From positions 1-46,423 of the forward strand of contig NZ_PPSL01000012.1 in NCBI RefSeq assembly GCF_002954265.1: DNA of 46,423 nucleotides, in the 5' to 3' direction. The notes beneath the pieces are model-generated. The model was not told the origin of the DNA. It made no database searches and saw only the letters and a program-made list of their open reading frames with translations. Each line of letters opens with the position of its first letter. Positions within the stretch are counted from its first letter, which is position 1. The DNA is from Flavipsychrobacter stenotrophus. Its GTDB lineage: Bacteria > Bacteroidota > Bacteroidia > Chitinophagales > Chitinophagaceae. The position numbers and the translations under genes were made by a program. Positions 1 through 46,423 of the stretch are shown piece by piece.

Positions 1-2060
1 TGCCGGTAGATGTAGCTGCAGCATTGCTGATGCCCGCTACCACAGCACGTGTCCACGCGAACGTAGTACCTGTTGTGGTGCTGCCCGGCGTATAAACAAG
101 CGGTGTGCTGCTACATACTGTTGCTGTTGTCAGGCTTGACAATACCGGTGTAGGGTTAACTGTTACCGTTACTGTCTGGGTGTTGCTGCAACCATTGGCT
201 ATAAGCGTATAAATGTAAGTAACAGCTACCTGATGGTTGGTGGTATTGTTCAGTGTTTCAGCAGGGTTGTTGGTGCCACTGCCTGCAACATTGCTGATGC
301 CGGTTACTGTTGCACGGGTCCATGTAAACGCTGTGCCTATAGTTGCACTTGTCGGCGTGTAGTTGAACGTGGTATTGTTACAGATAGCTGCAGGCGTTGA
401 AGTGCTGCTCAGCATTGGCGTGCTGTTCACTACCACGCTTACTGCTTGTGTATTGTAGCAACCGTTGGCAAACAGGGTATCTATGTAGACTACTGTCAGC
501 GGATTGGCTGTTGTATTGTCCAGGTATTCCATAGGGTCGTTAGATCCATTAGCTGCTGTGTTAGCTATACCTGCTACTGTTGCACGGCTCCATGTAAATA
601 CTGTACCTACTGTTGCACTTGCTGGTGCGTAGCTGAACAGCGTGCTGTCGCAGATAGCTGGTGGCGTCAAGGTGGTTGTCAGCAATGGTTTTGGATTAAC
701 AACTACTGATACTGACTGTACATGTGAGCATGTGTTGGCTGTTAGCGTATATACGTAGGTAACTGTTATCGGATCAGGTGTTGTGTTCACCAGGTATTCC
801 ATTGGGTTACTTGTGCCCGTATTGGCAGTGTTGCTGATGCCGGCAACTATAGCGCGACTCCATGTAAACGCTGTACCAGTTGTTGCACTGGTTGGCGTAT
901 AGGTGAACAGTGTGCTGTCGCAGACTGCTGCCGGTGCCAGGGTGCTGGTAAATACAGGCGTAGGATTAACGACAACTACCACGTTCTGGCTATTGGTGCA
1001 ACCGTTTGCCGTAAGCGTATACACATAAGTAACAGCAACGGGGTCTGTTGTGGTGTTGTACAGGTTTTCGACCGGATCTGTGTTGTCGGCATTGGCAGGG
1101 TTACTGATACCCGCTACTACTGCACGGCTCCAAATGTAAGTTGTTCCTACGGTAAGGCTTGCAGGTGTGTAGCTAAACACACTGCTATCGCAGATGGCTG
1201 CCGGCGTAAGCGTTGTGCTCAGCAGTGGCTTAGGATAGATCGTTGTGGTCACGCTCTGTAAATTGCTGCAGCTGTTGGCTGTAAGCGTGTATACATAGAT
1301 CACGTTTACAGGATCAGGTGTTGTGTTTACCAGGTATTCCATAGGATCGTTTGTTCCTGTACCAGCCGCATTGCTGATGCCTGTTACCGCAGCACGGCTC
1401 CAGCTGTAGGTTGTGCCCACTGTTGCACTGGTTGGCGTATAGCTCAGTAATGTGCTGTCGCATAGCGGTGATACTGTAGCTGCGCTGGTAAATAAAGGTG
1501 TCGGGTTAACCGTTACCGTTACGTTTTCTGTATGGCTACAGCTATTAGCTGTAAGCGTGTATACATAGGTAACAACTATCGGATCTGTTGTAGTGTTAGT
1601 CAATACTTCATTAGGGTCATTTGTTCCTGCTCCTATTGTATTGCTGATGCCAGCTACTATAGCACGGCTCCAGTTAAACACTGTCCCTGTTGTTGCACTG
1701 GTTGGCGCGTAGTTGAACGTAGTGTTGTTACAGATAGCAGCAGGTGTCAATGTGCTGCTCAGCATTGGTGTTGGCTGAACAGTTACTGTTACATTTTGTG
1801 TGTTAGTGCAGCTGTTGGCTGTTAATGTATACACATAAGTAACAACTATAGGATCTGCCGTTGTATTGGTCAGCGTTTCGTTAGGATCATCATTGCCGTT
1901 GTTGGCTACTTTGCTGATACCTGCAATTGCTGCCCTGCTCCATGCAAAGGTAGTACCAACTGTTGCGCTTGCAGGCACATAGGTAAACAGCGTAGTATTA
2001 CATACAGGTACTGCAGTCAATGTTGTCGTCAGCATTGGCGTTGGGTTAGACACGATCTCA
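1..2060 (-). repeat. Tandem ~270-bp (90-aa) PKD-like repeats
   Basis: Reading the minus strand, each unit has a CDST/CNNT start, F-TYTPTSATTGT, TFTWSRA-VAGISN, a Pro-Met-Glu segment (NPMEYL), NTT, then TVTYVYTLTANGC and VVVNPKP. The motif YTPTSAT-GT recurs near 343, 613, 883, 1160, 1423, 1693 and 1963, a period of 270 bp. The array continues off the left edge, so the copy number is a minimum of seven and a part. Repeats of this type are common in T9SS-exported Bacteroidota proteins. Confidence 0.75.
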
Positions 2061-5000
2061 AACGTATCGCTGATACCTGTACAACCATTTGCTGAAGGGG
2101 TAACAATTATTGTAGAGAAGATCCTTGCGGTAGTATTATTGGTCAGCGTCAGTGAAGTGATGCTGTCTGTAGCTGTTGCAGCAATACCTGTTGTTGTATT
2201 GTCATTGGTCCAGGTAAACAATGTACCTGATACCGAACCTGTAAATATTACCGGTGTAGTTGCAGCTCCGTTGCAGATAGATTGGTCGGTGGTCGCATCT
2301 ATGGTAGGGAATGGTTTTACCGTGATCACTGCATTACCGGTTGATGGATAAGTACAGGTACCTTCTGTAATATCTACCAATGCATAGGTTGCTGTTGCGG
2401 TAAGTGCTCCGCTATTAATTGTGTCAGCGCCGTTAGCGTTCATCAATGCACTCAGTAGTGTTCCGCCATTGATGGTATATGACACCGCGGTTCCGGCTGG
2501 GCCATTGACGATCACATCTGCATTTTCATCTTTACAGATAGCAGTAGTACCACCTATGGTAGCAACCGGCAATGCAGGCTCCAATATAGCAACTACCTGA
2601 TCATGCATACAACCGTTACCATCAGTAACCGTACATGTGTAAGAACCAACTGTAAAGCCTGTACCTGTTGCCGCGGTACCACCTATCGGTGACCATGAAT
2701 AACTATAAGGTATTGTACCTCCGTTGGGCGCTACAATTGCTGCACCGTCGTTGCCGCCATGACACGTAACATTGGTCTGGCCGCTGATGTTGGAATTGAG
2801 CACAGATGGCTGTGTGATAGTAACCGTCTGGGTATGTGAACAAAGGTTGCCGTCTGTAATAGTACAGGTATAAGTGCCTGCAGTAAGACCGGTTGCTGTT
2901 GCAGCAGTACCACCACTTGGTGCCCATGAGTACAACAAGGTTCCTGTACCACCTGCGGCAGTTATTGTCGCCGCACCTGTAGCATTACCATTACAATCAA
3001 TATTCGTTTGTGAAGCAACGCTGGATGTAATCGCAGATGGTTGTGTTACTGTTACTGCCTGTGTTGTTGAACAGCTATTTGCGTCGTTGATCGTTACTGT
3101 ATAACTACCCGCAGCAAGTCCCGTTGCTGTAGCAGCAGTACCACCGCTTGGTGCCCATGAGAATGAATAGGTTGGTGTGCCGCCTGAAGCAGATACAGTT
3201 GCAGCTCCGTTTGTTCCACCATTACAGCTTACATTGGTAACCGAACTTACGCTTGATGATAGAACTGTTGGCTCGGTAACTGTTACTGTCTGTGTTGTTG
3301 AACAGCTATTGGCATCGTTGATCGTTACTGTATAAGTACCGGCTGCAAGTCCCGTTGCGGTTGCAGCAGTACCACCGCTTGGTGCCCATGAGAATGAATA
3401 GGTTGGTGTACCGCCTGAAGCAGATACAGTTGCAGCACCATTGCTACCGCCGTTGCAGCTTACATTAGTAACAGCGCTAACGTTTGAGGTAAGAATTGTT
3501 GGCTCCGTTACAGTCACCGTCTGTGTTTTTGAACAGCTGTTGGCATCGCCGATGGTTACTGTGTAAATACCCGCGGCAAGCCCTGTTGCAGTTGCAGCAA
3601 TACCACCGCTTGGTGCCCATCCATAAGTATAGCCAGGTGTGCCACCTGATGCAGATACTGTTGCAGCACCATTGCTTAGGCCATTACAACTTACGTTGGT
3701 AACAGCACTCACATTTGAGGTAATTACAGATGGCTGGGTTATTGTTACTATTTGTGTTTTAGCACAGCTATTATCATCGGTGATCGCTACTGTATAACTA
3801 CCTGCGGCAAGGCCGGTTGCAGTAGCAGTAGTACCGCCGCTTGGTGCCCATGAAAATGTATAGGTTGGTGTACCACCTGACACAGATACAGTTGCAGCTC
3901 CGTTTGTTCCGCCATTACAGCTTACATTGGTAACTGAACTTACACTTGATGACAGAACTGTTGGCTGGCTAACTGTTACTGCCTGTGTTGTTGAACAGCT
4001 ATTAGCATCTTCTATTGTTACGGTATAATTACCCGCGGCAAGACCTGTTGCTGATGCCGCAGTGCCCCCGCTTGGTGACCATGAAAATGTATAGGCTGGT
4101 GTACCACCTGACACAGATACAGTTGCGGCTCCGTTTGTTCCGCCATTACAGCTCACATTAGTAACCGAACTTACGCTTGCTGACAGTGCTGTTGGCTGGC
4201 TAACTGTTACTGTTTGTGTTGTTGAACAGCTATTGGCATCATCGATCGTAACCGTATATGTACCTGCGGCAAGACCTGTGGCCGACGCGGCAGTGCCACC
4301 GCTTGGTGCCCATGAGAATGAATAGGTTGGTGTACCGCCTGATGCAGATACCGTTGCTGCACCATTGCTACCACCATTACAACTAACATTAGTAACAGTA
4401 CCAACATTTGAAGTAAGAACAGATGGCTGACTAACGGTTACTGTCTGTGTTTTTGAACAGCTATTGGCATCACTGATAGTTACGGTGTAAGTACCCGCGG
4501 CAAGGCCGGTTGCTGTGGCAGCAGTACCACCGCTTGGCGCCCATCCGTAAGTATAACCAGGTGTACCACCTGATGCAGATACTGTTGCAGCACCATTGCT
4601 CAGGCCATTACAACTTACGTTAGTAATTGCGCTTACGTTTGAAGCAAGAACAGATGGTTGTGTAATGGTTACCGTCTGGGTATGTGTACAAAAGTTGTCG
4701 TCGGTTATTGTACATGTGTGAGTACCCGCAGTAAGGCCGGTTGCAGTAGCCAGCGTACCTCCTGATGGTGCCCATGAATATAGCAAGGTACCTGCGCCAC
4801 CTGATGCTGTTACCGTGGCTGCTCCTGTGGCATTGCCATTGCAATCTATGTTGGTTTGACTTGTTATTGATGAATTGATACCCGTTGCAGGTTCCGTTAT
4901 AGTAACAATTTCCGCATCCGAACATCCATTATCATCACTAGCCGTGCAAGTATAAGTACCTGCTGTGAGGCCCGTTGCTGTAGCAGCGGCACCACCACTT

Positions 5001-6512
5001 GGAGCCCATGAGTACGCAATAGTGCCGGTTCCACCACTTGCAGAAATGGTGGCTATACCGGTAGCTGCTCCACGACATTCAATATCAGTCTGAGATATAA
5101 ATGTGGCACTAACCGAAGTAGTGGGTTCAGTAATCGCTACCACCTGTAGTTGCGTACATAAATTGTCATCTGTTATTGTGCAGGTATATGTACCCGCAGA
5201 TAAGCCTGTTGCAGTAGCAGCAGTGCCACCTGATGGTGCCCACGAAAATGTATATGCTGGTGTACCACCTGATGCAAGCACAGTTGCAGCACCGGTAGAA
5301 CCACCATTACATGCTATATTAGTTTTCGAACTTACACTAGAGGTAATCGTTCCGATATTTACAACAACAGTAATTGTGTCTGAAGCTGCACCATCGCTAA
5401 CCATCATCTTAAATGATTCGGTAGTATATCCCGTTGCTGCCTGGTAAGTAAGTGTACCGCCTGGAGTTACATTTGTACTGCCACTTGAAGCTGTAGCAGC
5501 AGTTGCTATAACTGTACCATCAACACTTGGCTGCGATACAATACTCCATGTAAGCGTTTGAGACGCATTGGCATCATTTACATGTAACAGAGACTTTATA
5601 TCTACAACACCAGCGTTGGCGCAAATGTTCAAAGTTGTCGTTGCGCCATTCACAAAAACAGGCGCTGTATTGGGATTAGTATAACTTATAATTACATAAC
5701 CATTTCCGGTTCTAAATGAGTTTGTAGTGGTAGCTGATGAAACACCTGCACCACCAATATAAGAGGAACCACCGCCACCCGATGCACCGGAACCGCCGCC
5801 GCCACCGTAATAGCCGCCGCCGCCGCCGCCGCCATAGAAGTTCCCTGCGCCACCAGCACCCCATCACCTCCGCAACAGCCACTACATGGACCTGAGCAGT
5901 CTTTTGCCCCACCTCCAGTCTGCGAGCCTCCGCCAGTAATAGGCGAACCTCCGCAATCGCTCAATCCGGTTAATCCACTTGGAAAACCGCCGCCCCCCCA
6001 TTTTTTTGCAAAGAACATGAATAGTTCCCGCCGCCACCGCCACCTGCCACAAGAAGACGGGTGTTTAATGAAGCAACGGATGTAGGACCACCGGTAATAC
6101 TTGTTCTGATGCTAGTAGCAGCACCGCCACCAGAACCACCCGAATTGCCTCCTCCAACTCCTCCACCTTCGCCGCCTACAGATGCGCCACCTGCGGCAGA
6201 TGCAGCAACAATTCCATTTGCCCCAACTCCTCCTATACATATATAAAGTACCTGCCCGGGAGTTACCGCCAGAGTAGCCTGTACACGCCCTCCCTTACCT
6301 CCAACACCACCGGCAAAAGAGCCACCACTGCCACCGGCCATATCTACGGTAACAGACGTAACACCTGCAGCGACTGTGTAGGTGTTAACTGCAGATGTTG
6401 CCGAGATTGTATTGGTCATTACTTGAGCATTGGCTCCGGCAATGCCAAACGCAGCAACAATTGCCAGCATGTAAAAAAGTGAACGAGACCAGGCAATAAG
6501 AGTTGTTTTCAT
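1..6512 (-). CDS. Giant SprB-repeat / PKD-like secreted adhesin (N-terminal part, two apparent frameshifts, runs off left edge)
   Basis: The start at 6512 opens a signal peptide (MKTTLIAWSRS, hydrophobic core, ANA-Q cleavage site). A Gly-rich domain follows (about residues 50-270, many GGxGG blocks), then an Ig/cadherin-like domain, twelve SprB-type repeats (about 5340-2690), Ig-like modules, and PKD-like repeats to the window edge, so the C terminus is missing. The frame breaks twice. At a 7-G run (about 5991-5997) the first frame ends in GGAAVFQVD-stop, while one extra G gives a continued Gly-rich frame. At a GGGG run (about 5869-5873) one more G restores the frame that is then open to position 1. 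SprB proteins are T9SS-exported surface adhesins linked to gliding, and that role is inferred here. Sequencing indels, slippage-based phase variation and real decay are all possible. Confidence 0.85.
2690..5340 (-). repeat. Twelve tandem ~231-bp (77-aa) SprB-type repeats
   Basis: Units carry a conserved Cys (TNVSCNGG), then GAATVSASGGTP, a FSWAPSGGTAA core, ATGLAAGTYTVTI and a Cys in DANSCS. The Cys codon recurs near 5309, 5072, 4841, 4610, 4380, 4149, 3918, 3687, 3457, 3225, 2992 and 2760, a spacing of about 231 bp. Several central units (about 3150-4400) are almost identical at DNA level over tens of bases, which suggests recent duplication or gene conversion. The outer units (for example those with a CTITDDN version of the C-terminal strand) are more diverged. 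Confidence 0.85.
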
Positions 6513-7006
6513 ACTACTAAATTTTGCAAAAATAAACTTGACTTTTCTATTGTTATTTAATGTTGTATTTGATCGTTACTGTATTTAATAAATCTTACCG
6601 TTGTACAAGTCTCAACAATAAAAATATTGACGCAATTTCTATTTGTTTTTTAATTATATTAAACGAATATAATTTTATAACTGAATATTGGCCGCGAAAT
6701 TATGTAACAATAAACTATTGAGCAAATGTATTTCTGAATTTATCACCCCTTAGAAATTTTAGCACTGTATAAAACTGCTAAAAGCTCTAAAACGACAAAT
6801 ATGATCAATTTGACCAATTAATCTAATATTTGGGGACTAAACACATGTATTCTTGTGGGCGAATGTGAGTAATTTTGAGAGCAGAATGATTTGATGCCGC
6901 CAATTGCTAAAGGTGGGTTGATAAAACTTAAAAAGTTGAACTGATACACTTTTTTTTTGCGGCAAGCATCAGAGACAACCGTATATAAATATCTGATGTA
7001 TATTTA
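6513..7006. other. 494-bp intergenic region, no gene seen
   Basis: AT-rich DNA between the adhesin start and the DUF4256 stop. A TATTTTTG box (minus strand, 6534-6527) matches the Bacteroidota -7 consensus TAnnTTTG and lies 14 bp upstream of the adhesin ATG, but no clear -33 element was found. An AT hairpin (AATTATATT, loop 6661-6665, AATATAATT; 6652-6674) has no T-run downstream on the minus strand, so it is not a convincing terminator for the DUF4256 operon. Confidence 0.4.
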
Positions 7007-7564
7007 TCAAACCCTGAGTGTACCTCTAAATCCCCTTGCCGCATAGTATGATTCCGCACCATTATGGTATACAAAAACAGTTTCATAACGGCGATCGCAA
7101 AATAATGCGCCACCCAACTTGCGAATATCGGCGGGTGTTTTTACCCAGCTGGATGTCTTGGTATCAAACTTACCTAACTGCTGCAATTTGCGATACAATT
7201 CTTCCGTCAAGAGTTCAATACCCATGTCTTCTGCCATATTGATAGCACTGTCCGCCGGCTTGTGTTCCTTTCTCGATTCCAGGGCTTCATGATCGTAACA
7301 AATACTTCTCCTGCCTTTAGGGCTTTCAGCGGAACAATCACAAAAAATGTACTCGCCTGTTTTCTTATCAAAGTCAATGATATCAGGTTCCCCACCTGTT
7401 TCTTCCATTGCATGTAACACCAATAATTTATCGGGCACAGTATTGAGTTTTATCCCCACATCAGTCCAATCAATACCCTTGTGACGAATTATATTTTTCT
7501 CAAAACGGCTTTGTAGTGTTGCCAGCAGCGTTTGTTGTTGTTCGGGTGATAATTGATTTTTCAT
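7007..7564 (-). CDS. DUF4256 family protein
   Basis: Recognised as DUF4256 from family features: an N-terminal LSPEQQ-LL-TL-SRFEKN segment, WTDV-IKL, then an EETGGEPDII-FD block, an ICYDHEAL block with Cys and His, and a C-terminal LGGALFCDRRY-VFVYHNGAESYYAARGFRG segment. The length (about 185 aa) is normal for the family. No biochemical function is known to me. I chose the ATG at 7564 (MKNQLSPEQQ) over an in-frame ATG seven codons upstream because the conserved part begins at MKNQLS. It is the last gene of the ArsR-led operon, 66 bp after the DUF1801 gene. Confidence 0.75.
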   Translation of the reverse strand: MKNQLSPEQQQTLLATLQSRFEKNIIRHKGIDWTDVGIKLNTVPDKLLVLHAMEETGGEPDIIDFDKKTGEYIFCDCSAESPKGRRSICYDHEALESRKEHKPADSAINMAEDMGIELLTEELYRKLQQLGKFDTKTSSWVKTPADIRKLGGALFCDRRYETVFVYHNGAESYYAARGFRGTLRV

Positions 7565-7630
7565 TTTGAAGATGTTTGTGTTCACTACTGTGAGTTATAA
7601 CGCGGTATTATACTGAAAACAGAGCTGGCT

Positions 7631-8218
7631 CTAGTCTTCTAATCCCTTACCATCCAGGATCTGCGGAATATATTTGTCCACCCTTGCTTCGCGCGTCTTA
7701 GACTGCTTGGCTTGCGAAAAGTAATAGATATATGCCCGCTGGCGACCAGGAGTAAGCGCTTCGAAGGCCGATCTCAGGTTCTTATCCTTATCTAGTTTAC
7801 TTTGAAATTCTTCAGGCACTTCATATTCACCAGTCTTTTTCAGTTCTACCTTTAGGCCTGATCTTTCTATTTTAATAGCCTCGTTTACATATGCCTTAAT
7901 AGTAGCTTTCAACATAATAATCTCATTGGCGCTTGTAAACCTTAACTGGCGTGCGGACTGTACATTCTCTGTTTGCTGAATGAGTATAGCTTTTGTATCT
8001 TTCATTAATGCCCCTTTCATAAACAGTATGGCACAGTATTCTTTAAAGCCATGTATGAGCACCACATTTTTATCATCAACGGTATAGCAGGGGCAGCCCC
8101 ACTTCAATTCTTCGGTCAATCCGCAATCAAGAATTATTTTTCTTAATTCTGTATATTCCTTCTGCCATTGGCTGGCCTTATTAAAATAGAAATCAACCTT
8201 TGGATTCATACAATACAA
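7631..8218 (-). CDS. DUF1801 / YdeI-like (OmdA-domain) protein
   Basis: The N-terminal part matches the DUF1801 (YdhG-like) fold: [29 protein letters not shown], then [17 protein letters not shown]. The C-terminal part has the OmdA/YdeI signature: [49 protein letters not shown]. At about 195 aa it has normal length for YdeI-like proteins. The molecular function is not established. It may start at 8218 (MYCMNPK) or at the internal ATG at 8209. The first start lies only 3 bp after the DoxX stop, so translation is probably coupled either way. It is gene four of the ArsR-led operon. Confidence 0.75.
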   Translation of the reverse strand: [195 protein letters not shown]

Positions 8219-8221
8219 TTA

Positions 8222-8605
8222 TTAATTACCTGAAACTATCTTTCTATCAACAGGCCTGCAATACCACGACAAGATAATAAAAACCGTCTGCATTACCGGT
8301 CCCATAATTGCCTTCAAGTCATAATCGCCCATTGACAGGTGAGAAACAAGTGCTCCCGTCATAACGAAGAAGAAACCTGCATAAGCCCATTCCTTCAAGA
8401 GCTTGAATCCGGGTAAAAGAATAGCAATCACACCGAGTATTTTCCACACCCCAATAATGCATAAAAAATATACCGGGTAACCCAACGGTATAACCAGGTC
8501 CTTCATCTGTTGTAGCTGAAATACCTGCGCTACCCCACTGCCCAACATACCAAAAGACAATAAAGCAGTTGCGACCCAATATGTTATCAATCTCCCTTTG
8601 TTCAT
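8222..8605 (-). CDS. DoxX-like small membrane protein
   Basis: A 127-residue protein with four predicted hydrophobic helices (about residues 8-27, 44-65, 72-92 and 101-118). Family-typical motifs are SFGMLGSGVAQVFQ, a loop IPLGYPVYFLCIIGVWKILGVIAILLPG, and LKEWAYAGFFFVMTGA. This is the DoxX_2-type pattern, often annotated as DoxX family or DUF4386-like. Its ATG overlaps the SRPBCC stop (ATGA overlap, 8602-8605), so it is cotranslated with that gene. The function is unknown, and related proteins are proposed membrane oxidoreductase partners. Confidence 0.75.
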   Translation of the reverse strand: MNKGRLITYWVATALLSFGMLGSGVAQVFQLQQMKDLVIPLGYPVYFLCIIGVWKILGVIAILLPGFKLLKEWAYAGFFFVMTGALVSHLSMGDYDLKAIMGPVMQTVFIILSWYCRPVDRKIVSGN

Positions 8606-9075
8606 GATCTGTTATTTTGTTTGTTAACTATATCCTGTATACGGTTGTGTGCCATATTTATACCCTGTGCAAATGGCAGCTGCAGTATCTGATCTCTGAT
8701 TGTAACAGACTCATATATAACATGCATAGTCAGTTTACTGGTGTCGCTGGTCAATTGTTCGAACTTGTAGCTTTCCAACTGCACACCAAAAGGAGTACCA
8801 TCCATTTCAAATGTCCGTACGATCTTTTTATCACGTATTAGTTCATGAATTACGCCACTAAACCCGTGTTTGATTCCTTTAGGATCGGTTGTTTCAAATT
8901 GATAACTACCATGCTTCCTGCTATCCAGCTTCAGCACTTTCGTTCCCATCCATTGTTCAACAAGGGCCGGCTCTACGTATGCTTTAAAAAGCAAATTAAG
9001 GGGAAGGTCAAACTCCCGCGTGATCATTAATTCCTGCTTGCCGTCCTCAGCATTGATCTTTGTTTTTCGCTCCAC
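8602..9075 (-). CDS. SRPBCC / AHSA1-like ligand-binding protein
   Basis: A 157-residue START-like protein of the AHSA1 (Hsp90 ATPase activator homologue) family. It has ITREFDLPLNLLFKAYVEPALVEQWMG at the N terminus, the W-G pattern after the first helix, a central GSYQFETTDPKG and FSGVIHELI, and a long C-terminal helix (ILQLPFAQGINMAHNRIQDIV). The start at 9075 lies 6 bp after the arsR stop. Bacterial genomes very often pair such a gene with an ArsR-type repressor, and the ligand is usually unknown. A small hydrophobic ligand is only inferred. Confidence 0.8.
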   Translation of the reverse strand: MERKTKINAEDGKQELMITREFDLPLNLLFKAYVEPALVEQWMGTKVLKLDSRKHGSYQFETTDPKGIKHGFSGVIHELIRDKKIVRTFEMDGTPFGVQLESYKFEQLTSDTSKLTMHVIYESVTIRDQILQLPFAQGINMAHNRIQDIVNKQNNRS

Positions 9076-9081
9076 GATAGT

Positions 9082-9405
9082 TTAGTTTTTAGATTTATAT
9101 TTTTTCATAACTGCTTCCAGCTTATTAAACCTGTCATCCCACATCTGGCGAAATGGCTCAATAAAATCGGCGATCTCTTTCATATTCTTAGGATTAAGGT
9201 GGTAGAATATTTCCCTGCCATTTTGCTCCTGCTTCAGTAACTCACATTCGGTAAGAATTTGCAAGTGCTTAGAAACTGTGGGTCTGGCAGTATCGAAGTT
9301 GGCCGCTATAGCTCCGGCAGTCATCGACTGCGAAGCAACCAATAAAAGTATTGCCCTCCTTGTTGGGTCGGCTATGGCCTGAAAAACATCCCGTCTCAAA
9401 TTCAT
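9082..9405 (-). CDS. ArsR-family winged-helix repressor
   Basis: A 107-residue winged helix-turn-helix regulator. The N terminus [20 protein letters not shown] is the classic ArsR/SmtB start, followed by [27 protein letters not shown] (recognition helix) and a wing ([16 protein letters not shown]). There is no CxC metal motif in the recognition helix, so metal sensing is unlikely. This type is usually found with SRPBCC/AHSA1 genes, as here. Two palindromes directly upstream of its ATG are the probable autoregulatory operator. It is the first gene of a five-gene operon. Confidence 0.85.
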
Positions 9406-9408
9406 TAC

Positions 9409-9450
9409 GTAGTTATTTGACTACAAATATAAATGTAGTTATTTAACTAC
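9409..9450 (-). promoter_or_regulatory. Double operator and promoter of the ArsR operon
   Basis: Two copies of a 16-bp near-palindrome GTAGTTATTT(G/A)ACTAC lie at 9409-9424 and 9435-9450, 26 bp apart. Between them, on the minus strand, is TATATTTG (9431-9424), a full match to the Bacteroidota -7 box TAnnTTTG. It is 18 bp upstream of the arsR ATG. A repressor bound to both arms would cover the promoter. Repeat and box are seen; repression by this ArsR is inferred. Confidence 0.65.
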
Positions 9451-9563
9451 GCACATTTTTCTTACACGTAGAGACAACGCGATTAGGAAAGAAATACTTA
9501 CTAACGCAATGCTGTGAAGAAACATTTATATTTACAGGCATAGCACATCTATAACCAATCAAA

Positions 9564-10009
9564 ATGCAACCAACCAAACTATCACATAGAATTTTTGCGG
9601 TATCGCTATTACTTTTTTGCACAACCAACACACAAGCACAAAACGTTGAAGTATTATTCACCGGTATCAAATCAACAAAAGGCCAAATAATAGTTAAGAT
9701 CTTTACCAACGAAAAGAATTTCAAGGAAGATAAAGCACTAAAAGCAGTACGATTTAAAAAAATGACATTATTAATGGTCAATTCATTGGCAAAATGAATT
9801 TAGAACCAGGTGTTTATGGATTTGCCCTACTTGACGATGAGAACGGTAACGGAACGATGGACTACAACATGTTCGGGATGCCCAAAGAAGGGTTCGGCTT
9901 CTCTGATTTTTACCTATCCGGACTAAAGAAACCAAATTTTGATCAATTCAAATTTACACTGCGCGACCACCAGCAATTGAAGATCAATATGACATTGAGA
10001 TACCTGTGA
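9564..10009 (+). pseudogene. DUF2141 family exported protein, frameshifted at a poly-A run
   Basis: The first frame (9564) gives a signal peptide (IFAVSLLLFCTTNTQAQ, cleavage after AQA) and the DUF2141 start VEVLFTGIKSTKGQIIVKIF. It ends early after KKMTLLMVNSLAK. The second frame (to 10009) has the family's diagnostic C-terminal half: LEPGVYGFALLDDENGNG, YNMFGMPKEGFGFS, and a final LKINMTLRYL. The two frames join at a run of 7 A (9755-9761), where 8 A would give RFKKNDIINGQFIGKMNLEPG. The whole gene would be about 149 aa, normal for the family. It is either a homopolymer assembly error or a real one-base deletion. DUF2141 proteins are periplasmic with unknown function. Confidence 0.75.
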
Positions 10010-10031
10010 GTTGCAGTGGGCAAGTAAAAAT

Positions 10032-10065
10032 AAGAAGGTCGATCACTTTAATGACCGACCTTCTT
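10032..10065. terminator. Bidirectional hairpin terminator
   Basis: Arms AAGAAGGTCGATCA and TGACCGACCTTCTT pair over 14 positions with one wobble and a 6-nt loop. A T-run follows within 10 bases on the + side (10071-10076) and an A-run precedes it (10026-10030). It lies between the convergent DUF2141 and monooxygenase genes and can stop both. Confidence 0.8.
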
Positions 10066-10096
10066 CTCACTTTTTTAGCAGGCAAAAGTGCCATTG

Positions 10097-11254
10097 CTAA
10101 TGCGCCCCACCAAAAAATGCAAGCATTTTCTCCAGTGAACCAACGCCATGCATCCACTCACCATTCTCTAAAGATTCCTTTGCCGCAGCTGCAGCCTTTT
10201 TCCGCATCTGGCTTTCGTACGAAGCTATAGCAGTCTGCACATCACTAAAGTGATCATTGAACAAACACTTGCATAATTCCAAAGCATCAAGCATAGCCAT
10301 GTTAACACCTTCACCCGCAAAGGGAGGCATAAGATGTGCAGCATCGCCAAGTAACGTAACGTTGGGTAAGGCTTCCCAGACCTGATCTAATGGCATAGAA
10401 TAAATAGGAATAGGCATAAGTGGCATCTCCGCATTTTCCAGCACATCTACCCACACTCCGGCCCAGTTGTCAAAATCATTCTTGAACCACGGAATCACCT
10501 CTCCTCTATCGGTAAAATTTACATTTTTCAGCTGTATTTCATCTACCCTACCGGAAAAATAAAAAGCTAAACTGCCATCGCCTTTTGAACTGACAATAAA
10601 ACTCTTTCCTCCACCAAAAGCCATTATTTTCCCGCCCTTCAATAGTTCATGAATAAGTGGAATTTTCACTTCAGTCTCATACACACTACCCAGTACACCA
10701 GATATACCTGAATAAAACGGCTTTATACTGGTAATGTATGGCCGGATCTTTGAGTTGCCCCCATCTGCGCCAATGACAATATCCGCATAGGCATTAGTTC
10801 CATTCTTAAACTGCAGCAGCCAACCGTCTCCCTGTTTGTACATAGCCAGAAACTGGCTGTCCCAAACAACGGTGTCGGCGTGAAGGGATTCCAGTAGTAA
10901 ATTCCTCAGTGGTCCCCTATCAATTTCGGGACGGAAATGTTCGCTGTCAAAATCGGTTCCAGGTTTTCCTTCATGGTCAGAAAAAAACACTTCCGCATTT
11001 TCATTTACTATGATCATCTTATCGGCACCAGGTCGGTATGTTTTTTTGAATTCATCTAATAAACCCGCCTGCAGCAAAGCTTCTAACCCCGACTCTTTGT
11101 GTAAGTCAAGTGTTGTACCCTGCACCCGCGCATCCTTATTGAGATCACGTTCATATACTTTCACCATTGCCCCTTTTAGCTGAAGCAACCGCGCGAGAGT
11201 GAGGCCGCCAGGCCCACCACCAATTATAGCTATCTGTTTATCTTGTAACAACAT
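10097..11254 (-). CDS. Tet(X)-like FAD-dependent monooxygenase
   Basis: A 385-residue class A flavoprotein hydroxylase. The FAD motif GGGPGG sits at residues 12-17 with YERD at the end of strand 2. A Tet(X)-like GTTLDLHKESGLEAL segment follows, then PEIDRGPLRNLLL, and the second FAD motif GDAAHLMPPFAGEGVN near residues 300-316. The order and wording of these blocks match the tetracycline-modifying Tet(X) group more closely than other hydroxylases. By eye, however, the drug-contacting Gln192 and His234 of Tet(X) align with non-equivalent residues here (His234 with Ala in SLAFYF), so tetracycline inactivation is doubtful. The natural substrate is unknown. It lies 29 bp after an AraC-type regulator on the same strand, a likely operon. 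Confidence 0.8.
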   Translation of the reverse strand: MLLQDKQIAIIGGGPGGLTLARLLQLKGAMVKVYERDLNKDARVQGTTLDLHKESGLEALLQAGLLDEFKKTYRPGADKMIIVNENAEVFFSDHEGKPGTDFDSEHFRPEIDRGPLRNLLLESLHADTVVWDSQFLAMYKQGDGWLLQFKNGTNAYADIVIGADGGNSKIRPYITSIKPFYSGISGVLGSVYETEVKIPLIHELLKGGKIMAFGGGKSFIVSSKGDGSLAFYFSGRVDEIQLKNVNFTDRGEVIPWFKNDFDNWAGVWVDVLENAEMPLMPIPIYSMPLDQVWEALPNVTLLGDAAHLMPPFAGEGVNMAMLDALELCKCLFNDHFSDVQTAIASYESQMRKKAAAAAKESLENGEWMHGVGSLEKMLAFFGGAH

Positions 11255-11283
11255 ACCTTAAAATTTGTTTTGACAGTGCAAAA

Positions 11284-12066
11284 CTATTTCTTCGGCATAG
11301 CAGATAATAGTATAAATCGGTCGTTTGGGTTTTTGAAAAGTTCCTTTGGCACTGAGCCTGAAAATTTCTTTACCTCTTTTATAAAATGGGTCTGATCTGC
11401 AAAATCCAGATCAGGAAAAAGCTGTCCTCTTTTTATATAATGCAAAGACGCTTTAAAGCGAAGAATAGTGCAGTATGCTTTTAAAGAGAGTCCAAAATGC
11501 TCATTAAAATAACGATTGATTTGCCGGCTGCTCCAGAAAACCCTTTGCGACAATTCCTTTACCATAAGCGAGCCATTTGAAGAATAAATTAAATCAAAAA
11601 GCTTTTGTTTCCTTGTGTCTATATCAGGCTTGATCAATGATGTCATTTTTGCAGAGAGTTTTTCACAAAAACTTTCAAAATCATTCAGGTCATCCTTTGT
11701 GACACCCCAAAAACCGTCAGGTAACTGTAGTACAGCATTTAATAAAGAAGCTACTTTAATAGCTAACAAGTACTCAATGGCAAGCAATTTAAAACTCACC
11801 GCGAACATTACCATTTTAGCAGGAATAGCATGAGGTCCCGGTTCTGTTCCTAACCCCATCAACATTGCGTTAAAGGACTCATTTGGAGCGTACGAAAAAA
11901 TAATATCAAGTCTGCCATCAGGTAAGCCCACAGTCTCATGATCTTTATCAGATGTATTTTTTATCATCCAGAAACTTTCTACAAAGTCGGACAGTTGCGA
12001 TGAGGGCATCAAGACCTGATACTCAATACCACTGTTGGTTATAGTGTTCGTGCTTTGCATTTTCAA
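11284..12066 (-). CDS. AraC-family regulator with N-terminal DUF6597-like domain
   Basis: A 260-residue regulator. The N-terminal part (about 15-110) has the DUF6597-like pattern YQVLMPSSQLSDFVESFW and LPDGRLDIIFSY. The C-terminal AraC DNA-binding part (about 165-250) has MVKELSQRVFWSSRQINRYFNEHFGLS as the first HTH. The second HTH is recognisable by FADQTHFIKEVKKFSGSVPKELF but is a few residues short in its first helix. The start MKMQSTNT at 12066 could also be the second Met two codons in. It precedes the flavin monooxygenase and is its probable regulator. Confidence 0.8.
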   Translation of the reverse strand: MKMQSTNTITNSGIEYQVLMPSSQLSDFVESFWMIKNTSDKDHETVGLPDGRLDIIFSYAPNESFNAMLMGLGTEPGPHAIPAKMVMFAVSFKLLAIEYLLAIKVASLLNAVLQLPDGFWGVTKDDLNDFESFCEKLSAKMTSLIKPDIDTRKQKLFDLIYSSNGSLMVKELSQRVFWSSRQINRYFNEHFGLSLKAYCTILRFKASLHYIKRGQLFPDLDFADQTHFIKEVKKFSGSVPKELFKNPNDRFILLSAMPKK

Positions 12067-12123
12067 TATGAGGCATCAAAAAGGAAGGTAGAAAGATATT
12101 TCCGAATGAAAATTACTAAAACT

Positions 12124-12159
12124 AAAAAAAATCCCACCAGATAAAAATCTGATGGGATT
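12124..12159 (-). terminator. Rho-independent terminator of the defence operon
   Basis: On the minus strand the arms AATCCCATCAGAT and ATCTGGTGGGATT pair over 13 positions with a 4-nt loop, followed directly by eight T (12130-12123 region). It lies about 150 bp after the gajB stop and before the AraC gene on the same strand. It probably ends the hsdR-to-gajB transcript. Confidence 0.8.
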
Positions 12160-12162
12160 ATG

Positions 12163-12289
12163 TAGGCTCGACAGGGGGAATGTCGAACCTAATCCTTGAA
12201 GACTTGATAAAAATTTATCAAGTGGCGATGAAGCTGAATCTGTAGATTTTACCGATTGCAAGAGCAACGATTTGTTGTATTTTCAGCTT
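12163..12289 (-). other. Structured region between gajB and the terminator; possible small RNA or structured 3' UTR
   Basis: Three nested or serial inverted repeats lie in 130 bases: TTCAGCTT/AAGCTGAA arms (12282-12289 and 12231-12238), a perfect 9-bp hairpin CTTGATAAA/TTTATCAAG (12203-12222), and an 11-bp hairpin TAGGCTCGACA/TGTCGAACCTA with one wobble (12163-12191). The terminator follows at once. No credible ORF is present and it is not a tRNA. The structure is visible; any RNA function is inference. Confidence 0.35.
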
Positions 12290-12310
12290 AACCTAGGCAT
12301 TTTATTTATT

Positions 12311-14359
12311 TTATTGGGCTTGTTCAGGAGCGACAGCAACCTCGATGATTTCCCACTCATCTAAATTTATTTCACGAAAAAAATCGTTGTATCTGTCTTG
12401 ATGAACAGCAATACAGATTAAATTTGTAGGCCGAGATAAACCGACATAAGCCATTTTAGCTGACTGTTTATGCCGTTCTCTATTGTTTGCAAATTCTTGC
12501 CCAAGAAACTGACCGTTTAAACGCTCTGATTCATGTTGTCCGTAATAAGAAGATTCTAAATAAAGTGTCGCAGAATGTGTTTGACCTTTTACAGCGTGAA
12601 CAGTGGTGATTTCCACATACAAATCATCGAATTTGACTGTATTGGCATCAGAAACCTCTCGATTTTGTTCAAGTGCTTCTTTGCCAACCTCGATATCCTT
12701 GTCAAGAAATCCCCGACTATTTACCACCTGTTTGCCAAACAACTGTAAGAAAGTGGGTACATAAATTTTTATTGCATTCCAGACATCATCAAGTTTTCCT
12801 CTTACTATATCAATTGACCAGTTGTAAAGATTTAATTGAAATGAAGTGTAGTTGTTATCGTCCTGTGTATGGCTGCAATCTTTAATTGTATCAACCAATC
12901 TTTTCCTTGTGTAATTTCTACTATCTACATCAAAAACTTCCTCTAAACGCAATATTTTTAGCAGGGCATTTAATAAACACTTTCTAATAGGATCTAATGT
13001 TCTTTTGTTCTTTTCAAAGGAATACAAATATGATTTCAAACAAGCATAATCAATCGTTTTACTATGGTCTTCTTTATTATACTCGCTAAAATAATCTATT
13101 AAACGCACCTTAGTTGGATTGTCCCTTTCGGCCTGAGTTTTCCAATTAGAATTCCATGCTACAACTTTTATAGGGTATTGGGGGACCAGGGGGAATTGTT
13201 GAATTTGTTGCAGCGCTCGAATTGTGTTAAGGAAGGTTGGAATAACATTCCTAATTGAATTGGTTGTGTATTTTATCACATGCGGCTTTACTGTCCCGTC
13301 CCGTAAACCGACTATCCCAAAACCTTGCGTCCTATGCAACGCAAACTTATTTACAAGATTTGCCAATAAAGGAGTTAATCGCTGACTTCCATTAATTGTT
13401 AAAATAATCGCCCTGTCATTCCAAATATTTTCCAACTTAATATCGCCATTAAAAATAGACTGATTTTTGTCGCCTATTCTTTGATATTTTGAAATACTTC
13501 TATTCACATCATAAAATATTTTCTCTAAAACGTCGTACTGATGCTTATCCATGTCTTGCATTTCGTCAACGAAAACATAGTTGAAACGCTTTTGCAGCAA
13601 ATCCTTCATTTGAGGTATGTTTTTCAAATAAGCTTCGGCCAGAAAGTAAGCATCATCAAAATGCAAAACTCCGGTTTTTTTCATAAGTGCATATTTGAAT
13701 TTTGTCAGCCACTCCTTTACTCTTTGCTTTTCAGGATCTGTAAAATCCACATAATTTCTTCCCCTGCGAGGTTTTATAATTCTAAGATCATTACCGCTAA
13801 TAGATTCAACGAGAGTTGTTTGCCCATTCCTGATCTGAAGTCTAAATGAATTTAAGCTATCTGTGCCGAGTAAAAAATAACGTGCGTTTCGCTGTTCTTG
13901 CACTGTAAAATCCGGTAAGTTTCTTGACACAAACTTTTGGATTGTTTCGTAATAAATTTCATTATCAATACGGGTGGTTTTTTTCTTGAATATTGCCGTG
14001 TAGTAGGGAATCGCCAAAAATTCATCCACAAAACTCTGAATAGTACCGATGAAATTTGGGTAGGAAAAAAGCTTAGGACAATGTTTTTGAATTTTTTGCT
14101 TTATCTCGTCAATAGCAGCGTTAGTATGTGATAAAACAAGAATGCCCGAGCCGTTCTCAAATGGCAACTTTCTTTCAAAAATTAGAAGTTTTGCCAATAA
14201 AGCAGTCGTTTTCCCACTACCCGGAACTGCCTGTAAATCTATAGTATCAAGATTTTTAATAAAAGTTCTTCGCTCCTCATCAAAGGATTTGCCCGGTGGC
14301 AGAAGGATGCTTTGGGCATACATTATGTCGTCATCATTAATATTAATTACCTGCGGCAT
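12311..14359 (-). CDS. gajB: UvrD-like helicase, Gabija GajB-like
   Basis: A 682-residue superfamily 1A helicase. Walker A is AVPGSGKTT (residues 44-52), motif Ia LSHTNAAIDEI, a GTIQSFVDEFL segment, motif II FVDEMQD near residues 264-268, motif III region IGDKNQSIFNG, motif V VEITTVHAVKGQTHSATLYLE and motif VI MAYVGLSRPTNLICIAVH. Its ATG overlaps the end of the OLD-nuclease gene by 17 bp. An OLD-family ATPase-nuclease followed by a UvrD helicase is the defining layout of Gabija (class 2 OLD). The protein is longer than the roughly 500-residue Bacillus GajB I recall, with extra sequence in the middle (about residues 380-560). Role inferred: helicase partner of the nuclease against phage DNA. 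Confidence 0.75.
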   Translation of the reverse strand: MPQVININDDDIMYAQSILLPPGKSFDEERRTFIKNLDTIDLQAVPGSGKTTALLAKLLIFERKLPFENGSGILVLSHTNAAIDEIKQKIQKHCPKLFSYPNFIGTIQSFVDEFLAIPYYTAIFKKKTTRIDNEIYYETIQKFVSRNLPDFTVQEQRNARYFLLGTDSLNSFRLQIRNGQTTLVESISGNDLRIIKPRRGRNYVDFTDPEKQRVKEWLTKFKYALMKKTGVLHFDDAYFLAEAYLKNIPQMKDLLQKRFNYVFVDEMQDMDKHQYDVLEKIFYDVNRSISKYQRIGDKNQSIFNGDIKLENIWNDRAIILTINGSQRLTPLLANLVNKFALHRTQGFGIVGLRDGTVKPHVIKYTTNSIRNVIPTFLNTIRALQQIQQFPLVPQYPIKVVAWNSNWKTQAERDNPTKVRLIDYFSEYNKEDHSKTIDYACLKSYLYSFEKNKRTLDPIRKCLLNALLKILRLEEVFDVDSRNYTRKRLVDTIKDCSHTQDDNNYTSFQLNLYNWSIDIVRGKLDDVWNAIKIYVPTFLQLFGKQVVNSRGFLDKDIEVGKEALEQNREVSDANTVKFDDLYVEITTVHAVKGQTHSATLYLESSYYGQHESERLNGQFLGQEFANNRERHKQSAKMAYVGLSRPTNLICIAVHQDRYNDFFREINLDEWEIIEVAVAPEQAQ

Positions 14360-16196
14360 AACGAATAGCTTTTACCAAATAATTTATCGAATCATCTTCA
14401 TTATTAGGATTAATGACAATCTCCTTATTCACTCTCTCGCCCTTATCTACTGATGTTAAATCTTCGTCTATAGAATTTGCTATTTGATAGGCAATTTCAG
14501 TTTTACTTAGTCCTTTGTTTATTAATTTTTCGGCAAGTGCTTTTTCAAAGTCGGTATTCCAATCAGTCCCTGTGTGAATTGACCTTGCCACCGCCTGAAA
14601 CGTAGCTGTCAAGCTGATGGACTTGAATAAGCTGTATTCCAATGTCCAATTAGGAGCAATAAAATACTGAACATTTTTTTCCGATTTTGCTTTTAAATCA
14701 GTTATTCTTTGCTGCGTCTCGGCAACAATGTCCGCCGCATCTCTTTTCAAATAAACTTTATTGCCGTCTTCGTTTTGCGTTAGCTGGTATTCTCTAATAT
14801 CTGAATCAGTTAGAACTGCTATTGGTACGGTCATATCCGGCAATTGTCTCCGAAGGAAAATATTTGCGTATTTATTGAATGCCAAATTCCCAACGTTTAC
14901 AATCGAAACACCCTTTTCAGTAAGATTTATACCGATATTTTTAGCGACACTTGAAATTAATATCTCCTCTGCCCACCCTTCAACTAACAATATACCCTTT
15001 GCGAAGAATAAATTTGCCTTTGTAACATCAAGGAATTTTTCTAAAAACTTATAATCATCTGCGACCAGTTTGGTATAATTAGCCCCCATAGGATATGCCT
15101 TGCCATTATTACAGATAATTAAATTTTCAAGGTTAAGTTTTGATGCTAAGTTCGGGCTATGCGTTGTTAGTATTAACTGAATAGTTTTCTGTTTTTGAAA
15201 GGATTCAATTACCTGCATTTGTGCTTGGGGATGAAGATGCGCTTCTATCTCCTCAATTAAACCTAATCTTATCCCGGTCCAATTGCTCTTGTTTAAATGC
15301 AAAAGTTCCGCAGCCATAAAAAGTCTATTTAGAGTTCCTAATCCTGGGTTTGGCTCGTTTTGTAATGAAAGGGTTAATTTTTCGAGAATACTTTTGATGT
15401 CATTTGATGCAACTTCAAATTCAGTTTCACAATCTTGGCCGTAAAAAATTTTGATGTAACCATCTATTTTATCCTTAATTATCTTGCCGCCTTGTGGTCG
15501 AGAAACCTGCGGTTCTCCTTCTTCAACCATTGTGGTAATCTCAAATTCTCCATTGAAGTATTTTTTTAAATTTCCACTTAATCCTTCAAATATTTTCACC
15601 AATTCATGATCCTTCTCTTTTCCTTTAAAAGCAGAATCGCCTAAGAGTATTTGGGACAGCCTTGAATTTCTTTTTGCTATTAACTCATTTTCGGCGTCAC
15701 GTAGTGGTTTTAAATAGGTGGCTTTTAAGTATTCCTTCGCTTCAGCCGTAAGCTGGTATCCATCGTTATCAATCCCAGCTTTGACATCGCTTGGTAAGAT
15801 TTTTTTTCCTTGTCGCCTGACATCATAAATAATTTTCAAGACTGGCTTTGCAGCTTCGCCCGTACCTTCCCAACCTAACCATTCGGTGAAATCCTTTGCT
15901 TCATCAGCTAATAGCCCCTTAAAAGTCAATTCAATTCTAAATCGAGAAGTATCATTGTGAAAATCCTTTTCCTCAACTTTTATGTAATCATAACTATGCG
16001 TCTTCAGTACAAGTTTAATAGCATCAATAATCGCAGTTTTGCCCGAATCATTTTCACCGATAATTACATTTAAACCCATATTCAGGTTTAAATCCAAGTT
16101 TGGTATGCTATCTGCCGTCATTTCAGCATCAGTTCCAAACTTTCTAAAGTTCCAAAGTTTTATATTTGATATATACATTCTCCATTTCTTTTTCAA
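14343..16196 (-). CDS. gajA: OLD-family ATPase / TOPRIM nuclease, Gabija GajA-like
   Basis: A 617-residue protein, close to the family length. The N-terminal ABC-type ATPase has ISNIKLWNFRKFG, Walker A GENDSGKTA (about residues 47-55), the signature/Walker B region LIEEIEAHLHPQAQ and an H-loop LTTHSPNLASKL. The C-terminal TOPRIM domain has the catalytic Glu in LLVEGWAEE (about 405), the DxD in LTDSDIREY (about 462-464) and a further acidic site in PNWTLEYSLF. All key residues are present, so it should be active. The start could be 16196 or the sixth-codon-downstream ATG at 16178 (MYISNIKLWNF), which fits the family start better. It lies 13 bp after kwaB and overlaps gajB. Confidence 0.8.
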   Translation of the reverse strand: MKKKWRMYISNIKLWNFRKFGTDAEMTADSIPNLDLNLNMGLNVIIGENDSGKTAIIDAIKLVLKTHSYDYIKVEEKDFHNDTSRFRIELTFKGLLADEAKDFTEWLGWEGTGEAAKPVLKIIYDVRRQGKKILPSDVKAGIDNDGYQLTAEAKEYLKATYLKPLRDAENELIAKRNSRLSQILLGDSAFKGKEKDHELVKIFEGLSGNLKKYFNGEFEITTMVEEGEPQVSRPQGGKIIKDKIDGYIKIFYGQDCETEFEVASNDIKSILEKLTLSLQNEPNPGLGTLNRLFMAAELLHLNKSNWTGIRLGLIEEIEAHLHPQAQMQVIESFQKQKTIQLILTTHSPNLASKLNLENLIICNNGKAYPMGANYTKLVADDYKFLEKFLDVTKANLFFAKGILLVEGWAEEILISSVAKNIGINLTEKGVSIVNVGNLAFNKYANIFLRRQLPDMTVPIAVLTDSDIREYQLTQNEDGNKVYLKRDAADIVAETQQRITDLKAKSEKNVQYFIAPNWTLEYSLFKSISLTATFQAVARSIHTGTDWNTDFEKALAEKLINKGLSKTEIAYQIANSIDEDLTSVDKGERVNKEIVINPNNEDDSINYLVKAIRYAAGN

Positions 16197-16209
16197 GATT
16201 AATCTGCAC

Positions 16210-17034
16210 TTATAGCTTTTTGATCGAGTTTGCCAGCCTTTTTTCGTTACCTAATTTTGTCGTATAGTAGCGTTCTCCAATTCCATAAAGTAATTGTTTC
16301 AAATCCTCTTCAGTACCTATTGAAAAATTCTTGGCTTTAGTATCAAAGGTTAAATTGGGGCAATAGTCTTTAATATAATTCAATATGCTCTTTTTACCTT
16401 TTGCATCGAAACTATTTAGAGCATCCATTGCCATTGCTATCCTTTTTCTATTGGCAGGTTTTACACTTGCCTCACTATACCCGTTTTCTAATTTAATAAA
16501 ACCAGCTTCTAAAAAATTTTGCGTTTCTTGTTGTGTTGCTGTTCGGTATAATGAATCAATTCCGATAAATATACTACTTATCGAAGTTAGCTTTTTGAAA
16601 TACATCGTGTCCGTATTCTTGATATATACAGCATCAGGAACGTCATTTATCACAATAATTGGTTCATTTTCAATCAAGGCTGGCGTTGTGGAAAAATAGA
16701 TCCAATTTTTTCTGAGTAATTGCCTTGCTGCCAATTTTTGGAAATAATATACCCCAGATTGGTAAGAACATAAATACTCAAGCTTGTTATAGTTATTGGC
16801 AGCGAGTTGTAGATACTCGGTAGGTACAAACTGTTTCGTTAATAAATCGATACAAAAAGACTGAGTTGCAAAATTTTCAATCGCAAACCATTCATCATCA
16901 TCAAGTTTGTAATCTGAATTGTACGCAGCCGGATTATCCAAATCATCCGGTAAAGTGAAGAAATCCTTATTAGCACTAATAACTTTAAAAATATCTCCAG
17001 TTCTACCTTTGACTTTTGCGATGAGATGGTTCAT
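16210..17034 (-). CDS. kwaB: Kiwa KwaB-like (DUF4868) protein
   Basis: A 274-residue soluble protein. The middle part has a pattern I associate with DUF4868: an IVINDVPDAVYIKNTDTMYF block, then KLTSISSIFIGIDSLYR, and a basic NRKRIAMAMDAL helix. A C-terminal SILNYIKDYCPNLTFDTKAKNFSI segment and a helical LKQLLYGIGERYY end follow. No nuclease or ATPase motif is visible. It starts 3 bp after a small four-helix membrane protein, which is the layout of Kiwa (KwaA membrane sensor, KwaB DNA-binding effector). The call rests on the gene pair, size and a by-eye family resemblance, so a profile search would decide it. Confidence 0.6.
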   Translation of the reverse strand: MNHLIAKVKGRTGDIFKVISANKDFFTLPDDLDNPAAYNSDYKLDDDEWFAIENFATQSFCIDLLTKQFVPTEYLQLAANNYNKLEYLCSYQSGVYYFQKLAARQLLRKNWIYFSTTPALIENEPIIVINDVPDAVYIKNTDTMYFKKLTSISSIFIGIDSLYRTATQQETQNFLEAGFIKLENGYSEASVKPANRKRIAMAMDALNSFDAKGKKSILNYIKDYCPNLTFDTKAKNFSIGTEEDLKQLLYGIGERYYTTKLGNEKRLANSIKKL

Positions 17035-17037
17035 GTT

Positions 17038-17577
17038 TTATGGTTCTTGGTCTATAAATGTAAAATCACTAATTCGTGTCAACGATGGAAAGCTAATGGT
17101 TTTGGGTTTATTAATTTTTTTCTTTGTTATCATAAATATCCTGACGTTGTTTACCGTTGTTAGATTATAAAAATGATAACCAAAAATAAGAAATAAAGGA
17201 TTGAAATATAAAGTCTGAGACAAAAAGGTAAATCCTAATATTATGGGATAGACATAACAAAGTGTTTCAGTATTCGGCACATCTAAGGCAACAAAAAAAT
17301 ATCCCAAATAACTCGGGAGAAACGCATCATTCGCATATTCAACACTTTCTATTGCTCCAATTTCCATATCCGTTTTATCAAGATGCACTGATAATACGAT
17401 GCTGATTGCAGTGGATATTATTGCAGCCAAAATGTAAACCGCATAAGAAAAGAAGTCAGGAACGTGCAAAATACAAGGAGGTACAATAGTTATTGTAACC
17501 CCGGCTTTTATCAAATATACCACAAGCAAGGGGGATGATGCGTTGAATGCCAAAAACCATCTAAACAGTAAGTTCAT
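17038..17577 (-). CDS. kwaA: Kiwa KwaA-like small membrane protein
   Basis: A 179-residue protein with about four membrane helices (near residues 12-34, 43-63, 104-122 and 124-140). A central soluble loop ends in NDAFLPSYLGYFFVAL, and a C-terminal cytoplasmic tail contains KKKINKPKTISFP. Size, topology and position directly before a DUF4868-like gene match KwaA of the Kiwa anti-phage system, where the membrane protein is proposed to sense infection. It starts 1 bp after the hsdR stop, so it is translated from the same transcript as the restriction subunit. Alternative: an unrelated membrane partner. Confidence 0.6.
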   Translation of the reverse strand: MNLLFRWFLAFNASSPLLVVYLIKAGVTITIVPPCILHVPDFFSYAVYILAAIISTAISIVLSVHLDKTDMEIGAIESVEYANDAFLPSYLGYFFVALDVPNTETLCYVYPIILGFTFLSQTLYFNPLFLIFGYHFYNLTTVNNVRIFMITKKKINKPKTISFPSLTRISDFTFIDQEP

Positions 17578-17578
17578 G

Positions 17579-20434
17579 CTATCGTCCCGTTATCCCGTTA
17601 ATAAATGTTTCAACAAATGTCATAATCCTATTCAATATCCGATCACCGACTTTTTTACGCTCAAGTACTGTTGGTTTGTCGCCTTCTATCAGCTCCAGCA
17701 CTTCGTCTCTTAGCGGCTCTCTTTCTGCGAATAAGTAATCTTCAATAATTTTCTCGGTTTTATCGGCTGCTAGGTTCTCGTCTTTTACTAACTGGTTAAA
17801 TGCCTTTTGCTGTTCAGCATTCCAGAATTTTTCAAACTCTTGCGGTATATTGTCTGTGTCTTCAATAACAGGTAGATTCTCTTGTATAAATTTCTCTATC
17901 AATTCCCGTTTGCTGCGCAGGTGGGCTTCGGTATTGAGTAAGTTGAAGATTTCCTTCTCTGTTTGAGAAACGTCTCCCTGCACTCTTGATTTGAGTTTGA
18001 TAAGTAACTGAATGATATAATTGACATTTATATCATCACGGTGGATCAGTTCCAGTTCAAAGTCCACATCTTCCAAAATGGATACTTTTTCTTTCTGGTT
18101 ATCGCTTTTTACTTTGTCGTACAGATCAAGGTATTTACTCTTATAATCCTCAAACAGTTGCTCGTTCATTGCCAGATCATCCCATTTGAAATCGGAAAAG
18201 GCAGCGAGTATGTTTTTAATTCGCATCAGATCCCTGAATGCTTTAATAAATTCTAATTCCTCATTTTCTGTCTGTAATTCGTTTACGCTGTTTACAGTGG
18301 GTGTTATCGTTAGTAATGCAATAAAAGCTTCATTAAATTTCTTTACATAGTCCTCATACGGCTTCATTATTATAACCTCAATGGCTTCTTTATTGCTAAA
18401 CAAAGTGATTGCTTCATCAGTAGCGTTTTTGAGGTTGCGAAAGACAACAATATTCCCCTGCGATTTCAGTTCATTTAAAATCCGGTTGGTTCTTGAATAG
18501 GCTTGTATAAGCCCATGATACCGGAGATTTTTGTCAACATACAAAGTATTCAAGGTTGGGCTGTCAAAACCCGTAAGGAACATATTTACCACCAATAAAA
18601 TATCAATTTTACGCTCCTTTACCTTCTTTGAAATGTCATTGTAGTAGTTGTAAAACGATTCACTGTCTCTGGTTAAAAATTTAGTGTCGAACATTTGGTT
18701 GTAATGCTCGATAAATTCGTCTAATTTTTCCCGGCTATGTGCCTGTAAGCCGTACAAAGCGGCAGGCTCTTCTACCACCGATAATTCCTCTGGCAGGAAG
18801 CCGTTTGCATCTGCATCATCCTCATTAGAAGCATAGCTAAAAATAGTAGCGATTCTCAAATTATGCAGCCCTGCTTCTTTTCTTGCTTGAAGAATGTCGT
18901 AATACTTAATCAGCGTAGCAACATTACTGATGCAAAACATTGCCGTAAATTCTCTGCTGTGGGTTTTGCGGTTGTGGTTGGCTACAATGTAATCGGCTAT
19001 TTTCTCTAGTCGTTTCGGTGATTCCATCAACTCTTTGGTATCAATGTCCTCTACCTCTATATCAATTTCTGTAGCGGTTTCTTTCTTTTTATACCGGCCT
19101 ACATATTCCACCGAGAATTTCAGTACGTTTTCGTCTTTAATGGCATCAGTAATGACGTACTTGTGCAAACATTCGCCAAACAGTTCTGTAGTAGTGCGTT
19201 TACCCAATTCATTTTTAACAGCATTATCGGCAAAAATGGGTGTGCCTGTAAACCCAAACAACTGAATGTTATTGAAGAATGCCTTAATCCGGTTGTGTGT
19301 TTCGCCGAACTGTGAACGGTGGCACTCGTCAAAAATAAAGACAATATGCTCATCTTTCAATTTCTCCATTTTCTCCAAATACTGCTTTTTGCTGATTGCA
19401 GTATTTAGCTTTTGAATGGTGGTAACGATCAGTTTGGTATCATTGAAAAATTGACGTACTAATTGATTTGTGTTATTTGTACCGTCAATACAGCCTTTGC
19501 TAAAGCTGTTAAATTCTTTGTTGGTTTGGTAATCCAAATCTTTTCTGTCCACCACGAACACTACTTTTTTTACTTGTGGCAGGTTCATTAATATCTGGCT
19601 GGCCTTAAATGAAGTTAAGGTCTTGCCAGAACCTGTGGTATGCCAGATGTACCCATTTTTATTACTGTTTATTACCCGGTCAATGAGCGCTTCTACCGCA
19701 AAGAATTGATATGGCCGAAGCACCATCAATATCTTATTGGTCTCGTTCAGAACAATGTATTTGCATATCATTTTTGATATGTGGCAAGGCTCTAAAAACT
19801 CGGCTGTAAAGCCGTTTAATATGTTGGTTAGCCGTTTGTTTTCTTTATCTGTCCAGTAAAACGTTTGTTTGAATGATTGAAGGCGGTTGTTGGCGTAATA
19901 CTTTGTATTTACCCCGTTACTGATTACGAAAATTTGTAAGTATTGAAATAAAGCAGAGTTTGCACCGAATGAATGACGTTGGTAGCGGTTGATCTGGTTA
20001 AATGCTTCTTTCAGCTCAAGCCCTCTGCGCTTGAGTTCTACTTGCACTAATGGCAAACCGTTTATCAGTAGCGTAATATCATACCGGTTTTTATATTTGC
20101 CTTCTATTGTTACCTGGTGTGTTACTTGAAACTGGTTTTGACACCAATGCTCGGAATTGATAAACTCAAAATAGAGGTTATCTCCATTGTCGCGTACTAT
20201 ATGCTGTTTTTCTCTGAGGGTTTTCGCCTTTTCAAATACAGATCCTTTGCTGAGTATGTTCAATACCTTTTCAAATTCCTTCTTGCTAAACTGAATATTA
20301 TTATGCTTCTCTAATTGGTGTTTCAGGTTGGCAACCAACTCTTTTTCATCTTTGATAAGTACCAAACCATAACCCAACTTTGTCAGTTGAGTTACCAATT
20401 GTTCTTCTAATATTTGTTCGGGTTGTTTAGCCAT
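17579..20434 (-). CDS. hsdR: Type I restriction enzyme R subunit (HsdR)
   Basis: A 951-residue protein, of normal HsdR length. The N-terminal nuclease domain has NRYDITLLINGLPLVQVELKR (D-x(n)-ExK, near residues 118-135) and the QINRY motif. The SF2 translocase has Walker A TTGSGKT (about 263-269), DECHRS (about 368), GFTGTPIF and a late motif LLVVNMFLTGFDSPTLNTLYVDK with AYSRTNR. A C-terminal helical part contacts the methylase core. All catalytic residues are present. It cuts DNA that HsdM/HsdS has not methylated. It is separated from hsdM/hsdS by the recombinase gene and leads the Kiwa/Gabija gene string. Confidence 0.92.
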   Translation of the reverse strand: MAKQPEQILEEQLVTQLTKLGYGLVLIKDEKELVANLKHQLEKHNNIQFSKKEFEKVLNILSKGSVFEKAKTLREKQHIVRDNGDNLYFEFINSEHWCQNQFQVTHQVTIEGKYKNRYDITLLINGLPLVQVELKRRGLELKEAFNQINRYQRHSFGANSALFQYLQIFVISNGVNTKYYANNRLQSFKQTFYWTDKENKRLTNILNGFTAEFLEPCHISKMICKYIVLNETNKILMVLRPYQFFAVEALIDRVINSNKNGYIWHTTGSGKTLTSFKASQILMNLPQVKKVVFVVDRKDLDYQTNKEFNSFSKGCIDGTNNTNQLVRQFFNDTKLIVTTIQKLNTAISKKQYLEKMEKLKDEHIVFIFDECHRSQFGETHNRIKAFFNNIQLFGFTGTPIFADNAVKNELGKRTTTELFGECLHKYVITDAIKDENVLKFSVEYVGRYKKKETATEIDIEVEDIDTKELMESPKRLEKIADYIVANHNRKTHSREFTAMFCISNVATLIKYYDILQARKEAGLHNLRIATIFSYASNEDDADANGFLPEELSVVEEPAALYGLQAHSREKLDEFIEHYNQMFDTKFLTRDSESFYNYYNDISKKVKERKIDILLVVNMFLTGFDSPTLNTLYVDKNLRYHGLIQAYSRTNRILNELKSQGNIVVFRNLKNATDEAITLFSNKEAIEVIIMKPYEDYVKKFNEAFIALLTITPTVNSVNELQTENEELEFIKAFRDLMRIKNILAAFSDFKWDDLAMNEQLFEDYKSKYLDLYDKVKSDNQKEKVSILEDVDFELELIHRDDINVNYIIQLLIKLKSRVQGDVSQTEKEIFNLLNTEAHLRSKRELIEKFIQENLPVIEDTDNIPQEFEKFWNAEQQKAFNQLVKDENLAADKTEKIIEDYLFAEREPLRDEVLELIEGDKPTVLERKKVGDRILNRIMTFVETFINGITGR

Positions 20435-20800
20435 TGTCTATTAAATTACAAATCAGCGATGTCACTATTTCCTTATCCGCAAGCTTCTATTCACTTCCAC
20501 TTCTTATCGAACTATTTCAATTTTGGAAATAGTTGGTTAGGCAGTCAACTGCATTGATTTAATTATATTATTTATGTGTCTGTTTACACCGGGCACTTGA
20601 GCCCGCAATATAGTTGCTATCTGTTTTTTGAGTAACCGAACCAGTACCTATATATCAGTATTTCATTCATGACCCTTCTGGTTTACCCCTGTGATTGGCA
20701 ACCTGTTCCAAGAAGGAACAGGTTGTACCACTGCAAATAGTAAACTCTAAAATTATAATTATAAACTTGAAATGCTTACGGTAAACAAGAAAATAACCAA
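20435..20800. other. 366-bp intergenic region with hairpins
   Basis: No gene seen. A perfect hairpin AACCTGTTCC/GGAACAGGTT with a 5-nt loop spans 20700-20724, and a smaller CGGGC/GCCCG hairpin lies near 20599-20615. Neither has a T-run on the minus strand, where recombinase transcription arrives. They may be weak terminators, or the hsdR transcript may partly read through from upstream. No clear TAnnTTTG box was found ahead of hsdR. Confidence 0.4.
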
Positions 20801-21727
20801 TTATTTTAACCCTTTAAACATCTGGTCAATAGCCTTCTTCTTTTGTTCCAAATTAGGATGCACATAAAGGTTTAATGTCGTGCTTATATTTGAATGGCCT
20901 AATAAAACACTTACCGTTTTATAGTCGCACTTACTTTCTATGCACCTGGTAGCAAAGCTATGCCTAAGTCCGTGGAATTTGAGTTCTGGCATATCCAATT
21001 CTTTCATTAAGTTTTTGTAATATGTTCTGTATGTTCTCGGCTCAGTTGGTTTGGCATCATTTGTCAGGACATAAAAAGATGGATTGACAATCTTTTTGAT
21101 GGGTTTTAGCATTTTTAGCAGGTCTTTATTCATTGGCACTTCACGAATGGAATTTTTGGTTTTAGGGGTGTCGAGGATCACTTCTGTTTTGCGAATATCA
21201 CCTTCAATGATGTAAATACGCTGTATGGTTCGGCGAATATTAATAATACCGTTGTCAGTGTCAATGTCTTCCCAGCTAAGAGCGCAGACCTCGCCAATAC
21301 GCATACCTGTACATAGGCAGATATACACTCCTAAATTCCGAAAGGTAAAATGTTCCTGTATGTATTGCATCATCTTTTTCTGATGGGTACGGCTCAATAC
21401 TTCAATATTCTGTCTGGTTCTTTCCGTAGGAAACTGAATGTCGAATGGCTGGTAATTCAGCCATTTGTTTTTAGCTCCGAATTTGATAACCATTTTCAGC
21501 ACGATGAGAATGTCCTTGACGGTTTTCTGGCTCAACCCGTGCTCTATTTTCTGCAAGACAAAGGCTTGCACTTCGATTTCATCAACCTCGTATTTGCTGC
21601 CAAATGCCGGTATTAAATGATTTTCGAGCAGGAGCATATAGGCTGAAAAACTTGATTTTTTTACATATTGCTTCTTGTCTGTTTTCCAAAGAGATATGAT
21701 CTCTGAGATTGTTTTTTGCTGATTCAT
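20801..21727 (-). CDS. Tyrosine recombinase, probable hsdS inversion enzyme
   Basis: A 308-residue phage-integrase-type recombinase. It has an N-terminal SAM-like arm (ISEIISLWKTDKKQYVKKSSF) and a catalytic domain with the complete R-K-H-R-H-Y set: Arg in CTGMRIGEV, Lys in TPKTKNS, HGLRHSFATR, LLGHS and the nucleophile Tyr in LNLYVHP. It lies inside the type I R-M locus, directly beside a start-less hsdS cassette and next to 20-bp inverted repeats. No phage or transposon gene is near. This is the layout of invertible hsdS loci, so I infer it catalyses their inversion. Confidence 0.85.
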   Translation of the reverse strand: MNQQKTISEIISLWKTDKKQYVKKSSFSAYMLLLENHLIPAFGSKYEVDEIEVQAFVLQKIEHGLSQKTVKDILIVLKMVIKFGAKNKWLNYQPFDIQFPTERTRQNIEVLSRTHQKKMMQYIQEHFTFRNLGVYICLCTGMRIGEVCALSWEDIDTDNGIINIRRTIQRIYIIEGDIRKTEVILDTPKTKNSIREVPMNKDLLKMLKPIKKIVNPSFYVLTNDAKPTEPRTYRTYYKNLMKELDMPELKFHGLRHSFATRCIESKCDYKTVSVLLGHSNISTTLNLYVHPNLEQKKKAIDQMFKGLK

Positions 21728-21802
21728 ATAGTGTTTTTTTGATTCAATGCCAAAGGAAAATAATTAGCAAGAGCTTTTAAACCCAGATGGTAAATCATTA
21801 AG

Positions 21803-21822
21803 GTTCCTAATTTGAGATTCCC
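21803..21822 (+). repeat. Inverted repeat IR1, silent-cassette copy
   Basis: gttcctaatttgagattccc, 20 bp, is identical to the reverse complement at 24838-24857. It codes for VPNLRFP in the same frame in both hsdS genes, and identity ends sharply on both sides. Confidence 0.8.
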
Positions 21823-22987
21823 GAGGTTTGAGGGTGAGTGGGAAGAGAAGAAGTTGGGCGATGTGGCTAAATTCTCAAAAGGTAAAGGAATTTCAAAAAG
21901 TGACATTGAAGAAGGTGGAACTATTGAATGTATAAGATATGGAGAATTATATACACACTATAAAGAGGTGATTATTGAAGTAAAGTCAAGAACAAATGTT
22001 GATAAGAGCAACTTGGTATTTAGCGAGGCAAACGATGTAATAATACCATCTTCTGGAGAAACTCAAATTGACATAGCAACAGCGTCTTGCGTATTAAATT
22101 CAGGAGTGGCTTTAGGAGGGGATTTGAATATTATTAAAACGGATAATAATGGTGTTTTTCTTTCTTACTATTTGAACAGCAAAAAGAAAATGGAAATAGC
22201 CAATTTAGCGCAGGGTATTTCCGTTGTGCATTTATACTCCAGCCAGTTGGCATCTTTGAAAATGAATTTTCCTTGTTTGGCCGAACAAGACAAAATTGCT
22301 TCATTTTTATCATTGCTCAATGAAAGAATTCAAACCCAAAACAAAATAATTGATAGTCTGGAAACCTTAATTAAAGGGCTTAGTGAGAAATTGTTTGCAC
22401 CGAAAATTAGGTTCAAAGACGAACAAGAAAACGATTTTGCTGATTGGCTGGAGAATTTCGGAGACAGTCTTTTTGAAAGCATTTCAAATAAAAATCACAA
22501 TTCAGATCTTCCAATTTTAGCAATAACTCAAGAACATGGGGCAATACCTAGAGATATGATTGACTATAATGTTTCTGTAAGTGACAAAAGCATTGAAAGC
22601 TATAAAGTGGTGCAAAAGGGAGATTTCATTATTAGTTTGAGGTCGTTTCAGGGAGGCATTGAATTTTCAAATTATGAAGGAATTTGCAGTCCGGCTTATA
22701 TAGTATTGCGCCCGATAAAAGAGGTTAACCGTAATTTCTTCAGATTGTATTTTAAAACGACGGGGTATATAAAACGACTGATAAAAAATCTTGAAGGCAT
22801 CAGGGATGGTAAAATGATAAGCTTTAAATATTTTTCAGAAGTAACTATACCAACACCTTCGATTGAAGAACAAAAAAAAATCACAAATTTCCTACTCTCT
22901 ATTGAAAGAAAAATTGAAACAGAAAGGAAAGTTTTAGCACAGTATGAAAACCAGAAAAGCTACTTGTTACAACACATGTTTATATAA
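21812..22987 (+). CDS. hsdS: Silent full-length HsdS cassette (no proper start codon)
   Basis: Encodes a complete two-domain type I specificity subunit of about 391 residues. TRD1 begins LRFPRFEGEWEEKKLGDV, a central coiled coil is IASFLSLLNERIQTQNKIIDSLETLIKGL, TRD2 begins IRFKDEQENDFADWLENFGD, and the second helical repeat is IEEQKKITNFLLSIERKIETE. An in-frame TAA (21791-21793) lies four codons before IR1 and there is no ATG in between; only ATT or the TTG at 21812 could start. It lies opposite to hsdM. After inversion at IR1 the frame would read MATKKQKISN-VPNLRFP and give an intact 404-residue HsdS. Confidence 0.8.
   Translation: MRFPRFEGEWEEKKLGDVAKFSKGKGISKSDIEEGGTIECIRYGELYTHYKEVIIEVKSRTNVDKSNLVFSEANDVIIPSSGETQIDIATASCVLNSGVALGGDLNIIKTDNNGVFLSYYLNSKKKMEIANLAQGISVVHLYSSQLASLKMNFPCLAEQDKIASFLSLLNERIQTQNKIIDSLETLIKGLSEKLFAPKIRFKDEQENDFADWLENFGDSLFESISNKNHNSDLPILAITQEHGAIPRDMIDYNVSVSDKSIESYKVVQKGDFIISLRSFQGGIEFSNYEGICSPAYIVLRPIKEVNRNFFRLYFKTTGYIKRLIKNLEGIRDGKMISFKYFSEVTIPTPSIEEQKKITNFLLSIERKIETERKVLAQYENQKSYLLQHMFI
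22369..22388 (+). repeat. Inverted repeat IR2, in the central conserved region of the silent hsdS
   Basis: aattaaagggcttagtgaga, 20 bp, is identical to the reverse complement at 23648-23667. It codes for IKGLSE at the junction between the central coiled coil and the second target-recognition domain. Confidence 0.75.
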
Positions 22988-23684
22988 ATAACTTTTTTAA
23001 AAGATAAACTCTTTGCCGTTTATATTTTTTTAATATATTCTTTTCTGTATCAATTTTGTCAGATAAAACTGAAAGGGAAAGAGCGATTTTGGTTTGTTCT
23101 TCCAAAGCTGGAATCTCCAATAGCACATTTGACAATCGAGTGGTTGAAATACTTAACACTTTGGAGCCTTGTGCCTCTTTTTGGATTTGTTGTCTTATTT
23201 TTTCTGACTTGAATAAATACCCGCAAAAGCCAATCGAAAAAATATTATGTAAAGGACGGGCAAGTATTGTATGCAATCCAGCCAGTACTTTCTGACCATT
23301 CAAATTTACTACTTCAATACTTTTTCCTACATCTTTTAAGTCTTCAGAGGCATCGGCTACTATCAGATCGCCTATTTTGCAATAGTTTTCTTCCTCAATT
23401 TTACTAATATTTACGTCCGAATTTATATATGGAGTACTTTCATTCTGCAGGTTTAAAAGTGTACCGTACTTCGTATGAATATCTCCGTAGTGAATATTTT
23501 TTACATACCCTTCATGATAATTCAACTTATCCCGTGAATATGAATTGGTTACTTTAAACGTAAATACCTGACCTAATTTTCCAAGTCTCCAATCAGGAAA
23601 ATACTCTCCATTCTCATTTTTAAACCGTAATTTCTGATTGAATAAACTCTCACTAAGCCCTTTAATTGAGGATTCATTGGAGCT
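22980..23684 (-). pseudogene. Partial HsdS cassette: conserved linker plus second target-recognition domain
   Basis: An open frame from the TAG at 23685-23687 down to 22980. It starts SSNESSIKGLSESLFNQ-KLRF with ENGEYFPDWRLGKLGQ (the linker into TRD2), then a TRD2 with YVKNIHYGDIHTKYG and the final helix EEQTKIALSLSVLSDKIDTE. It has no TRD1 and no good start codon (a TTG at 23525 is internal). It begins almost exactly at IR2, so it is a donor of an alternative TRD2 rather than a decayed gene. Its 3' end overlaps the 3' end of the silent hsdS on the other strand by 8 bp. Confidence 0.75.
23648..23667 (-). repeat. Inverted repeat IR2, TRD2-fragment copy
   Basis: The partner of 22369-22388. Inversion here would swap the second recognition domain of the silent hsdS with that of the partial cassette on the opposite strand. 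Confidence 0.75.
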
Positions 23685-23690
23685 CTACAT

Positions 23691-23966
23691 CTATTTTGGA
23701 AACAAATTTTGCAGCAAATAGTTCTTCTGCGCTTCAAACTGATTTAATAAACGTTTTTCGGTTTTTATCTTTTGATCAAGTCTGGATAATAACATTGCGA
23801 TTTTATCTTGCTCTTTTCGCGTGCAAATCGAAATTGGAATTTTGGACAGTTCATTGCCGGAAATAGCAGGGTAACTTGTCCCAGTACATCTCATCATTAC
23901 ATGATTATTAAAATCAGGCTGATTTATCAAAAAGTAAATGAAACTCGGATTATTGTTCGTTTTTAT
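23691..23966 (-). pseudogene. C-terminal remainder of the hsdM-linked HsdS, after the premature stop
   Basis: Continues in the same frame as the HsdS at 23967-24887, right after its TAA. It reads IKTNNNPSFIYFLINQPDFN, then GTSYPAISGNELSKIPI and the closing helix KEQDKIAMLLSRLDQKIKTE, ending at a TAG (23691). One codon change (for example CAA for TAA) would give a normal 398-residue HsdS. There is no own start that would make sense. Confidence 0.8.
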
Positions 23967-24887
23967 TTATGCATAACCAGTAGATGCGACCCATTGTCTA
24001 TCATCCTTTCTCCTGTATATGTAGTTGTTTAGCTGGTATGGTCGAACGCATTGAAATAATACATCCCCATCTTCTAATACCCGTGTAGCACGGCTCGGTG
24101 CATCTGCCTTTTGTACTATAACCTCCCTTATAAGTTCTCCTTTTACTACCGATTCAAGATCTATGTACACAAACTCACTTATGACTGGTTCTGTTTTAGG
24201 ATTAATCTGACACTGCTCGTTAACAGTAGTTTTACTCCACCTATCTTGAAACCCTGGAAATCGTAACTTTTGGCTAAATATTTCTTCGCCCAACTTCTTG
24301 ATTAAGGATTTCAGTTGCTCAATTATTTTGTTTTGAGTCGCTATGCGTTCGTCAAGTATAGAAAGAAATGACGCAATTTTCTTTTGTTCGGTGTCTGAGG
24401 GAAAAGGAACTTTAAAACGTTTCAAATCACTCCCATTAATGGAGTTGATTGTTGCGCCTAAGTTTTTGTATACCTCGGATTTATACTCTTCAGTATCAAA
24501 CCAATGAAATAGAAAATGGTTGTAGCTACTTCTATAAATAGTCATAAATGCACCGAAGGCAAGGCCTTCGTGCTCCTTTTTTATTAGCGCATTTTTTCCA
24601 ATTAAGTTTTGACTACCATTTCTTACGCATATCAAAATATCGTCTTCTAAAGCCGGATTGAAATTTCCAGTTTTTACGAAAACATTGTCTACAAAGGCTA
24701 GTCTTCTTCTCTGAACGTTTGAAGATCGCAGCACTAAAACCCCATCATCAGCGATATCATTTGGGCTATATGTTAATCCGCTAATAATCTCCCCGACTTC
24801 TCCTAGCCTCTTTCTGCGCCATTCCCCCTCAAAGCCAGGGAATCTCAAATTAGGAACGTTACTTATTTTTTGTTTTTTGGTTGCCAT
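23967..24887 (-). CDS. hsdS: HsdS specificity subunit in the expressed position, truncated by an in-frame TAA
   Basis: 306 residues: TRD1 beginning LRFPGFEGEWRRKRLGEV, the central coiled coil IASFLSILDERIATQNKIIEQLKSLIKKLG, and TRD2 beginning LRFPGFQDRWSKTTV that stops inside VASTGYA. TAA lies at 23967-23969, and the frame is open for another 91 codons. It starts 48 bp after the hsdM stop and is therefore the expressed S gene. The truncated form lacks part of TRD2 and the last conserved helix, so normal bipartite recognition is doubtful. Half-size S subunits can sometimes dimerise, so residual activity is possible. The first ten codons plus start are not present in the silent copy. Confidence 0.85.
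   Translation of the reverse strand: MATKKQKISNVPNLRFPGFEGEWRRKRLGEVGEIISGLTYSPNDIADDGVLVLRSSNVQRRRLAFVDNVFVKTGNFNPALEDDILICVRNGSQNLIGKNALIKKEHEGLAFGAFMTIYRSSYNHFLFHWFDTEEYKSEVYKNLGATINSINGSDLKRFKVPFPSDTEQKKIASFLSILDERIATQNKIIEQLKSLIKKLGEEIFSQKLRFPGFQDRWSKTTVNEQCQINPKTEPVISEFVYIDLESVVKGELIREVIVQKADAPSRATRVLEDGDVLFQCVRPYQLNNYIYRRKDDRQWVASTGYA
24838..24857 (-). repeat. Inverted repeat IR1, expressed-hsdS copy
   Basis: The partner of 21803-21822, lying at codons 11-17 of the hsdS behind hsdM. Recombination between the copies inverts about 3.05 kb and joins the expressed start codon to the silent hsdS in frame. Confidence 0.8.
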
Positions 24888-24935
24888 CTCAATTATTTTT
24901 TTTCTCAGCCGTGAACATTAAGGATTGTATAGAAA

Positions 24936-26504
24936 TCAAAAAACTAACCCTAGTTCCTTAAAATATACATCGATCTCTTTATCGAGTTCGGCACGCTTGG
25001 CTTCCAGTTGCTTTATTTCACCCATCACTGAAGCTATATCAATCTCATCCTCTTCTTCAAAAGTATCAACGTACCGAGGAATATTGAGATTATAATCGTT
25101 ATCAGCAATTTCCTTTAGTGGCGCAAGGTGACTGTATTTTTCAATTTCGATTCTTTTCCTGTAGGTTTCAATGATTTTATCGATGTGCTGTTCACGTAGC
25201 ACATTTTGTGTTTTTACTTTTTCAAAATCATTGCTCGCATCAATAAACAAAATGTTATCAGGGTTTTCACGACATTTTTTAAATACTAGGATACAAGTCG
25301 GAATACCCGTTCCATAGAAGATATTTGCTGGTAGGCCAATCACAGCATCCAGAAAATTCTTGTTCTCAATTAGGTACTTGCGGATGTGAAGCTCTGCTGC
25401 CCCTCTGAATAAAACCCCATGCGGTAGCACTACTGCCATACTGCCATTTTCGGCTAAATGGTGTACCATATGCTGCACGAATGCAAAATCCGCTTTGCTC
25501 GAAGGAGCAAGTCTGCCGTATTGGCTAAAACGGTCATCACTTGTAAATAGAGGATTTGCACTCCATTCAGCGGAAAAAGGTGGATTTGCTACAATGGCTT
25601 CAAACTGTTTATCAATATGCTGCGGGTGTTCCAGCGTGTCTTCCTGCTTAATATCAAACTTGCGGTAATGTACACCATGCAATATCATGTTCATCCGGGC
25701 AAGGTTGTATGTTGTTCGGTTCATTTCCTGCCCATAAAAGTTGCTTACCTCTTTTACTTCCTTAGCCACACGCAATAACAAAGAACCCGAACCGCATGTA
25801 GGATCATATACCGATTTCAACTTACTCTTCCCTGTAGTAACGATTTTGGCAAGCACCTTACTAACCTCCTGCGGGGTATAAAATTCGCCTGCCTTTTTAC
25901 CTGCACCGCTGGCAAATTGCCCAATAAGATATTCATAAGCATCGCCTAAAACGTCTAACTCGGTCATTTCGAGTTTGAAATCAATATTGTCTAAATGAGA
26001 AAGCACTTTGGCAATGATTTCATTTCTTGCATCCGGTGATTTGCCCAGCTTAGTACTGTTCAAATCCATATCTTCAAAAAGGTTGTCAAAATCCTCTTCA
26101 CTTTCCGTTCCCATTGTACTGAGTTGGATATTCGTGAGAATCTTCTGAAGGTCTTCCAATATGAAATTGCTTTCTGCCTCCTCCTTGTCTTTGTTTCCAC
26201 GTTTAGCTACTTCGCTGAACAGTTCGGACGGTTTTAAGAAGTACCCCAATTTTTCCAGGGCTTCCTCCCTGATGGCTTCTATATATTCTTTGCCTTGTTT
26301 GGTGTTTTCTTTAATGGTTTTGTACTTAATACCATCTGCTTTTAAAATGGAATTGGCATAAATCTCCATTTTCTCAGCAAGATATTTATAGAATATAAAG
26401 CCCAAAATATAGTCACGGAATTCGTCAGCATTCATTTTTCCCCTGAGAGTATTGGCTATATTCCAAAGCTGCTGTTCAAGATTGCGTTTTTGATCTTCAC
26501 TCAT
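24936..26504 (-). CDS. hsdM: Type I DNA adenine-N6 methyltransferase M subunit (HsdM)
   Basis: 522 residues. It has an N-terminal HsdM helical domain (LEQQLWNIANTLRGKMNADEFRDYILGFIFYKYL), the AdoMet motif DPTCGSGSLLLRVA near residues 237-250, catalytic motif IV NPPF near 306-309, and a C-terminal helix (IKQLEAKRAELDKEIDVYFKELG). Length and motifs are complete, so it should be active given a working S subunit. It is first in the hsdM-hsdS order on the minus strand. The start at 26504 matches the usual MSEDQKRNLEQQLWN family start. Confidence 0.93.
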   Translation of the reverse strand: MSEDQKRNLEQQLWNIANTLRGKMNADEFRDYILGFIFYKYLAEKMEIYANSILKADGIKYKTIKENTKQGKEYIEAIREEALEKLGYFLKPSELFSEVAKRGNKDKEEAESNFILEDLQKILTNIQLSTMGTESEEDFDNLFEDMDLNSTKLGKSPDARNEIIAKVLSHLDNIDFKLEMTELDVLGDAYEYLIGQFASGAGKKAGEFYTPQEVSKVLAKIVTTGKSKLKSVYDPTCGSGSLLLRVAKEVKEVSNFYGQEMNRTTYNLARMNMILHGVHYRKFDIKQEDTLEHPQHIDKQFEAIVANPPFSAEWSANPLFTSDDRFSQYGRLAPSSKADFAFVQHMVHHLAENGSMAVVLPHGVLFRGAAELHIRKYLIENKNFLDAVIGLPANIFYGTGIPTCILVFKKCRENPDNILFIDASNDFEKVKTQNVLREQHIDKIIETYRKRIEIEKYSHLAPLKEIADNDYNLNIPRYVDTFEEEDEIDIASVMGEIKQLEAKRAELDKEIDVYFKELGLVF

Positions 26505-26890
26505 TTGTGATCTTTAATTTTGGTAATCCTCAAATTTACATTTTAATGTCTGATAAGGCTATTAATTAGGGCAAGACAATATAATGCCGTCAATAAAAGC
26601 TGAATTTAGCAATGCGGGCCTGTTTTTTCGCTATAAACATGTATTTAGGTATTATGTCACAACCTTATCTTTAATATCTTCCACTGTAGTTAATTTGTAC
26701 AATCAAAACTACATTGATGGAAGGCTAATTTTGATATTTTCGCTCAAGCATATGCCCTATAATTATATTTATAAATTTTTCCTGGTTAAACCCTTTTCAG
26801 CCTTCAATGTCACATTATTCTAAGCTTTGATTGCAGTTAAGTGTGCATAAAACGGAAAATAAAATTGCTATGTTATAAGGGCTGCTTTGT
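26505..26890. other. 386-bp intergenic region upstream of hsdM
   Basis: No credible gene (a 79-codon + frame has no family features). On the minus strand TAAATTTG (26538-26531) matches the Bacteroidota -7 box TAnnTTTG, 27 bp upstream of the hsdM ATG, and is a plausible hsdM promoter although no -33 element stands out. The rest is AT-rich and holds the 3' end of the RND-pump transcript. No strong terminator hairpin was seen. Confidence 0.4.
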
Positions 26891-29800
26891 CTAAGATAAT
26901 ATATCGGCCAATGACACCTGTTCATTTTTATGGATGATCCTTAAAAAACTTGGCAATACAATAAGTAGCAAAACTAATGCTACTAGGAAGCCGCCAATAA
27001 CGGCTATAGCTAACGGCTGGTGCAACTGTGCCCCTGTGCCAATCCCTAAAGCCAAGGGGGCAAGTGCGATAATTGCGCCAAGGGCAGTCATCAGCTTTGG
27101 CCGTAGCCTGGTAGAAATAGAATAAATAATGGCATCGTCTACACTGCTGGTAAGTAAAGACTCCCGGAACTGGAGATAGGTAAATATGGCATTCTCCCCA
27201 ATTATCCCTACTATCATGATCAGTCCGGTATAGCTGCCTACATTAAGGGGCGTATGCGTGATAAATAATGCGAGGTAGCTTCCTGAAATACCTAGTAGTG
27301 CTACTATGACAATAACGAGTGCCACTTTTATCTTCCTGAACAGGAATAGGATAACAGCAAAAACCAATAGGGTCGATGTAAGCAGGATAACAAGCAGCTC
27401 CTTGAATGACTGTTGCTGGTCTGAGTACGAACCACCATATTCTATGTGGTAGCCTCGGGGCAGAACAACGTTTGATGTTATCTGTGTCTGAATATCCTTC
27501 ATCACGCCGCCAAGGTCACGATTATCAAGACGGGAGGTAACCACTCCTATCGATTGGAGATTTTCTCTTTGTATCTCTGCATCTCCGGTATTAATAGTAA
27601 TACTAGCCAATTCGGTTATCGGTTTCATCCTGCCGTCAGGGAGAAAAATAAGCATCTTATTGATGTCCGCTGCGGAAAGTTTTCGGTTGCATGGATGAAC
27701 CAACCGAATATTGGATACTTGCTCCTTCTCGAGAATGTTACCTGCTATATTTCCTTCCAGTGCCGTTTGCATCTGGTATTGGAACGATACGGGCGTGATA
27801 CCGAATTGCGCCAGCTTTGAATAGTCAGGAACCACACTTAGCGACGGCCCGGCTATCACTATTCCGTTGAACACATCAGCAGTGCCTTTTACATTTGAAA
27901 TGACTTCAGCAACATTATTGGACAGCTTCCTTAGTATTTGCTGGTCATCGCCATATATCTTTATCTCTACCGGTTGCACCGACGTCATCAGGTCTCCCAG
28001 CATATCTCCGATAACCTGTCCGAAATCGACACGCAATGCGGGTTGTGTAGATTCTATTTTCTGCCTTATCGAAGCTATCACATCGTCTGTGGTTGCCGAC
28101 CTGTCTTTTTTAAGTTGTATCAGGTAATCCCCCCTGTTAGGCTCGGTGATGAAGAAGCCCATTTGTGTGCCGGTCCTCCTGGAGTATGCCTGCACGTCTT
28201 TCTCTTTCGTTATTATCTTCTCTACTTCTCTAAGCATCCGGTCTGTTTCTTCAAGTGATGTGCCGGGCGGGGAAGAGTAATCGAGTACAACGCTACCTTC
28301 ATCCATTTCCGGAAGGAAGCCGGTTTGCAGCTTCGGAAGTATCAGGACAATGCATAGGATGAGCACGGCGGAAACAATGATACTGATATACGGCCTGTGG
28401 ATAAAGAACGAGATCCAACGCTGTGTCTTCACCGGATGTTCCTTCTTTTTCGTAGCAGCAGGTATCTTTCTGGTAAAAAGGAGGTAGATAACCGGCAGGC
28501 CTATCCAAGTAACAAAAAAGGAACATAGCAGGGTGACGATCATAGTATTTGTAAGCACCTTGAAATAGGCCCCTGCAACACCCGTCATCAAAGTAAAGGG
28601 AATAAAAATTACTATCGTGCTTATGGATGACCCCACCATGGCCGGGAACAGGTACCTGACTGCCTTTTGCACCAACTTTTCTGTAGGCTCGCCTGGGTGT
28701 TCCTCGTGGGTCCGGTGTATCTGCTCCACTACTACTATCGCGTCATCAATGATCAGTCCTATGGCTGCGGCTATAGCGCCAAGGGTCATAATGTTAAGCG
28801 AATACCCCATGAAGTAGATCACAACAAGAGTAAGACACAAGGTGACCGGTATCGTAACCAGAATGGTGGCACTAGCCTTGAATGAACGGAGAAAGATCAC
28901 GGCGACGATGATTGCAAGAGCAAGACCTATCCACAAACTGTCCGTTACACTTTTTACTGAGTCCTTGACAAAGTCAGCCTGCACATAATAGGGACTTATA
29001 TCCACTCCTTTGGGGAGTATCTTTTTAAGGTCCTTTATGCGCTTCTCTATGTCAGCCGATACAGTCAGCAAATTGGCATTGGGCTGTTTGATCACTGCGA
29101 CCAGAAGGGCGTCTTTTCCGTTAGCATTGATCCTCGTGTACTCTGTTGCTTCGCTTATGCTGACTTCGGCAATATCCTTGAGCAATATAATCCTCTTGCC
29201 GTCATTGCGGATTACCAGGGCATTAAGTTCATCTACGTTATGTACTGTAGCGTCTGTTACAGCAAGGTAAAGATACCTGTAGTCAGCAAGATAACCATTC
29301 GATTTTATGAAGTTGGTTTGTGACAAGGATGTATTTACCGCATCTGGATTTATCCCTAATGCTGTCATTTTTTCTTTATCGAGCGAGACCCGGTATTCTT
29401 TTTGCTTGCCTCCTATAACCCTTATTTCAGATACTCCGTCGGCCTGCGAAAGAAATGGTTTTATAGTAAATGTTGCAAGTTGCTTTAACTCGATTGGAGA
29501 TAGGTCATGGCTCTCCAATGTGTAACCCATCACAGGTAATATAGATGGATTCATTTTCTCCACTACTATCTGGGTTTCTGGAGGCAGGGTGCTTCTTATT
29601 TCGTTGATCTTTGACTCGATTCGCTGCTGGCTCAGGTCTATATTGGCATTCCAGTCCATAAAGGCAGATATCTCACAACTCCCCCTGCTGGTAGTGCTTC
29701 TTACTGTATGGAGGTCAGGTACCTGCTTGATGGCATTTTCCAATGGTTTCGTAACGGTAACCATCATTTTATTTACTGGCATCAGGCCCGCATCCGCTAT

Positions 29801-29935
29801 GATCTTGATCTTTGGGAATGTTATTTCAGGAAATAGACCCGTCTGTAGCTTGCTGTAAGCAAACAATCCACCCATGACAATGATGGCCAGTAATACAGCA
29901 AGAGGATTTTTATAGGAGACAAAGAAATTTTTCAT
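26891..29935 (-). CDS. RND efflux pump inner-membrane permease
   Basis: 1014 residues, with two halves each made of a membrane helix, a large periplasmic loop and a helix bundle. TM1 is NPLAVLLAIIVMGGLFAY with GLFPEITFP; TM4 is GLIIDDAIVVVEQIHRTHEE with the double Asp used in proton relay; a second PEMDEG loop start is seen, and TM10 is MIVGIIGENAIF. TM4 resembles multidrug (HAE-type) pumps, whereas the Glu in TM10 sits where AcrB has Lys and CusA-type pumps have Glu. The substrate cannot be read from sequence. It follows the adaptor gene by 6 bp and ends the operon. Confidence 0.92.
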   Translation of the reverse strand: MKNFFVSYKNPLAVLLAIIVMGGLFAYSKLQTGLFPEITFPKIKIIADAGLMPVNKMMVTVTKPLENAIKQVPDLHTVRSTTSRGSCEISAFMDWNANIDLSQQRIESKINEIRSTLPPETQIVVEKMNPSILPVMGYTLESHDLSPIELKQLATFTIKPFLSQADGVSEIRVIGGKQKEYRVSLDKEKMTALGINPDAVNTSLSQTNFIKSNGYLADYRYLYLAVTDATVHNVDELNALVIRNDGKRIILLKDIAEVSISEATEYTRINANGKDALLVAVIKQPNANLLTVSADIEKRIKDLKKILPKGVDISPYYVQADFVKDSVKSVTDSLWIGLALAIIVAVIFLRSFKASATILVTIPVTLCLTLVVIYFMGYSLNIMTLGAIAAAIGLIIDDAIVVVEQIHRTHEEHPGEPTEKLVQKAVRYLFPAMVGSSISTIVIFIPFTLMTGVAGAYFKVLTNTMIVTLLCSFFVTWIGLPVIYLLFTRKIPAATKKKEHPVKTQRWISFFIHRPYISIIVSAVLILCIVLILPKLQTGFLPEMDEGSVVLDYSSPPGTSLEETDRMLREVEKIITKEKDVQAYSRRTGTQMGFFITEPNRGDYLIQLKKDRSATTDDVIASIRQKIESTQPALRVDFGQVIGDMLGDLMTSVQPVEIKIYGDDQQILRKLSNNVAEVISNVKGTADVFNGIVIAGPSLSVVPDYSKLAQFGITPVSFQYQMQTALEGNIAGNILEKEQVSNIRLVHPCNRKLSAADINKMLIFLPDGRMKPITELASITINTGDAEIQRENLQSIGVVTSRLDNRDLGGVMKDIQTQITSNVVLPRGYHIEYGGSYSDQQQSFKELLVILLTSTLLVFAVILFLFRKIKVALVIVIVALLGISGSYLALFITHTPLNVGSYTGLIMIVGIIGENAIFTYLQFRESLLTSSVDDAIIYSISTRLRPKLMTALGAIIALAPLALGIGTGAQLHQPLAIAVIGGFLVALVLLLIVLPSFLRIIHKNEQVSLADILS

Positions 29936-29941
29936 GCAGAT

Positions 29942-30871
29942 CTATTGAACAATTTTTACTTTGGCGGTATCACTCAACCCATAATTGCCTGTAACCAATA
30001 TTTTATCTTCCTGACTGAAGGAAGGTGCTAGAATTTCTACCCAGTCTTTTGTCTCAATGCCTTTTGTAATTTCCACTTTTACCGCGGTAGTGCTATCTGA
30101 AATCTTCATTACCCAATAAGTAGTTTGTATGTCATTGCTGAGTATAGCGCTTTTGGGCAGCGATTGTGTTTTTCCCTTTTGTGTCTTCACTATTTTTGCC
30201 CTGGCTATCAGGTTTTCAGGTAGTGGGATATTGCTGCTTGTCCTTATAATATAGCTTTCCGTCTGTGATGCGGAGTCCATAACAGGTAGTGATGACTCAA
30301 CGACACCTTGAAGCACTGTGGCATCTGGTAAAACCAAGGCGACATTTTTTCCTACAGCTATATAACGGCGTAATTCATATGGTAAGTTCAGGATAAACGC
30401 AAAACTGGTCCTATCACTGATTACAGCCAACTGCTCCCCATCCTGCACATAATCGCCCGACTGGTGGCTAAGTTGCGTAATATAACCACTTGAGGTAGCA
30501 ACAATCTTATTTTCGCCTGAAAATTTGAATGAAGGGTCAAGCTTGCTGATCGTGTTGCCTATACTTTGTGATTCCTTGGTCTTGACGGTAAAGAGCACCT
30601 CTCCCTTGCTTACAAACTTGCCTATCCTGATATTTACGGTTTGTATATAGCCGCCTGCATTGGCCTTGACATAACTTTTACGCAAGAAAGACGAAGTAGC
30701 ATTCAGCTCAATATACTCGCTGATCGGGCCGGAAACAACATTAGTAACCGTGACAGGCGTAGTGACTTCTTTTGTGGTTTCTGCCGTAGTCTCTCCGGCT
30801 TTACCTTTACATCCCCACAGGTATAGACAAAGCGAAAGCAGGGGTATGAACCGTTTACATATTGACAGCAT
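29942..30871 (-). CDS. RND efflux periplasmic adaptor lipoprotein (MFP)
   Basis: 309 residues. A lipoprotein signal with lipobox LWGC (Cys near residue 21) anchors it in the inner membrane. The rest has the adaptor order: a lipoyl half-motif (ASSFLRKSYVKANAGGYIQTVNIRIGKFVSKGEVLFTVKT), a short hairpin, the second half (IVATSSGYITQLSHQSGDYVQDGEQLAVI), then beta-barrel and membrane-proximal strands (LPYELRRYIAVGKNVALVLP; VLVTGNYGLSDTAKVKIVQ). It bridges pump and TolC channel. The spacing of 6 bp on both sides shows one operon. Confidence 0.9.
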   Translation of the reverse strand: MLSICKRFIPLLSLCLYLWGCKGKAGETTAETTKEVTTPVTVTNVVSGPISEYIELNATSSFLRKSYVKANAGGYIQTVNIRIGKFVSKGEVLFTVKTKESQSIGNTISKLDPSFKFSGENKIVATSSGYITQLSHQSGDYVQDGEQLAVISDRTSFAFILNLPYELRRYIAVGKNVALVLPDATVLQGVVESSLPVMDSASQTESYIIRTSSNIPLPENLIARAKIVKTQKGKTQSLPKSAILSNDIQTTYWVMKISDSTTAVKVEITKGIETKDWVEILAPSFSQEDKILVTGNYGLSDTAKVKIVQ

Positions 30872-30877
30872 AAGGTT

Positions 30878-32113
30878 TTATTTGTTCCAGTAATTAATTT
30901 GGTTGATGACCTGTAGTCTGCTGATATTGTTTTGTGCCAGCAGGTTTTTGGCATTGAGATAATTATTGATTGCAATGACAAAATCTGCAATTTTAGCATC
31001 GCCGCTTGTCAATAGCCGACCATTTACGCTTATAAGCGTTTCTGCATATCTTATCTGTTTGTTGATATCTGTAATAAGTGATTCGACATTATCCAACTGT
31101 TGCTTCAGCTGGGCTTGCTGCTGGTCGTACTGTGCGTTAAAAAAGTTTTTATAATGTGCCACAGTATTCTGCAGATAGCTTATTTTCTGCGTTTTCAGCT
31201 TCCTCTGATGGCCATCGTAGATAGGTACTGTAAAGTTAAGGCCGAAACCCGTCCCCAAAGTTTTGTAGACCTGGTACAACGCGGAGGTATTGTACCCGGC
31301 GTTAGCATAAATTCCCAGTTTGGGTCGATAACTATAGTTCAGTAAAGCCTGGTTATTATCCAGGATCATACTGTCTAGCATAAATTTTTTATAAAATACG
31401 GAGGATGTTTTATCCGGCAGTGGTAATACTGTTATGTCCGGGGGGGTAAGTGACACCAAACCTGTATCAAAAATACCACACAAATAGTTCAATGTGGCAA
31501 AATCTGTTTGGTATTGCAGGTGCAGCTGTCTTATCTGCAGTTCCTGCTGTTGCAAGGTAACCAGAAACGTCAGGTAATCAGTTTGCCTGTAAATATTGCT
31601 TTCCGTTAGTTTCCTCAATAACGTGTCTTCCTGCGAAAGCAGCTTATGGATTTCTTCATTAAACTGTAGTTGTTGCCAGTCGCCATAGGCGATGATGTAT
31701 TGGTTAGTGATCGAACGCCTGATGTCCTGCTCGGACATCTTTTTGCCGTTGCGTAAAGAATCGCCCTGTAGCCGGACTGTACCTAGTTGGGCCGCCTTGT
31801 TTTTTCTGCCTGTAAATGCCTGGTCTACACTTACCAGGGAACTATAGGTGCCATTATTGGTAACCGCTGGGTCGTAACCATAACCATTTATTACCGGGGC
31901 ATAAAAATTACTGCTTGTAAAGTTTGCCTGGGGTTTATAAACAGACTTGACCAACTGGCTGTCTATCCCGGCAGACAAGATCTGGTTGTCATAATCCTTG
32001 AGCAACGGACTGTTGGACAATCCTGTTGCGACATAATATTCCAGGTCATATTGCTGGCAGTATGCGTCACGGAAAGAGAGAATGAATAAAAAAGCAACAA
32101 GGACCTTTGCCAT
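30878..32113 (-). CDS. TolC-like outer-membrane efflux protein
   Basis: 411 residues with a signal peptide (VLVAFLFILSFRDAYCQ). Long amphipathic helices are typical of TolC/OEP proteins: YYVATGLSNSPLLKDYDNQILS, then DIRRSITNQYIIAYGDWQQ-LQFNEEI, the GFGLNFTVPIYDGHQRKLK strand-helix joint, and a second LQNTVAHYKNF to LISVNGRLL hairpin. It is somewhat short, as is common in this phylum. It is the first structural gene of the efflux operon, 62 bp after the kinase, and has its own regulatory box and promoter in that gap. Confidence 0.87.
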   Translation of the reverse strand: MAKVLVAFLFILSFRDAYCQQYDLEYYVATGLSNSPLLKDYDNQILSAGIDSQLVKSVYKPQANFTSSNFYAPVINGYGYDPAVTNNGTYSSLVSVDQAFTGRKNKAAQLGTVRLQGDSLRNGKKMSEQDIRRSITNQYIIAYGDWQQLQFNEEIHKLLSQEDTLLRKLTESNIYRQTDYLTFLVTLQQQELQIRQLHLQYQTDFATLNYLCGIFDTGLVSLTPPDITVLPLPDKTSSVFYKKFMLDSMILDNNQALLNYSYRPKLGIYANAGYNTSALYQVYKTLGTGFGLNFTVPIYDGHQRKLKTQKISYLQNTVAHYKNFFNAQYDQQQAQLKQQLDNVESLITDINKQIRYAETLISVNGRLLTSGDAKIADFVIAINNYLNAKNLLAQNNISRLQVINQINYWNK

Positions 32114-32138
32114 TAGTAAAACGGATTATTTCCTGTGT

Positions 32139-32172
32139 CAAAGGAACATACTAAAACTGAAGAAAAAAGGAA
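32139..32172 (-). promoter_or_regulatory. Regulatory box and -7 element before tolC
   Basis: Minus strand: TTCCT at 32172, TTCAG at 32161 (11 bp apart), then TTTG at 32142-32139, 30 bp from the first half-site. This spacing is the same as in the other boxes of this region. The first half-site is degenerate. Inferred target of the OmpR-type regulator encoded just upstream. Confidence 0.5.
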
Positions 32173-32175
32173 GAT

Positions 32176-33426
32176 TTAAAATAGCAGGGTAAATGTATGC
32201 CTGCCGTCTTTAAAACTGTATTCCAGCCGATAGCCGGCTGCGTCGCATATCCGCTTTACGATAGCTAATCCAAGTCCATTGCCGTCCTCTGTAGTATTGC
32301 CGTCCCTAAAAAAGCGTTTGAAAAGGTTTTCCTCTTTTATTTCTTCTAGCTCGGAGGTATTTGAAATGGATAGCTGGCCGGATTTCAGGGATATGCCGAT
32401 CCAACCATCCGTGGTATTGTATCTTACCGCGTTATTCAATAGGTTACCGACTACGATTTCCGCAAGGTATGCGTGGAAGCGGACGGTTACGGGCTGGTAT
32501 TGGATGAATTCCAGATGCAGCCCTTTTGAGGAAATGATATCGAGGATCTCGTCCAGTTTTTCCTGCATTACTTCGTCTATTTTAACCAGGTCAGCCATAG
32601 GGAATTGGGAGTGCTCAATTTTTGTGAGCAGCAACAGCGACTGGTATAGCTTGGATAGTTTTCTTACCGCATTTTCAATATCGTTTACTTGGTCAGCATT
32701 TTTTTGAAGCAACGCCTCATTCTGCAAGATCAATTCCAGCCTCGTTCTTATCACCGACAAAGGTGTCTGCATCTCATGTGCTGCGTTGCCGGTAAATTCT
32801 TTCAATGATTGGAAATCGGCTTGTACACGGCTTGTCATTTCCTGGATATTCTCGTTCAGTAGGTCAAACTCATCAATGTCAGTTTTTGGAAAGGCCGGAT
32901 GCGCTTTTTCTTCAATGTCATATCCCCTTATAAAACTTATGGTATTATAGAAGGGTTGCCAAAGACGCGTAAGGACGGCCCTGTTAATGAGATAGCCCGC
33001 CAACAAAATGAGCGCTATCATACCTATCGTTATTGCAACTACCACTTGGAGCAGGCTTTCGTTTTCTTCAAGTGGTTTGCTGACAACAATAGTGAATGTA
33101 TTGTTTGAGACGGCCATTCCGAATTGCACTTGCCGGGACCATTCCTTTGCCCTGGCATATTGGACATATGTATTCTTGAAAGTAGGGGTTGCCGGTCCGG
33201 GAATATTGAGATAATCAATGTACTGGTCTTCCGTATTGACAATTTCTGGCAGCTTGCCATACTTTCTGGCGTAAGTTATAATCTCCTCTTTCTCGTTACC
33301 CAGTGCTTCATCAATCTGCTGGATAAATATGTATTGCATGAGGAAGTAAAATACACAGCTGCCAACCAAAAAAATGATGATGGTTACAGTCAGGTTCACC
33401 CTGTTATATTTTGCAAATAGCTTCAT
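32176..33426 (-). CDS. Sensor histidine kinase of the efflux locus
   Basis: 416 residues. TM1 is near residues 12-34 and TM2 near 125-148, with a short periplasmic sensor of about 90 residues between them. A HAMP-like linker follows, then HisKA with the phospho-acceptor in GNAAHEMQTPLSV (His217), and HATPase with NLLNNAVRYN (N box), FFRDGNTTEDGNGLGLAIVKRIC (G boxes). It overlaps the response regulator by 4 bp (ATGA), so the two are cotranslated and form a pair. The signal is unknown; position suggests efflux substrate or envelope stress. Confidence 0.9.
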   Translation of the reverse strand: MKLFAKYNRVNLTVTIIIFLVGSCVFYFLMQYIFIQQIDEALGNEKEEIITYARKYGKLPEIVNTEDQYIDYLNIPGPATPTFKNTYVQYARAKEWSRQVQFGMAVSNNTFTIVVSKPLEENESLLQVVVAITIGMIALILLAGYLINRAVLTRLWQPFYNTISFIRGYDIEEKAHPAFPKTDIDEFDLLNENIQEMTSRVQADFQSLKEFTGNAAHEMQTPLSVIRTRLELILQNEALLQKNADQVNDIENAVRKLSKLYQSLLLLTKIEHSQFPMADLVKIDEVMQEKLDEILDIISSKGLHLEFIQYQPVTVRFHAYLAEIVVGNLLNNAVRYNTTDGWIGISLKSGQLSISNTSELEEIKEENLFKRFFRDGNTTEDGNGLGLAIVKRICDAAGYRLEYSFKDGRHTFTLLF

Positions 33427-34100
33427 CGGTAGCTGAATTTATATCCCGTCCCGTAGATGCTGTGCAAATAGTCGCCACATCCGGCCTGTTGTAGTTTCTT
33501 CCTAAGATTCTTGATATGGGCATACATAAAGTCAAAATCCTCAACAAGATCCATGTTGTCTCCCCACAGGTATTCAGCAAGTGTATTCTTAGTGAGCACT
33601 TTGTTTTTATTGATAATAAAATACAACAGGAATTTATATTCGGTTTTGGTCAGCGCAACCGGTTTATCGTTGATACTTACCTCCGAATTATCCGTATCGA
33701 CGATTATCTCCTCAAATTTCACAAGGTTACCTGCAAGGGAATTCTTCCTTCTGACAATGGCAGAAATACGCATACTTAGCTCGGCAAGATGGAATGGCTT
33801 TGTCAGGTAGTCATCCGCCCCGAGTTTAAGACCAGCCAGTTTATCATCCAGCGAATTTTTTGCAGAGATGATAATCACTCCATCCAACTTGCGCTCCGTT
33901 CTCAATTCTTTAAGTAAATCGAGGCCGCTGCCCCCCGGAAGCATGATGTCGAGTATAATACAGTCGTAGTCGTAAAGGTCTATTTTTTGCAGTGCGTCCC
34001 TATAGTTGAGTACCGACTCGCACAGGTATCCCTGCGAGGTCAAATATTCGACCATGCTATTATTGAGCGACCGCTCATCTTCAACAATCAGTATTTTCAT
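33423..34100 (-). CDS. OmpR/PhoB-family response regulator
   Basis: 225 residues. Receiver domain with the acidic pair ED (residues 7-8), phospho-acceptor Asp51 in IILDIMLPG, Ser/Thr in IISAK and Lys in YLTKPF. The C-terminal winged helix has VALTKTEYKFLLYFIINKNKVLTKNTLAEYLWGD and YGTGYKFSY. Such regulators bind direct repeats about 11 bp apart, and five repeats of that kind lie at promoters of this region, including its own operon promoter. It is 25 bp after the YncE-like gene. Confidence 0.9.
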   Translation of the reverse strand: MKILIVEDERSLNNSMVEYLTSQGYLCESVLNYRDALQKIDLYDYDCIILDIMLPGGSGLDLLKELRTERKLDGVIIISAKNSLDDKLAGLKLGADDYLTKPFHLAELSMRISAIVRRKNSLAGNLVKFEEIIVDTDNSEVSINDKPVALTKTEYKFLLYFIINKNKVLTKNTLAEYLWGDNMDLVEDFDFMYAHIKNLRKKLQQAGCGDYLHSIYGTGYKFSYR

Positions 34101-34125
34101 TAATTGGTTTATGTCCTATTTTCAT

Positions 34126-35142
34126 TTAGTTGCCTTCACCAACAACCAGCACTTCAAACGATCCCGGGGTTATGTTTGGTCTCTTTCCGTTTTCCGCCTT
34201 TTCAAAAGCTGCCGTAGGCAGGTATAGCAAGTGCGTTACTGGGTCCAGTGCTATAGTCCTGGCACCTTTTTTTGTGGGCATATTGGCTACCACAATGTAC
34301 TGGTCGGCAGATTTTTCCTTTATTATAGTAAGCGTCCCGCTGCCATTAGAACTATATACCTGCTTCACCGACGGATCGAAAGCCACACCGTCGCACCCGT
34401 CACCGATAGGGATTTCCTTTACCACCTTACCGTTATCTGCATCCATCACTACAAGTATCTTGTTGCTGCAACCGGCAAACAGCCTCCTCGTCTTTATGTC
34501 CATTGCCAGCCCTGACGGTTCTTCGCCTTTTCCCGTATGCCATCTGTTTACCACAGCAAATTCTTTGGCGTCAATGGCTACCACCTCGTTTTTATCTTCT
34601 ATGTTGACGAATAATTCACCTTTTTCGTCGGATACGGCTGTTTCCGGCTTGCCGCCTAAAGGTATTGTTTTTATAACTTTATTTGTAGCTGGGTCAACGA
34701 TACTGATATCATTGCTGCGCCCGTTGCAGACTATTATTTTTTTTGAAAAAACATCATACATCACGGCATCCGGATTTTCACCAACAGATATCTTGCCGGT
34801 AACCTTATTTGTTTTTATATCGAATATAGTAAGGTCGTTGCTTCTACCGTTGCTCGTATAACCTCTGCCAAATTCGGGAGCGAAGGCAATACCGTGTACG
34901 CCTTCGGTGTTAGGTATTTTATTCACTGTTTCACCGTTTGTCTTGTCAACAATATTTACCTCAGTTCCGTGCGCAATATATAAATAAGGCTGCACCGGAC
35001 TCACCGCGAGATAATCCCACTTGCCATCACCGTTTATGTGAAAGGTTTTCTGGATATGGCAGTTGCTTTTTTGAGCATGGGTTGTTGTGCCTGCAAATAA
35101 CATCAATAATGCAACGCCTATTTGAAAAGAAGTTCTTGTCAT
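34126..35142 (-). CDS. YncE-like YVTN beta-propeller exported protein
   Basis: 338 residues, with a signal peptide (IGVALLMLFAGTTTHAQ). About seven repeats of the YVTN/YncE kind follow: LYIAHGTEVNIVDKTNGETVNKI, GYTSNGRSNDLTIFDIKTNKVTGKI, KIIVCNGRSNDISIVDPATNKVIKTI, and so on. This is a seven-bladed propeller exported to the periplasm or beyond. It may sense or bind a ligand for the two-component system encoded next in the operon, which is inference from position only. Confidence 0.85.
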   Translation of the reverse strand: MTRTSFQIGVALLMLFAGTTTHAQKSNCHIQKTFHINGDGKWDYLAVSPVQPYLYIAHGTEVNIVDKTNGETVNKIPNTEGVHGIAFAPEFGRGYTSNGRSNDLTIFDIKTNKVTGKISVGENPDAVMYDVFSKKIIVCNGRSNDISIVDPATNKVIKTIPLGGKPETAVSDEKGELFVNIEDKNEVVAIDAKEFAVVNRWHTGKGEEPSGLAMDIKTRRLFAGCSNKILVVMDADNGKVVKEIPIGDGCDGVAFDPSVKQVYSSNGSGTLTIIKEKSADQYIVVANMPTKKGARTIALDPVTHLLYLPTAAFEKAENGKRPNITPGSFEVLVVGEGN

Positions 35143-35162
35143 TTTTTTGATTTTTAATATGG

Positions 35163-35195
35163 CAATTTGGATAGTAAAACTGAACTAATTCTGAA
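35163..35195 (-). promoter_or_regulatory. Regulatory box before the yncE-like / response regulator operon
   Basis: Minus strand: TTCAG at 35195 and TTCAG at 35184, 11 bp apart, then ATTG at 35166-35163, about 29-30 bp from the first half-site. If the local response regulator binds here, the operon is autoregulated. Confidence 0.55.
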
Positions 35196-35230
35196 TTCAG
35201 GTTGGTAGTCCGAACTTACCACTTTTTGCA

Positions 35231-35264
35231 TACAGAATTCATTCAGGATTCCAACAAATCTTTG
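35231..35264 (+). promoter_or_regulatory. Regulatory box before the DUF2147 gene
   Basis: TACAG at 35231 and TTCAG at 35242 (11 bp apart), then TTTG at 35261-35264, 30 bp from the first half-site. It is 17 bp upstream of the DUF2147 ATG and divergent from the yncE box. Confidence 0.5.
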
Positions 35265-35280
35265 TACCTATTCATTTCAT

Positions 35281-35739
35281 ATGCGGTTAGGGATATTATT
35301 CGGGATAGGGCTATTGTTGAATATGGGTTGCTTTGCACAGTGCCCTTTTCGGGAGGGAGAGGGCGACGGAATATTGGGTCGATGGGAAAATGTTGATCAT
35401 ACCCTTGGAATTGAGGTATATAAGTCAGGTGAGGACTTCAAGGCCAAGATTATTTGGTTTCGCGACCATGACAATCTGGCCAACCCTGCGGATAAGCGTA
35501 AAGATGCCCATAATCCTTATCCATTGCTCAGAGACAGAAAAATAGTGGGTATGGATGTCCTCCGGGGGTTGATCTATAATAAAAAAGAAAAGCGCTGGGA
35601 AAATGGTTTTATTTACGATGCTACTTCAGGTAGGGAATGGTCATCCAGTGCAACCCTTTCGACCAACGGAAGACTGAGGGTTCGGGGGTATTGGAAATTT
35701 GAATGGATAGGTAGGACAATGACATTTATTAGGCTCTAG
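35281..35739 (+). CDS. DUF2147 exported protein
   Basis: 152 residues. A signal peptide (GILFGIGLLLNMGCFA; the Cys could also be a lipobox-like site) is followed by the DUF2147 pattern: ILGRWENVDHTLGIEVYK, FKAKIIWF, DAHNP--LRDRKIVGMDVLRGL, KRWENGFIYDATSGREWSSSATLS, RLRVRGYWKFEWIGRTMTFIR. The fold is a small beta-barrel of unknown function, often linked to envelope or metal stress regulons. It is divergent from the yncE-RR-HK operon, with a shared box type in the spacer. Confidence 0.85.
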   Translation: MRLGILFGIGLLLNMGCFAQCPFREGEGDGILGRWENVDHTLGIEVYKSGEDFKAKIIWFRDHDNLANPADKRKDAHNPYPLLRDRKIVGMDVLRGLIYNKKEKRWENGFIYDATSGREWSSSATLSTNGRLRVRGYWKFEWIGRTMTFIRL

Positions 35740-35793
35740 TATTCCCTTTTTGATATTGGGATAATGCATAAAATGGTTCGGGTGCTCTCGTTA

Positions 35794-35827
35794 TTCAGAA
35801 AGGCTTCAGAATTGAAAGAAATATTTG
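35794..35827 (+). promoter_or_regulatory. Regulatory box before the glycosyltransferase gene
   Basis: TTCAG at 35794 and TTCAG at 35805 (11 bp apart), followed by AATTGAAA and TTTG at 35824-35827, 30 bp from the first half-site. Its sequence and spacing are almost the same as at 36743. Confidence 0.6.
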
Positions 35828-35858
35828 CTTGTAGTTAATAGACACAAAGCAAGAGACT

Positions 35859-36719
35859 ATGGGTGACGAGCGCGTATTTAGTATTCTGATTTCCACGTGG
35901 AATAATCTTGACCTTCTAAAAATAACAATAGGCAGCCTGAAAAAAAATTCTGCATACCTGCACCAGATAATCGTGCATGTAAACGAAGGCAATGATGGTA
36001 CGGTAGGTTGGTTGCGGGACAATGGAATTGAATATACCTATACAAAGCTCAACGTAGGTGCCTGTTACAGCAGGAACATTTGTTCTTCATTGGCAGAATG
36101 CGAATATGTGCTCCTGTCAGAAGACGCCAATTATTTTTGTCCGGGTTGGGATATGCACCTACTTAGTGCCGTAAAAGAGCAAAAGGATGATTTCTGGTGT
36201 ATTTCAGCTACCAGCATTAAGCATTCCCCTACAAACGAAAGATCAGTAATCGCTCCGTATTATTTTGGGGATTCAGCTGAATCCTTTAATGAGCAGTTGC
36301 TGCTTGTTGGTTTTGACCAGTTACCATTTGACAACTGGACTGGCATCAATAGGCAGGCTTTGCTATTGAAGAGGATAATTTGGAGTGCAATTGGGGGATT
36401 GAGTGTGGAGTTCAATCCCGGCGCGTCTTCGGATACTGACCTTGCCATGAAATTATGGACTTTAGGAGTGCGGCTATTTTGGGGTATCGCAAACAGCCGT
36501 GTTTACCACATAGGAAAACAAGAGGCAAGAATAGCAAAACAAAACAATGGAGAGAGAAAGTTCCTGCAAAAATGGGGCATTTCAACAGGTACATTTCTAA
36601 CATACTACATAACCGGTGACAGTATGCAGCCTGGACAAAGAAGCGTTCCCTTTTCTGTTTCGATGAAAGATTTCCTACTTCGCTTGTGGCATGACTCTCG
36701 GCACGTCAGGGGTTACTAA
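35859..36719 (+). CDS. Family 2-like glycosyltransferase
   Basis: 286 residues of a GT-A fold: FSILISTWNNLDLLKITIGSLKKN at the N terminus, VHVNEGNDGTVGWLRDN, NVGACYSRNICSSLAECEYVLLSEDANYFCPGWDMHL (the metal-binding position reads SEDAN instead of the usual DDD), then FDNWTGINRQALLLKRIIWSAIGGLSVEFNPGASSDTDLAMKLW for acceptor binding. No membrane segment is visible, so it is cytoplasmic. The sugar and acceptor are unknown; surface glycan or O-glycan synthesis is inferred. It carries the same promoter box as the neighbouring stress-type genes. Confidence 0.8.
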   Translation: MGDERVFSILISTWNNLDLLKITIGSLKKNSAYLHQIIVHVNEGNDGTVGWLRDNGIEYTYTKLNVGACYSRNICSSLAECEYVLLSEDANYFCPGWDMHLLSAVKEQKDDFWCISATSIKHSPTNERSVIAPYYFGDSAESFNEQLLLVGFDQLPFDNWTGINRQALLLKRIIWSAIGGLSVEFNPGASSDTDLAMKLWTLGVRLFWGIANSRVYHIGKQEARIAKQNNGERKFLQKWGISTGTFLTYYITGDSMQPGQRSVPFSVSMKDFLLRLWHDSRHVRGY

Positions 36720-36742
36720 GTATTTATGATCCGACGTTTTCA

Positions 36743-36776
36743 TTCAGAATACCTTCAGAATTGAAATTAAACTTTG
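36743..36776 (+). promoter_or_regulatory. Regulatory box before the PepSY-like gene
   Basis: TTCAG at 36743 and 36754 (11 bp apart), then AATTGAAA and TTTG at 36773-36776, 30 bp from the first half-site. It is 24 bp upstream of the ATG at 36801. Confidence 0.6.
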
Positions 36777-36800
36777 CTTTTATTATTCAAAAAAACTATT

Positions 36801-37229
36801 ATGAAAAAATTAATCATTATTGCGGGGATAGGCCTGATGGGGGCAACCGCTGTGTACGCACAAAAGATCAATGAATCAAAAGTTCCGGCTGCGGCCAAGA
36901 ACGCTTTTATGAAACAATTTCCTGGTGTTAACGCCAAATGGGAAAAAGAGGGTGCGGATTTCGAAGCCGGCTTTGACAAGGGTGGCAAGAAAATGTCGGC
37001 CGTATTTGCTTCTGACGGTTCATGGAAAGAAACTGAAACAAGCATAGCCGTATCTGCGCTTCCTACCGCAGCACAGCAATACGTAAAGAAGAACTATCCT
37101 TCTGAAAAAATAAAGGAAGCCGCAGAAATAAAAAAAGCCAATGGTTCAATTGTGTATGAAGCCGAGATCAAAGGCGGGGACCTGTTGTTTGACCAAAACG
37201 GAACTTTTATCAAATCCAGCAAGGATTAA
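36801..37229 (+). CDS. Periplasmic PepSY-like protein
   Basis: 142 residues from the ATG at 36801 (MKKLIIIAGIG); I prefer this over a TTG further upstream that would overlap the -7 element. A signal peptide ends in AVYAQ. The mature part has two PepSY-like (DUF2874-type) halves: VPAAAKNAFMKQFPGVNAKWEKEGADFEAGFDKGGKKMSAVFASDGSWKETE and a second LPTAAQQYVKKNYPSEKIKEAAEIKKANGSIVYEAEIKGGDLLFDQNG. This class is periplasmic and often found beside two-component systems. The ligand is unknown. It carries the shared regulatory box. Confidence 0.85.
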   Translation: MKKLIIIAGIGLMGATAVYAQKINESKVPAAAKNAFMKQFPGVNAKWEKEGADFEAGFDKGGKKMSAVFASDGSWKETETSIAVSALPTAAQQYVKKNYPSEKIKEAAEIKKANGSIVYEAEIKGGDLLFDQNGTFIKSSKD

Positions 37230-37231
37230 AT

Positions 37232-37259
37232 AATACCGGCAGGGCACCCTGCCGGTATT
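37232..37259. terminator. Hairpin after the PepSY-like gene
   Basis: Perfect 13-bp arms AATACCGGCAGGG and CCCTGCCGGTATT with a 2-nt centre, 3 bp after the TAA. Only a short T-stretch follows, but the stem is GC-rich and in the right place for a terminator. Confidence 0.65.
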
Positions 37260-37368
37260 GCATTTAGAAGTTCAACCATTACATATCGTAAGGTAAACGT
37301 TTTACCACTTGCAATGCAATTGAAACTCATCGACTAAATGGCAATTCCAATCAATAAAAAACAAAAAA

Positions 37369-38616
37369 ATGAAATTATTTATAGCCTCGATTACCGTCTT
37401 CATTTTGCTATCAACAGTCGCTGTAAGCAATGCGCAGATTAAAATACTCTTTGATGCATCGAAGGCCGAGATGGCTGGCAATGCAGATTGGGTTATTGAT
37501 GCGGACCAGTATAATATAAAGTTTAGTAGCTCGACAGGCTTGCCGTATCTGGCAAGCGGAAGCAACAAAAGCAATCCCGCCCAAATACCAACCCCGTCGC
37601 AAAGCGGTATATCGGCCACTACGGCAGAAACGTACTGGACTGGTGCGATATCGGCATGGGCCGTGGACTGCGTAAAAAAGGGCTACACGGTTGAATCTTT
37701 GCCATGGGACGGGCGCATTACATACGGAGATGCAAGCAACACACAGGATCTTTCAAACTATAAAGTATTCATCGCAGATGAACCCAATATACCTTTTTCT
37801 ACTACAGAAAAGACGGCCCTCATAATGTTTGTACAAGCGGGCGGTAGTCTTTTTATGATATCCGACCACAATATAAGCGACAGAAATGGTGACGGATGGG
37901 ATTCTCCACGCATATGGAATGATTTAATTGCCAATAATACCATACAGCCATACCCGTTCGGCATCTATTTCGATACTACCGACTTTTCCCAGACAACTAC
38001 AAATATTTCGGCTTCTGCAAGCGATTCGATAATTCACGGGCCTATGGGTTCTGTTACCGAGGTGCAATGGTCTGGTGGCACAACTATGACTCTAAATCTT
38101 GCGCAGAATCCATCTGTAAAAGGAGTTGTATTCAAAACAGGAACCACGCCGGGCAATACCAATGCAATGGTAGCCTACGCAAGATTTGGACAAGGTAAAG
38201 TTGCAGCGATCGGAGACAGTTCACCTACTGATGATGGCACAGGTAATCCCAATAGTACTTTATATCCTGGCTATTTTGGTGATGCCGCAGGTAACCATCA
38301 ACTGCTGCTTATGAAAATCACTATCTGGCTGGCAGGCATACCCTCTTTATCTATCGTTTCGGCTATAGATCACAGGCAGCCGACAATAAAAATATTGCCC
38401 AACCCTTCCCACGGGATTATCCACTTATCAAGCGATACACAGTTATTTGATATACATTTTTCGGTTTACAACAGTGCAGGCCAAATTGTCTCCACGAAAA
38501 TAATAGACACAATAGTAGGGGTCACAGATCTCGACGTAAGTTTACCCACAGGTTTTTATATTTATAAGTTTGAGAATAGCCTGACCTCTATAACAGGACG
38601 CTTCCTCGTGGATTGA
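37369..38616 (+). CDS. Exported protein with a GATase-like domain and T9SS C-terminal sorting domain
   Basis: 415 residues. A signal peptide (FIASITVFILLSTVAVSNAQ) is followed by a domain with KILFDASKAEMAGNADWVIDAD, a flavodoxin-like/ThuA-like core (YKVFIADEPNIPFS-TEKTALIMFVQAGGSLFMISDHNISDRNGDGWDSPRIWNDLI), and AIGDSSPTDDGTGNPN. The last 75 residues are a T9SS type A sorting domain (IKILPNPSHGIIHLSSD, FSVYNSAGQIVST, LPTGFYIYKFEN). It is therefore exported through type IX secretion to the surface or medium. The enzymatic role of the N-terminal domain is not clear to me. Confidence 0.8.
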   Translation: MKLFIASITVFILLSTVAVSNAQIKILFDASKAEMAGNADWVIDADQYNIKFSSSTGLPYLASGSNKSNPAQIPTPSQSGISATTAETYWTGAISAWAVDCVKKGYTVESLPWDGRITYGDASNTQDLSNYKVFIADEPNIPFSTTEKTALIMFVQAGGSLFMISDHNISDRNGDGWDSPRIWNDLIANNTIQPYPFGIYFDTTDFSQTTTNISASASDSIIHGPMGSVTEVQWSGGTTMTLNLAQNPSVKGVVFKTGTTPGNTNAMVAYARFGQGKVAAIGDSSPTDDGTGNPNSTLYPGYFGDAAGNHQLLLMKITIWLAGIPSLSIVSAIDHRQPTIKILPNPSHGIIHLSSDTQLFDIHFSVYNSAGQIVSTKIIDTIVGVTDLDVSLPTGFYIYKFENSLTSITGRFLVD

Positions 38617-38992
38617 TCCTGCCAGAGCTAATCTAGTATTACTATCCAATTTTTAAATTAGAAAGGACAAAATATTTACATGTGTGGCTGACTATCGGCG
38701 CGTACAGAACGTACAGCCGAAATAACCTAGATGTCCATGGTGAATATACAATGTCACATATAGTGCCAAGTTGCGCTGAAAGAACTATTCCCGACAAGAA
38801 GAAAACAAACAATGGCTGGTAACTATTGAATAATAAATTATAACTGTTATTGATTGAATTACATATAACTTCAATGAAATAATGAGTATAGGTAACTGTC
38901 AAGTAAAGACAATGCCGGGATGAAGCCGATAGACAGAAAATTTTCCAACTCTATCGGAATGTGAATTTATTTTGACCGTAACCTGAATTATT
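38617..38992. other. 376-bp intergenic region, no gene seen
   Basis: AT-rich DNA between the exported protein and the multi-sensor kinase. A TTATTTTG sequence shortly before 38993 is a one-mismatch relative of the -7 consensus for the kinase gene. No convincing hairpin terminator or repeat was found. An antisense 86-codon frame here has no family features and is not annotated. Confidence 0.35.
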
Positions 38993-41900
38993 ATGATAGC
39001 AAATGAAACGCTGAAACAACAGATAAAGGATTTTTTTGGAAATATTGAATCTATCCCCGAAATCTTACAGCCGTTTATTTTGAAAGTTGGAGAAACTTAC
39101 TCGGAATTTGAACTAGTAGGACGTGATATTGCAAATTTGGGAATTCTAAACACGGAGTTGAGTCAGAACAAACAGCCTGAACATGAAAGCAAAGTTGCAA
39201 AGCAGATGCTTGATAAAGCGAAACGTATGTATTCCTTTCTCAGTCAAATCAATCAAGCGATTGTTCACTCCCGCGACGCCGAAACTATTTTTAAAAATGC
39301 TTGCGAAGTCGCAATTGCATCTGGCGAATTTAAGTCAGCTTGGATTGGCATATTTGACAACTTACACAAGACAATAAATATTGTTGAGGGCCGGGGTGTT
39401 CTTGAAGAGGACGTCGTCCCTTTTACAACAGCTATTTATGAAAGCACTGGGCCACAGTACTATGTGCTGCAAACTGGCACTTATTTTATTTGCAACGATA
39501 TAAAAAATGACACTACTATTGGCAAATGGAAGTCTTTCGCGGAACTACGCGGATATGGATCTTGTATGGTACTGCCGATAAGAAAATCTGGACAGATCGT
39601 CGGCTCCTTCAATTTGTTTGCTTCTACTCCCAATGCCTTTACGTCCGAAGAAATTGCCTTGCTGGTAGAAGCAGCAGGTGATATTTCATTTGCGCTTGAT
39701 GTATTTGAGAAAGAAGATAGATTAAAACATAGCGAATTGCGCCTTAATCAGGCCCAGGCTATAGCTAATATTGGTAGCTGGGAACTAAATTTGTCTACAC
39801 GATATATTTTATGGTCTAAACAACACTGCATAATATATGGCTTGCCAGGTGAGCATAACATCCATTCATTGCCAAAATGGGTGTCTTTTATACACCCAGA
39901 CGACAGGGCCAATGTTTTAACTACAATCAAAGAAGTGGAAGAGTCTTTGCAACCCTGTGCGTTTGCCCACCGAATAATTCGCAAGGACGGGATAGTGAGG
40001 TATATTCAATGTGAATGTTACTTTGAATATAATAAGGAAGGACAACCGATTTCCATTTACGGAGTTTCGAATGATGTCACGGAAATGAAAGAAGCAGAAA
40101 ATAAGCTACTTGGCATGAACCGGCTTTACTCTTTCACCAGCATACTTAATCAAACTATTATACATGTAGATAATGAAAAGGCCCTTTTCGATAAAGTCTG
40201 CGATATTTTAATTGACATTGGAAAGTTTAAAATTGCATGGATAGGCATTCCCGACAGAGCAACCAAGAGACTTTTTATGGCGAGCCAGTGTGGTATAAAG
40301 ACGGAGGATGTACCACGTTTTGAAAACTTCAGATATGATGATTATGGGCCGCAAGAACATGTATTGAAAACGGGCAAGGCATTTATTTGTAATGACATGC
40401 AACAAATGGATCCACTGTCTGGCTGGCGGAAATTTGCGCTAAGTCGCCAATGGGGCTCCTTTACTGTTTTTCCCATAAGAAAATTGGGGACTATTGTTGC
40501 CACCTTGAATTTATGTGGGAAGGAAGGTCAGTTCTTAAATCCAGATGAGGTTCAATTACTAGAGGAGGCAGCAGGCGAAATATCGTTTGCTCTTGATTCA
40601 TTTGAAAAAGAAAGATTGCGGCGTGATGCCGAAAAGCGGCTTGAACATAATGAAATGGGTCTGAAGAAGGCTCAGTCTATCGCGCATTTAGGTAGTTGGG
40701 AGCTTGACTTTTCAACAGGCGTTGCCACTTGGTCGGAAGAAGCATTAAGAATATATGGACTGCCTACTAACCAGCCTGCACAGTCTTTTGACGTGTGGTT
40801 CTCGCACATTCACCCCGATGATAAAGAATTTGTCTCGGAAGAAATAGAGAAAGCTAAAACGACATTTAGCAATACTGCATTATATTTTCGCATTCTAAGA
40901 GAAGATGGTTATATAAGGCATGTCCATTCCCAGTCGCAATACTTACTTAATGAAAATGGAGTGCCTGTGGGAATGTATGGTGTCGAGTACGATGTAACCG
41001 ATATTAAGCAAGCAGAAAGGTCACTGCTACAATCTAAAGCCAACCTACGTCTGATTGTTGATTTAATCCCGCAATCTATATTCGCAATGGACGGCAGCGG
41101 CAGGTTTGTATTCGCAAATGTGAGCTTCGCAAACCTATATGGTCTCACACCAAAGGAATTAGTATACAGGAATATCGCTGATTTGATTCCTGATAAAAGT
41201 TTGGCCGAACAATATTGTTCTCAAGCAAAGAGGGTTATAGAATCAGGGGAGGTTACGTTGGTGCCGGAAATGCCGTTTACAGACCATTTAGGCAATAAAA
41301 AGATATTCTATTCTACAAAGGTGCCCTATACACCAGCCGGCACTGCCAACACAGCTATGCTGGGCATATCTTTAGATATTACAGAACAGAAAAAAGCCGA
41401 GTATGAAAAAACAAAAATCATAGCCGATATGGTTCAACGCAATCAAGATCTGGAACAGTTCTCTTACATTGTCTCTCACAACCTTCGCGCGCCGGTGGCC
41501 AACATAATAGGCATTGCCCATCTGCTGCAAGGGGAAGAGAACGAAAACGAAAAAGAGACATTGGTAAGAGGGCTGGTAAACTCATCCGAAAAACTTGATG
41601 GGGTGATAAGAGACCTGAATTACATTTTGCAAATCAAGCACGACGTACACGAAAAAAAAGAGGTTGTAAAACTGGCAGAATTGTTATCAGATATTCAATT
41701 AAGCATCGCAACGTTGCTCAGGAGTGAAGACGTAAGGATTGAAAGCAATTTCGATGAAATAAATGAGTTAGTAACATTTAAAAGTTATTTACACAGTATT
41801 ATTTTCAATCTCATAAATAATAGTATAAAATATAAACAACCCGCAGTTCAACCTTTAATTGAGATAATGACTAAGGGGACAAAGGAAAACTTCACCTTGA

Positions 41901-42133
41901 TATTTAAGGATAATGGCCTTGGAATAGATCTTGAACGAAATGGCGACAAAATATTCGGCCTTTATAAACGTTTTCATTCCCATCGCGAGGGAAAGGGCAT
42001 GGGACTGTATATGGTTAAAAACCAAGTAGAAAAAATAGGGGGCAAAATCTTTGTGGAAAGCGAAGTTGATAAGGGTACCATTTTTACGATTGTTTTCACG
42101 GATTTAAATTTAGATATGTTTAAAGGAGTGTAA
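38993..42133 (+). CDS. Soluble multi-sensor histidine kinase (GAF-PAS-GAF-PAS-PAS-kinase)
   Basis: 1046 residues with no membrane helix. It has GAF (about 85-235), PAS (250-365, WELNLSTRYILWSKQ), GAF (380-540, a close relative of the first), PAS (555-675, WELDFSTGVATWSEE) and PAS (680-800). The kinase core has His829 in SYIVSHNLRAPVAN, then HATPase with FNLINNSIKY (N box) and DNGLGIDL / GKGMGLYMVKNQ (G boxes). The GAF-PAS pair is duplicated inside the protein. There is no receiver domain and no response regulator next to it, so it is an orphan kinase. Input may be cytoplasmic, for example redox, light or small molecules, but this cannot be told from sequence. Confidence 0.9.
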   Translation: MIANETLKQQIKDFFGNIESIPEILQPFILKVGETYSEFELVGRDIANLGILNTELSQNKQPEHESKVAKQMLDKAKRMYSFLSQINQAIVHSRDAETIFKNACEVAIASGEFKSAWIGIFDNLHKTINIVEGRGVLEEDVVPFTTAIYESTGPQYYVLQTGTYFICNDIKNDTTIGKWKSFAELRGYGSCMVLPIRKSGQIVGSFNLFASTPNAFTSEEIALLVEAAGDISFALDVFEKEDRLKHSELRLNQAQAIANIGSWELNLSTRYILWSKQHCIIYGLPGEHNIHSLPKWVSFIHPDDRANVLTTIKEVEESLQPCAFAHRIIRKDGIVRYIQCECYFEYNKEGQPISIYGVSNDVTEMKEAENKLLGMNRLYSFTSILNQTIIHVDNEKALFDKVCDILIDIGKFKIAWIGIPDRATKRLFMASQCGIKTEDVPRFENFRYDDYGPQEHVLKTGKAFICNDMQQMDPLSGWRKFALSRQWGSFTVFPIRKLGTIVATLNLCGKEGQFLNPDEVQLLEEAAGEISFALDSFEKERLRRDAEKRLEHNEMGLKKAQSIAHLGSWELDFSTGVATWSEEALRIYGLPTNQPAQSFDVWFSHIHPDDKEFVSEEIEKAKTTFSNTALYFRILREDGYIRHVHSQSQYLLNENGVPVGMYGVEYDVTDIKQAERSLLQSKANLRLIVDLIPQSIFAMDGSGRFVFANVSFANLYGLTPKELVYRNIADLIPDKSLAEQYCSQAKRVIESGEVTLVPEMPFTDHLGNKKIFYSTKVPYTPAGTANTAMLGISLDITEQKKAEYEKTKIIADMVQRNQDLEQFSYIVSHNLRAPVANIIGIAHLLQGEENENEKETLVRGLVNSSEKLDGVIRDLNYILQIKHDVHEKKEVVKLAELLSDIQLSIATLLRSEDVRIESNFDEINELVTFKSYLHSIIFNLINNSIKYKQPAVQPLIEIMTKGTKENFTLIFKDNGLGIDLERNGDKIFGLYKRFHSHREGKGMGLYMVKNQVEKIGGKIFVESEVDKGTIFTIVFTDLNLDMFKGV

Positions 42134-42349
42134 TTGGTAGATGCTTGATATCTCTACTTATTTCTAGCTTCTTTTCTCGGTCTAATTAGAAATGTCAATA
42201 TTTGGCAACCAAGCAAGAAAAGAGAAATTGGAATAGGAATATAAACATGCGGCTTGTAAAATCAAGTTTATAATTTTTTTGATATAGTTTTCTTGTAACA
42301 AAATGGTCACTGCAAACCTTTGATTTTTTAGCATTATTTTTGTTTTACC

Positions 42350-43510
42350 ATGTATAACACACTACTCATTTCATCATCTAACTGGGACTCGTTGAAAGAG
42401 CTACCAGCCATCTTGAAAAAAAGTAATTGCCAAGTTGATATATTCTCGGCAGGTAATTCCTGGGTACTTCACAATGGATATTATGATAATTGGATAGAAG
42501 CACCAGCTGACATCACCGCGTTCATTGAGCACTTGTTGGATTTCTTAAAGGCCAATTTCCATAACTATTGGTGGATTATTCCTGGAGATGATATTACTTT
42601 AAGGATACTTAATGATCGAATAACCGATGAGGCATTATTTTATAAAGTTATGCCATTGACGAAAATTGAGAACCGAGCACTATTGGGATCAAAAGCTGGA
42701 CTTGCTGAATTGTGTACTAAATACAGCATAAAATCACCTAAGCAGCTGGTATATAATGATAACCTTTCCAATTCGCAAATTAGCAATTATCTAGGCTTTC
42801 CTTTGATGGTTAAAGTTGATGAAAGTGAAGGCGGATATGGAGTTTTTAAATGTAATAACGAACAAGATTTGGAGAGAAGGCTGGCAGAAATAACACATAA
42901 GAAAAATCTGGTTTTCCAGCAAGTGATAATAGGCGAAGACATAAATACTGAAGCACTTTATAAAAACGGATCGTTAGTAGTTTATAATTATTCACTTAGT
43001 ACAAAGACAATAGGCAATTTTGGCATTTCAACCCGACGTGTATTTATACATAATGATGACCTAGACGATACGCTGAAAAATATAGGTAAAGATTTGGGAT
43101 TGAACGGATTTGGGAATATTGTTTTTATGCGCGAATCTAACACCGGCGAGTATTATCTTATTGAGATTGATATGCGTCCTAACTCCTGGATGTATTATGG
43201 AAAATTTACTGGCAATGACTTTATACAGGGAATAAAAAACATCATGCAAGATAAATTTGATCTGATAAAACCGCCAATAAACATTAAGAACAAAGAACAA
43301 ATCATCGGAATATACAAAAAAGATGTATACAGGTGTATAACAACAAAAGATTTTAATGGGCTTTTTTATTGGCTACTTAACAAAAACGGCAGCTGGCGTT
43401 ATATACCGTTGCATGACAAAGTATTATTTAGAAAAGTAAACAAGTTCCTATTGGATACACTTTCGATGTATATAGGTAATTTATTTAGGCGTAAAAAGAA
43501 ATGGGCGTAA
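42350..43510 (+). CDS. ATP-grasp domain protein
   Basis: 386 residues. An N-terminal pre-ATP-grasp part (MYNTLLISSSNWDSLKELPAIL) is followed by an ATP-grasp fold: LGFPLMVKVDESEGGYGVFKC (the nucleotide-binding Lys and Gly-rich loop), LVFQQVIIGEDINTEALYKNG (hinge acids), and YYLIEIDMRPNSWMYY (the metal-binding E-x-D-x-x-x-N version). It resembles carbamoyl-phosphate-synthase-like ATP-grasp ligases that join a carboxylate to an amine or thiol, but the substrates are unknown. A TATTTTTG box lies just upstream (42335-42342), very close to the ATG. It sits between two orphan kinases with no operon partner. Confidence 0.8.
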   Translation: MYNTLLISSSNWDSLKELPAILKKSNCQVDIFSAGNSWVLHNGYYDNWIEAPADITAFIEHLLDFLKANFHNYWWIIPGDDITLRILNDRITDEALFYKVMPLTKIENRALLGSKAGLAELCTKYSIKSPKQLVYNDNLSNSQISNYLGFPLMVKVDESEGGYGVFKCNNEQDLERRLAEITHKKNLVFQQVIIGEDINTEALYKNGSLVVYNYSLSTKTIGNFGISTRRVFIHNDDLDDTLKNIGKDLGLNGFGNIVFMRESNTGEYYLIEIDMRPNSWMYYGKFTGNDFIQGIKNIMQDKFDLIKPPINIKNKEQIIGIYKKDVYRCITTKDFNGLFYWLLNKNGSWRYIPLHDKVLFRKVNKFLLDTLSMYIGNLFRRKKKWA

Positions 43511-43729
43511 AGTGTTCGCGACACCTCACTTTTTGATTCACATAATTATATGACCGTACTTAAACAGCAAACAGTCAAACATATTCACCATTACAAGTAC
43601 AAATTAATATGTGTGGTTTATATTACATCAGAAGTAAAATAAACCATACTTTTAATAACACAACTCTATAGCGAACAATTGCGGCTATAATTTGTTCCTG
43701 AGTAGACAGCTTTTTCAGATTTTCAATGT

Positions 43730-45562
43730 TTAAAACGTAACTATAAACTCACTGCCTTCATTTAATTTACTAGTCACTTCTATTTTTCCACCGATAGCTT
43801 CTATCTGCGTTTTCGTAATAAACAATCCAATGCCCTTGCTATCATACCCCTGATGGAAAACTTGGTTTAACTTAAATACCCGGTCACGGTATTTTTCCAT
43901 GTCAATTCCAAGCCCGTTATCTTTCACTGACAGCTGGATTACGTTATTGATGTTGCTTGTCGATATGGTTATTTTCAGTGGCGTATCTTCCTTGCTGTAT
44001 TTGATCGCATTGCTGATTAAGTTGTAAAGGATGCTCTCGAGATATATTTTAGGGTATGCCAGATTTTGGACTCTAAGATGGAAAATCACGTCTACATTCT
44101 TTTGATAAATAATACCCTGCGACTGTTTGATAATGTCGTTGACAATATCTTGAAAATTGCAATCATCGTACTGGATGTCCTTATTGAGCTTGATCTGTGA
44201 GAGATCCAACAACAAGTCCAGGTTGTTGAGCAGGGATATACTGCTCTCATGTATCATTGTCAATGCCTCCTTGTCGTCAAATATGCCGTCCTGCTCCGAG
44301 ATCATTTTTATATTTCCTGCCGGTCCCCTTAGATTATGTGCAACAATCTGGTTCAATCCCTCAAGTTGATTGATCGTGTTCATTAAATTTATCGATGTAG
44401 TTTCCAACTCGATATTCTTTCTGCTGATTTCATTGTTAAGTTCCTTTTTTCGGGTCATGTCAACAATGTCGCACACAAAGTATTTGGGGTTATCCATATT
44501 GTCCCAAACGAGGGTAACAGTTAGCAGTGTAGTGACTACTTTCCTAGTTTTTGAAACATATCTTTTTTCAACCGAATAGGATGGTATTTCTTTGGTAAGT
44601 AGCTTTTTTATCAGTTCTACATCCATATCCACATCGTCAGGATATGTTATATCCCGGTAATGAAGTTTTAATAGTTCTTCTTTTGTGTATTCAGTAAGTT
44701 TGCAAATGATATTGTTCACTTCAATCCAATTCCCTCCTAGGCCAAGCAAAGCTTTCCCGGTACCCGAATAGTTAAACGAATTGGCAAATGTCTCCTTACT
44801 TATCTTCAATTCTTCCTCTGCAAGTTTCCTTTTATGAATATCTGTGTGGGTGCCGATAAACCGTAATGGAGATCCCTCCTCATTTTTGCTGACTATTATA
44901 CCTCTGCTGAGTATCCACTTATAAGTCCCGTCCTTGCATTTATACCTAATTTCAGTTGAATAAATTGGAGACGCTCCAGACAGATATTTATTAGCGTTTG
45001 CTTCTGCAGTTACCAAATCCTCGGGGTATACTTTTTCAGTCCAATCCGATATTGTTACAATTTCTCCTGAATTATAACCAAATATTTCTTTCCATTTATC
45101 AGAAAAAAATATTGTGTTATCCTTTAAGTTCATATCCCACATTCCATCACCTGCCGCATCCAATGCCAGTTTCCACTTGTCTTGAATTATTTCACTTTCG
45201 CCATAATGAGCCAGATTTTCCAAGACAATAAATAACAAGTTTTTATCAGGGTGTATGGGAAGTATTCTGATAGAATAGGCTGTAGAGGAATTATTGATAT
45301 TGGTACGATATACTAAAAAATCATTTTGTCCGGATATAAAGCACTGTTCAACACGGGAATCGCATTGTGCAAAAATGTTGTCGTTACCGGCAACCTCCGC
45401 AATCTTTTTGCCTAAATACTTATCTACAGTAAGCTTCAAAGGTGAATTTTCTCTGTCGCAAATTCTGGTCATAGTATGGTCCCTGGCAACTTCAATAACC
45501 CGTTCACTTGTTTGCAATAAGGTGTATATTATTGTTTCAATTCGGTCTTTTATGTTCTTCAT
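43730..45562 (-). CDS. Soluble PAS-domain histidine kinase
   Basis: 610 residues with three PAS domains: PAS-like 1-115 (TLLQTSERVIEVARD), PAS_3 about 125-245 (DAAGDGMWDMNLKDNTIFFS, DWTEKVYPEDL) and a third about 255-375 (NSFNYSGTGKALLGLGGNWIEV, YRDITYPDDVDMDVELI). Then comes the kinase core with His409 in LNQIVAHNLRGPAGNIK and an HATPase with SILYNLISNAIKY and DNGLGIDM / SKGIGLFITKTQ. The H-box AHNLR-PA-N and the C-terminal part closely resemble the 1046-residue kinase at 38993, so the two are paralogues. No membrane helix, no receiver domain. Confidence 0.88.
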   Translation of the reverse strand: MKNIKDRIETIIYTLLQTSERVIEVARDHTMTRICDRENSPLKLTVDKYLGKKIAEVAGNDNIFAQCDSRVEQCFISGQNDFLVYRTNINNSSTAYSIRILPIHPDKNLLFIVLENLAHYGESEIIQDKWKLALDAAGDGMWDMNLKDNTIFFSDKWKEIFGYNSGEIVTISDWTEKVYPEDLVTAEANANKYLSGASPIYSTEIRYKCKDGTYKWILSRGIIVSKNEEGSPLRFIGTHTDIHKRKLAEEELKISKETFANSFNYSGTGKALLGLGGNWIEVNNIICKLTEYTKEELLKLHYRDITYPDDVDMDVELIKKLLTKEIPSYSVEKRYVSKTRKVVTTLLTVTLVWDNMDNPKYFVCDIVDMTRKKELNNEISRKNIELETTSINLMNTINQLEGLNQIVAHNLRGPAGNIKMISEQDGIFDDKEALTMIHESSISLLNNLDLLLDLSQIKLNKDIQYDDCNFQDIVNDIIKQSQGIIYQKNVDVIFHLRVQNLAYPKIYLESILYNLISNAIKYSKEDTPLKITISTSNINNVIQLSVKDNGLGIDMEKYRDRVFKLNQVFHQGYDSKGIGLFITKTQIEAIGGKIEVTSKLNEGSEFIVTF

Positions 45563-45697
45563 TTTATTAACTTAAACCTGAGTTTAGCTGGGTAATTTGA
45601 CTAGCGGAGCAAAGCTATGTTTTAAACATCGAAGATGAGTTTATATGGGTGCATAAATAACTGAAAATTAGCACTATGCATATTAAAAAGCGTCTAT

Positions 45698-46162
45698 TTA
45701 ACGTATTTTTGCAAGCATTTCAATTTCCGGATTTCCTTCCTGATCCATCCACTGAGGTAAGCAATAGAAATTACCTCTTATTCCTCTCAATTTAAATGGT
45801 ATCAGCCGATTGTACTTCACGGCGATATTAAGGAACGCAGAAATAAATTTTTCCTTACTGGTTTTTTGTTCTAATACAGGTTCTTTCATTAATAATAAGG
45901 CAATGATATCAACAGAGCGTAATGGTTTATTTGCAGTTGCTATGATAAAGGCTATTTTATTAATCCATGTATCTCGATGATTATATTGATTTTCAAGTCT
46001 TTTATTCAATCCGACCTGCTTTTTCAGAATTTCCATTTCGGAAAGGAGATTTTTCATTTGATCATTCGCTTCATCTAACTGTTTTTGTTTTTCCAGCAGC
46101 TTAGTGTTCAATTTTCTGATTTTTAGTTGGTAGCTTTTTATTAGATTCTCGTTTATTTCCAT
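45698..46162 (-). CDS. Small coiled-coil protein of unknown function
   Basis: About 154 residues from MEINENL (46162); a start 13 codons further up (46201) is possible but would overlap the repeat cluster. Residues 1-65 form a strong coiled coil (KIRKLNTKLLEKQKQLDEANDQ, LLSEMEILKK). The C-terminal 85 residues have a winged-helix look: WINKIAFIIATANKPLRSVDIIALLLMKEP, then KFISAFLNIAVKYNRL and IRGNFYCLPQWM, but no family I can name. Related coiled-coil proteins occur in Bacteroidota with unknown role. The promoter region holds phased AATCTAA repeats. Confidence 0.65.
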   Translation of the reverse strand: MEINENLIKSYQLKIRKLNTKLLEKQKQLDEANDQMKNLLSEMEILKKQVGLNKRLENQYNHRDTWINKIAFIIATANKPLRSVDIIALLLMKEPVLEQKTSKEKFISAFLNIAVKYNRLIPFKLRGIRGNFYCLPQWMDQEGNPEIEMLAKIR

Positions 46163-46208
46163 TACACTATAATTAAATTCAATGAAGATCCTACATATCA
46201 ACGACGCA

Positions 46209-46259
46209 AATCTAATGATAATCTAATTATCAGACATTGTAATCTAATTATAATCTAAA
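46209..46259. repeat. Four phased AATCTAA direct repeats
   Basis: AATCTAA occurs at 46209, 46220, 46241 and 46252, that is 11, 21 and 11 bp apart, one or two helical turns. It lies just upstream of the coiled-coil gene read on the minus strand. A run of identical half-sites on one DNA face is typical of a multi-subunit regulator site. The regulator is unknown. Confidence 0.6.
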
Positions 46260-46423
46260 TCACGGTCAAATAGTTGCCAAATAGCATTCAAACGGTTGTC
46301 ATCCTATGTTTGCAATAGCAAGTAAATAGAGATAATTTAGGTATTGAATCATTGCAGAAGAAAAGGGGTAAAGAACAAGACTGAGGTTTGTCATTGGGCA
46401 TTAAGCCTGTTCGCAATGCTAGT

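Follow-up and report, generated by a model that had tools for sequence, protein, structure and literature searches.

A type I restriction-modification operon of Flavipsychrobacter stenotrophus very probably contains an hsdS shufflon of the B. fragilis kind, in which the neighbouring recombinase inverts DNA at short inverted repeats. An invertible hsdS locus is the best reading of this region and is supported by related loci, which exhibit identity between paired repeat arms, contigs ending at the repeats and two arrangements within one strain. An earlier note on this DNA had proposed that hsdS is invertible here and has a recombinase of its own; this proposal was sustained by the relatives, but its one-flip scheme proved too simple and the present state turned out to be a truncated one.

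The window, meaning the whole 46,423-nucleotide stretch of DNA analysed, contains HsdR, HsdM and HsdS genes together, as in a type I restriction-modification system. The 522-aa methyltransferase subunit is encoded by hsdM (24936..26504, minus strand; TIGR00497 above cut-off, with N6_Mtase and HsdM_N matches) and the 951-aa restriction subunit by hsdR (17579..20434, minus strand; TIGR00348 above cut-off). A 308-aa tyrosine recombinase (20801..21727, minus strand) was recognized from a Phage_integrase match, its catalytic residues and solved relatives, and the reading frames of all three genes are uninterrupted. Methylase_S matches were obtained for an hsdS gene in the expressed place (23967..24887, minus strand; 306 open codons), which has its own ATG and TRDs T1b and T2b, for a silent hsdS body with TRDs T1a and T2a (21803..22987, plus strand), which has no ATG and a stop codon directly 5′, and, on 22980-23525, for a headless second-TRD cassette, T2c (22980..23675, minus strand), with stop codons ahead of it. 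Neither the silent gene nor the headless cassette is interrupted, and both keep the reading frame at the repeats. As in a shufflon, the hsdS and TRD cassettes are in opposite orientation and in frame at shared inverted repeats, and the tyrosine recombinase adjoins the last hsdS.

The outer repeat, GTTCCTAATTTGAGATTCCC, is present as exact copies at 24838-24857 on the minus strand (expressed arm) and at 21803-21822 on the plus strand (silent arm, at 76 bp from the start of the recombinase gene), a distance of 3,055 bp. Counted from the hsdS start at 24887, the expressed arm begins at codon 11, and the copy on the plus strand shares this frame. The silent arm is preceded by a TAA (21791-21793) four codons upstream, with no ATG between. 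The exact 20-bp inverted repeat in one codon frame on both strands, its position from codon 11 and the stop and missing ATG ahead of the opposite-strand copy had all been claimed before and were borne out. The next-best match to GTTCCTAATTTGAGATTCCC in the window was a single one with 5 mismatches, in a search allowing up to 5, and the 17-base core with ≤2 mismatches was found only in the two outer arms of the 5.43-Mb genome (backwards control, 0); the repeat is unique in this genome.

Further exact inverted repeats are situated between the TRDs. A 20-bp pair, I20, joins the silent hsdS (22369-22388, plus strand) to the arm opening the headless cassette (23648-23667, minus strand), and a 17-bp pair, I17, joins the silent hsdS (22337-22353, plus strand) to the expressed hsdS (24319-24335, minus strand); the latter pair sits in a stretch that is largely conserved between loci regardless. 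All three exact inverted repeats preserve the HsdS frame, and no common sequence of the three sites was seen by eye beyond short A-rich stretches. The single 3.05-kb flip envisaged earlier is, therefore, only part of the picture: the outer pair is real, but the inner repeats and the headless T2c cassette had been overlooked, and repeats between the TRDs would imply a shuffle of several states.

The gene described earlier as the expressed hsdS does have its own ATG at 24887, but an in-frame stop inside T2b at codon 307 (23967..23969, minus strand) truncates its product to 306 of 398 codons; without this stop, the frame would close at codon 399 (23691-23693). The stop was absent in 5/5 relatives with a similar domain. 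Simulated inversions, for which the choice of cut point made no difference, produced six HsdS forms, of which four were full-length and differed in their TRD pairs, while the two truncated forms carried the interrupted T2b. The archived sequence corresponds to one of the truncated states. Since the HsdS made in the present orientation is cut short, flipping the outer segment would resemble a switch from off to on more than an exchange of one working specificity for another.

The recombinase had been said to lie directly beside the repeat with all its catalytic residues and without phage genes nearby. Six residues (R143, K189, H252, R255, H278 and Y288) were indeed present, and no phage genes were detected among the neighbouring ORFs scanned. 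Neighbours matched to families were hsdS, hsdR, hsdM, Kiwa- and Gabija-like genes and efflux genes; an integrase of a prophage or mobile element was rejected as there were no phage or transfer genes among these scanned neighbours, which form part of the ORFs of the window. Elsewhere in the genome, a match to the recombinase (C14) was a 48-aa remnant with no hsdS visible by eye among the 12 surrounding ORFs, and a second shufflon was likewise rejected. At an E value of 1e-20, the recombinase was absent from 10/10 other genomes of the genus. Of the loci with at least 150 bp of sequence upstream of the recombinase, 50/57 had the outer motif (≤2 mismatches) in the 300 bp on that side; the 300 bp downstream contained it in 0/56. 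HsdM was not found upstream in 7/39 loci and HsdR was not found downstream in 7/60.

Both outer arms were available for 33 loci. The 19-base arms of one locus were identical in 21 of these, compared with 21 of 1,056 arm pairs drawn from different loci (2%), or 25 of 1,056 (2.4%) if in-register runs of at least 20 were counted; a permutation test of own-arm identity gave 0/10,000 (33 loci). As own-arm pairs far exceed between-locus pairs, the identity of the outer arms goes beyond protein homology. A position profile of 26 loci, including the window and excluding 7 of the 33 two-arm loci, exhibited own-arm agreement in 96 to 100% of loci from position −1 to position +17, but in only 27% at position −2, one base further out. 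At core position 4, agreement between loci was only 26%. This match over about 18 bp, even at locus-variable bases, supports recombination as its probable source in the relatives. For the inner site (33 loci, with the first match taken as the far arm), an own-arm excess was evident chiefly at positions 7 and 8 (0.82 versus 0.48), the profile being less clear because most of this site is conserved between loci anyway.

Assemblies of the relatives provided a further sign of inversion. Of 67 loci, 19 had a contig end 80 to 399 bp upstream of the recombinase and another 4 had one at 600 to 699 bp, such that 23/67 ended at the repeats' distances from the recombinase; contig ends within 1 kb downstream were observed in 2/67. 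When pairs of contig ends were sought in 15 genomes, the contig with hsdM and that with the recombinase shared identical end DNA in 5 of them (22, 123, 127, 43 and 95 nt), while in 2 the second match lay away from the contig end. Sphingobacterium multivorum NCTC11343 was represented by two contigs with 99.7 to 99.8% identical flanks and rearranged hsdS pieces, the exchange points being inside 10-bp and 9-bp identities, CAAAATAATT and TAAAGGGCT. In locus L073, whose recombinase is 95% identical, a 745-bp block containing T2a (91% identity) lies in opposite orientation. The assembly of F. stenotrophus itself contains one orientation only.

These data bear on three other explanations. That the repeats are mere conserved hsdS coding sequence, their opposite orientation being a frozen duplication, is extremely improbable: the outer motif does fall within VPNLRFP, a protein stretch common to these HsdS proteins, but the two arms of a locus match even at bases where loci differ freely from one another, contigs break off at the repeats and one strain contains two arrangements. 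The comparison of own-arm with between-locus pairs in itself made coding conservation alone unlikely. It is quite unlikely that the exchanges come from general homologous recombination, from gene conversion between paralogues or from another recombinase, with the neighbouring enzyme incidental or active at one site only. Long inverted repeats of 503 and 513 bp extending from the outer site across the first TRD (L034 and L075) would suit such a process, as would inner-site repeats of 90 and 67 bp (L044 and L033); an outer core with a sharp boundary on one side and a match of 18 to 19 bp, exchanges confined to 9 to 10 bp of identity in S. multivorum and an outer site that stays beside the recombinase in most loci argue against it.

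A somewhat less unlikely alternative, though one we do not favour, is a decaying or locked shufflon in F. stenotrophus, inverted once, with the stop in T2b marking loss of function. The stop in the expressed second TRD is compatible with decay as well as with switching; its absence from the relatives with a similar domain, the lack of hsdM in the 10 kb upstream in the near relative L073 and the 48-aa recombinase remnant are in keeping with decay. Against this, recombinase, hsdM and hsdR are open, as are the silent gene and the headless cassette, both of which keep their frame across the repeats, and full-length products make up four of the six simulated.

For an active shufflon, the following mechanism is envisaged. 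Within an operon of hsdM, hsdS, silent hsdS pieces, the recombinase and hsdR, we infer that inversion occurs in F. stenotrophus and is most likely carried out by the neighbouring tyrosine recombinase between short inverted repeats, probably with the inner sites among its substrates. The outer pair would swap the gene body behind a fixed ATG, and the inner repeats would exchange second TRDs among the expressed gene, the silent gene and the headless cassette. Up to six HsdS proteins might be made, four full-length and two truncated via T2b, and the switch should alter methylation and restriction target as well as partly turning the system off and on.

If the locus inverts, a single clone would include cells that differ in type I methylation pattern and in restriction target, some of them with the system turned off. 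The relatives also yield two results for further use. Pairwise identity of the arms in 26 loci delimits an outer core of about 18 bp, and contigs that break off at the repeats signal mixed orientations in assemblies; with these, the site preference of this recombinase group can be tested directly. Much more tentatively, and with the odds against it, recombinases of this group in several Bacteroidota classes may be dedicated TRD shufflers acting at three unlike short sites (outer, ∼18 bp; inner, 10 and 9 bp), for which identity between the paired sites rather than a fixed sequence would be decisive, the interrupted TRD being kept as an "off" cassette that joins specificity change with on/off control.

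Systems of this kind are already known. A literature search yielded no paper combining hsdS, type I restriction, Flavobacterium and inverted repeat. By the rule of the REBASE survey of duplicated hsdS loci, which asks for ≥20 bp repeated exactly and in inverted form in a second hsdS of the locus, no more than 30 kb away, the F. stenotrophus locus would be counted; the words Flavobacter and Chryseobacterium are absent from the main text of that survey (PMC7394358). Counting against the present reading, the pneumococcal spnIII locus is described in PMC6620402 as rearranging without any known site-specific recombinase. With the SpnD39III/Spn556II (cod) locus of S. pneumoniae and its recombinase PsrA, the present locus has in common several hsdS copies, inverted repeats at more than one hsdS place, a locus-encoded tyrosine recombinase and six forms (PMC4948785, PMC7096588 and PMC7394358); the cod locus differs in phylum and in having repeats of 15, 85 and 298 bp (PMC4948785) versus 17 to 20 bp here. 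The B. fragilis shufflon (NCTC 9343 BF1839-1842; 638R 1146-1149; PMC3090145) has four repeat sets and eight polypeptide combinations. It shares with F. stenotrophus the phylum, a type I locus, several inverted repeats rearranging TRDs and a tyrosine integrase immediately next to the last hsdS. The inner repeat published for B. fragilis has ACCCAAAACAAAATCAT at its end, which resembles ACCCAAAACAAAATAATTGA of F. stenotrophus, and the inner repeats are of one type by eye (CCCAAAACAAAATAATT in the window and CCCAAAACAAAATCAT as published); the comparisons with B. fragilis and the PsrA locus covered locus layout and repeats. The F. stenotrophus locus differs in having six simulated forms rather than eight combinations and an interrupted expressed second TRD, and is a further example of this known kind of system.

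The locus lies on contig C19 of a 5.43-Mb genome assembled in 21 contigs. Four genes run on the minus strand: hsdM (24936-26504), the hsdS in the expressed place (starting at 24887), the tyrosine recombinase (20801-21727), and hsdR (17579-20434). Between this hsdS and the recombinase, the plus strand carries a silent hsdS body whose frame stays open to 22987, and the minus strand a headless cassette with a second target recognition domain (TRD) (about 23675-22980). The earlier note had proposed that the recombinase inverts a 3.05-kb hsdS segment between 20-bp repeats and so changes specificity. The inverted repeat was confirmed (20/20 bases at 21803-21822 and 24838-24857); its two arms, on opposite strands, fall in the same reading frame of HsdS, and the silent copy has a stop upstream and no ATG, as claimed. 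This outer repeat was unique in the 5.43-Mb genome (17-base search, ≤2 mismatches). The longest exact inverted repeats within 20700-27000 were the outer repeat, another of 20 bp (I20; 22369-22388/23648-23667), one of 17 bp (I17; 22337-22353/24319-24335), and one of 14 bp; I20 and I17 both lie between the first and second TRDs.

Inversion was simulated at the exact repeats, and expressed HsdS forms were counted. The outer pair alone gave 2 expressed forms, outer plus I20 gave 3, outer plus I17 gave 4, and all three pairs gave 6 from 8 arrangements. With first TRDs termed T1a and T1b and second TRDs T2a (silent body), T2b (expressed place), and T2c (headless cassette), the simulated products were the archived form T1b-T2b (306 aa), T1a-T2b (310 aa), T1a-T2a (404 aa), T1b-T2a (400 aa), T1a-T2c (427 aa), and T1b-T2c (423 aa). 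The hsdS in the expressed place is interrupted within its second TRD by a TAA at 23967-23969 (codon 307), in the absence of which the frame would end at codon 399. This stop may be an assembly error; none was found in the T2b-like domain of the five relatives in which both pieces of the domain matched. A truncated HsdS form may allow the system to be switched off and on, or might retain some activity.

A recombinase search against genome contigs detected 67 relative loci, in genera including Chryseobacterium, Epilithonimonas, Pedobacter, Sphingobacterium, Flavobacterium, Emticicia, and Sediminibacterium. The gene is sparse, being present in 4/394 genomes within the family (E 1e-40) and 11/395 sampled across the phylum (E 1e-60), own genome included in each. 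HsdM was upstream in 32/39 loci with at least 5 kb of upstream sequence and HsdR downstream in 53/60 loci with at least 5 kb downstream. The protein is a tyrosine-family recombinase; among solved structures, its best relatives are an Int protein (6emy), another integrase, and Xer recombinases. The six catalytic residues were readable in 67/68 recombinases (L074, disrupted by a frameshift or error, is too short). All 67 have K, both H, the second R, and Y, and 66 have the first R. Two loci 80-86% identical to that of the window come from metagenome bins titled Azovibrio (L016) and Ignatzschineria (L057); the former title is probably wrong, as the coordinates equal those of a genome of the window's own family (G228). 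A 48-aa remnant of the recombinase C terminus, 92% identical, was also observed elsewhere in the window's genome (G000:C14:175819-175962; L010 8820-8963), near a 546-aa ORF resembling hsdR by eye; the two may be what is left of a second locus of this kind.

Arms of the outer site were sought in 68 loci, window included, with a degenerate pattern (≤4 mismatches). The near arm was found in 57, the far arm in 37, and both in 33. The 19-base arms were identical within the locus in 21/33 cases versus 21/1,056 between-locus pairs, and the observed mean own-arm agreement was reached in 0/10,000 permutations. A position profile was made from 26 of the 33 loci, leaving out six with 4 mismatches in the far arm and L056 (3 mismatches, judged no partner), a choice that biases toward identity; the rows are not independent, as the loci are related and two (L035 and L074) are one strain. 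Own-arm agreement was 96-100% from -1 to +17 and 27% at -2. At -1 and 4, which like -2 the pattern left free, own arms agreed in 26/26 loci, with between-locus agreement of 68% and 26%, respectively. Right of +17, own agreement fell slowly and at several positions was still above the between-locus level. Inverted repeats of two loci, L034 and L075, were far longer than elsewhere (503 and 513 bp), running from the outer site through the first TRD, perhaps due to a recent first-TRD duplication.

Two arrangements were detected in Sphingobacterium multivorum NCTC11343, on contigs (L035 and L074) whose flanks share 99.8% identity over 2.8 kb and 99.7% over 5.3 kb. A 2,254-bp block was inverted (99.5% identity) and a 1,173-bp block shifted with its sense unchanged (99.9% identity), a pattern requiring two inversions. 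The first exchange point fell inside CAAAATAATT, right of a base differing between the arms, and the second inside TAAAGGGCT; the window's counterparts are I17 and I20. The second arrangement may be a wrongly joined minor contig. The HsdM of this locus is distant from that of the window (36-50% identity, in pieces). A 300-codon ORF, not hsdS-like by eye, lies within the rearranged segment in opposite orientations (2746-1846 in L035 and 1881-2781 in L074, in bases upstream of the recombinase start). An outer core that is sharply bounded on one side, together with exchange inside 9-10 bp, favours site-specific over general homologous recombination.

Window-like TRDs were found on both strands among relatives. 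L015, L050, L054, and L076 have a T1a-like domain (at least 75% identity) in the expressed place; L027, L037, L053, and L074 have one in the silent place. T2c-like domains also occupied the first position in L025 and L027. In L073, whose recombinase is 95% identical to that of the window, a 745-bp T2a-bearing block (91% identical) has the opposite orientation, with a boundary at window position 22362, adjoining I20; the ORF with T2a has no first TRD and faces a 380-aa silent hsdS ORF. No hsdM match was detected in the 10 kb upstream.

Contig ends were also found at repeat distances. The upstream end lay 80-399 bp from the recombinase in 19/67 loci and 600-699 bp in 4/67, the distances of the outer and inner repeats, respectively, and at 918 bp in one; a downstream end within 1 kb was seen in 2/67. 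Not all ends are at the repeat itself: L047 stops short, and L066 runs 298 bp past the motif start. Sixteen of these 24 upstream-end loci were chosen and 15 genomes searched, 12 having a motif match. In 5/15, a second contig had the same end sequence as the recombinase contig and carried hsdM (5/5). The identical bases from the end numbered 22, 123, 127, 43, and 95 (127 being a common k-mer length), and the shared ends contain the repeat, with TRD-side DNA too in 4/5. The second match was away from any contig end in G403 and G395, and the other eight of the 15 genomes yielded no usable pair. Shared ends are the expected assembly-graph outcome for a TRD end connected to two different flanks; a longer common repeat, like those of 503 and 513 bp, would give them too.

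Kiwa-like genes (KwaA-like, 17038-17577; KwaB-like, 16210-17034) adjoin hsdR on the minus strand, with Gabija-like genes (GajA-like, 14343-16196; GajB-like, 12311-14359; minus) in the same stretch (12311-17577), placing the shufflon within a defence island. Past hsdM (26891-33426, minus) are RND efflux permease and adaptor genes, a 411-aa gene with no NCBIfam match, and, after the efflux genes, a PorY-like sensor kinase (32176-33426, minus).

This kind of system is already known, and the locus is a further example. The Bacteroides fragilis shufflon is laid out in the same way: a tyrosine integrase adjoins its last hsdS, and its inner repeat is nearly that of the window in sequence (PMC3090145). 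In a REBASE survey, 875 of 22,107 hsdS genes (3.9%) share a repeat with another hsdS at their locus (PMC7394358). A read-based study reports type I systems with inversions in 13 species; the two Chitinophagia it examined showed no inversions, whether at such systems or elsewhere. New here are the interruption of the TRD that stands in the expressed place, an outer core delimited across relatives, and, in one relative, exchange points at the single-base level.
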